DNA from: a virus | Length of the DNA: 26,385 nt | Direction: 5' to 3' (one strand) | IMG/VR virus record: IMGVR_UViG_3300032288_005327 | Coordinates: 1-26,385 of that record | In this document: positions 1 through 26,385 of the stretch, piece after piece | How the letters are laid out: each line of letters begins with the position of its first letter | How positions within the stretch are numbered: position 1 is the first letter of the stretch | Notes under the pieces: generated by a model | What the model was told of the DNA's origin: nothing | Database searches by the model: none | The model's input: the letters and a program-made list of their open reading frames with translations, nothing else | Program-made: the position numbers and the translations under genes

Positions 1-414
1 CACTTTTTGTTTCAGGGCTTGGAACTCGTCCTTGTCCCTCGGCGTAACCTTTTTCCGAAACTTGCATTTTTCGCATGTTTCGTATCTTGTGCGTATCTCC
101 CTATCATTGGCGTACTTGCGAATGGGAGTCTTCTTCATTGCGAAGATGAAGTCCCTCCATTTGTCGTAACGCGGATTTTCCTTGGTCACCTGCTGTTCCG
201 GATTTTCCTCCACAAGCCATGGCCAGTTCTTGGCGTAGTAGATCAGGATTTCTTCCTCCGGATTGCCGATCTTTTTGCCGTTCGCTATTCGGAAATCACG
301 AATTTTTTCCACTAGTTCATCGAATGATTCGGCCTTGAACATGACGGCGCGATCATTGAAGTGGTGGCCCCCGTAGGGGATCCGCATGGAGTTTTCCTTG
401 AGTCTAAGATTCAT
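1..414 (-). CDS. Partial hypothetical protein downstream of terminase
   Basis: Open reading frame on the minus strand that runs off the left edge; 138 codons are visible. The chosen start (ATG at 414) overlaps the last 11 bases of the terminase gene and is preceded by GACGGAG, a good ribosome binding site lying inside the terminase 3' end, so translation is probably coupled. A second in-frame ATG lies at 387. The protein is hydrophilic and contains a CxxC pair (TCEKCKFR) about 108 residues in, which could be half of a zinc ribbon continuing outside the window. I do not recognise the family. Its place just after the terminase suggests a packaging or late-region role, but this is inference only. 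Confidence 0.75.
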   Translation of the reverse strand, partial: MNLRLKENSMRIPYGGHHFNDRAVMFKAESFDELVEKIRDFRIANGKKIGNPEEEILIYYAKNWPWLVEENPEQQVTKENPRYDKWRDFIFAMKKTPIRKYANDREIRTRYETCEKCKFRKKVTPRDKDEFQALKQKV

Positions 415-3322
415 CGGCTCCGTCGATTGAGATCGAGTCATCCGCCTCCACATTGACGTAGCCTTTCATAGAGTACAACTTGATGTTGGAAGGGCCTGAT
501 TCTGGGCGGTTGATCTGGTGCTCCACCAAGCCAGGAATCACATCCGAGGTTTGGCGAATCATGTGAACTAGCATGATCACGGCATCAGCCTCGTCGGGAG
601 AGTTCTGGTTGCGGGACTTGTATTCCTCCTTGGCTTCTACCTTGATTCCCTTTGCTCCTGTCCTGTAACGCCTGCTCGTTAGCTGGGTATGGAGAGGTTG
701 AGGAGGGATGATGGGGTTGATCAGGATGGCGCGGCAGGACGGATCCAACCAGCGTCGGAAAGCCCACCACATCTCGGACATGAGCCCATCGCATTGTTTG
801 TCGGCTCCATTCTGGTCTTCAGCTAGGATCTTTAACTCGGAAGCCTTTTCGTTCCAAGCGATTCCTAGTACTTCTCCCCATACCTTGCAGAGGTGAGACC
901 AAGTTCCGAAACCATAGCCCGTTTTGTCCACGGCGACATGATCTGGATCTATTTGCAGCATCTTGCAGCGACCCATGATCTCCTCAGCCATCTTGACCGT
1001 GTTATCGTGCTTCTCCAATGGGATCAACTGGTCTATCTGAAGAACATGGCGGGGTTTATCCTTGGCGGAGTTAAGCCTGTCTTTGAAGGGTTGGAAACGG
1101 CCCATGTGGTCCTCCCAACCGGATGCCAGACCCCATCTTCCTATCGCCATTTGGGCAGAGTCCTTGCCCATGAATGCCAAGTCCACGGAGGCAAATACTT
1201 CAGGATTCTCGATGAAGGTAGCCTCTCCCCTTGCCTCCTGTGGCCATTGAGGCGGGATGATCGTGTTGACATCGCCCTTCATCGGGGGCCAGCCACGGGC
1301 AAAGCAGGAGTAGTTTGGTGAGTTATCTCCTCCCGCCTTCAGATAGGAGATGAAACCTTCGTAAGTTTGAAGGCCAGGGTAGACTACAACCCGTTGCTTG
1401 ACGTTCTCCGATAGCGCCGCATCCAACCGGCAAACGCGCCAACCCGCCTTGGAACTCCAGTCGTACAGGCGATCCATGTCATCCACGGACCAGCCATGCT
1501 CCGGTTCCGCCAGTTGCACCACATGGACGGAGGAAGACTCGGGATTGAAGGCTACGGCGATCTTGATGAGCTCCGTGCCGGATTTGGACGCGATGAGCGA
1601 GTTGAAGTCCTTGAACGGCCCGTTCGGCCAGTTTTGCCCTTCGTCGCCGAGCACCCGCAATCGGGACAGGTAGCCGAACTTCTCGTGCTTCTTTTTCCGC
1701 ACCGGTTGCGCCTTGTACCCTTTGAACTGACCGGACGTTTCTTGGGATTGCTTAAATGCAATTCCGGAGATGCCAAAGCCATAACCGGCGGCTTTGACTC
1801 CCATCCACAAAGTCGAGTCCTGTACGGTGATCTCGTACGCGCTAGGAATAGCGCAAGAGCGGTAGAGATTAACAACGTGGGCAAAAAGGTTTTTTCGGAG
1901 ATGATCTTCATTGACGGCGGCTAGTTTGACGGTGGTGTAGAATGGATCGCGCAGGTAATCCAAAAGCATATATGCGCCAGCGGCATACGTATTATGGGTT
2001 ACCGTAAAATCGCCCAGCAGGAACCGATGGTTTCCGTCGATGACAAATCCGTAATACTTTCCGTCGCCGATGGGCTCCACCTTGAATCCTGTGTTACAAA
2101 GGTTTTTCTTTGTTTTCGGCTCCAAGGCATGTTTTTCCAAAGTCGGGATTTCAGTTATTCCAACCCCCGATATTCCAACATGGAAGTAGGTTCCGGAAAA
2201 ACCGATGGATTTGATCCTGTGGACTCGCGGCGTTACCGTGGAAGCGTACCCCAATGAACGGGCCAAACGCATCACCTGATTAGCCAAAGCCTCATGCTTA
2301 GTGACGAATTGGTAGGATGTTTTGCAGGAGACCCATCCATCCGAGTCGATAAGACCGGCAAGAAGCTTAAGCCGGTTCTCCCTTGAGTTGACCAAGTAGT
2401 CATTCAGGATAGTTTTTTCCCCATTGATCCTGCTGGTTCTGATGAAGTCCAGAAACGGGTTTTTCCCGTTTTCAGGCCATCTCGCCGCCCACATTGGACA
2501 CTTATCATGATATCCCGACCAGATTCGGTAGCCTAGGGCCTGAAAGTACTCCACCCAACGCTTGGCCATGGGGCCATCGGGAGTATGGAGGGCGGGCACA
2601 TCAAATCCTCCATCGCCTATCCAAGCTCCGTAGATGTAAGGATCAAATGGAAGTGGTTTCTCCTCAAACTCCACTCCGACATGGAATTGCTTGAGGAGGT
2701 TCTTCTTATCCTTGGAAAGTTCCAAGTATTCCTTGATCGGGATGTCAATTACATCTCCCTTCCTCCATTTCTTACTAAGGCATCCTGAGCCGCATTTCTT
2801 ATGGGCAGATACCCTTAACGAAAGGATATGGGCATCGTTGCATTCCCAAGGCTCTCCACGTTCAGGGGTAATTCGGTACATCGGCCCGAATCCGGGATTG
2901 GCGACAAGGACCTTTCGTGGTGTTGAGTCGTCACCCATCAGTTGATCGCCAACCTTTACCTCTTTGGCGATTTTAACGGATCCATCGAACATGATTACGG
3001 GCGTGTCCGGATGGAGACACTTACTCATCGACGAAGCGCCCATGAGTAGAACGGTGGAACCCTCCTGCATGGCCTTGAAGACACGCACGGTTGATTCCGG
3101 CTCCGTGTTGAATTGCTCCGGACCCCATTGGAGCGTTGCCGCCTCAAGGTACATCTCGCTATCCAGCAGATGCTGGAGGAGGTCCTGCACCACCTTAAGT
3201 CCCTCGGCGTTGTTGGACACGACATGGTCCGTCTCTAGGATCTGGCAGATCCTAGTTCCGGCGGCCATCCAAAGGCCATCCGCGCAGAGCCGGTTAAGCT
3301 CCTTGGCGTGGTCAATCGTCAT
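404..3322 (-). CDS. terL: Terminase large subunit precursor with intein
   Basis: Phage packaging motor: an ATPase that drives DNA into the prohead plus a nuclease that cuts it. The 972-residue reading frame is a 629-residue terminase split by a 343-residue intein (residues 102-444). The N-extein ends GASSMSK and the C-extein begins TYAAG; joined they give GASSMSKT, a Walker A motif with Ser in place of the usual Gly before Lys. Walker B is LRVLGDEG (residues 555-562, D560/E561). The C-terminal RNase H-like nuclease shows FASVDLAF (D714), VAVDKTGYG (D799) and SPDEADA (D910/D913). The start overlaps the upstream stop as ATGA and follows AAGAAGG. Family assignment is strong from this motif order. 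Splicing should be needed for activity because the P-loop is interrupted. Confidence 0.95.
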   Translation of the reverse strand: MTIDHAKELNRLCADGLWMAAGTRICQILETDHVVSNNAEGLKVVQDLLQHLLDSEMYLEAATLQWGPEQFNTEPESTVRVFKAMQEGSTVLLMGASSMSKCLHPDTPVIMFDGSVKIAKEVKVGDQLMGDDSTPRKVLVANPGFGPMYRITPERGEPWECNDAHILSLRVSAHKKCGSGCLSKKWRKGDVIDIPIKEYLELSKDKKNLLKQFHVGVEFEEKPLPFDPYIYGAWIGDGGFDVPALHTPDGPMAKRWVEYFQALGYRIWSGYHDKCPMWAARWPENGKNPFLDFIRTSRINGEKTILNDYLVNSRENRLKLLAGLIDSDGWVSCKTSYQFVTKHEALANQVMRLARSLGYASTVTPRVHRIKSIGFSGTYFHVGISGVGITEIPTLEKHALEPKTKKNLCNTGFKVEPIGDGKYYGFVIDGNHRFLLGDFTVTHNTYAAGAYMLLDYLRDPFYTTVKLAAVNEDHLRKNLFAHVVNLYRSCAIPSAYEITVQDSTLWMGVKAAGYGFGISGIAFKQSQETSGQFKGYKAQPVRKKKHEKFGYLSRLRVLGDEGQNWPNGPFKDFNSLIASKSGTELIKIAVAFNPESSSVHVVQLAEPEHGWSVDDMDRLYDWSSKAGWRVCRLDAALSENVKQRVVVYPGLQTYEGFISYLKAGGDNSPNYSCFARGWPPMKGDVNTIIPPQWPQEARGEATFIENPEVFASVDLAFMGKDSAQMAIGRWGLASGWEDHMGRFQPFKDRLNSAKDKPRHVLQIDQLIPLEKHDNTVKMAEEIMGRCKMLQIDPDHVAVDKTGYGFGTWSHLCKVWGEVLGIAWNEKASELKILAEDQNGADKQCDGLMSEMWWAFRRWLDPSCRAILINPIIPPQPLHTQLTSRRYRTGAKGIKVEAKEEYKSRNQNSPDEADAVIMLVHMIRQTSDVIPGLVEHQINRPESGPSNIKLYSMKGYVNVEADDSISIDGADES
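1991..3019 (-). mobile_element. Intein with LAGLIDADG homing endonuclease inside terL
   Basis: An in-frame protein-splicing element, residues 102-444 of the terL product. It starts with Cys1 (block A: CLHPDTPVIMFDG), has a block B-like region ending NDAHIL (residues 162-167), and ends with block F/G (FVIDGNHRFLLGDF then VTHN), giving the penultimate His and terminal Asn. The +1 extein residue is Thr445. Two LAGLIDADG-type motifs sit between the splicing halves: YGAWIGDGG (about 231-239) and LLAGLIDSDG (about 320-329), so a homing endonuclease is probably intact. All splicing residues expected of a class 1 intein are present. The insertion point is the Walker A motif of the host ATPase, a site that inteins commonly target. 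Confidence 0.95.
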
Positions 3323-3522
3323 GCCTTCTTTTCAAGGCGACCAAACCGGTCCTTGATGACATAATCAGGTTTTCCATCCTGCTTGTAAATGATGATGTCG
3401 GCTTCGTGGAAGTTCTTGGCGGATACCATGAAATGGTAGAAGCGGGGTTCCGTCGGAGGATTCTTCTCAAAAGCAGGAAGAAGATCCTTAACGCCTAGAT
3501 TCAATACTTTATCCTGATTCAT
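3319..3522 (-). CDS. Small hypothetical protein upstream of terL
   Basis: 67-residue soluble protein of unknown family. Its stop overlaps the terL start as ATGA, and its own start lies 14 bases inside the end of the preceding gene, so it is a tightly packed member of the packaging operon. The sequence is rich in Lys, Asp and Phe, with a central HEADIIIYKQDGKPDY segment that looks like a beta hairpin. No transmembrane segment or cysteine motif is seen. No function is assigned. Confidence 0.75.
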   Translation of the reverse strand: MNQDKVLNLGVKDLLPAFEKNPPTEPRFYHFMVSAKNFHEADIIIYKQDGKPDYVIKDRFGRLEKKA

Positions 3523-3910
3523 TGTCAGCTTTTACTTCGATGGTTGGCTTCTTGATCTTGTCAAAGGAAAGAGGCTTGGAGGCGTGGGATGGATCGGCAA
3601 CCTTGATTCCTTCCAGCGGGTTGGCCTTGCTTTCGGCGGCGGCGTAAATCTCAAGGGAGGCTGAATTGATGTCCTTCAGGGCTTTGGCCAGATCCGCCAG
3701 CTCCTTTGGCGTCAAAGTGACCTCCTTGTCCTTGTAGTTCTTGATGTTCTCCATCAGCAGCGACCTCATCACGGAGGCCACCATCATATTCATGCGGGCG
3801 TTCTCACCCCTATCGGTAGGGACAATCACCTCCCTTCCATCGACTGGAACAACTATGGCGTTCGGCACCAGTTTCCTGATGACGATGTTATCCTTCTCTT
3901 CGTCGGACAT
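3509..3910 (-). CDS. Hypothetical packaging-operon protein
   Basis: 133 residues, charged, no membrane segment. The first third is beta-rich (IVVPVDGREVIVPTDRG, residues 19-35), followed by helical sequence (residues 40-95) with a KELADLAKALKDIN heptad-like stretch, and a Pro/Lys-rich tail. Size and position just before terL would fit a small terminase subunit or an accessory DNA-binding factor, but I see no diagnostic helix-turn-helix and cannot assign it. It lies 2 bases after the exonuclease-like gene and overlaps the next gene by 14 bases, so it is co-transcribed. Confidence 0.75.
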   Translation of the reverse strand: MSDEEKDNIVIRKLVPNAIVVPVDGREVIVPTDRGENARMNMMVASVMRSLLMENIKNYKDKEVTLTPKELADLAKALKDINSASLEIYAAAESKANPLEGIKVADPSHASKPLSFDKIKKPTIEVKADNESG

Positions 3911-3912
3911 GG

Positions 3913-4722
3913 TTATTTGCAGCTACCGTTCTTTTTCTTCTTCTTCATGGATTCATCATAGCCTTTCTTGGCCGTTTGAGAGATGGAGTAATATCCGTGG
4001 CAGGAATTGCAGCGCATCTGGTGCTTCACCGTACCAGCAGCCGAGTACACCGTTTTCGACTTCTTGACATCCTCCGATCCGCAATGGGAGCAAGTCCAAG
4101 TCTCATTCCCCAAAGCCACTCCGGCATGGGTCTTTGCCGCCACATGCAACCTCAATTTCTCGTAGACTTTCGCCAGTAACTCAACGTCTCTGCCGCAGTA
4201 CTTGCACATGTAGTCCAACGACCTTCCGCATTTTTGAAGAACGATCTTCTTCCAAAGGTCGAAATGCGTGTCGAGCTTATGACCGAAACCGAGGAAGCTG
4301 CCGATGTAATCGAGTTTGTTGGAGTTAAAGTAAAAGTGCTTTGAGGCCCAGGCCTTCGTGTCAATTGTCTTGTACTTGGGCAGGGGAGGGAGTCCGTGGT
4401 AGAGGCACCTCGTCCGTAACCATGGGAGATCAAACCTATCCCCATAGTGGGCGACAAGCTCGTCAGCTTCGTTCGCCACCAGAAGAAAACGCTCAAGCAT
4501 AGCCTTGTCATCCTGATCCTTATCCCATCTAAGAACCGATGCCTTCTTGTCTCCCTCCCACATGTACCCAATACAGATGATCTTTCTTTCATGGAGGATG
4601 TTGTCGTGACTTATGTTGTTATCCATCCCAGCCCTCCAGCAGAAGACCACGTTAGGAGAAGTCTCAATATCCCAAAACAATCTCCTGATCCCCGTCTTCT
4701 CAGGGGTATTGGTATTGATCAT
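3913..4722 (-). CDS. 3'-5' exonuclease-like protein with C-terminal zinc ribbon
   Basis: 269 residues. The N-terminal RNase H-like exonuclease fold (DnaQ/PolB type) shows ExoI FWDIETSP (D18, E20), ExoII HYGDRFDLPWL (D98) and ExoIII CKYCGRDVELL (D179). The C-terminal third has a zinc ribbon, C211xxC214 and C238xxC241, and a Lys-rich end. Proteins of this kind hydrolyse DNA or RNA from 3' ends with two metal ions; no polymerase domain is attached. First gene of the packaging operon, starting after the hairpin-rich spacer. The ATG at 4722 has no clear Shine-Dalgarno site. The zinc ribbon probably helps nucleic-acid binding (inference). The exact substrate is unknown. Confidence 0.85.
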   Translation of the reverse strand: MINTNTPEKTGIRRLFWDIETSPNVVFCWRAGMDNNISHDNILHERKIICIGYMWEGDKKASVLRWDKDQDDKAMLERFLLVANEADELVAHYGDRFDLPWLRTRCLYHGLPPLPKYKTIDTKAWASKHFYFNSNKLDYIGSFLGFGHKLDTHFDLWKKIVLQKCGRSLDYMCKYCGRDVELLAKVYEKLRLHVAAKTHAGVALGNETWTCSHCGSEDVKKSKTVYSAAGTVKHQMRCNSCHGYYSISQTAKKGYDESMKKKKKNGSCK

Positions 4723-4741
4723 GATTTGTTACAAAACCACC

Positions 4742-5137
4742 CCACTTATTAACAAGTGGTTAGGATTTAGTACATAGCGGTATTCACATTTTCATTGCCT
4801 TGTCAACCCTTGAATGGGTTGACCCCTCGCGGCTTGGAACCTACTCTGGTAACGATGTAGGCAAACGGCTACACCTCACCCCTTGTTAGGGATGAGGCGT
4901 TTATGGAATCGACTCTGTATAACGAGAGGCGAGGTATCCGTGTACTTCCAGTCGCTACTGCTCGGCTTGTTCCAATACTTCAGCAGGGGGGTGTGCGACC
5001 AGTCCTCAGGCCTTGCGGCCACATATTAGGCAGGGTTGGAGTTTAGGCGTTCGACGCTCCCTGCCACCGATCCCCAGAGACGAGCCTTGTTCAGGCAGCG
5101 TGGCTGGGCTCTTCTTGTTTCCAACTGGGGGGCTCTG
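4742..5137 (-). other. Gene-free, hairpin-dense spacer; candidate structured RNA
   Basis: About 500 bases between the 5.15 kb terminator and the exonuclease gene hold no convincing gene. The stretch is full of perfect stems: CCACTT/AAGTGG (4742-4759), GTCAACCC/GGGTTGAC (4802-4823, 6-base loop), CCTCA-CCCT/AGGG-TGAGG (4874-4897), TGTAG/CTACA competing with CCTAC/GTAGG near 4850-4874, GGCC/GGCC (5009-5020), GGCAGGG/CCCTGCC (5029-5065), and CCCCAG/CTGGGG (5072-5130) enclosing GAGCC/GGCTC. On the minus strand the 5009-5020 hairpin closes with GCAA, a GNRA tetraloop, which favours RNA transcribed leftward as a long leader of the packaging operon. I could not match it to a known RNA family. Confidence 0.45.
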
Positions 5138-5141
5138 AGAT

Positions 5142-5185
5142 ACAAAAAGAAAAATCCGGGCGTGGTAGCAGGCACGACCGGATTT
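5142..5185 (-). terminator. Intrinsic terminator of the small late genes
   Basis: Hairpin AAATCCGG-x-CGTG / CACG-x-CCGGATTT (5152-5185, 8-base loop), followed on the minus strand by a T-rich run, TTTTCTTTTTG. It lies about 85 bases after the stop of the 5270-5476 gene and separates the tiny-gene string from the packaging operon. Confidence 0.8.
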
Positions 5186-5269
5186 CACTTTCTCTAACTG
5201 AAATTCACTCGCGTCTGCTACAACGCATCCTAACTACGATCAAGGTACCATAGCGGATGCAGAAATCAA

Positions 5270-5476
5270 CTACTTTTTTGAAATATCTTTGGCTTCTTTC
5301 ATAACTAGCGGTCTATTATCGACTAACAACTCTCTTTTCAAGGGACGAATGGGCTTTCCGAAGTCATCTCGGATGTAATCTCTCCTCATGCTGCGGGCGA
5401 AACGAGCGTGTTCTGGAGCAACCCAACGATCATGGGGGTTTGGATTGCGGGGTGATTGGCTAGGGGTATTGGTCAT
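5270..5476 (-). CDS. Small basic hypothetical protein
   Basis: 68 residues, rich in Arg, Pro, Lys and Asp, with no hydrophobic segment. It starts 43 bases after the preceding tiny gene with no clear Shine-Dalgarno site and is the last gene before the 5.15 kb terminator. The central HDRWVAPEHARFARSMRRDY segment looks helical and basic, which would suit a nucleic-acid or virion contact, but this is inference. No family recognised. Confidence 0.55.
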   Translation of the reverse strand: MTNTPSQSPRNPNPHDRWVAPEHARFARSMRRDYIRDDFGKPIRPLKRELLVDNRPLVMKEAKDISKK

Positions 5477-5519
5477 TTAGGGGACAAAATAACCCCGCTC
5501 GGGCCATGAAGTGGCTAGC

Positions 5520-5633
5520 TCACTTCTTCTTCTTGGGGCGAATCTTGGAACCGTACTTTTTGGTCCAACGCTTAGCAACAGCAGGCTCCTTGGCCCACAG
5601 GTAAGAACGTTGTTTGGCAGAGGTGAATGGCAT
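5520..5633 (-). CDS. Very small phage protein, MPFTSAKQR type
   Basis: 37 residues. It begins MPFTSAKQRSYLWAKEPAVA and ends with a Lys-rich tail, KIRPKKKK. Short basic proteins with this opening (MPF-S-KQR-YLWAN-P) recur in tailed phages; their job is not established as far as I know. The start has no Shine-Dalgarno site: the leader is A/T-rich, with CCTAAACCTAAATAGTC directly before ATG. It lies 18 bases after the stop of the next gene upstream and belongs to the same minus-strand string of tiny late genes. Confidence 0.75.
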   Translation of the reverse strand: MPFTSAKQRSYLWAKEPAVAKRWTKKYGSKIRPKKKK

Positions 5634-5651
5634 GACTATTTAGGTTTAGGT

Positions 5652-5885
5652 TTAACGGTACTTGCTGGTCTTTTCCGCGATCTTCTTCGGCTGGGGTACG
5701 AACTGCTTGCCCGCCTTCATCCCCTTACGTTTTGCGGCGTTTGTCGCCGCTTTCTCCGCAGGACTTAAGGCATCCCATGCCGCGCTGGGGAGGAAGCGCT
5801 CCCCCGTCTTTAGGGAGGGTTTTCCGGAGTTTGTCCGCCATTTCTCACCCATCCACTTCTGGAGATCCAATTGAGGCTTTTTCAT
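5652..5885 (-). CDS. Small phage protein with SGKPS / GERFLP / EKAAT motifs
   Basis: 77 residues, strongly basic. Order of motifs: W-MGEKWRT, SGKPSLKTGERFLPSAAW, LSPAEKAATNAAKRKG, then a GKQFVPQPKKIAEKTSKYR end. This arrangement is familiar from short proteins of tailed phages of unknown function, often near structural genes. The start is two bases after the upstream stop (TAA-CC-ATG) and has no Shine-Dalgarno site, so re-initiation is likely. No catalytic motif is seen; DNA or capsid binding is only a guess from charge. Confidence 0.8.
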   Translation of the reverse strand: MKKPQLDLQKWMGEKWRTNSGKPSLKTGERFLPSAAWDALSPAEKAATNAAKRKGMKAGKQFVPQPKKIAEKTSKYR

Positions 5886-5887
5886 GG

Positions 5888-6067
5888 TTAATTACGATAG
5901 CCTCCTCCCGCCTTCTTGTAGGCACTCGCCAGACGCATGGCTTTGATGGCGCTCCATTGACCGGCTCGTCCACCCTTGGTGCCCGACTTGATCCGCTGGA
6001 ACAGGCGCTTCCTGAGCGCGGGCTTGGTGTAGACACCAGCCGAATTTACCCTTGATTTGGTTCTCAT
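5888..6067 (-). CDS. Small phage protein with TKP-LR / GGR-GQWSA-KA motif
   Basis: 59 residues from the ATG at 6067; the open frame extends further upstream but that part translates hairpin-rich spacer and looks non-coding. Core motifs are GVYTKPALRKRLF, KGGRAGQWSAIKAM and a YKKAGGGYR end, a pattern I know from short conserved proteins of phages and some large DNA viruses (I believe the family is listed as DUF5872, not checked). Arg/Lys-rich, no membrane segment. No clear Shine-Dalgarno site. It follows the tRNA and structured spacer and precedes the 5652 gene by 2 bases. Confidence 0.8.
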   Translation of the reverse strand: MRTKSRVNSAGVYTKPALRKRLFQRIKSGTKGGRAGQWSAIKAMRLASAYKKAGGGYRN

Positions 6068-6455
6068 AAGAAATTGAGGCCGATACTTGTAAGGCGCGTC
6101 GGCCGAGGGGTGCCTTGCGGGCATCGTACCTGTAAGCGCGCCGTGACTACGCGGAGAACGCCTCTCCGGCTCATAACCTGAATTGGGGGCGTCATGTCCT
6201 GCGGGCATGAAGGACCGCCTAGGTAAGGTCCCGCTCGGAATCGCACCGATACCGCCAAAAGATCCATGATTCCCGATTTCTTTACGCGAGCCTTATGCAG
6301 GACTCGTCGGTAGCGTCATGGGCGCTGAAAGACCAAGGAACGAAAGAGGCGCCGAGTATTCCCAGCGAGCTGATCCTTTTCAAGGTGGCATGGAGCCACC
6401 CTGCCTTGGGATCGGTTAATATTCCCCCCGACTACGCAGTAGGAGCCGATCAAAA
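6068..6455 (-). other. Structured non-coding stretch between tRNA-Met and the next gene
   Basis: Nearly 390 bases with no credible gene. Visible stems include a GNRA-closed hairpin on the minus strand (ATGCC-GCAA-GGCAC type, near 6090-6107), GGACC/GGTCC (6212-6231), GGTGGC/GCCACC with a 5-base loop (6384-6400) inside GATCC/GGATC, and GATCGG/CCGATC (about 6411-6451) enclosing CTAC/GTAG. It would be transcribed leftward together with the tRNA from the 6.6 kb promoter. Large structured RNAs next to phage tRNAs are known (GOLLD and ROOL families), but I see no diagnostic match and do not claim one. Confidence 0.4.
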
Positions 6456-6529
6456 TGGGTGCAGGGACGAGAATTGAACTCGTATCATTCGGGTATGAAC
6501 CGAGCGTTCTGCCGTTAAACTACCCTGCA
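6456..6529 (-). tRNA. tRNA-Met (CAT anticodon)
   Basis: Complete cloverleaf on the minus strand. The acceptor stem is TGCAGGG/CCCTGCA (7 bp), the D stem GTTT/GAAC, the anticodon loop TTCATAC with anticodon CAT, and the T stem ACGAG/CTCGT around TTCAATT. Discriminator C is followed by an encoded CCA. One C-A mismatch sits at the outer end of the anticodon stem. A CAT anticodon could serve Met, or Ile if the C is lysidine-modified; sequence alone does not decide. A promoter lies about 60 bases upstream. Confidence 0.93.
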
Positions 6530-6588
6530 TGAAAGTTGTGCACGGGATGCTTGCTGACGCATCACATATGATTCGTAATGTCCTATTT

Positions 6589-6617
6589 ATCATACCTTAA
6601 GCCTATTAAAGTATCAT
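6589..6617 (-). promoter_or_regulatory. sigma70-like promoter for tRNA-Met
   Basis: On the minus strand: -35 ATGATA (4 of 6 matches), a 17-base spacer, and -10 TATGAT (5 of 6), in a locally A/T-rich stretch. Predicted start near 6582, about 50 bases before the tRNA 5' end. It would also feed the structured spacer and the small genes downstream. Confidence 0.55.
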
Positions 6618-6634
6618 ATATAAGACACTATCCA

Positions 6635-6880
6635 TCACCAAGCCTTGCAGGACCAGTAGCGGGCCGTAAGCTTGCTACCAAGGTCGTCACAGTTATGGCG
6701 GGCGCGGAAGGACTTGCGCCTAGCGGGGATATGCTTCTTGATGCTCATCTTTGGATCTCCAAAGCGCACCAACCTAACCTGCCCGTTTTCCTTGGCAAGG
6801 ACAGCCGATTTCTTCGAGGCTCCGGGGGTGGATTTGGGTTTGTTGTATCCTGAGAACGTTTCTCCGCGATAGGTGATCAT
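6635..6880 (-). CDS. Conserved small phage protein (RFGDPKM / RRKSFRARH type)
   Basis: 81 residues. Order of motifs: MITYRGETFSGYNKPK, ASKKSAVLAKENGQVRLVRFGDP, ARRKSFRARHNCDD, and a TARYWSCKAW end. This is a widely recurring short protein of tailed phages; it is very basic and has two cysteines (C64 and C78). Its role is not established to my knowledge. The start has no Shine-Dalgarno site (TAATTACCC before ATG). It lies between the 6.9 kb hairpin and the tRNA promoter. Confidence 0.85.
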   Translation of the reverse strand: MITYRGETFSGYNKPKSTPGASKKSAVLAKENGQVRLVRFGDPKMSIKKHIPARRKSFRARHNCDDLGSKLTARYWSCKAW

Positions 6881-6904
6881 GGGTAATTAGGGTTGAAAAT
6901 GGTA

Positions 6905-6940
6905 AAGGGGCGCCTGCGATTTCAACGCAGCCCGCCCCTT
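6905..6940 (-). terminator. Hairpin between small genes, possible weak terminator
   Basis: AAGGGGCG/CGCCCCTT (8 bp) then CTGCG/CGCAG with a 7-base loop and a small internal loop. On the minus strand it is followed by TTTACCATTTTC, a poor T-run, so it may instead be a leader hairpin of the 6635-6880 gene, which starts 24 bases later. The rest of 6941-7074 holds only a CCTGCT/AGCAGG stem (7022-7050). Confidence 0.4.
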
Positions 6941-7074
6941 GATTATTGAAAGAACTAGCCACTTCGCTCGTGAGAGTCGGCCCGAGTGGGTTCGTTCATT
7001 GGTTGCAGCCCAACTTAAAAGCCTGCTTGACTAACGACTTCCGTAGCAGGTCTTATAAGGATTGCAAGCTTTTT

Positions 7075-7284
7075 TTATTCAGGTCTGGCCGAGCAGCATA
7101 CGTCCTCCAAGGTTCCCCACAGGTCCTTGTCCTTGATGCGGGTCTTTGCCAGCTCATCTATCAGCTTGGCATTCTCCCTTACCAGCCGGTTCTTTTCCTC
7201 AAGGAGTTCGTTGTAGGAGGGTGATCCTTCGGGCAAGATCATCTCTTCCGTGGTATCGCCATCCTTCCAAGTTAATCGAATCAT
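7075..7284 (-). CDS. Small coiled-coil hypothetical protein
   Basis: 69 residues from the ATG at 7284, whose start overlaps the upstream stop as ATGA; the longer open frame upstream is a shadow of the next gene. A short beta-like start (MIRLTWKDGDTTEEM) is followed by a helical, heptad-rich centre (NELLEEKNRLVRENAKLIDELAKT, about residues 25-48), so a coiled coil is likely. Two adjacent cysteines sit near the end (DVCCSARPE). Function unknown. Confidence 0.7.
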   Translation of the reverse strand: MIRLTWKDGDTTEEMILPEGSPSYNELLEEKNRLVRENAKLIDELAKTRIKDKDLWGTLEDVCCSARPE

Positions 7285-7505
7285 GGCACAACGAAGCGTT
7301 TGTAGTTGTGATGGTTGACATCGGAGGCTTGGACAACGCGGCTGAAACCTCCCTTCTTCAGCCAAGCTTCCGCCCATTTCAGGTCTTTTGCGCAATCCTC
7401 GCAGACGGGTCTGCCGAGATGCTTGTCCTCTACGGCCATAAAGGAGGGTTTCTCCTCCCTACAGCATTTGCAGATGAAGGCCTCTCCGGCTACAGCATCA
7501 GCCAT
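7281..7505 (-). CDS. Small zinc-ribbon protein
   Basis: 74 residues. Two cysteine pairs, CKCC (near residue 13) and VCEDC (near residue 35), make a compact zinc ribbon, followed by a helical segment (AKDLKWAEAWLKKGGF). The ATG at 7505 is preferred over the earlier TTG because it has CGGAAGG before it. The start lies inside the end of the upstream gene and the stop overlaps the downstream start as ATGA, so it is part of a translationally coupled set. Nucleic-acid or protein binding is likely; no family assigned. Confidence 0.75.
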   Translation of the reverse strand: MADAVAGEAFICKCCREEKPSFMAVEDKHLGRPVCEDCAKDLKWAEAWLKKGGFSRVVQASDVNHHNYKRFVVP

Positions 7506-7671
7506 TGGCAACCTTCCGAGCGGTTCCGGCGAAGAAACGCTTCATGATCCGGTTGGCCTTGTTCAGTTGTCCCAAGCGCCCCGAGGCCTTGGGTTGTTCC
7601 TCAACATCCCACTCATGTAAGCCATGGCGGGCTTTGTTAGCTTTCTTCTTGTTCGGTTGTTTGATCTTCAT
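7498..7671 (-). CDS. Very small basic protein
   Basis: 57 residues, strongly basic (opening MKIKQPNKKKANKARHG; centre GRLGQLNKANRIMKRFFAGTARK). Its start has an AAAGGA site about 10 bases upstream. Its stop overlaps the start of the zinc-ribbon gene, which supports it as a real coupled gene. Probably nucleic-acid binding by charge; no family recognised. Confidence 0.65.
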   Translation of the reverse strand: MKIKQPNKKKANKARHGLHEWDVEEQPKASGRLGQLNKANRIMKRFFAGTARKVANG

Positions 7672-7674
7672 GGG

Positions 7675-7770
7675 TTATGATCCTTTGGTGGATCGGCAGC
7701 CATAGTACCATTCCACCTCCATTCGGCCAAGGAAAATAAAGGGAGACACGAGTTTATCCTTGTTCAGCAT
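7675..7770 (-). CDS. Possible 31-residue peptide gene
   Basis: Short frame MLNKDKLVSPFIFLGRMEVE and a C-terminal WYYGCRSTKGS end. Stop TAA is 3 bases before the ATG of the next small gene, matching the close packing seen here. Support is only position and a plausible composition; it has no clear ribosome binding site and could be chance. It would be the first gene of the leftward string, diverging from the 7795 gene. Confidence 0.3.
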   Translation of the reverse strand: MLNKDKLVSPFIFLGRMEVEWYYGCRSTKGS

Positions 7771-7794
7771 CGGTTTATGGGGTAAATAGGGCTC

Positions 7795-8319
7795 ATGGAA
7801 AACAACTCCTCCGATACTCCCCATGCTTGGAACTCCAACGAGAAGACGGCTACCGGCCTCTCCTGCAAGCAGCTGGCCATGTTCCTGACCTCCTTCTCCT
7901 CCACCTTCCGGGAATGCTCGGTTATCGCAGCTCAAGGGGGTCCTGCTCCCGCCTTGGGGTTCTTGGCGGAGGCTTTGGCAGGAGCCTGCAAGACGATTTC
8001 CGAGCAGGTAAAGTCGGAGGAGGAGATCGGGATGGTGGTGGCGGGTGCGACGGGGATGGCATACGGGGCGACGGCGGCGATCTCCGAATCGGATCCTTCC
8101 GCCTTGGCGAAGCTTTGCTCCTCCGCCGTTTCTGCCATGGGAGAGCTAGCCGAAAAGCAACCCGACGTATTCTCCCAGAACGAGATCATCTTCAGGGTAC
8201 GGGTATCCCAAGAAGGGGGAATCGACGTATCGGCGGGTATCGCCACCCCCAAGGGTCCTGCTGCGGACATAATCGCCCAGAAAGCAGCCGAAATCGCCCA
8301 GAAGCTAGGCAACAACTAA
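7795..8319 (+). CDS. Ala/Ser-rich hypothetical protein
   Basis: 174 residues, the first rightward gene. Low-complexity helical sequence rich in Ala, Ser and Gly. It has no signal peptide; two mildly hydrophobic helices (around GFLAEALAGACKT and GMVVAGATGMAYGATAAIS) are not classic membrane spans. The C-terminal half contains a beta segment (NEIIFRVRVSQEGGIDVSAG) and ends in a helix. Third-position base choice favours this frame over the overlapping frames. It sits 4 bases before the signal-peptidase-like gene, so the two are probably co-transcribed and may act together. No family recognised. Confidence 0.75.
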   Translation: MENNSSDTPHAWNSNEKTATGLSCKQLAMFLTSFSSTFRECSVIAAQGGPAPALGFLAEALAGACKTISEQVKSEEEIGMVVAGATGMAYGATAAISESDPSALAKLCSSAVSAMGELAEKQPDVFSQNEIIFRVRVSQEGGIDVSAGIATPKGPAADIIAQKAAEIAQKLGNN

Positions 8320-8323
8320 CCCC

Positions 8324-8809
8324 ATGACCAAGGAGCAATTCCGCCAATCCTTAAAGGAACTCTTCACCAAGTTCCCCTATTACCTAGCCACCTACGTCTT
8401 CCTCGTAGGTATCATCTGGTTACTCTTCTTCCCATTCAAGCCCGTCAAGCTCGATCCGCCCACCTATATCACCCCAAACGCCCAAGGAGAAGCCCTCATC
8501 AAAGCCCATACCTCAAACGGCCAAGTCTTCAAGGTATCCTATACAGGAAGCATGAAGCCCTTACTCCAAGGAGGGGAATGGGTAGTAACAGCCGCCGCCT
8601 ACAACCAGATCCAACTCGGCCAAGTCCTAGTCTACAAAGCCCCCTACAACCAATCCCCCATCATCCATAGAGCCGTCCAAAAGGACAAAGACGGGTGGAT
8701 CATGTCTGGCGACTCCTCCCCAAGAAGCGAACCTTGGTTCAGGGTAACCCCAGAAACCTACATCGGAACAACCATCGCCATCTTCAGAGACCCCAAAAAC
8801 ACCCCCTAG
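8324..8809 (+). CDS. Membrane-anchored signal-peptidase-like (S24/S26) protein
   Basis: 161 residues. A basic N-terminus is followed by one transmembrane helix (residues 20-38, YYLATYVFLVGIIWLLFFPF). The rest resembles the serine peptidase fold of signal peptidase I and LexA: YTGSMKPLL (Ser76, with the S-x-M-x-P signature), GQVLVYKAP then IIHRAV (His115-Arg116), and MSGDSSPRS (G129-D130). Ser-His-Asp in this order fits the Sec11-like branch better than the Ser-Lys bacterial Lep branch. It would face the periplasm or cell exterior, and could process viral or host exported proteins (inference). Codon choice here is strikingly C-ended compared with its neighbours. Confidence 0.8.
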   Translation: MTKEQFRQSLKELFTKFPYYLATYVFLVGIIWLLFFPFKPVKLDPPTYITPNAQGEALIKAHTSNGQVFKVSYTGSMKPLLQGGEWVVTAAAYNQIQLGQVLVYKAPYNQSPIIHRAVQKDKDGWIMSGDSSPRSEPWFRVTPETYIGTTIAIFRDPKNTP

Positions 8810-8894
8810 AACCAGTTTTAAGCCCATTCTGCCAACCAGCCTATACCTACCCATACCCTAATACCCATATAGCCCTTAAATCAAAAACAAAATA

Positions 8895-8960
8895 GGGGGG
8901 TACCAAAATAAGGGGTAGGGGGTATAAACCCATAGGGGGGGGTAAGAAACAAATAAGGGG
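8895..8960 (+). repeat. G-run cluster, quadruplex-prone
   Basis: Five runs of 4-8 G on the plus strand (8895-8900, 8912-8915, 8918-8922, 8935-8942, 8957-8960), preceded by a C-run cluster (8840-8875, ACCC/TACCC units). The two halves can pair with each other or form a G-quadruplex. A second G-rich patch is at 9085-9109. No gene is seen between 8810 and 9499; the stretch holds these runs, the 9.1-9.24 kb repeats and the promoter. Confidence 0.6.
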
Positions 8961-9104
8961 TATCCATTCCTTGTGTGGGTGGTCTGCCTCCCAAATGATA
9001 TTCAACTACCTCAAAAGCCCGTGTGGGCGGTAAGCCAGTAGGGTCATTCCTTGATACGCCCATGCACCCGGGCGCGCACGCGATGGGGTGGTGGTGGGGT
9101 GGAG

Positions 9105-9239
9105 TAGGGTGGACTCCCTAGGCACAAACTAGGGGATTCACCCTATGCTCCCTGGGGCATTCACCCTATTTACACCCACTTGACGGGTATGGTACAATGG
9201 AGGGTTTGCTTGTTGGGATCGAGTCTCAATAGGGTGGAT
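9105..9239 (+). repeat. Four copies of a TAGGGTGRA 9-mer around a promoter
   Basis: TAGGGTGGA occurs at 9105-9113 and 9230-9238 on the plus strand, and its complement TTCACCCTA at 9137-9145 and 9160-9168. The two inner copies are part of an 11-base direct repeat ATTCACCCTAT (9136-9146, 9159-9169) with a 23-base period, about two helical turns, and the second touches the -35 box of the 9.17 kb promoter. This looks like an operator or activator array. Confidence 0.55.
9169..9198 (+). promoter_or_regulatory. sigma70-like promoter upstream of the 9500 gene
   Basis: -35 TTTACA (9169-9174, 5 of 6), 18-base spacer, -10 TACAAT (9193-9198, 5 of 6). Predicted start near 9205, giving a leader of about 295 bases before the ATG at 9500. 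That leader contains a CCCC/GGGG hairpin (about 9454-9467) and further G/C stems up to 9480. Confidence 0.55.
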
Positions 9240-9499
9240 CGCCCCTTCCGGCGCATCTCTCCCCGCTTCTTTCCTTCCCTTGCGTAACTCTCTCCCCTGC
9301 AACGGTTTAAAAGTACTAGACAAGCGGTCCGGTTTTGGGTAAGATGGGGGCCGTTCTTTAAAAGACGGTGCAGCGCAGCGGAGCGGCCTAGGAATGGGCA
9401 TGGCAACGTTGCGCGGTGCCGGTGGTCGAGCGACTTTCCCCCGCTTTACTACGTCCCCATCACGGGGGCGGGGCGGGGGGTGATAGGACAGTACATACC

Positions 9500-9949
9500 A
9501 TGACCACCACCACCACCACCACGAAAGCAACCACCCCCAAGACGACGGGGGCCGATATTGCGGCCCAAGTTGCCAAGGAGGTGGAAACCCTGAAATCGGC
9601 GTTTGCTTCCCTAGAAGCCGCCATGCAGGGGATCGGGCCGATCGGCTTAGATTCCCTTGCGGCGGAGATGGGGAAAACCGTGAATGAGAAGGGGCGCCCC
9701 GAGTTTAACACTTGGGTCCGCTTCACTCTCGCGGTTTGCCAGCAAAAGCCGTCTTTCACCCGTCAGCAATCCCTTTTCGGAATTGCGCGGGGAGCGGCGC
9801 GAGACTCACTCGTTGCCAAGCTTGGCGAACTGAAGGGCAAGGAAGCCCTTGCAAAGTTCGCCAAGACGCGCACGCAAGCGAGCCAAGACGGGATTCAGGC
9901 GAAATTGACGCTCGCCCGGCCTGCCGCATGGGACGTTGCTTTCGAGTAA
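9500..9949 (+). CDS. Hypothetical helical protein with poly-Thr start
   Basis: 149 residues from the ATG at 9500. The longer frame starting at 9416 covers the structured leader and is less likely. It opens with a run of Thr (MTTTTTTTKATTPKTTG), which overlaps a repetitive ACC tract, then becomes a mixed helical protein: DIAAQVAKEVETLKSAFASL (46-65 region) is heptad-like and the C-terminal half is Ala/Lys/Leu-rich. Base composition is higher in G and C than its neighbours. It stands alone between a promoter at 9.17 kb and a strong terminator at 9.96 kb, so it is a single-gene unit. Basic, no cysteine zinc motif, no family recognised; a DNA-binding or regulatory role would fit its setting but is unproven. 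Confidence 0.7.
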   Translation: MTTTTTTTKATTPKTTGADIAAQVAKEVETLKSAFASLEAAMQGIGPIGLDSLAAEMGKTVNEKGRPEFNTWVRFTLAVCQQKPSFTRQQSLFGIARGAARDSLVAKLGELKGKEALAKFAKTRTQASQDGIQAKLTLARPAAWDVAFE

Positions 9950-9956
9950 GGACACT

Positions 9957-10016
9957 AGCCCTAGGGGTAAATCCCTAGGGCTATTCCTATTTCCCCCTAT
10001 TTCCAGGGGGCTTTTT
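9957..10016 (+). terminator. Double-hairpin terminator
   Basis: A perfect 10-bp stem AGCCCTAGGG/CCCTAGGGCT with a 6-base loop (9957-9982) is followed by CCCCCT/AGGGGG (9993-10010) and CTTTTTG. The second hairpin with its T-run is a standard intrinsic terminator for the 9500 gene. Confidence 0.85.
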
Positions 10017-10064
10017 GTGCCCTTTTACAAGCGCCAAGCGGACCTTGGCGTAGCGTTTTTGGTT

Positions 10065-10584
10065 AGGCAAACCGGCCATCACTGTTTGCGCGAAACCCGA
10101 AACCTCACGACGTTGACGGTGAACGAAAACCGGATTGAAACCGCCTTGCCGCGAACCGTGCGTAGCATAGTTGCGTGGCCGCGAGTTTCTTTGAGGGGAA
10201 ACCCTGACCGCAAACCGTACTGACTCCCGCCCTAACCAGGCCCCTTGCGATTTATTCCTTGGCTGGTTTCGGCTTGTAGGTAGTGGAATAACCATTGCCC
10301 GACAAGGGGTTGCGAAAGCTTGGCGCTTCGTTGAAGTTTCGGATGGAACCGAAAGACATACAAACAACCTTCAGCGGACGCTTCATGCCTAGGTAAACAC
10401 TAGGTTCGCACGCAATAAAACCCCACAAGCAAAGCGGGAGAGAGAGAAAGGACAAAGGGCCATGCACGCCTGCGTTGTGATTGCCGCGTGATTGTCCTTT
10501 CTGAAATCACTAGGGACGCGAGGCAAATGCGTCCTGCTATCAGCAAACCCGAGCCTAGGTCAAATGTTTGCCCTTCCTAGGCTC
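10065..10584. other. Gene-poor spacer with CCTAGG hairpins
   Basis: Between the 9.99 kb terminator and the 10.6 kb gene no strong gene is seen on either strand (one weak minus-strand candidate is listed separately). Stems visible: GCAAAC/GTTTGC (about 10066-10088), CCTAG/CTAGG with a 7-base loop (10388-10404), GGACGC/GCGTCC (10514-10534), and GAGCCTAGG/CCTAGGCTC (9 bp, 10551-10584) whose loop carries the palindrome CAAATGTTTG. Confidence 0.5.
10252..10386 (-). CDS. Possible 44-residue protein
   Basis: Minus-strand frame MKRPLKVVCMSFGSIRNFNE ending TYKPKPAKE. It starts directly after a CCTAG/CTAGG hairpin and lacks a Shine-Dalgarno site. Its end, KPKPAKE, matches a segment (TKPKPAKEK) of the rightward protein encoded at 10611-11147, which is curious but short. 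It points against all neighbours, so it is held only as a candidate. Confidence 0.3.
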   Translation of the reverse strand: MKRPLKVVCMSFGSIRNFNEAPSFRNPLSGNGYSTTYKPKPAKE

Positions 10585-10610
10585 CCACTTTCGCCAACTG
10601 GCGGACAACC

Positions 10611-11147
10611 ATGCACTTACGCATGACCCGCGCTTGGCATAGACAGAAGAACATGAAAGACCAGACCCCGAGAGTATTGTACCCTGAGCATGAGGGTATT
10701 GCGTGCGGCAAAATCGGCAAAGGCGAACCCCGATGGGCTCGCGCCGTGGCTTGGTTCCGTAGGCCGAATGATGTAAAGATGGATAAGCAGAAGTCTAAGC
10801 CAGTCAGGAACTTGGGCGAGATCGCCAAGTTTTATGAGCGTGGCAATACGGCCAGGCATAACCCGCGCTCGGTCGTGCTGCCAACTGAAACCAAGGTTGA
10901 ACAAACCATGCCATCCATCGACAAAGTATTCACCATCCAGAAGGATTATTGGGCGCACCTTGGCGTGTCCTTGGTCGCGCCTACCAAGCCCAAGCCTGCC
11001 AAGGAGAAGCTTGTTGCCGTCATGGAATATGGACACAAGACCGCAGGCCATAGCGTTACGATGACGCCCGAGCAGGCTGCCATCTACAAGCGCAAGACCC
11101 GCCGTGCGGGCTACGGAACCTGCCTCAAGTTCAGCCCCAAGGTTTAA
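10611..11147 (+). CDS. Hypothetical basic protein
   Basis: Up to 178 residues; the start is uncertain because ATGs at 10611, 10623, 10653, 10779 and 10908 are all in frame and none has a strong ribosome binding site. The segment from 10779 on (MDKQKSKPVRNLGEIAKFYE...) looks most protein-like. Very basic, no membrane segment. The C-terminal part has VTMTPEQAAIYKRKTRRAGY, a likely helical basic motif, and a linker TKPKPAKEK. It begins a rightward run of small genes whose next member follows after only 3 bases. An equally long frame on the opposite strand is judged a shadow. No family recognised. Confidence 0.55.
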   Translation: MHLRMTRAWHRQKNMKDQTPRVLYPEHEGIACGKIGKGEPRWARAVAWFRRPNDVKMDKQKSKPVRNLGEIAKFYERGNTARHNPRSVVLPTETKVEQTMPSIDKVFTIQKDYWAHLGVSLVAPTKPKPAKEKLVAVMEYGHKTAGHSVTMTPEQAAIYKRKTRRAGYGTCLKFSPKV

Positions 11148-11150
11148 GCC

Positions 11151-11264
11151 ATGAAACATCGACTAACCCAAACCCAATCCGCGGCGCTCGGCGCGCTCGT
11201 GATTCTTTGCTATTTCCTTATCGTTCTAGGTGGTTGCGCGATCTTGATCAAGGAGTACTCATGA
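11151..11264 (+). CDS. 37-residue single-span membrane protein
   Basis: Short basic N-terminus (MKHRLTQTQ), one hydrophobic span (residues 12-33, ALGALVILCYFLIVLGGCAILI) and a short polar tail. The stop overlaps the next start as ATGA. LGGC within the span resembles a lipobox, so a lipoprotein cannot be excluded. Tiny one-span proteins near a phage endolysin are often holins or spanin parts, but this one is separated from the endolysin by three genes, so that is inference only. Confidence 0.65.
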   Translation: MKHRLTQTQSAALGALVILCYFLIVLGGCAILIKEYS

Positions 11265-11488
11265 CGGACGAGAACAAGCAACGCCTGATGAAGGCGATGC
11301 ATTACAAGGACGTAACGGAAACCCCCGTGCCCGTGTGCTATGAATGGGGGCTCCAGAACGTGAACGGGGCTTGGTACAATCTCCTGCGGGAGTACCACCA
11401 TACGAATGATGATATCGAGCGGGCGAAATCCTGGCTGCGTAATAACCAAGACGTTGTTTCCATGAGAGTTGAAAGGCTTTACCCATGA
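11261..11488 (+). CDS. Small hypothetical protein
   Basis: 75 residues from the ATG at 11261, which has an excellent ribosome binding site, AAGGAG, 5 bases upstream, inside the preceding gene. It is a soluble protein with an aromatic centre (YEWGLQNVNGAWYNLLREYHH) and a C-terminal helix. Its start and stop overlap both neighbours as ATGA, so it is translationally coupled on both sides. Family not recognised. Confidence 0.75.
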   Translation: MTDENKQRLMKAMHYKDVTETPVPVCYEWGLQNVNGAWYNLLREYHHTNDDIERAKSWLRNNQDVVSMRVERLYP

Positions 11489-11754
11489 CCACCATCCAGA
11501 CCGAAACATTCACGCTCCCATCACGATGGGCGAGCTACATACTGAACCGAGATGCCTCCGGACTAAGCGAGGCGGACCGCAAGGAAGCGGACGATTGCTT
11601 GAATTGGATCCACACGGGAGCGTTTGCCGTGGAAGGCAGCACGCTATTTCCCGTAAGCGTGGGATCGGATGAAACCTACGCTGATGAGAACGATTGGAGC
11701 GACGTAGGCGGACTCGTCTCAACCTATGTATTTGAATATGGCCCGCTTGGATAA
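11485..11754 (+). CDS. Small acidic hypothetical protein
   Basis: 89 residues, acidic. It opens MTTIQTETFTLPSRWASYIL then NRDASGLSEADRKEAD, a layout (F-x-(L/I)-P-S-x-W, then D-x-S-G-L) that I have seen in short accessory proteins of plasmids and phages with no known function. The start overlaps the upstream stop as ATGA. Many Asp/Glu residues in the second half (DETYADENDWSDVGG) give a strongly negative surface, which could mimic DNA; this is a guess from charge. Confidence 0.75.
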   Translation: MTTIQTETFTLPSRWASYILNRDASGLSEADRKEADDCLNWIHTGAFAVEGSTLFPVSVGSDETYADENDWSDVGGLVSTYVFEYGPLG

Positions 11755-11763
11755 CTTTCCCCC

Positions 11764-11955
11764 ATGAAAAACTACACACACCATACCATCCGCCTGAAGG
11801 GCGTTCCCCAGCAGAAGGTCAAGATTCCCTACGTCCTTCGTAGGCATCAGGTGAACCAAGTCATCCGTGCCTTCCTCAAGGCGACCCGAAGGGACACCAT
11901 CGAGGACACGGTTTACGTTTGGTCCAACGAGAAGAAGCGGTTTGTTGCCGTATGA
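11764..11955 (+). CDS. Small basic hypothetical protein
   Basis: 63 residues, basic (RRHQVNQVIRAFLKATRRD in the centre). It has no Shine-Dalgarno site; the ATG directly follows ACTTTCCCCC, a 10-mer that recurs before two other genes. The stop overlaps the endolysin start as ATGA. No membrane segment; function unknown. Confidence 0.65.
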   Translation: MKNYTHHTIRLKGVPQQKVKIPYVLRRHQVNQVIRAFLKATRRDTIEDTVYVWSNEKKRFVAV

Positions 11956-12329
11956 AACCCCTGCTGTTCCTGCTTGTCTCAGGAATGGCCTTTGCGAGCC
12001 CGCCAGACGCGTTTTGGCGGGCTTTGCATTTGACCGAGACATCCGGTCGCCTCGGACCGATAAAAGGCGATAAAGGCAAAGCATTGGGCCCTTTCCAGAT
12101 CCATCGCAAGTATTGGGAGGATACCAAGCTGCCAGGAAAGTACGAAGACGTTGCCGATTACGACTATGCGAAGCAGGTTGTGACCGCCTACCTGAAGAAG
12201 TACGCCCGCAAGGCATGGGACGACGGGGATATCGAAACCCTCGCCCGTGTCCACAACGGCGGACCAAACGGCCATCGCAAGGAATCAACCCTTGGCTATG
12301 CCAAGAAGGTAATGAGGAACCTGCCATGA
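11952..12329 (+). CDS. Exported lysozyme-like endolysin
   Basis: 125 residues. The N-terminal signal sequence is MKPLLFLLVSGMAFAS, with cleavage plausible after residue 15 or 16. The mature part is a small lysozyme or transglycosylase-like domain: LTETSG (Glu29, likely catalytic acid), KGKALGPFQIHRKYW (residues 41-55), and ARVHNGGPNG (residues 98-107), a combination typical of lysozyme-superfamily muramidases. It would cut peptidoglycan glycan strands after export by the Sec route. Start and stop overlap both neighbours as ATGA. The family is recognised by motif only; an invertebrate-type or goose-type relative cannot be told apart here. Confidence 0.8.
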   Translation: MKPLLFLLVSGMAFASPPDAFWRALHLTETSGRLGPIKGDKGKALGPFQIHRKYWEDTKLPGKYEDVADYDYAKQVVTAYLKKYARKAWDDGDIETLARVHNGGPNGHRKESTLGYAKKVMRNLP

Positions 12330-12406
12330 ACGACATGCTATGGCTCCTTATCATTTTACTCCTGATCGTTTTCATCGTGTCTCTCGACACGGACGGCAGG
12401 ACATAA
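12326..12406 (+). CDS. 26-residue membrane micropeptide after endolysin
   Basis: MNDML then a hydrophobic span (WLLIILLLIVFIVSL) and a polar tail, DTDGRT. The start overlaps the endolysin stop as ATGA, which supports translation. Position and topology fit a lysis accessory such as a small holin-like or spanin-like peptide, though no motif proves it. Confidence 0.6.
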   Translation: MNDMLWLLIILLLIVFIVSLDTDGRT

Positions 12407-12424
12407 CCCAGACAGGACAAGAAC

Positions 12425-13273
12425 ATGAAGATAACACTAGGTTCGGACCCTGAGCTTATGCTCATGGACAGAAACGCGGGCAAGATCGTCAATGCCCTTG
12501 ATGTCATCGGACGGGACAAGAACGATCCCGTGGAATTGGATTGCGGCGAGAAGTACTACGCCGACAACGCCCTGTTTGAGTTCTCGGTCAAGCCAGCCGA
12601 TACCACATTGGGCATCATATCCAACCTTCAGCGTGTCATCCAAGAGTCGGCCTTCCGGTTGCCTGATCACAAGATGGTGGCGCAATCGTCCCATGTCTTC
12701 GACAAGGAGGATCTGAAGAATCCCTCGTCTTGGCTGATCGGCTGCACGCCCAGCTTCAATGCGTGGACCGAGCAGGTCAACCAGCCAGGAAAGTTCGAGT
12801 CCGGTTTGCGTACCGGCTCCTTCCATATCCATATCGGCATGGGTACGCTCAAGAAATTGAGCGAAAAACTGTTAGCCGTGAGGATGCTCGACATCCACCT
12901 TGGCTGCGCGAGCGTTTTGTTCGACCAGGACCCCAGCGTGAAGGCTCGGCGTCAACTTTACGGCAAGGCTGGTGAGTTCAGGCCCACTCCCTACGGCATC
13001 GAGTATCGTGTGCTCGGCAACTGGGCGCTCGGCAACAAGGAGTTGACCACCTTCATCTTCGACTTCGTGGGCTGGATCCTGCTGGAGAGCAAGGATAACG
13101 CCCAGAAGATCGTCAAGGAGGTCAATCGTGAGGATGTGTTCCAAGCGATCAACGAATGCGATGCTTTGGCGGCTGTGCGCGTACTCAAGTCCGTATGTCT
13201 TCCCGACCGAATCATGGACACCATCTCGAAGAACTACAGCCATGACTTCAACGCTGCATGGGGTGTGAAATGA
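12425..13273 (+). CDS. COOH-NH2 ligase type 2 (phiEco32-like amidoligase)
   Basis: 282 residues, with the glutamine-synthetase-like ATP-dependent amide ligase fold. Signature elements in order: LGSDPELML (residues 5-13), VELDCGEKYYADNALFEF (36-53), GSFHIHIGMG (131-140), and GKAGEFRPTPYGIEYRVLGN (180-199). This matches the phage phiEco32-like COOH.NH2 ligase type 2 family, which is predicted to join a carboxylate to an amine using ATP; the product is not known. It opens the amidoligase cluster, with an AGGA site before the ATG, and its stop overlaps the next start as ATGA, so the two are coupled. Length is typical of a stand-alone domain. Confidence 0.9.
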   Translation: MKITLGSDPELMLMDRNAGKIVNALDVIGRDKNDPVELDCGEKYYADNALFEFSVKPADTTLGIISNLQRVIQESAFRLPDHKMVAQSSHVFDKEDLKNPSSWLIGCTPSFNAWTEQVNQPGKFESGLRTGSFHIHIGMGTLKKLSEKLLAVRMLDIHLGCASVLFDQDPSVKARRQLYGKAGEFRPTPYGIEYRVLGNWALGNKELTTFIFDFVGWILLESKDNAQKIVKEVNREDVFQAINECDALAAVRVLKSVCLPDRIMDTISKNYSHDFNAAWGVK

Positions 13274-13959
13274 AAATCATCAACAATCAGAACCGGTCCG
13301 TGCTGACCGAGGGCAGGAACTACGGACTCGGCTTCGCCTTCCTGAAGAAGATCAACGACGAGACCTTCGAGACCATTCAACCCATCTCTCCGTGCAAGGA
13401 CTACCTCAACGACGTAGTCTACTCTGAAGCCACGGGCAGACCGTTCGCAGCATGGGGTCTCAAGACTACCAAACAGGGAATCTTCGAGGGCGATCATGCC
13501 TACATGGCCCTTGCCGTGTGCAAGATGGGCAGATCGTTGTCCACCTATTCCGGCTATGACGAAGAACTGGAACTGATGGCCAACAACCGTGAGAACATGG
13601 AGAAGTTCATACACGGGATTGAAACCAAGCTTGGCATTGGAAAGACCAAACTGGTGGATGTGGATGATAACCTGAAACTTGCCATCATGGACAAGCAATG
13701 GGCCTCGGCAACCTACTTGATCTCCCTGTATGCCCTGATGTTGCGGGTAGCCCTGCAATACGAAGGCGGAGGGGTTATGACACATATGCGGGAGATCGAC
13801 TCGCCCGACCGCATGATGCTGAACGGAATCAAGGAGAAGCTTCTGATCTTATTTGAGCGCAAGGGCAACCTGCCAAAGCAGAAGCTGGAGAACATCGGAG
13901 GCGTGCACGATCACGGCATCGTAAGCGCAAACTTCAAGGACACCTACATTTATGAGTGA
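13270..13959 (+). CDS. Unrecognised protein coupled to amidoligase
   Basis: 229 residues from the ATG at 13270, overlapping the ligase stop as ATGA; an ATG at 13258 is less likely. Soluble, mixed alpha/beta. A notable stretch is SPCKDYLNDVVYSEATGRPF (residues 40-59), rich in polar residues with a Cys-Lys-Asp group. A helix-rich centre (ASATYLISLYALMLRVALQY) is mildly hydrophobic but not a membrane span. It is sandwiched between an amide ligase and a glutamine amidotransferase with overlaps on both sides, so it very probably works in the same pathway. No catalytic family assigned. Confidence 0.85.
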   Translation: MKIINNQNRSVLTEGRNYGLGFAFLKKINDETFETIQPISPCKDYLNDVVYSEATGRPFAAWGLKTTKQGIFEGDHAYMALAVCKMGRSLSTYSGYDEELELMANNRENMEKFIHGIETKLGIGKTKLVDVDDNLKLAIMDKQWASATYLISLYALMLRVALQYEGGGVMTHMREIDSPDRMMLNGIKEKLLILFERKGNLPKQKLENIGGVHDHGIVSANFKDTYIYE

Positions 13960-14689
13960 AAAGCCCATCATCAAGGCACCTATCCCAAAGATCAAGGTGT
14001 TCATCAGCAAAACGCAAACAAAAAATGATGCTTGGTGGTTTCCAAAGCCATTTGAAATCGTTAATGAAATCCATGACGCAAACCTGGTCATGTTCACAGG
14101 GGGTCCGGATGTTACGCCTAAATTGTATGGTCACTCCCCGCATCACAGTACCTGCAATGGCATTGAGCGAGATGAGATAGACAAGAAGGTGTATGATATT
14201 GCGACGTATTCTCAACTGCCAAAGATAGGCATCTGTCGTGGCGCCCAGTTCCTATGCGTGATGGCAGGAGGTGCTTTGGTTCAGGATCAAAGCAATGGAA
14301 TGGCAATTCATGCCGTGAAGACATTCACGAAGAAAAGCATAGCAGTTCGTTCAGATCATCATCAGGCTCAATATCCTTGGTGTCTTCCCGAAGGGACATG
14401 GGACTTGTTGAGCTGGACGGAAGGTATGCATAACAAACACATCGGATGGCATAATGGTATAGGAATAACCGAGTTGATTAACAATCTAGCTCACAGGTAC
14501 AACAGCCCAATCAAAGGACCAAATCTGCCCGAGATCGAGGATGTTTACTATCGTAACATCAATGCCTTAGCCATCCAATCCCACCCTGAGTGGTCGAATG
14601 AAAACGATTCAATGGATGCTTTGGCATTGGACTACTATCGCTCACTTGTCCTTCGCCTGATGTACGGATGGGACAAGGCGGCGATCTGA
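13952..14689 (+). CDS. Class I glutamine amidotransferase (peptidase C26-like)
   Basis: 245 residues. Clear motifs of the gamma-glutamyl hydrolase branch of class I amidotransferases: FTGGPDVTPKLYG (residues 48-60), GICRGAQFLCVMAGG (93-107, nucleophile Cys95), SDHHQ (134-138), and QSHPEW (209-214, His211 and Glu213). The triad Cys-His-Glu is complete. Such enzymes hydrolyse glutamine or gamma-glutamyl amides to release ammonia or free amines. Its start lies 8 bases inside the previous gene. In this setting it could supply nitrogen to, or trim gamma-glutamyl products of, the neighbouring ligases (inference). Confidence 0.9.
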   Translation: MSEKPIIKAPIPKIKVFISKTQTKNDAWWFPKPFEIVNEIHDANLVMFTGGPDVTPKLYGHSPHHSTCNGIERDEIDKKVYDIATYSQLPKIGICRGAQFLCVMAGGALVQDQSNGMAIHAVKTFTKKSIAVRSDHHQAQYPWCLPEGTWDLLSWTEGMHNKHIGWHNGIGITELINNLAHRYNSPIKGPNLPEIEDVYYRNINALAIQSHPEWSNENDSMDALALDYYRSLVLRLMYGWDKAAI

Positions 14690-14691
14690 AG

Positions 14692-14726
14692 ACTTTCCCC
14701 CTGTGGATGGGCGCAATCCATGGGGG
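14692..14726 (+). promoter_or_regulatory. Leader hairpin with recurring ACTTTCCCCC
   Basis: CCCCC/GGGGG (14697-14701 and 14722-14726) enclosing TGGAT/ATCCA with a 7-base loop. The C-run is the end of ACTTTCCCCC, also found at 9433 and 11754. A second hairpin, ACGGGA/TCCCGT (14744-14760), follows before the ATG at 14780. No T-run, so not a standard terminator. Confidence 0.4.
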
Positions 14727-14779
14727 TCAACCAACCATGCGTCACGGGAGTCAATCCCGTTAGAGAAAGGAACAAGCAC

Positions 14780-15220
14780 ATGTGCAAGATCATCAAGAAT
14801 GGCAGCGGATTGTACTACAAGACCGGCTGCGGTTTCACGGCGAACATCGACGAGGCTTCTCGCCTCGACGAGCTCGGGGTTGAGGACATCCTCAATTCCT
14901 GCGAGGACCTGGGCATCTCCAACCTCACGGTTGAGGATGAGCCTGTCTTTGCGCCGTCTGGTTCGTGGGCTGTCTGCTATGTCCGTGAGGGCGACCTCAA
15001 CGGTGATGGCAGCATCAAGCTGAACACGAACAACCCGAGCCGCCGTCGCTTCGCCACCCGTTGCGAGGCGATCATCCACGGCAGCCGATTCCATGTCCGC
15101 AAGGCCAAGGGATCGGGCGTCGCTGGATCCGCCGGTCACGTTGGCTTCTGGGTCATCCAGACCAACGATCCGGTGAATGCCGCGATCAATCCCGAGACCG
15201 GGCTGACCAACCCCGTCTGA
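14780..15220 (+). CDS. Hypothetical protein in amidoligase cluster
   Basis: 146 residues from the ATG at 14780, chosen because AGAAAGGA lies 8 bases upstream; an earlier in-frame ATG at 14720 has no such site and covers the leader hairpin. It opens MCKIIKNGSGLYYKTGCGFT, so a Cys follows Met, but the rest shows no amidotransferase motifs. A helical acidic centre (EASRLDELGVEDILNSCEDL) is followed by a beta-rich half (SWAVCYVREGDL, GFWVIQTNDPV). High G+C at third positions. It is followed by a strong terminator, so it ends the first transcript of the cluster. Family not recognised. Confidence 0.75.
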   Translation: MCKIIKNGSGLYYKTGCGFTANIDEASRLDELGVEDILNSCEDLGISNLTVEDEPVFAPSGSWAVCYVREGDLNGDGSIKLNTNNPSRRRFATRCEAIIHGSRFHVRKAKGSGVAGSAGHVGFWVIQTNDPVNAAINPETGLTNPV

Positions 15221-15237
15221 TTCAAGACAGGGCTATC

Positions 15238-15282
15238 ATGAGCAGGCTGGGTCCGACCCCCTCCTGCTCATTTTCTTTTTTA
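15238..15282 (+). terminator. Intrinsic terminator inside amidoligase cluster
   Basis: ATGAGCAGG/CCTGCTCAT (9 bp, 15238-15246 and 15263-15271) with an inner GGGT/ACCC, followed by TTTCTTTTTT. A strong rightward terminator 18 bases after the 14780 gene. The next gene therefore probably has its own promoter or relies on partial read-through or antitermination. Confidence 0.88.
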
Positions 15283-15307
15283 ACCACAACCTAAACAAGA
15301 CAGCATC

Positions 15308-17095
15308 ATGCCATCACCTTTAGATTCAGATCCAATCCCTCAAACTGAAACCTTTACGATTTCAGGAAAGATCGCGTACATTCCTCCCGATCCGGAAGCT
15401 TTTACCACTCCTACATTGGGCAACGCCAGCATCCTTGGGGCTAACCCAATGAAGACAAGGCGCAAGATATCCACGAAGGATCAGACCGATCCATCAACGC
15501 GTGTGTCTTTGTTCAAGTTTGTGTTCCCTATGTCTGCCGAGCCCGAGTGGTTCTGGTTCGAGCCTATAGGTTGGGTTCACGAGAGCGAGACACAAAAGTT
15601 CACTCGTATGTACGCCAAATGCGTACTTACAAATGCTTACATGTCCAGAGACCAGATGGTTAGGTTCTTCCATCCAGACCATGGAATGTGTTCTGCATCA
15701 ACCTCCGTGGTCATGGATAACAAGGACAAATATGTCCACGGAAGCCAAGGGTATTGGCTTAGACTAGAGGATACCATCGAAGTATTCCATTGGGACAATT
15801 GCTACGATAATAACGTTAAGAAGGTCTTTCTTAATCGCCACGCCTCAGATACTTCCTATTCAACGTGTGGTTTCGACGGTCAACTTTGGACAAGCGATTC
15901 CTTGATGAAGATCAGGAAGTCAACCAAGTACAAGTACGTTGCACGCAAGTATATAGACAACGAGAACTTTGGTAGTTGCAACGAGTGCGGAGGCAACTTC
16001 GAGATGGATCATTTGGACTTTGTCGAAGGTCCAGATGTTGAGCTTTGCGAAACGTGCAAGGTTCAATGGGAGATCAAGGACACGATCAAGCCGCACAATT
16101 ACAACAAGTATCCTGCCATCATAGCCAAGCCTACGTTGCGTTTCCCTACAACAAAAGGCCTGCATGGACCAGTAACAATTTCCACGGAACGAACCCTTCC
16201 ATGTCTTCCCGTGCGGCTATTCGGTGTCGAGGTCGAGACCGAGATGCACGCCCACGGAATGGTTAAAGCTGGGGTTCTTCGTCATAACGTGGCCCGCAAT
16301 CTGATGGATGTGCTTGGTGAGGACTTCATCTTGGCCAAGGAGGACGGCAGCTTGGTCATGAACGGCAAGTACTCGGACAATGACATCGGATCAAAGTATG
16401 CCGGCTTCGAGCTGGTCACAGCACCAGCCGATCTAGCGACCCATTACTCCCGCTGGCCATTGCTCAGTACGGCCAAGCATTACAACCTGCTCAGGTCTTG
16501 GGACACTCCAACCTGCGGCTTTCATGTCCATGTCTCACGCAACGGGATGTCTGCCCTTCAGATCGCCCGCATCGTTCTCTTCGTCAACCACCCCCACAAC
16601 AAGCTATTCATCCAGAAGGTAGCCGGTCGTGGCTCGGCCAAGTATTGCAGGTACTTCAACAAGGAACCAAAGGATGCCGTCGGCGTGCACTACAAGAACG
16701 ATGAGAATCGCAGACAAGCGGTCAACCTGACCAACGAGAAGACCATCGAGTTCCGCATCTTCCGTGGCACGGTCAACCCCAAGCATATCCTGCGGAACAT
16801 CGAGTTCTGCGATGCCATCTGCGACTTCTGCTACCCAGCCTCTCGTCCGCTTGGGGATGTCAACAACAAGATCAAGTTCTTATCCTTTGTGGAGATGAAC
16901 AAGAAACGTTGGCCGTTGCTAGCCGCTTGGTTGGCGATCCATGGCTTCATTTCAATCGACGTACCGGAACCTAAGTTCCGTGACAACATGTCCATCAAGA
17001 TGAACGACGTACCCGAGGCCGACATCTTGGTGGATAACTCTGGCAATACTTCAACGCCCGCCGTGGCGGGAGCAAGCTTTGAGGATAACTTCTGA
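15308..17095 (+). CDS. Zinc-ribbon protein with C-terminal amidoligase domain
   Basis: 595 residues. Residues 1-215 form an unrecognised region rich in aromatics (EWFWFEPIGW, 80-89). A zinc ribbon follows, CNEC (224-227) and CETC (247-250). The C-terminal half is an amidoligase (putative amidoligase enzyme, Amidoligase_2 type): FGVEVETE (305-312), KEDGSLVMNG (344-353), GFELVTAP (367-374), CGFHVHVSR (403-411), and NLTNEKTIEFRIFRGT (473-488). These are the metal/ATP-binding Glu and His positions of the glutamine-synthetase-like fold. The fused N-terminal part may bring a substrate (inference). Directly followed by the class II amidotransferase gene. Confidence 0.88.
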   Translation: MPSPLDSDPIPQTETFTISGKIAYIPPDPEAFTTPTLGNASILGANPMKTRRKISTKDQTDPSTRVSLFKFVFPMSAEPEWFWFEPIGWVHESETQKFTRMYAKCVLTNAYMSRDQMVRFFHPDHGMCSASTSVVMDNKDKYVHGSQGYWLRLEDTIEVFHWDNCYDNNVKKVFLNRHASDTSYSTCGFDGQLWTSDSLMKIRKSTKYKYVARKYIDNENFGSCNECGGNFEMDHLDFVEGPDVELCETCKVQWEIKDTIKPHNYNKYPAIIAKPTLRFPTTKGLHGPVTISTERTLPCLPVRLFGVEVETEMHAHGMVKAGVLRHNVARNLMDVLGEDFILAKEDGSLVMNGKYSDNDIGSKYAGFELVTAPADLATHYSRWPLLSTAKHYNLLRSWDTPTCGFHVHVSRNGMSALQIARIVLFVNHPHNKLFIQKVAGRGSAKYCRYFNKEPKDAVGVHYKNDENRRQAVNLTNEKTIEFRIFRGTVNPKHILRNIEFCDAICDFCYPASRPLGDVNNKIKFLSFVEMNKKRWPLLAAWLAIHGFISIDVPEPKFRDNMSIKMNDVPEADILVDNSGNTSTPAVAGASFEDNF

Positions 17096-17131
17096 TAGCA
17101 ACCGTAACATAACAAACAGGAAGACAACAAC

Positions 17132-18421
17132 ATGTGCATAATCGTCTGCAAACCCACCGGCGTCTCATTGGATAAGCAAGTTTGGAAGAACTGCTTCGAT
17201 AACAATGACGACGGCGCCGGTATCATGTACGTCAACGACAACAAAGTGGTTGTTGACAAAGGCCACTTCGATTTCGACAAGCTGCACGAAGCAATCGAGA
17301 AGCTGACCGACAAGGACATTGTGGTTCACTTCCGTGCTGCTTCCCCTGGCATGGTCATCAATGCCGAGAATACCCATCCGTTCTTCTGGGAGAATGGCGA
17401 GACGTTTAGCTCCGATGGCAAGGTGCCAAGATACCAATGGGCCATGTGCCACAACGGCAGGTTGAAGTGGGCCAATACTGACAAGAAGTCTGATACCAAT
17501 TGCTTCGCCGAGCAGTTCCTTAATCCTTACACGGATCGGGATCCGTACTTGTTTGATGCCAAGCTAGGCATGATGATGTTCGAGACATTCATTGCTGATA
17601 ATAACAAGATCGTTGTCATGCGACATGACACGGAGGAGAACAAGACCAAGCTCTACATAGCAAATGAGAGCAAGGGTCATTGGAAGAACAAGTGCTGGTT
17701 TTCCAACCACTCCTACGAGGACAAGCCCAAGGTTTCTCAGATGGATCTATACGGAGACTATGCTGTACACTATGGTACTGGGTACGGATATGGATCCTCA
17801 AAACACAAAAGCCACTATTCCAACAATCGCCTTGCGAACAAGGACGACTTTGCGTGGCGGAAAAGGTGGAAAGAAGGGGAGGCGCATCCGCCGATAAGTC
17901 ATTCGGACATCGACAAGTTCGGATGGTTCTGGTCCTATCAGGATCAAGTTTGGTACAATGTGACCACCGGCTTTGCCGTGTCGGAACTTACTTATCGCCT
18001 CAAGCCCCAGTATGCATCTAAGGAGTGCGTAGCGTGTTTCGACGATGAGACTAAGATTCCCGATCAACCTGCCAAGCTGGACCTAGAGGGTGGCGTCAAG
18101 GACAGCGTGAAGCTGGACCAGTTCGAGGACGAGGGTGGAGTTATCGTCGAGATATCCACCATCAGTCATTTGGAGAAGCACGAGATAGCTATGCTGTGCA
18201 AGAAGTTCTCAAGCTGGGCCAAGGCATTGAAGCTTCCGTTGGGAGACTTGAGAAGCATGAATGCCAAAGAGAAAATCGAAGCGTTGCGTGAAATTGTTCT
18301 TGAGAACTATGGCAATGAGTTCCCTTACTTGGAGACCTTGGATATTGAGGCCTTGGACTTGTGGATTCTTACCAAGATCAAGGATTCCAGCCTCAAACTA
18401 ACAATCGTTTCGGAGGTGTAA
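17132..18421 (+). CDS. Class II glutamine amidotransferase-like protein
   Basis: 429 residues. It begins MCIIVCKPTG; removal of Met would expose Cys as the N-terminal nucleophile, as in class II (Ntn) amidotransferases. Supporting elements: DDGAGIMYVNDNKV (residues 27-40), IVVHFRAASPG (about 68-78) and MCHNGRL (about 107-113), which matches the conserved HNG strand. The amidotransferase domain fills about the first 200 residues; the rest is unrecognised, with a region like a small beta domain (FGWFWSYQDQVWYNVTTGF) and a helical tail. Such proteins hydrolyse glutamine to feed ammonia to a partner. AGGAAG lies before the ATG. Next to the amidoligase, a functional pair is likely. Confidence 0.88.
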   Translation: MCIIVCKPTGVSLDKQVWKNCFDNNDDGAGIMYVNDNKVVVDKGHFDFDKLHEAIEKLTDKDIVVHFRAASPGMVINAENTHPFFWENGETFSSDGKVPRYQWAMCHNGRLKWANTDKKSDTNCFAEQFLNPYTDRDPYLFDAKLGMMMFETFIADNNKIVVMRHDTEENKTKLYIANESKGHWKNKCWFSNHSYEDKPKVSQMDLYGDYAVHYGTGYGYGSSKHKSHYSNNRLANKDDFAWRKRWKEGEAHPPISHSDIDKFGWFWSYQDQVWYNVTTGFAVSELTYRLKPQYASKECVACFDDETKIPDQPAKLDLEGGVKDSVKLDQFEDEGGVIVEISTISHLEKHEIAMLCKKFSSWAKALKLPLGDLRSMNAKEKIEALREIVLENYGNEFPYLETLDIEALDLWILTKIKDSSLKLTIVSEV

Positions 18422-18427
18422 TCAACA

Positions 18428-18781
18428 ATGCAAAAGCATATTGTTCTAGGAGATCATCAGATAGTTCTGCCAAACGACGTAGTGGTAAGATCAAGCGTTT
18501 GTTTTGAATCAACATCAGATCTGGTTCAGGCTATCAAATCAGTGATTGAAAATTCAGAGTTATATGGAGGCCCTGATTTTAACAACAACAGTAGAAAATA
18601 TATTGTGTGTGCTCCCAATGGATATGGCATAGGGGATTACACGGTTGGAAGGGTAAAGCAAATGGTTGGTGGTTCAAATATGGTGGCTGCCATAATCAGA
18701 CTTACAAAGCCACAAGACTACTTCCCAGTAAGTAAGCCCAAGTCTTTGTCATCGTACGCCAGTCCTCTTCCATTGCCATGA
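18428..18781 (+). CDS. Small protein with LSSYxxxLPLP C-terminal tail (1)
   Basis: 117 residues, from a more A/T-rich patch than its neighbours. A beta-rich fold is likely (HIVLGDHQIVLPNDVVV at the start; KYIVCAPNGYG in the middle). It ends KPKSLSSYASPLPLP, and the same spaced ending, LSSYxxxLPLP, closes the next protein although the two share no other clear similarity. It starts 6 bases after the class II amidotransferase and its stop overlaps the next start as ATGA. Function unknown; the shared tail in an amidoligase cluster suggests a recognition or modification signal. Confidence 0.8.
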   Translation: MQKHIVLGDHQIVLPNDVVVRSSVCFESTSDLVQAIKSVIENSELYGGPDFNNNSRKYIVCAPNGYGIGDYTVGRVKQMVGGSNMVAAIIRLTKPQDYFPVSKPKSLSSYASPLPLP

Positions 18782-19269
18782 AACTTGGAAAAGTACATTA
18801 CTTAGGGTCATGCCTTGATAACCAAGGAAAGATGGTAGATTTCTACGCCAGGAAGATTGGAGTGTTAAAATACTACATGCTTCCTACGTCCATCATAGTG
18901 GTGAATGGGCTTAGGAAACCTGTGCTACATCTCGTTGATATACCATCTAACCTTTGCAACTACCATTGGAACAACGATGTTTGTTTTCATGAGTTTGTCC
19001 GAACAAACATCTGGGCATTTTCAAACAGCATTCAAATGTTATCTACGAAACAACATTTGATGTCATGTTGCGAGGCGAATAACATGGAGCGCGTAAGTCT
19101 CGGACTTCATGAGATCAAGTACAACTTAAAGTTCTGGATTCTTTGCGATTCAGAAGGCAATGTTTACGACAGCTGGCGAATGAATATTTTAAGGTCAAAG
19201 TTGCACTCGACAAAGCCGCGAAAAGCTTCAACCCTATCTTCTTATTCCGAATGCCTTCCCCTTCCATGA
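18778..19269 (+). CDS. Small protein with LSSYxxxLPLP C-terminal tail (2)
   Basis: 163 residues, Cys- and aromatic-rich, soluble. It ends KPRKASTLSSYSECLPLP; the last 11 residues match the tail of the preceding protein in LSSYxxxLPLP with identical spacing, but with different codons (CTA TCT TCT TAT against TTG TCA TCG TAC), so the likeness is at protein level. The body is unrecognised; a beta segment (IIVVNGLRKPVLHLVDIP) is followed by a helical Cys-rich region with CC. Start and stop overlap its neighbours as ATGA. Confidence 0.8.
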   Translation: MKLGKVHYLGSCLDNQGKMVDFYARKIGVLKYYMLPTSIIVVNGLRKPVLHLVDIPSNLCNYHWNNDVCFHEFVRTNIWAFSNSIQMLSTKQHLMSCCEANNMERVSLGLHEIKYNLKFWILCDSEGNVYDSWRMNILRSKLHSTKPRKASTLSSYSECLPLP

Positions 19270-19655
19270 CAAAAACAAAAGATCAATGGGTTCTTATCCA
19301 AGCCGAAGAGACCGTCAATGGTCTGGATAGCGGAGTGGGTAGATTCATCAAGAAGAACAACGTCAATCTGAAGCCCAACAAAGGCGTGCCGATGCATCCA
19401 CGGGAAGCCTTCTTCAACGTATTGACGGATGACTCACGACCGGACTACCCATTTGAAGAGTCCTACATGAAGGCTATTGGCAAGGCGTTGGAGGAAGATG
19501 GATTGATGGCCCGTTGTGCGGTGGCTGAAGACAATGAGAAGTTGTTTCGTGCCACGGTAAGGACTATTGTAAATGCCGAGACCATCCGCTTTTTGGAAGC
19601 CCATAGAGAACCCGCGTTGAAGTTAATCCTTAAACTGCGCGGAGAGATAGAGTAA
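19266..19655 (+). CDS. Small hypothetical protein ending the amidoligase cluster
   Basis: 129 residues from the ATG at 19266, which overlaps the upstream stop as ATGA; an in-frame ATG at 19251 would add five residues. Soluble and charged, mostly helical. Centre: PREAFFNVLTDDSRPDYPFEESYMKAIGKALEEDGLM. It lacks the LPLP tail of the two preceding proteins. No motif recognised. The last gene of the run before a 220-base gene-free leader. Confidence 0.75.
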   Translation: MTKTKDQWVLIQAEETVNGLDSGVGRFIKKNNVNLKPNKGVPMHPREAFFNVLTDDSRPDYPFEESYMKAIGKALEEDGLMARCAVAEDNEKLFRATVRTIVNAETIRFLEAHREPALKLILKLRGEIE

Positions 19656-19874
19656 GACACCCCAAACAGGAAATCGACTAATACTCCTCCGGCCATGTCC
19701 CCAGAGTGACGATGGGTTGAGATGGGCGACGGAGGTTTTATCAGCCTGACGGTCATGTTATGGTGATCGTAGGTTAGCTCATCGCTGTCTAGCTTGCGGG
19801 CGACAGGCTCTTAATCGTTGCATCGCCCAACTTTTCTCTTGCTAGTCAACCAAAACCAAAGTAAGTTATCAAAG
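19656..19874 (+). other. Structured leader upstream of OB-fold gene
   Basis: No gene. CCTCCG/CGGAGG (about 19688-19736) enclosing CCAT/ATGG, then GTTAG/CTAGC and GGGCGA/TCGCCC (about 19798-19829). The pattern suggests a folded 5' leader or terminator region controlling the replication block. A CTCTTAA loop here resembles a Lys anticodon loop, but no cloverleaf can be built. Confidence 0.4.
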
Positions 19875-20519
19875 ATGAATACTCCCCTGAGTCAGATTGC
19901 TAACCTTCCTGATGGGTGCCCCCTGACGGAAATCAACGGGACGGTCGTTGCCGTCTATGAACGCCGAAACATTGCCGGTGGCAAGTCGGTGCAGAATGCC
20001 GAGATCTCCGATGGATCAACCAAGGTTCGCCTTACGGTCTGGGGTCATGAGGATATCTCGGTTTACAAGGATCGGGTGGTTGTCCTGACGGCTGGACCGA
20101 AGGGAGGTCTTACGGTCAAGGAGGATGAGTACAAGGGCAACAAGCGCAAGGTCATCTCTGCTTCAGCCACTTGCCAGTTCCAGTTCATTGAGGTGCACAA
20201 TGCAGCCAAGCCTGCCGGTGCTGCGCCTGCTGCTCCTGCCCAAGCCTCTCATCCTGTGATTGCTGCTCCCCAAGTGAACGGAGCCAAGGTTGGCATGGCG
20301 ATCAACAATGCGATTACCTTGTTGCAGAATGAGCCGTATGACATCAAGAAGGTTGCTCAGGTGGCCTCCGATATCATGCGTCTGTCCCATTGGCTGGAGG
20401 CTGGCAACTTGATGCCCAAGTCTTCTGGTGTGGCTTCAGAGCCGATCAAGCCAATCACTGTTGATCCTGCTTCCAAAGGGAGTGAGCCCGCTGGGGAAGC
20501 CGAAGACGTTCCCTATTGA
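19875..20519 (+). CDS. OB-fold single-stranded-DNA-binding-like protein
   Basis: 214 residues from the ATG at 19875; the longer frame from 19818 is less likely. Residues about 15-110 read as an OB fold: EINGTVVAVYERRN, SVQNAEISDGSTKVRLTVWG, DRVVVLTAGPKGGLTV. A Pro/Ala-rich linker follows (AAPAAPAQA), then a helical segment (around 142-175). The last residues, GEAEDVPY, resemble the acidic SSB tail that ends DIPF. It likely coats single-stranded DNA and recruits partners through its tail. First gene of the replication/recombination block. The Shine-Dalgarno site is weak. Confidence 0.78.
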   Translation: MNTPLSQIANLPDGCPLTEINGTVVAVYERRNIAGGKSVQNAEISDGSTKVRLTVWGHEDISVYKDRVVVLTAGPKGGLTVKEDEYKGNKRKVISASATCQFQFIEVHNAAKPAGAAPAAPAQASHPVIAAPQVNGAKVGMAINNAITLLQNEPYDIKKVAQVASDIMRLSHWLEAGNLMPKSSGVASEPIKPITVDPASKGSEPAGEAEDVPY

Positions 20520-20522
20520 GCC

Positions 20523-20798
20523 ATGCCTGGTCCAAAGCCAGGAAGTTCCCATAGCCCAACATCCCACTTTACGGTTGTTAGCAATGTGCCCATCCCTGCT
20601 CCAATCAGGCGTGGGCGTGCTAAAAATCGGGGATGCAACATGGATCTCCTCAACCGCATGAGGGTTGGGGAGTCCATTTGGGAAGTTCCATTCAAGAAAG
20701 CCCATTCCATACGGAACTCGGGTGTTAGGAAAGGACTTAAGATCCAGATGATCCAGCTTCCTTCCGGTAATTATGTTATTTGTAAACTAAGCGAATGA
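20523..20798 (+). CDS. Small basic hypothetical protein
   Basis: 91 residues. Pro/Ser/Arg-rich, probably disordered start (residues 1-38), then a compact basic domain: MDLLNRMRVGESIWEVPFKK, SIRNSGVRKGLKIQM and GNYVICKLSE. This second part looks like short conserved phage DNA-region proteins with the layout GES-x-VP ... S-RN-(A/G)-x-(K/R)-G-x-K; it could be read from its own ATG at 20640. The stop overlaps the next start as ATGA. It sits between an SSB-like protein and a nuclease, so a DNA-related role is likely but not shown. Confidence 0.7.
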   Translation: MPGPKPGSSHSPTSHFTVVSNVPIPAPIRRGRAKNRGCNMDLLNRMRVGESIWEVPFKKAHSIRNSGVRKGLKIQMIQLPSGNYVICKLSE

Positions 20799-21646
20799 TC
20801 AATTTTGAGACAGCCGCCCATTGGTACGGAGCCGATGGTACGCCCCAGCATGACGCCGATCTCCGCACCGCACGGAAGAACAATCTCTATCCGTCCGTCA
20901 CCACGATAGACAAGGATGTCTTCCGTAATCAGGGGCTGGAGAAGTACAAGATGAACCAGCTTGTCATGGCGGCCTGCGCCCACCAGCGCCAGCCCCATGA
21001 GACGGATGAGGGGTATGCCAACCGCATCTATCAGGTATCCTTGGAGCATTCCAAGAGCGCAGCGGAGTTTGGTTCAGCCTTGCACGATGCCATCGAGCAC
21101 TATCCCCAGATGCCATTGGATGCCAATCTGGTCCCTTGGCTGGATAAGTTTGGGGTTTGGTATTCCGCTAATGTCAGCCATCCCCTGCATCAGGAGAAAG
21201 TCCTTCTGGACCATGATCTTGCGGTAGCGGGAAGGTGTGACTTCATTGGTATAGGCAAGGGCAAGTTTGAGGGTCAAACCATCATTCCTGACTGGAAAAC
21301 TCAAGATGTAAAGAAAGACGATAAGGGCAGGAAGAAGCCTAACTTCTACCCAAGCTGGGCCCGCCAGCTATCTTTCTATGCCGTTTCCTTCGCAAAAGAG
21401 GCCGGAACTTTCCCAATGGGTATTCCGACCTGCATTTCGGTAGTAATTGATTCCAATGAGCCGGAAGAGCCCTTTGTAAAGGTCTGGGAGAAGGAGGAGA
21501 TCCAGGATGCCTACACCACCTTTGTGGTGGGAGCTTGGCTCTACTTCTCCGGAGCTGGCAATAGAAAACCTTATTGGCCCCATAAGAAGAACCAATTACA
21601 GGTAGGGCTATCCGTACCCATGCCTTTCGATGAAGACGCCAACTGA
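20795..21646 (+). CDS. PD-(D/E)XK nuclease (RecB/Cas4-like exonuclease)
   Basis: 283 residues. Motifs in order: YPSVTTIDK (32-40), FGSALHDAIEHY (92-103, His97), AGRCDFIG (145-152, Asp149), IIPDWKTQ (163-170, Asp166 and Lys168), and QLSFYA (191-196, the QxxxY motif). This is the PD-(D/E)XK arrangement of RecB-type exonucleases used by phages to resect DNA ends. No iron-sulfur Cys cluster is seen, unlike Cas4. It partners naturally with the SSB-like protein upstream and the HNH and RusA-like genes downstream. The start overlaps the upstream stop as ATGA. Confidence 0.87.
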   Translation: MINFETAAHWYGADGTPQHDADLRTARKNNLYPSVTTIDKDVFRNQGLEKYKMNQLVMAACAHQRQPHETDEGYANRIYQVSLEHSKSAAEFGSALHDAIEHYPQMPLDANLVPWLDKFGVWYSANVSHPLHQEKVLLDHDLAVAGRCDFIGIGKGKFEGQTIIPDWKTQDVKKDDKGRKKPNFYPSWARQLSFYAVSFAKEAGTFPMGIPTCISVVIDSNEPEEPFVKVWEKEEIQDAYTTFVVGAWLYFSGAGNRKPYWPHKKNQLQVGLSVPMPFDEDAN

Positions 21647-21773
21647 GGTACAGGCGGATATGATCCGCGACTTAGAAGCCAAGGTCAGCCTATTGCTGGA
21701 TGACCTTTTTTACGCCCGTGCTGAAATCGCCAAGTTGCGTATTATGCTTATGGAAAAGGAAAAGCAGCCGTGA
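21630..21773 (+). CDS. 47-residue coiled-coil protein
   Basis: Starts inside the last 17 bases of the nuclease gene and overlaps the next gene as GTGA. Almost all helix with a heptad pattern (MIRDLEAKVSLLLDDLFYAR, then EIAKLRIMLMEKEK). No cysteines. Probably an oligomerising small protein of unknown role. Support comes from tight overlaps on both sides. Confidence 0.65.
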   Translation: MKTPTEVQADMIRDLEAKVSLLLDDLFYARAEIAKLRIMLMEKEKQP

Positions 21774-21946
21774 GCATATCGTGGCAATGGGCAAAGGCTA
21801 ATCCAGATGCTGCGGCTCGACAAATACGCGAGCTACAGAGGGAGAACGCCGAGTTGCAAAAAATAATAGCTACCATGAAAGAAAGACTCATTTGGCTAGA
21901 ACTAGAGCAATGGTACGTTGTGGATAAAAAGGAGACAAAACCATGA
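21770..21946 (+). CDS. 58-residue coiled-coil protein, GTG start
   Basis: The GTG start at 21770 has AAAAGGA 9 bases upstream and overlaps the previous stop as GTGA. MSISWQWAKANPDAAARQIR is followed by heptads (ELQRENAELQKIIATMKERL), then an amphipathic end. Its 3' end carries the AAGGAG site for the following gene, so the pair is coupled. Function unknown. Confidence 0.65.
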   Translation: MSISWQWAKANPDAAARQIRELQRENAELQKIIATMKERLIWLELEQWYVVDKKETKP

Positions 21947-22152
21947 CCTACAAAGACATGACATTCTGTTCGGGAGATGGGTGCGTGAAGTTTAACAAAT
22001 GCTTCCGTGCCCTTACGCCTGATGTTGAAGCCAGAGCCGCCAAGATAGGTCTGCCAATATCCCAATTTAGTAATCCCAAGGAAGTGGACTGCTACGAAGC
22101 CCCTAAATCCAATGACCTGCGCCGACAAAGCGATCAAGCTAGTGCTGCATGA
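21943..22152 (+). CDS. Small Cys-containing protein (MTYKDMTFCS type)
   Basis: 69 residues. Opens MTYKDMTFCSGDGCVKFNKC with Cys9, Cys14 and Cys20, plus a later Cys50 in VDCYE, enough for one zinc site. A short protein with this opening is common in phage genomes near replication genes. Ribosome binding site AAGGAG is 8 bases upstream. The last 41 bases overlap the next gene in another frame, so its final 13 residues may be less conserved. Confidence 0.8.
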   Translation: MTYKDMTFCSGDGCVKFNKCFRALTPDVEARAAKIGLPISQFSNPKEVDCYEAPKSNDLRRQSDQASAA

Positions 22153-22549
22153 TCGGAACGCCACCTATGGCGATCCTGCGGACGATTACCGGAAAGTAGC
22201 CAAGATCTGGAGCGGACTACTGGCGCCCATCCTAAAGCGGGATATTACGCCGCAGGAAGCCATCCTGATGATGGTAGGGCTCAAGCTATCCCGAGAAGTC
22301 CACCTCCCCAAGGAAGATAACGTCATTGATGCCCACGGTTATCTCCTGTGCTATGAATGGGCCAAGTCGGGCCAACGTCCGGAACCAGCTGGAGTTCCAA
22401 CACCCCCAGTATATCCTACCATTGAAGATGGATTTGGAAATATCTGGACCAAATGCGGAAAGGCGGATTGCGGACTTCATGTGGTAAGACCCGGCAAGAC
22501 CCAGTGCGACGTTTGCGATAATCAACCCTGCAATGAAAGCTACCATTGA
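22112..22549 (+). CDS. DUF6378-like protein with C-terminal zinc ribbon
   Basis: 145 residues. The N-terminal domain follows the pattern RNATYGDPADDYRKVAKIW, ITPQEAILMMVGLKLSRE and KEDNVIDAHGYLLCYEW, which I recognise as a phage family annotated DUF6378, reminiscent of MazG-like all-helical nucleotide hydrolases; activity is unproven. The C-terminal 45 residues add a zinc ribbon (TKCGKADC, then CDVCDNQPC). The start lies 41 bases inside the previous gene; no better in-frame start follows before the conserved block. Possible role in nucleotide pools. Confidence 0.8.
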   Translation: MTCADKAIKLVLHDRNATYGDPADDYRKVAKIWSGLLAPILKRDITPQEAILMMVGLKLSREVHLPKEDNVIDAHGYLLCYEWAKSGQRPEPAGVPTPPVYPTIEDGFGNIWTKCGKADCGLHVVRPGKTQCDVCDNQPCNESYH

Positions 22550-22742
22550 CTTTTCCCTTCCTGAAGAAACTTACGAACACCTTCAGGCAATCCATGCTCC
22601 CGAAGCATGGAAGACCCTTAATGATCTTGATTACAAGCTGCGAAATATCGTGAAACACGGGCATAGATATGAGTCCGTGGAGCAACTAGCCAATGAGTTA
22701 CGCAATGAAATCAACGAGACATTATCCCTAGTAGACGTATGA
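22533..22742 (+). CDS. Small phage protein (FSLPEE ... WKTLNDLDYKLRN)
   Basis: 69 residues, acidic-to-neutral. Opens MKATIDFSLPEETYEHLQAI, then WKTLNDLDYKLRNIVKHGH and a helical end. This layout (beta strand FxLPEE, then a helix with W-x-L-x-D-L-D-x-x-LR) is a frequent short phage protein of unknown function. The start overlaps the preceding gene by 17 bases; the stop overlaps the next start as ATGA. Confidence 0.8.
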   Translation: MKATIDFSLPEETYEHLQAIHAPEAWKTLNDLDYKLRNIVKHGHRYESVEQLANELRNEINETLSLVDV

Positions 22743-23146
22743 ACCGATTCAACCTAAGCTCAAATCTTGCAGCATGTAACACCTATCGCAGGTTTCTGCG
22801 GACACCAACCATCATTGCCGTGATTTTGGTTATGGTGTCTTGGATTGTCATGTCGGGATATACCTTCGTGTATCTTTATGGCATGAATCACCCATTGATT
22901 GATCTATTGGCAGTTATCTTTTTATCTGTAATTTGTTATCCCGTAATCCTTTACTTTGTCTTCAGCGAAGTCCATTCGGCCATGATCAAGCGAAGGCTAT
23001 GGATATGGGGCCGGAACAAGTTCAATTCATGGAATGAGTTCTCGGATTGGATCAATCGAACCCACCATTTGGCCTTGGACTACATAGCCGGATTGCCCGA
23101 TGATTCATGGTATCCCGACATGAAGCGTGGAGGAATGGAAAAATGA
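22739..23146 (+). CDS. Two-span membrane protein
   Basis: 135 residues. A short N-terminal region is followed by transmembrane helix 1 (about 23-49), a short loop (MNHP), helix 2 (about 53-78), then a basic, aromatic cytoplasmic-type tail (RRLWIWGRNKFNSWNEFSDW). Both ends are likely cytoplasmic by the positive-inside rule. Coupled on both sides by ATGA overlaps. Holin or superinfection-exclusion roles are possible but the endolysin is 10 kb away; unassigned. Confidence 0.75.
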   Translation: MNRFNLSSNLAACNTYRRFLRTPTIIAVILVMVSWIVMSGYTFVYLYGMNHPLIDLLAVIFLSVICYPVILYFVFSEVHSAMIKRRLWIWGRNKFNSWNEFSDWINRTHHLALDYIAGLPDDSWYPDMKRGGMEK

Positions 23147-23433
23147 CAGGAGAAATCTGGGACTATCCAACAAGAATCAGAGTCACCTCAGAGTCAGACG
23201 CCAACGATTCCTATCTCGTTGACCTTACTGACTTCCCTGTAAACGGCATCTTCAACGGCAGCTGCCAATGCCAGCACTTTGTTTGCGTGCTAAGGCCAAA
23301 GCTAAAGACCCCAGGAAATACCTTTCTGCACCGCTGCAAGCACCTAAGATGGGCCAGGGATCATGCCCTAGATTTTATTCTACCACATCTTAAAGCTGCC
23401 GATCCCAATATTCCAGAAGACCAACAACCATGA
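23143..23433 (+). CDS. SWIM-like zinc-finger protein
   Basis: 96 residues from the ATG at 23143 (ATGA overlap). Zinc ligands are spaced as in a SWIM finger: SCQCQHF, then 21-22 residues later RCKHL, i.e. CxC ... CxH. SWIM domains bind DNA or proteins and occur with recombination factors. A beta-rich N-terminal part (TRIRVTSESDANDSYLVDL) precedes it. Placed between membrane and HTH-like genes in the replication block. Confidence 0.75.
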   Translation: MTGEIWDYPTRIRVTSESDANDSYLVDLTDFPVNGIFNGSCQCQHFVCVLRPKLKTPGNTFLHRCKHLRWARDHALDFILPHLKAADPNIPEDQQP

Positions 23434-23873
23434 CATCAAGAGAACTAAAACGAAAGAACCTCTGCATCAGCAAACTGGCAAGAGAACATGGCAAACGTCC
23501 CGTTTCTGTGTTTAATCGCATCTACCGAGGATGGTCATTGGAGGATGCCATCAAAACCCCCTTTCTTCCCATGTATCGCTCTGGGTTTGAGCGTACTTGG
23601 AAAAGCAAAGAAGATGTCCAGTTAGAACTGGATGAGATGCCATTGGATCAACTTCCTCCGCGCATTTTACGCTTAAGGTTGACGAACAAGAGTCCCACCT
23701 TAAAGTTTGGCAGATGGCTTCGTCGCCAACATCCCGAAGAATTTAACAAGTATTACTATGACACTTTTGCGCCGAAAGAACATGTTGAAGTCATCAAAAA
23801 GTTTAACGCGAGCCACACCGCTAAAGCGAGGAAACAAGTTAAGGCCGGTGTCAAAGAAGAGGTCGAAGCTTAA
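23430..23873 (+). CDS. HTH-like DNA-binding protein
   Basis: 147 residues, basic. Residues 10-41 read LCISKLAREHGKRPVSVF then NRIYRGWSLEDAIKTP, the pattern of a short helix-turn-helix found in phage DNA-binding and HNH-associated proteins (A-x-x-x-G-x-x-x-x-x-V-x-x-R-x-x-x-G-W-x-x-E-x-A). The rest is Arg/Lys-rich and helical. Its last 92 bases overlap the HNH gene in another frame. Probably binds DNA; target unknown. Confidence 0.7.
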   Translation: MTSRELKRKNLCISKLAREHGKRPVSVFNRIYRGWSLEDAIKTPFLPMYRSGFERTWKSKEDVQLELDEMPLDQLPPRILRLRLTNKSPTLKFGRWLRRQHPEEFNKYYYDTFAPKEHVEVIKKFNASHTAKARKQVKAGVKEEVEA

Positions 23874-24210
23874 CGTAGAGTACAGCCGACTCAGGAAAGA
23901 CTTCCTTGAAGCCCATCCCTATTGCCAAGTAACCATCCAGAACATGGGGGTTACTGAGGAAGAGGTAATCAGAGGAGGCGGCAGCACTGTTATTCGGGGA
24001 GATCTCGCTTACTTTCCGCGTTCCGTGGACGTTCATCACATGAAACGTCGTGGCAAGTACTTCCTTGACACTTCCAGTTGGTTAGCCGTATCTCGTCAGG
24101 CTCACAATTGGATCCACTCAAACCCGAAAGAAGCTACCGAGAAGGGTTGGTTGATCCCGCGATCCCAAGAAAACTTGATTACCAATGCCAGCTGCGAGGA
24201 TAACCAATGA
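23782..24210 (+). CDS. HNH-type endonuclease
   Basis: 142 residues from the ATG at 23782. Very basic start (LTRATPLKRGNKLRPVSKKR), then YSRLRKDFLEAHPYCQV, a long loop, VDVHHMKRRGKYFLDTSSWL (His85-His86) and AHNWIHSNP (His108, His112), the HNH beta-beta-alpha metal site order. The usual CxxC pair is reduced to a single Cys48. It probably makes cuts during packaging or recombination. The start overlaps the previous gene by 92 bases; the stop overlaps the 24207 gene as ATGA. Confidence 0.8.
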   Translation: MLKSSKSLTRATPLKRGNKLRPVSKKRSKLNVEYSRLRKDFLEAHPYCQVTIQNMGVTEEEVIRGGGSTVIRGDLAYFPRSVDVHHMKRRGKYFLDTSSWLAVSRQAHNWIHSNPKEATEKGWLIPRSQENLITNASCEDNQ

Positions 24211-24640
24211 CGAACTCCAATCCATCCTTAAACGAAAAGGATACGGCATCCACTCCGAAGTGGGGAAAAAGGGCATTGCGTCTGAAATTAGTGGTGCCGG
24301 GCCGAGTGGCAACGTGGAATCAAGTCGTGGATATGAATCCCTTCGTCAGGAAGCAGTTGCGCTTAACTACTCAGGCAAATGTACTGTCCGCATTAAGTTC
24401 TTTAGAAAGCGACTTGCCGACTACTCACGAGCAAATTGTGAAAAGTATCTCATCGACAGCGCAGTCTATGGTGGCATTATCCGCGACGATTCGGAAAAAG
24501 AAATTCGGCTCATCGACGAAGGGCAAGTGAAGGTTGATACCGAGGCCGAAGAACGGGTGGAAATAAACTTTGAGTACGAAGAGGTGGACCTTGATAATCT
24601 CTGGGTTCCACGAACAAGACTTGGCAACATAGGTCAATAA
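24185..24640 (+). CDS. RusA-like resolvase, C-terminal fold in this frame
   Basis: 151 residues. Its second half carries what looks like the RusA Holliday-junction resolvase core: CTVRIKFFRKRLADYSRANC, EKYLIDSAVYGGIIRDD (acidic metal site DD), then EERVEINFEYEEV. The first part, MPAARITNDELQSILKRKG, reads as coding, but residues about 30-60 are low in character, and the usual first strand and helix of the fold are instead seen in the overlapping frame at 24207. Either two proteins are made or a -1 frame change joins them. RusA-type enzymes cleave four-way junctions before packaging. Confidence 0.7.
   Translation: MPAARITNDELQSILKRKGYGIHSEVGKKGIASEISGAGPSGNVESSRGYESLRQEAVALNYSGKCTVRIKFFRKRLADYSRANCEKYLIDSAVYGGIIRDDSEKEIRLIDEGQVKVDTEAEERVEINFEYEEVDLDNLWVPRTRLGNIGQ
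24207..24530 (+). CDS. RusA-like N-terminal fold in an overlapping frame
   Basis: 107 residues, wholly nested in the 24185-24640 gene in another frame, starting as ATGA with the HNH stop. ALRLKLVVPGRVATWNQVVD then NPFVRKQLRLTTQANVLSAL looks like the first beta strand, loop and helix of the RusA fold. The C-terminal half (Ser/Thr/Lys-rich) is what would be expected from reading the resolvase core out of frame. Proteins of this look recur in phages in my memory, so the arrangement is unlikely to be a one-off sequencing error, but I cannot verify that here. Confidence 0.6.
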   Translation: MTNSNPSLNEKDTASTPKWGKRALRLKLVVPGRVATWNQVVDMNPFVRKQLRLTTQANVLSALSSLESDLPTTHEQIVKSISSTAQSMVALSATIRKKKFGSSTKGK

Positions 24641-24642
24641 TT

Positions 24643-24885
24643 ATGTCTAATCCTAAAGGAATGAACGCTTTGCGGATGCGTGTCGTAAAGCTTGATCCAG
24701 GTTATGGCGCAGGGGAAGGTCAACCCTATGCCATCCAAGTATCCCAAGACGGCTTGGTCTGGTTCACTATTGGTCGCTTTGACAATGAGCTATACGCCAA
24801 GGAGTATGCCCAGAAACTTGCTGGAATCGCTGACGCAAACATTTCTGTTCGGGCAACCCATATCCTATGGTCAACCCGAGTCTAG
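24643..24885 (+). CDS. Small hypothetical protein
   Basis: 80 residues starting 2 bases after the RusA-like stop. Beta-rich: MRVVKLDPGYGAGEGQPYAI, QVSQDGLVWFTIGRF, then a helix (ELYAKEYAQKLAG) and a final strand. Overlaps the next gene by 19 bases. Family not recognised. Confidence 0.7.
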   Translation: MSNPKGMNALRMRVVKLDPGYGAGEGQPYAIQVSQDGLVWFTIGRFDNELYAKEYAQKLAGIADANISVRATHILWSTRV

Positions 24886-25349
24886 ACTATCCTCTGATAC
24901 CCCGTCCTCCCAAGTACTTTGAAGACTTTAATGAGACTAGGTTTGATCCATTAAGGCATCAAAAATGGTTTCGTAAACTAGTCCGCCATTGGTACATGGC
25001 CAGAGGTGCGGAATTGGCTTACAAGGATATGGTGGCTAATGGATGGTCGCTGAACCTAGCCGCCAAGACTTACAAGATAGATAAGAAAAGAATCAGGCAT
25101 TATGGCCGGTTCATAAGCGGATTCCATTTAGCTAAAAGGGATCTTAAATATCTTACCTATCAGAAAGTTCTGGATGAGGTTTATGAGACCTATTGCAGGA
25201 ACAGGGGAGTTGTAAACTTTCACATGATCGCAAAGCCCTTGTGCAAGCTTTACGGAATCAGCAAGAGCACTTTTTACGAGTTTTGGGAGTTTGACCCAAA
25301 CTTTTTACCAACCGTCCTTAAGACAGACGACATGGCGCAAGGTACTTAA
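24867..25349 (+). CDS. Hypothetical protein with helix-turn-helix-like segments
   Basis: 160 residues, basic and aromatic. Two segments look like helix-turn-helix units: SLNLAAKTYKIDKKRIRHYG (about 68-87) and MIAKPLCKLYGISKSTFYEF (about 121-140). An Arg/Lys/Trp-rich N-terminal half precedes them. It could be a regulator that reads DNA near the strand switch at 25.4 kb, being nearly the last rightward gene; this is inference. No family recognised. Confidence 0.7.
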   Translation: MVNPSLDYPLIPRPPKYFEDFNETRFDPLRHQKWFRKLVRHWYMARGAELAYKDMVANGWSLNLAAKTYKIDKKRIRHYGRFISGFHLAKRDLKYLTYQKVLDEVYETYCRNRGVVNFHMIAKPLCKLYGISKSTFYEFWEFDPNFLPTVLKTDDMAQGT

Positions 25350-25358
25350 CCACGCCAT

Positions 25359-25550
25359 ATGGAAGACAAACCAACAAACAAGTACACGTTAGCCTGCCTT
25401 AAAGAAGACATCTCGGACGGTTTCCGAGGCGTCTTCTTCATAGGCTTCTGGGTGATTATCTTCGCCCAATCCTGTCAGGAGATCAAGAGCAAGGCATCCG
25501 AACCTAGGGCTTCATCTCAGTCTTTAGGTCAGCAGGAACAAAAGTCCTAA
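25359..25550 (+). CDS. Possible small one-span membrane protein
   Basis: 63 residues with one hydrophobic span (GVFFIGFWVIIFAQS, about 24-38) and a polar, disordered tail. No Shine-Dalgarno site. Its last 47 bases overlap the convergent gene on the other strand and it contains a strong hairpin (25402-25438), so it may be a chance frame over a terminator region. Confidence 0.45.
   Translation: MEDKPTNKYTLACLKEDISDGFRGVFFIGFWVIIFAQSCQEIKSKASEPRASSQSLGQQEQKS
25402..25438. terminator. Long hairpin between convergent gene ends
   Basis: AAGAAGAC/GTCTTCTT (8 bp) continued, after one mismatch, by TCTCGGA/TCCGAGG (7 bp with one G-T pair) and a 5-base loop. It lies where rightward and leftward genes meet. 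The flanking runs are purine/pyrimidine tracts rather than pure T, so termination in either direction is plausible but unproven. Confidence 0.45.
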
Positions 25551-26385
25551 AGATAGTTTCCAAAGTTGAAGGACGTTCCTTGCCCATAAGGGCTTCAAGT
25601 TCCAACTTCTTGGTCTTTTCAGCACCCTTGCCAGCCCACCAGTAGATTTCCCTGCCTGCAACAGGTAGGAACTTAGTGGCTTCAAGGTTCTTAAAGTAGG
25701 CCTCGATGTTGGGAACCGTTCGTAAACCACGAACATCCGTTTGACCAGCTAGATACTTGCCAGTAGCTTTAACATCCTGCTGGAGATCATTCAGGATACC
25801 AGAGCCAGGAACCGCCCATTCAGCAGCGGCTACGAATAGACCCTGTTCGCCCAAGCGATAGATGCTGTAACGGGGGATAAGCATGATACCCATGGCGCCT
25901 TGAATGGCGTATTCCTTGGGATCCTCGATCTTGCGACCAAGGGCCTCGTCCATTCCGTAACGGAAGAGTTGTTGCCCAGCTCCAACCAAAGCGGCATAAG
26001 CAGCCATATTGGCGATAGCCTTGGCAGCATACTTAACCTCACCGGTCTGGTTAGCTGCTTTGAAGTTTTCGTAAACGTCTCTACGGATGATATCGAGTTG
26101 CTTGATAGCGTAGCTGCGAAGGGTGTAGAGGGTTTTCCCCCAAGGTCCAGCTGCGGCATAGCCTTCCGCACGACCGGCTAGGTCAATGGGTTGGAACTTA
26201 GCTAGTTCATTGCGAAGGAAGAAGGCGGTATTGTCAGTAAGTTTTCCTTCACGAAACTCGGGTTTGCGTAGATCCTCAAGCATGGCAGGCCACCGCTCAG
26301 GATACATCTTGCTGTAATAGGAATCGAGATCCTTGAACCGACGGGTTTCTGGATTTTGAACCGTATCGGCAATAAATCCCTTTGC
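25504..26385 (-). CDS. C-terminal part of a large virion-type protein (partial)
   Basis: Open on the minus strand through the right edge; 293 residues are visible, and the Met at 26307 is internal, since the frame continues upstream without stop. Helical, Ala-rich sequence with mildly hydrophobic helices (ANMAAYAALVGAGQQLF, GAMGIMLIPRYSIYRLG) and GPWGKTLYTLRSYAIKQLDI, a layout like the C-terminal end of giant phage internal-virion or polyvalent proteins (PLxRFG-type ends). The stop is at 25504. It would be a late gene, transcribed in the same direction as the packaging operon. Exact family is not certain because the body lies outside the window. Confidence 0.7.
   Translation of the reverse strand, partial: AKGFIADTVQNPETRRFKDLDSYYSKMYPERWPAMLEDLRKPEFREGKLTDNTAFFLRNELAKFQPIDLAGRAEGYAAAGPWGKTLYTLRSYAIKQLDIIRRDVYENFKAANQTGEVKYAAKAIANMAAYAALVGAGQQLFRYGMDEALGRKIEDPKEYAIQGAMGIMLIPRYSIYRLGEQGLFVAAAEWAVPGSGILNDLQQDVKATGKYLAGQTDVRGLRTVPNIEAYFKNLEATKFLPVAGREIYWWAGKGAEKTKKLELEALMGKERPSTLETIFRTFVPADLKTEMKP

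Follow-up and report, generated by a model that had tools for sequence, protein, structure and literature searches.

We propose, with about even confidence, that positions 12425–19655 of the viral contig analyzed here (26,385 nt, IMG/VR record IMGVR_UViG_3300032288_005327; hereafter the window) form a hybrid phage amide-ligase cassette whose ligases may charge or attach small proteins with shared C-terminal tails. We are highly confident of the identity of its modules and of its hybrid origin, as judged from sequence. The first half (a type 2 ligase, a protein that we call P233, and a C26-type class I amidotransferase) falls in the phiEco32/LUZ24/RIO-1 'peptidoglycan modification' cassette lineage, and the second half (a zinc-ribbon amidoligase and a class II amidotransferase) in a separate two-gene module. 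A set that joins COOH-NH2 ligase type 2 (ligase 2) and a class I amidotransferase (GAT-I) to an amidoligase and a class II amidotransferase (GAT-II), in most cases along with ATP-grasp and GGCT, has been published as a "peptidoglycan modification cassette" (PMC5498523, PMC11945000, PMC10580990). By its sequences, the gene set is thus not new as a kind and matches the cassette described for phiEco32/LUZ24/RIO-1-like phages. The earlier note on this DNA was right to see an amide-bond-forming set, and the set is co-inherited; none of the outcomes that the note named as refuting came about, since both ligases were recognized by their profiles, catalytic residues were retained and co-occurrence was strong. 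Its reading is amended in that the set resembles that described cassette and joins parts of two modules. The window differs from the cassette in being a hybrid of the two modules, in the P233 family, and in the tail shared by the small proteins after GAT-II.

The four enzymes that the earlier note had placed here were confirmed by Pfam, PHROG and PDB-profile matches and by their motif residues: two GS-like ligases (PF14395 and PF12224, both above cut-off) and two glutaminases, encoded within 12425–18421 on the plus strand, as are all features of the cluster below, with catalytic residues intact. The first gene (12425–13273) encodes ligase 2, a GS/GCS-like protein of 282 aa that matched PF14395 at 51 bits (cut-off 25) and PHROG 3815 (E 9e-58) and retained LGSDPEL, HIHIG and YGIEYR. 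Homologues were found in 313 phage records using tblastn; in IMG/VR, a single-protein query returned no match and an alignment query succeeded. A PDB sequence search with ligase 2 gave no match. GAT-I (13952–14689) is gamma-glutamyl hydrolase-like (C95-H211-E213), with GICRGAQ and QSHPEW intact and a match to PF07722 (peptidase C26) at 57 bits (cut-off 20.5). Its nearest solved structures were Lin1909, 7d4r ('probable glutamine amidotransferase') and PuuD, and its top curated matches, both far below cut-offs, were gamma-glutamyl-CDP-amidate hydrolase and PuuD.

The zinc-ribbon Amidoligase_2 protein (15308–17095; 595 aa, GS-like) matched PF12224 at 38 bits (cut-off 22) in its C-terminal half only, the ligase domain spanning about residues 300–545 with FGVEVE, HVH and EFRIF intact. 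The zinc-ribbon cysteines C224, C227, C247 and C250 were invariant in 20 aligned phage sequences. No match was obtained in a PDB sequence search; a Foldseek comparison of the predicted model, which is weak overall (pLDDT 54.5; mostly 65–94 in the ligase domain), placed YbdK (E 1.5e-4), Dop-Pup (E 3.5e-3), PafA-Pup (E 5e-3) and GS among its fold neighbors, with the PafA/Dop matches at E 0.003–0.006 only. GAT-II (17132–18421) consists of a class II (Ntn, Cys2) glutamine amidotransferase domain followed by a C-terminal extension of about 200 aa. It belongs to PHROG 25883 and had no Pfam match; its family profile matched the solved class II enzymes PurF and GlmS (best E 1.6e-7), and MCII, HFRAASPG, HNG and SDT were intact. 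The two glutaminases are unrelated, one being class I of the C26 type and the other class II with Cys2.

An intrinsic-terminator-like hairpin with a T-run lies between the cluster halves at 15238–15281 (ATGAGCAGG...CCTGCTCAT + TTTCTTTTTT). Sequence and folding bear out the terminator at 15.24 kb reported earlier, which a simple terminator scan missed because of its large interrupted loop. The hairpin separates the ligase 2/GAT-I half from the amidoligase/GAT-II half at the same point as the boundary of the two source modules, a position that would fit two transcripts. ATGA overlaps, said to couple most of the genes, were present at four of the eight junctions (13270, 13952, 18778 and 19266), so that "mostly" overstates them.

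Co-occurrence of the cassette genes is far above chance. Among 80 loci selected by ligase 2, ATP-grasp was found within 10 kb in 69, GAT-I in 65, GAT-II in 57 and the amidoligase in 44; the control, 80 loci selected by T7 polymerase, gave none. Like the cassettes of RIO-1, phiEco32, LUZ24/tf, CW02 and PSA-HP1, the window combines ligase 2, both amidotransferase classes and an Amidoligase_2 protein in one operon. Unlike them, it has P233 in place of a detectable ATP-grasp, GGCT or partner of about 190 aa: PF08443, PF02655 and PF06094 were absent from the window, a 26 kb fragment, and from a 67.8 kb relative, and the usual partner gene (tf_20, phi32_85) was not found in the window. Moreover, its amidoligase and GAT-II belong to another lineage. 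Trees placed the amidoligases of the window and of the 67.8 kb relative within a zinc-ribbon clade separate from the cassette clade (100/100), and their GAT-II proteins likewise apart (100/99), grouping both with the zinc-ribbon amidoligase–GAT-II pair of marine and mycobacterial phages; the window and this relative are therefore taken to be hybrids. That pair, known from Methylophilales phages MEP401/402, ctgrD200 and Mycobacterium phage Marvin (gp105-106), shares with the window adjoining genes, one clade, the same catalytic residues and the four ribbon cysteines of the alignment. Normally, however, it occurs without ligase 2 and GAT-I; ligase 2 was present in 1 of 80 amidoligase-selected loci. 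This single locus, L009 (contig G001, IMG/VR 3300022745_000032), is the 67.8 kb relative and retains the gene order of the window: ligase 2, P233, an extra ORF, GAT-I, a small tailed ORF, a 137-aa homologue, amidoligase, GAT-II, and four small tailed ORFs.

P233 (13270–13959, its ORF open from 13258) overlaps the ligase gene by ATGA and has no assigned function. Homologues sharing the motifs EGR..GxGF, CKDYLND, SLY.LLR and H.xGI were found at 13 other loci, 10 of them with ligase 2 within 9 kb, and on these sequences P233 is a new conserved family tied to such cassettes. One homologue (28–32% identity) lies in a cluster of Leptolyngbya phage Lbo-JY46 with ligase 2, GAT-I, ATP-grasp, GGCT and amidoligase; this cluster differs from the window in gene order and in having an amidoligase of the cassette clade. 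The AF2 model of P233 (pLDDT 88.9) matched nothing significant in the PDB (best E 0.03); its one match among viral models was a phage protein that is itself uncharacterised (E 1.8e-10). A pattern scan of bacterial genomes, limited to exact CKDYLN-type words, found none. P233 was also considered as a diverged form of the usual partner (tf_20/phi32_85), which an NHR..NSR motif made plausible by eye; hhalign detected no homology between them (E 0.66), and this reading was rejected.

Two small proteins after GAT-II, of 117 aa (18428–18781, ending ...SLSSYASPLPLP) and 163 aa (18778–19269, ending ...TLSSYSECLPLP), have unrelated bodies and a common C-terminal tail, ...SSYxxxLPLP, which had been overlooked earlier. 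Phage-specific tails recur elsewhere: five copies of ..P.PLP in G001, 12 of ..GDxxDDI (GDREDDI) in the 70.6 kb contig G002, eight of ..LEEN. (LLEENV) in CW02, and RRKExGYAF among further cassette phages. Tail identity was 0.59–0.89 versus a body identity of 0.16–0.26, which is near that of shuffled sequences. In five zinc-ribbon-module phages, a ..GY.F-type tail is carried by small proteins between GAT-II and the ATP-grasp ligase, and a sixth (L142) has a related tail in the same interval. Small proteins with shared C-terminal tails that appear conserved at the protein level thus sit inside such operons. No description of such tails in these cassettes was found in the open-access literature, a search that left the two founding papers and the Marvin genome paper outside its range.

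A serious possibility, though short of even, is that the tails are unrelated to the ligases, being docking, targeting or degradation signals or overlapping-start by-products on early host-takeover proteins, whose genes share an early operon with the ligases by coincidence. Small overlapping genes are abundant in phage early regions. The FKGN tails of locus L233 (10 proteins) were rejected as a tag because their codons form the Shine-Dalgarno sequence of the next gene, and the EEN part of the CW02 tail coincides with one. In addition, tf, phiEco32, J3S, T5S1, Phriendly and QDWS535, which make up most of the cassette phages checked, had no tail family, so the tail is not a general requirement. 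However, codon position 3 is the most variable one in the PLP, GDREDDI and GYxF tails, with positions 1 and 2 more fixed, and the PLP codons contain no Shine-Dalgarno sequence. All 12 tail genes of G002 and all five of G001 are interleaved with or abut cassette genes, so that every copy in these two long contigs is restricted to the cassette region. Tail families of four or more were absent from all 303 loci without ligase 2, and tail pairs occurred just downstream of GAT-II in 8 of 135 loci versus 0 of 103 further away, statistics that are post hoc, draw on few independent lineages, ignore phylogeny and reach p about 0.02 or weaker.

In the proposed hybrid cassette, ATP-dependent amide formation is likely. 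From family knowledge, the ligases would use ATP to activate a carboxylate and then link it to an amine, GAT-II would free ammonia from glutamine, and a C26 enzyme beside a GS/GCS-like ligase recalls the gamma-glutamyl add-then-remove chemistry of PuuA (ligase) and PuuD (hydrolase). The sequence similarity to this Puu polyamine pathway is only distant, and no polyamine gene was recognized in the cluster. If the tail is a docking or modified end, the ligases would charge or attach the tailed proteins, as carrier or tag, during infection. The tail evidence shifts some weight to phage proteins as the target, and we only tentatively regard the tailed proteins as substrate or carrier of the ligases. 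The tails end in unrelated residues (P, I, V, F) and thus show no shared residue at which a reaction could take place. An extension of this idea that we consider doubtful is a peptide-tag system, like but distinct from pupylation, in several unrelated phage lineages, with ribosomally made tags and GS-superfamily amidoligases. Small proteins of differing bodies with one phage-specific tail would be recognized by these amidoligases, which with the glutaminases, and sometimes an ATP-grasp ligase, would either charge the tail or couple the small proteins to targets in the host during infection; tail and ligase would co-evolve, giving each phage its own tag. PafA and Dop, which act on the C-terminal end of a small protein, may share a GS/GCS superfamily fold with the modeled amidoligase domain, but the sequence search of the PDB did not retrieve them, and there is no Pup: the tails of the window and of the other phages end in LPLP, PLP, DDI, EENV or GYAF, and a Pup-type GGE or GGQ end was absent. 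Sequenced phages that carry amidoligase cassettes number in the hundreds, model phages of both E. coli and Pseudomonas among them, and the question of their substrate dates from their prediction. Should the tailed proteins prove to be the substrate, this question can be tested directly with a peptide of 10–13 residues and two purified enzymes; if they are not, the hybrid would still show the two ligase modules to be interchangeable units, and P233 would still be a conserved new cassette component.

Less probable is the published hypothesis that the ligases add unusual amide or gamma-glutamyl links to host peptidoglycan peptides, blocking superinfection or preparing lysis, with the tailed proteins as accessories. 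It is the literature view of the related cassette (PMC5498523; PMC11945000; PMC10580990) and is consistent with the endolysin candidate beside the cluster, but the published scheme also relies on GGCT and ATP-grasp, neither of which was found in the window or its 67.8 kb relative. Synthesis of a gamma-glutamyl or amidated small molecule is unlikelier still. Here GAT-I would take off a protecting gamma-glutamyl group, as happens in polyamine catabolism and in the making of methyl phosphoramidate. The curated and solved matches of GAT-I given above and the GS/GCS-like ligase close by speak for this reading, but no metabolite synthase or transporter was recognized in the cluster, and it would leave unexplained why protein tails are conserved within the operons.

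Three further ORFs flank or punctuate the enzymes. Directly upstream of the cluster, 11952–12329 encodes a destabilase/i-type lysozyme-like endolysin candidate. The final overlapping ORF (19266–19655, MTKTKDQ...) is tail-less, and its membership of the cassette is uncertain. Before the terminator, 14780–15220 (start possibly at 14720) encodes a protein without assigned function and without a match in Pfam or PHROG searches, whose homologue in L009 occupies the corresponding position (L009:9172-9585; 34% over 149 columns, E 1e-15, blastp).

The earlier note had claimed a cluster of two ligases and two glutaminases, and all four enzymes were recovered at the positions it named, both ligases scoring above their profile cut-offs. 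A type 2 COOH-NH2 ligase (ligase 2; 12425-13273, + strand) matched PF14395 at 51 bits against a cut-off of 25, and PHROG 3815 at E 9e-58. It is followed by a C26-type class I amidotransferase (GAT-I; 13952-14689, +; PF07722/C26, 57 bits, cut-off 20.5) and a zinc-ribbon Amidoligase_2 protein (the amidoligase; 15308-17095, +; PF12224, 38 bits, cut-off 22). The class II amidotransferase (GAT-II; 17132-18421, +) was recognised through PHROG 25883, and a profile built with four relatives matched solved PurF and GlmS (E 1.6e-7). Catalytic residues are preserved in the enzymes of the cluster. An alignment of 20 amidoligases showed all four cysteines of the zinc ribbon to be invariant, as are E308, E310, D346-G-S348, E368, H406, H408, R411, N427, R441, N473, E481 and R483. 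The terminator expected near 15.24 kb was located at 15238-15281 and consists of a 9-bp stem and an inner stem, then TTTCTTTTTT. The description of the genes as mostly ATGA-coupled proved too generous, since only four of the eight gene junctions overlap.

Loci were gathered separately by ligase 2, amidoligase, GAT-II, podovirus primase/helicase and T7 DNA polymerase, and every open frame was profile-scored. Among 80 loci picked by ligase 2 alone, GAT-I lay within 10 kb in 65, and within 3 kb in all 65 of those; over the same 10 kb, an ATP-grasp ligase was found in 69, GAT-II in 57, a partner of ~190 amino acids in 50, Amidoligase_2 in 44 and gamma-glutamyl cyclotransferase (GGCT) in 27. GAT-II was present in 79 of 80 loci picked by amidoligase alone (78 of these within 200 nt, median gap -6 nt), and ligase 2 in just one. 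The same scoring found none of the cassette genes in the loci picked by T7 DNA polymerase. These counts and the zero in the T7 set show that the cluster is no chance grouping, and the neighbour survey, in which missing co-occurrence would have counted against the note's reading, revealed strong co-occurrence in related loci.

The cluster is not categorically new: it is a hybrid that combines two known phage ligase modules and adds a new conserved component. The earlier interpretation is supported in part and stands as to a co-inherited gene set, but the first set had already been described as the 'peptidoglycan modification cassette' of RIO-1-like phages, phiEco32, LUZ24, tf, PaP3 and CW02, with cell-wall modification, superinfection exclusion or lysis preparation as proposed roles (PMC5498523; PMC11945000). 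In the literature on this cassette, we found no experiment on these roles. Its layout was confirmed in the annotated genomes of CW02, tf, phiEco32, T5S1, J3S, QDWS535 and Vibrio 1.262. An amidoligase–GAT-II pair like the second half of the window occurs in Methylophilales phages MEP401/402, ctgrD200 and mycobacteriophage Marvin (gp105-106) (PMC10580990). A maximum-likelihood tree built on the ligase domain placed the window and a relative, L009 (IMG/VR 3300022745_000032, 67.8 kb), within the clade of this pair, split from the cassette amidoligases with support of 100/100; the GAT-II tree gave the same split (100/99), its finer placement being unsafe with several long branches. Because both trees place the second half in the pair clade, the window combines the leading part of one module with the trailing part of the other. 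The terminator falls between the two halves, and the same gene order was found in one relative, L009. The first cassette usually includes ATP-grasp and GGCT; neither was detected in the window or in the L009 contig. The window, a 26,385-base record, is probably a fragment, and absence from it is weak evidence because it is short.

P233, a 233-aa protein encoded after ligase 2 (13270-13959, +), has homologues in 13 other loci, ten of which carry ligase 2 within 9 kb. An alignment of 13 sequences has 16 invariant columns, including E18, C46, D48-Y-L50, D52, G67, E122, W148, S156, L160, R163, H217, G220 and I221. The AlphaFold model is a confident single domain (pLDDT 88.9, pTM 0.89), and a search of the PDB gave nothing significant for it (best E 0.03). 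The conserved charged residues of P233 would fit either a catalytic role or a site of tight binding. P233 was rejected as a version of the ~190-aa partner encoded after ligase 2 in classical cassettes, homology not being detectable. In L009, an additional 240-aa protein of unassigned function (7010-7732), not in the window, lies between P233 and GAT-I.

Two small proteins downstream of GAT-II (18428-18781 and 18778-19269, both +) have unrelated bodies and end in ...SLSSYASPLPLP and ...TLSSYSECLPLP. Their tail score was 40, far above the next best among all window ORF pairs (24); of 997,122 random cross-locus pairs, 53 scored as high. Tails are also shared by five proteins in L009 (...(I/V)S..(A)S(I/L)P.PLP), eight in CW02 (...P.(L/I)LEEN.) and twelve in the 70.6-kb contig G002 (...YDPTQMGDREDDI or nearly so). 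Mean tail identity is 59-89%, with bodies at or near shuffled-sequence level, and tail variation is mostly at the third codon position, which shows that selection acts on the tail peptide. In the L009 contig (G001) and G002, all tailed genes lie within or against the cassette, with zero elsewhere. The G002 locus (L246; C1:50199-65389) has two ligase 2 and two GAT-II genes, and the tail of its twelve small proteins is a near-identical 13 residues. In zinc-ribbon-module phages (L112, L113, L114, L121 and L128), the stretch from GAT-II to the ATP-grasp gene encodes small proteins, mostly with an FxIGD-like start, that carry ...GY.F-type tails; L142 has a related tail in the same place. In L151, L100, L096 and about 20 related loci, the zinc-ribbon-module GAT-II itself ends ...Y(A/P)SP(S/Y)LLKGKxK, directly against the ATP-grasp gene; its YASP portion is similar to the window's tail ...SSYASPLPLP, perhaps by chance.

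Of about 113 distinct ligase-2 loci, 4 had tail families of at least four members, against none of the 303 other loci. Among these 4 loci, the L233 family was rejected as a peptide tag: its ten small proteins end F(K/R)GN or nearly so, and these codons are the next gene's Shine-Dalgarno, a by-product of gene packing. Without L233, p is about 0.02 (Fisher's test, uncorrected for relatedness and for search after the first sighting). Tail pairs occurred within 2.5 kb after GAT-II in 8 of 135 loci (seven distinct records) versus 0 of 103 further downstream.

What is known of their families predicts that the two ligases join an ATP-activated carboxylate to an amine. The amidoligase model is weak overall, its ligase domain mostly at 65-94 pLDDT, and its nearest folds are YbdK (E 1.5e-4), Pup-bound Dop (3.5e-3), Pup-bound PafA (about 5e-3) and, at E 0.06, glutamine synthetase. 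GAT-I is similar to PuuD, gamma-glutamyl-CDP-amidate hydrolase and other gamma-glutamyl hydrolases, a likeness suggesting that ligase 2 and GAT-I could add and then remove a gamma-glutamyl group. As the tailed proteins sit inside these operons, the most economical extra hypothesis is that they are a putative protein carrier or tag for the ligases. Against it, the tail family is absent from most cassette phages checked, and the tails compared have no common terminal residue; the main rival is the published hypothesis that the cassette acts on the cell wall. What would surprise a specialist is the presence of lineage-specific tails within the operons, and these tails open the question of the substrate to testing.

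Immediately upstream of the ligase cluster lies a probable endolysin (11952-12329, +), a Destabilase/i-type lysozyme-like protein whose start resembles a signal peptide. The protein at 8324-8809 (+) has an N-terminal hydrophobic stretch and putative signal-peptidase-like motifs (TGSMKP, HRAV, SGDSSP), with no match in Pfam or PHROG. The terminase large subunit (404-3322, -) is interrupted in frame by an intein (Hom_end_hint, LAGLIDADG; about residues 102-440), apparently within its Walker A region (GASSMSK / intein / TYAAG). A tRNA-Met (CAT) gene lies at 6456-6529 (-).

Follow-up and report, generated by a model that had tools for sequence, protein, structure and literature searches.

Two adjacent phage genes encode proteins that are dissimilar along most of their length and end in closely matching eleven-residue tails, LSSYASPLPLP and LSSYSECLPLP, and tails of the same kind recur on five proteins of a related phage. 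As far as sequence comparison can tell, the tail is a short motif that is conserved, differs in sequence from phage to phage but always ends Pro-Leu-Pro (PLP), and is borne by fast-evolving accessory proteins. We consider that it probably serves as a short C-terminal address tag, for docking or targeting, with one common partner in each phage. Short terminal tags are known as a kind; the new variation on them is a lineage-specific PLP tail that several unrelated proteins of a phage have in common, next to an amidoligase cluster, and we recognised no paper describing this tail in the mainly non-subscription literature searched.

A ligase and glutaminase cluster ending in two tail genes

The window, by which we mean the whole analysed stretch of 26,385 bases from virus record IMGVR_UViG_3300032288_005327, carries at 12425–19655, on the + strand, a run of genes for ligases and glutaminases that ends in the two tail genes, T1 and T2, and a third small gene. 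The run opens with a phiEco32-like COOH-NH2 ligase (12425–13273; PF14395, Pfam E = 1.3e-13, and PHROG), followed by a conserved cluster protein with no assigned function (13270–13959, the 13258 protein of the searches below; 41% identical in contig G006 and also present in 97-kb phages), a class-I glutamine amidotransferase (GATase; Peptidase_C26 in Pfam, 13952–14689), a small protein of the cluster (14720–15220) with counterparts in G006 and in phage G017, an amidoligase with an N-terminal extension and zinc-ribbon-like cysteines (Amidoligase_2, 15308–17095; PF12224, Pfam E = 2.2e-9) and a class-II GATase with an N-terminal Met-Cys (17132–18421; phrog_25883 and alignment), whose G017 homologue matches GATase_4 (E = 3e-7). 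The two ligases and two glutaminases that the original prediction had placed upstream of the tail genes are all present. T1 (117 aa, 18428–18781) starts just 3′ of the class-II glutaminase gene, behind GGAGG; T2 (163 aa, 18778–19269) is ATGA-coupled to T1, as is the next gene, which has no tail (19266–19655), to T2. The tails occupy 11 codons each, at 18746–18778 in T1 and 19234–19266 in T2, and an exonuclease gene lies at 20795.

GC content is 0.41 in T1 and T2 versus 0.51 for the window, and 0.49–0.54 in the five G017 tail genes (R1–R5) versus 0.56 in their surroundings, a base composition commonly seen in accessory genes. The tail genes have weak codon usage, and in both T1 and T2 one antisense frame slightly outscores the coding frame. 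AlphaFold2 run without an alignment gave poor models of T1 and T2 (pLDDT 39 and 38). Elsewhere in the window, the terminase large subunit (404–3322, − strand) has an apparent intein-like insertion at about residues 105–445 (CLHPDTP...FTVTHN), such that most relatives align to it as two pieces flanking the insertion, while L123 aligns throughout. A 161-aa protein at 8324–8809 (+ strand) looks by eye like a signal peptidase I (GSMKPLLQGGEW) and had no Pfam match.

Conservation of the tail between T1 and T2

Eight of the 11 terminal residues, LSSY and LPLP, are identical between T1 and T2, and the coordinates and sequences of both proteins are as originally described. Among 200,000 shuffles keeping the tail composition, 35 reached eight identities. 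The codons for the eight shared residues match at six sites in the first position, at all eight in the second and at two in the third, where codon usage predicts 2.6/8. Third positions are thus random, indicating that the tail did not arise by recent DNA copying, a conclusion already drawn in the original prediction from its differing codons; it is conserved as protein and not as DNA. The full-length alignment of the two proteins scored Z = 5.8, falling to 0.02 on removal of the last 11 residues, which bears out the expectation that the rest of the proteins is without similarity and indicates that T1 and T2 are not recognisable paralogues. BLASTP on this single pair gave E = 5e-5 over 112 residues, a value driven by the tail.

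Recurrence of the tail in a related phage

G017 (67,787 bases) has a terminase 64% identical to that of the window and carries the ligase cluster in much the same gene order, with homologues of window genes 19875–25349 downstream. The slot of T1 and T2 is filled there by four consecutive ORFs directly after the class-II glutaminase, whose products end SPIASLPVPLP, SPIASLPSPLP, SSTASIPAPLP and SEIASIPVPLP, while a fifth tail protein, directly after the class-I glutaminase, ends SKIASIPCPLP, giving the pattern SxIAS[IL]PxPLP. The P-L-P end is invariant in all seven tails (two in the window, five in G017), and six of the seven have a proline at position −5. No other sense-strand ORF of at least 40 aa in the whole 67.8-kb G017 ends P[LIVMF]P; one antisense G017 ORF ending IAPLP and two antisense window ORFs ending PVP and PFP were dropped. 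Across the ten pairs formed by the five G017 proteins, Z ranged from 3.4 to 7.5 at full length and from −1.1 to 3.0 after removal of the last 12 residues. The no-tail values were slightly raised for R2–R3 (3.0) and R2–R5 (2.6), and remote kinship of these pairs is possible from their sequences. A possible C-terminal extension common to GAT2 of the window and of G017 scored Z = 1.9.

Since such tails recur in the window phage and in G017, they are a repeated feature of the family, similar among proteins of one phage and divergent from one phage to the next. Both phages that show the complete region have the tail genes adjoining amidoligase and glutaminase genes, the link between T2 and G017 being one of position and tail and not of sequence homology. 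Neither absence of the tail from close homologues nor full-length paralogy was found, T1 and T2 themselves being without detectable homologues.

Contig G006, with a terminase 68% identical to that of the window, ends inside the amidoligase; the single protein that follows its class-I glutaminase ends ELRLP and resembles the tail weakly. A kinship with T2 suspected by eye for the G006 protein Q1 (ORF 2028–2651 of L129) found no support (Z = 0.4 at full length, 0.7 without the tail). In L129 (746–1943, − strand) the counterpart of the small protein encoded at window 14720 is duplicated in tandem (no-tail Z = 47.9).

Searches for relatives of the tail proteins and of the phage

T1 and T2 had no match in Pfam, PHROG or PADLOC, and a tblastn search of 50,697 phage records with an E cut-off of 10 returned only matches that we took as chance, two to T2 (E = 6) and a single one to T1 (E = 7). 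An exact-peptide scan of IMG/VR found nothing for T2 and a single match for T1 (L002), rejected as it sits in a terminase-like ORF. A further IMG/VR scan for SSYxxxLPLP followed by a stop, with TCN serine codons, returned 32 stretches; no relatives of the window enzymes are encoded there, and the ORFs look short or seem to run antisense. Sequence searches of 23 records, G017 included, did not recover T2, and a search of genome contigs with two family proteins gave no relative.

The terminase search for relatives yielded 11 loci with the window sequence alone and 29, G017 among them, with an alignment. Terminase segments of L118, L119, L120, L122 and L124 were 100% identical to that of the window, their DNA matches covering only its left part. 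Two other terminase relatives, G006 and G017, carry the ligase cluster.

Tails at other amidoligase loci

GATase-II was also present in 58 of 80 amidoligase contigs among the matches listed. With three loci from named phage records these gave 61 amidoligase-GATase-II loci, of which three were unparsed and two lacked an ORF beyond the GATase. No PLP tail was seen downstream of the GATase in the 56 readable loci, among the matches listed, where ORFs were picked by a simple longest-ORF rule that can miss true genes. PLP tails were likewise absent from the 80 loci found via the amidoligase (80 of 391, among the matches listed) and from six loci found via cluster protein 13258. Eight annotated phage regions, seven with a COOH-NH2 ligase and one from phage Marvin, contained no PLP-ending sense ORFs and one antisense one. 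With no tail at 56 other loci or in the eight annotated regions, the tail does not generally accompany the amidoligase module.

A related cluster was seen in L136–L139 (contigs up to 97.8 kb), which carry the 13258 protein, a class-I GATase-like gene, a COOH-NH2 ligase, a protein starting MCGLLGFSGHKG with the look of a class-II GATase, an amidoligase-like gene and a second GATase-II.

Shared C-termini in control pairs

We compared C-termini over 238,461 same-strand ORF pairs within 8 kb, drawn from 187 sequences (four duplicates dropped, some locus overlap remaining). At least seven of 11 terminal residues were shared by 29 pairs, comprising T1/T2, ten pairs of G017 proteins and 18 others. 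Twelve of these 18 had a no-tail Z of 10 or more, that is, they are paralogues or overlapping copies. The six pairs without such high values came from L088 (three, AAIRKRGET-type), L090 (one, Z = 4.0), L105 (one, acidic) and L027 (one, serine-rich).

A C-terminal module of the form EREACAKVCE...AAIRARGE is common to small proteins of amidoligase-bearing contigs (L088 177–1542, L090 21–1490, L078, L086, L106, L107 and L111). The three L088 proteins with the AAIRARGE-type module have hardly anything else in common (no-tail Z between 0.0 and 2.5), and the one module protein tested had no match in the phage collection. In phage UFV-P2 (L179), annotated proteins at 4060–4458 and 17814–18032 both end KKxLDKYLKV; their DNA is nearly identical, indicating a recent duplication.

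Discussion

Shared tails, conservation at the protein level, clustering by the enzyme genes and the lack of similarity elsewhere in the proteins form the basis for reading the tail as an address tag, which draws on the two phages with the complete region. In each phage, several small, rapidly evolving, otherwise unrelated accessory proteins would carry the same flexible Ser/Pro-rich C-terminus, whose Pro-Leu-Pro-COOH end would let one common partner bind all of them. This partner, presumably made in the same gene cluster, and the tail may drift together, such that proteins of one phage would have matching tails, and those of different phages only the PLP end in common. The original prediction had named a tag, a docking signal or a ligation substrate and had looked to xLPLP-type endings in related phages tied to amidoligases. 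The tag or docking part gained support from the five G017 proteins that repeat the tail in altered but recognisable form, with its PLP end; the specific ligase link gained none beyond adjacency, as no such tail turned up at the 56 amidoligase loci, among the matches listed, or in the eight annotated regions.

Among alternatives, a fast-evolving paralogous family, whose C-terminus would be the slowest part and whose tail would be inherited and not recruited, is plausible though doubtful. The genes are neighbours, of similar size and ATGA-coupled, and R2–R3 and R2–R5 retain some no-tail signal, but T1–T2 has a no-tail Z of 0.0 and most R pairs fall below 2; even in paralogues the tail would have to be under strong selection, so common descent would not remove the tag reading. 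The tail genes stand directly after the amidoligase-GATase-II pair in both phages, with one after the class-I GATase in G017, and from proximity alone we hypothesise that the amidoligase-glutaminase pair might be the partner of the tail or that the tail might be chemically modified. The tail could then be a substrate, the class-II glutaminase supplying ammonia and the amidoligase amidating the C-terminal proline or ligating an amine to it, chemistry of carboxylate and amine that suits a free C-terminus. We regard this as improbable, given that the enzyme pair occurs in 58 of 80 contigs (among the matches listed), yet none of the readable loci has a tail, nor do the annotated phage regions have PLP-ending sense ORFs. 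Equally unlikely is the fuller proposal of a multi-substrate tagging system, in which the pair would recognise a phage-specific PLP tail on a varying set of accessory proteins, would amidate or conjugate the C-termini of these proteins and would co-evolve with the tail.

Hypervariable small proteins with a common short terminal motif and an accessory base composition would also fit a packaging signal that brings proteins into the capsid for injection, comparable to the T4 capsid-targeting sequence. The genes lie by an early or DNA-metabolism region, with the exonuclease at 20795, and not by head genes, and the tail is C-terminal and not N-terminal, which makes packaging a rather unlikely explanation. 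Conservation might instead act on the RNA, with a pyrimidine-rich segment ahead of ATGA aiding translation restart of the next gene. This would accord with the next ORF's start codon lying in all seven tails (six as CC-ATGA) and with a pyrimidine content of 67–79% over the last 33 nt ahead of the stop in the six ATGA cases. Both phages have many ATGA junctions, however, and the tail occurs only at those after tail genes, such that coupling does not require it; third positions of T1 and T2 are not conserved and R5 ends in TAA, and we give the RNA reading very little credence. Chance might be invoked for a short, low-complexity peptide, but the 35 hits in 200,000 composition-preserving shuffles and the independent five-fold recurrence in G017 leave it next to no probability.

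The shared tail is a handle that gives candidate substrates or a docking partner. It also allows rapidly evolving accessory proteins of phages to be traced where ordinary homology searches fail.

Comparison with known systems

Amidoligase clusters of phiEco32-like and LUZ24-like phages, like that of the window, have a COOH-NH2 ligase, an Amidoligase_2 and a class-II GATase in one run. Those regions include an ATP-grasp gene and have no PLP-ending sense ORFs, whereas the window cluster has tail genes; no Pfam match to ATP-grasp or gamma-glutamyl cyclotransferase was obtained in the 10 proteins scanned from the window, itself a fragment. The T4 capsid-targeting sequence is N-terminal, is cleaved and occurs on variable small internal proteins near head assembly. 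T4 internal proteins are like the tail proteins in being variable small phage proteins with a short terminal motif in common, but targeting in T4 is N-terminal and near head genes, while the window tail is C-terminal and beside ligases, glutaminases and an exonuclease. In the Pup/PafA system a C-terminal tail is the ligation handle for a glutamine-synthetase-type ligase, a role that the window tail would share if it were a substrate; Pup ends Gly-Gly-Gln/Glu, whereas the window and G017 tails end Pro-Leu-Pro. Simple paralogues show similarity along the whole protein, which T1 and T2 do not (no-tail Z = 0.0). Encapsulin cargo-loading peptides are short C-terminal peptides that direct unrelated proteins to one partner, and the window tails are like them in being short C-terminal peptides on unrelated proteins, though no encapsulin was identified here. 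A short tail common to unrelated proteins of one phage, as expected of a docking peptide, is found both in the window and in G017.
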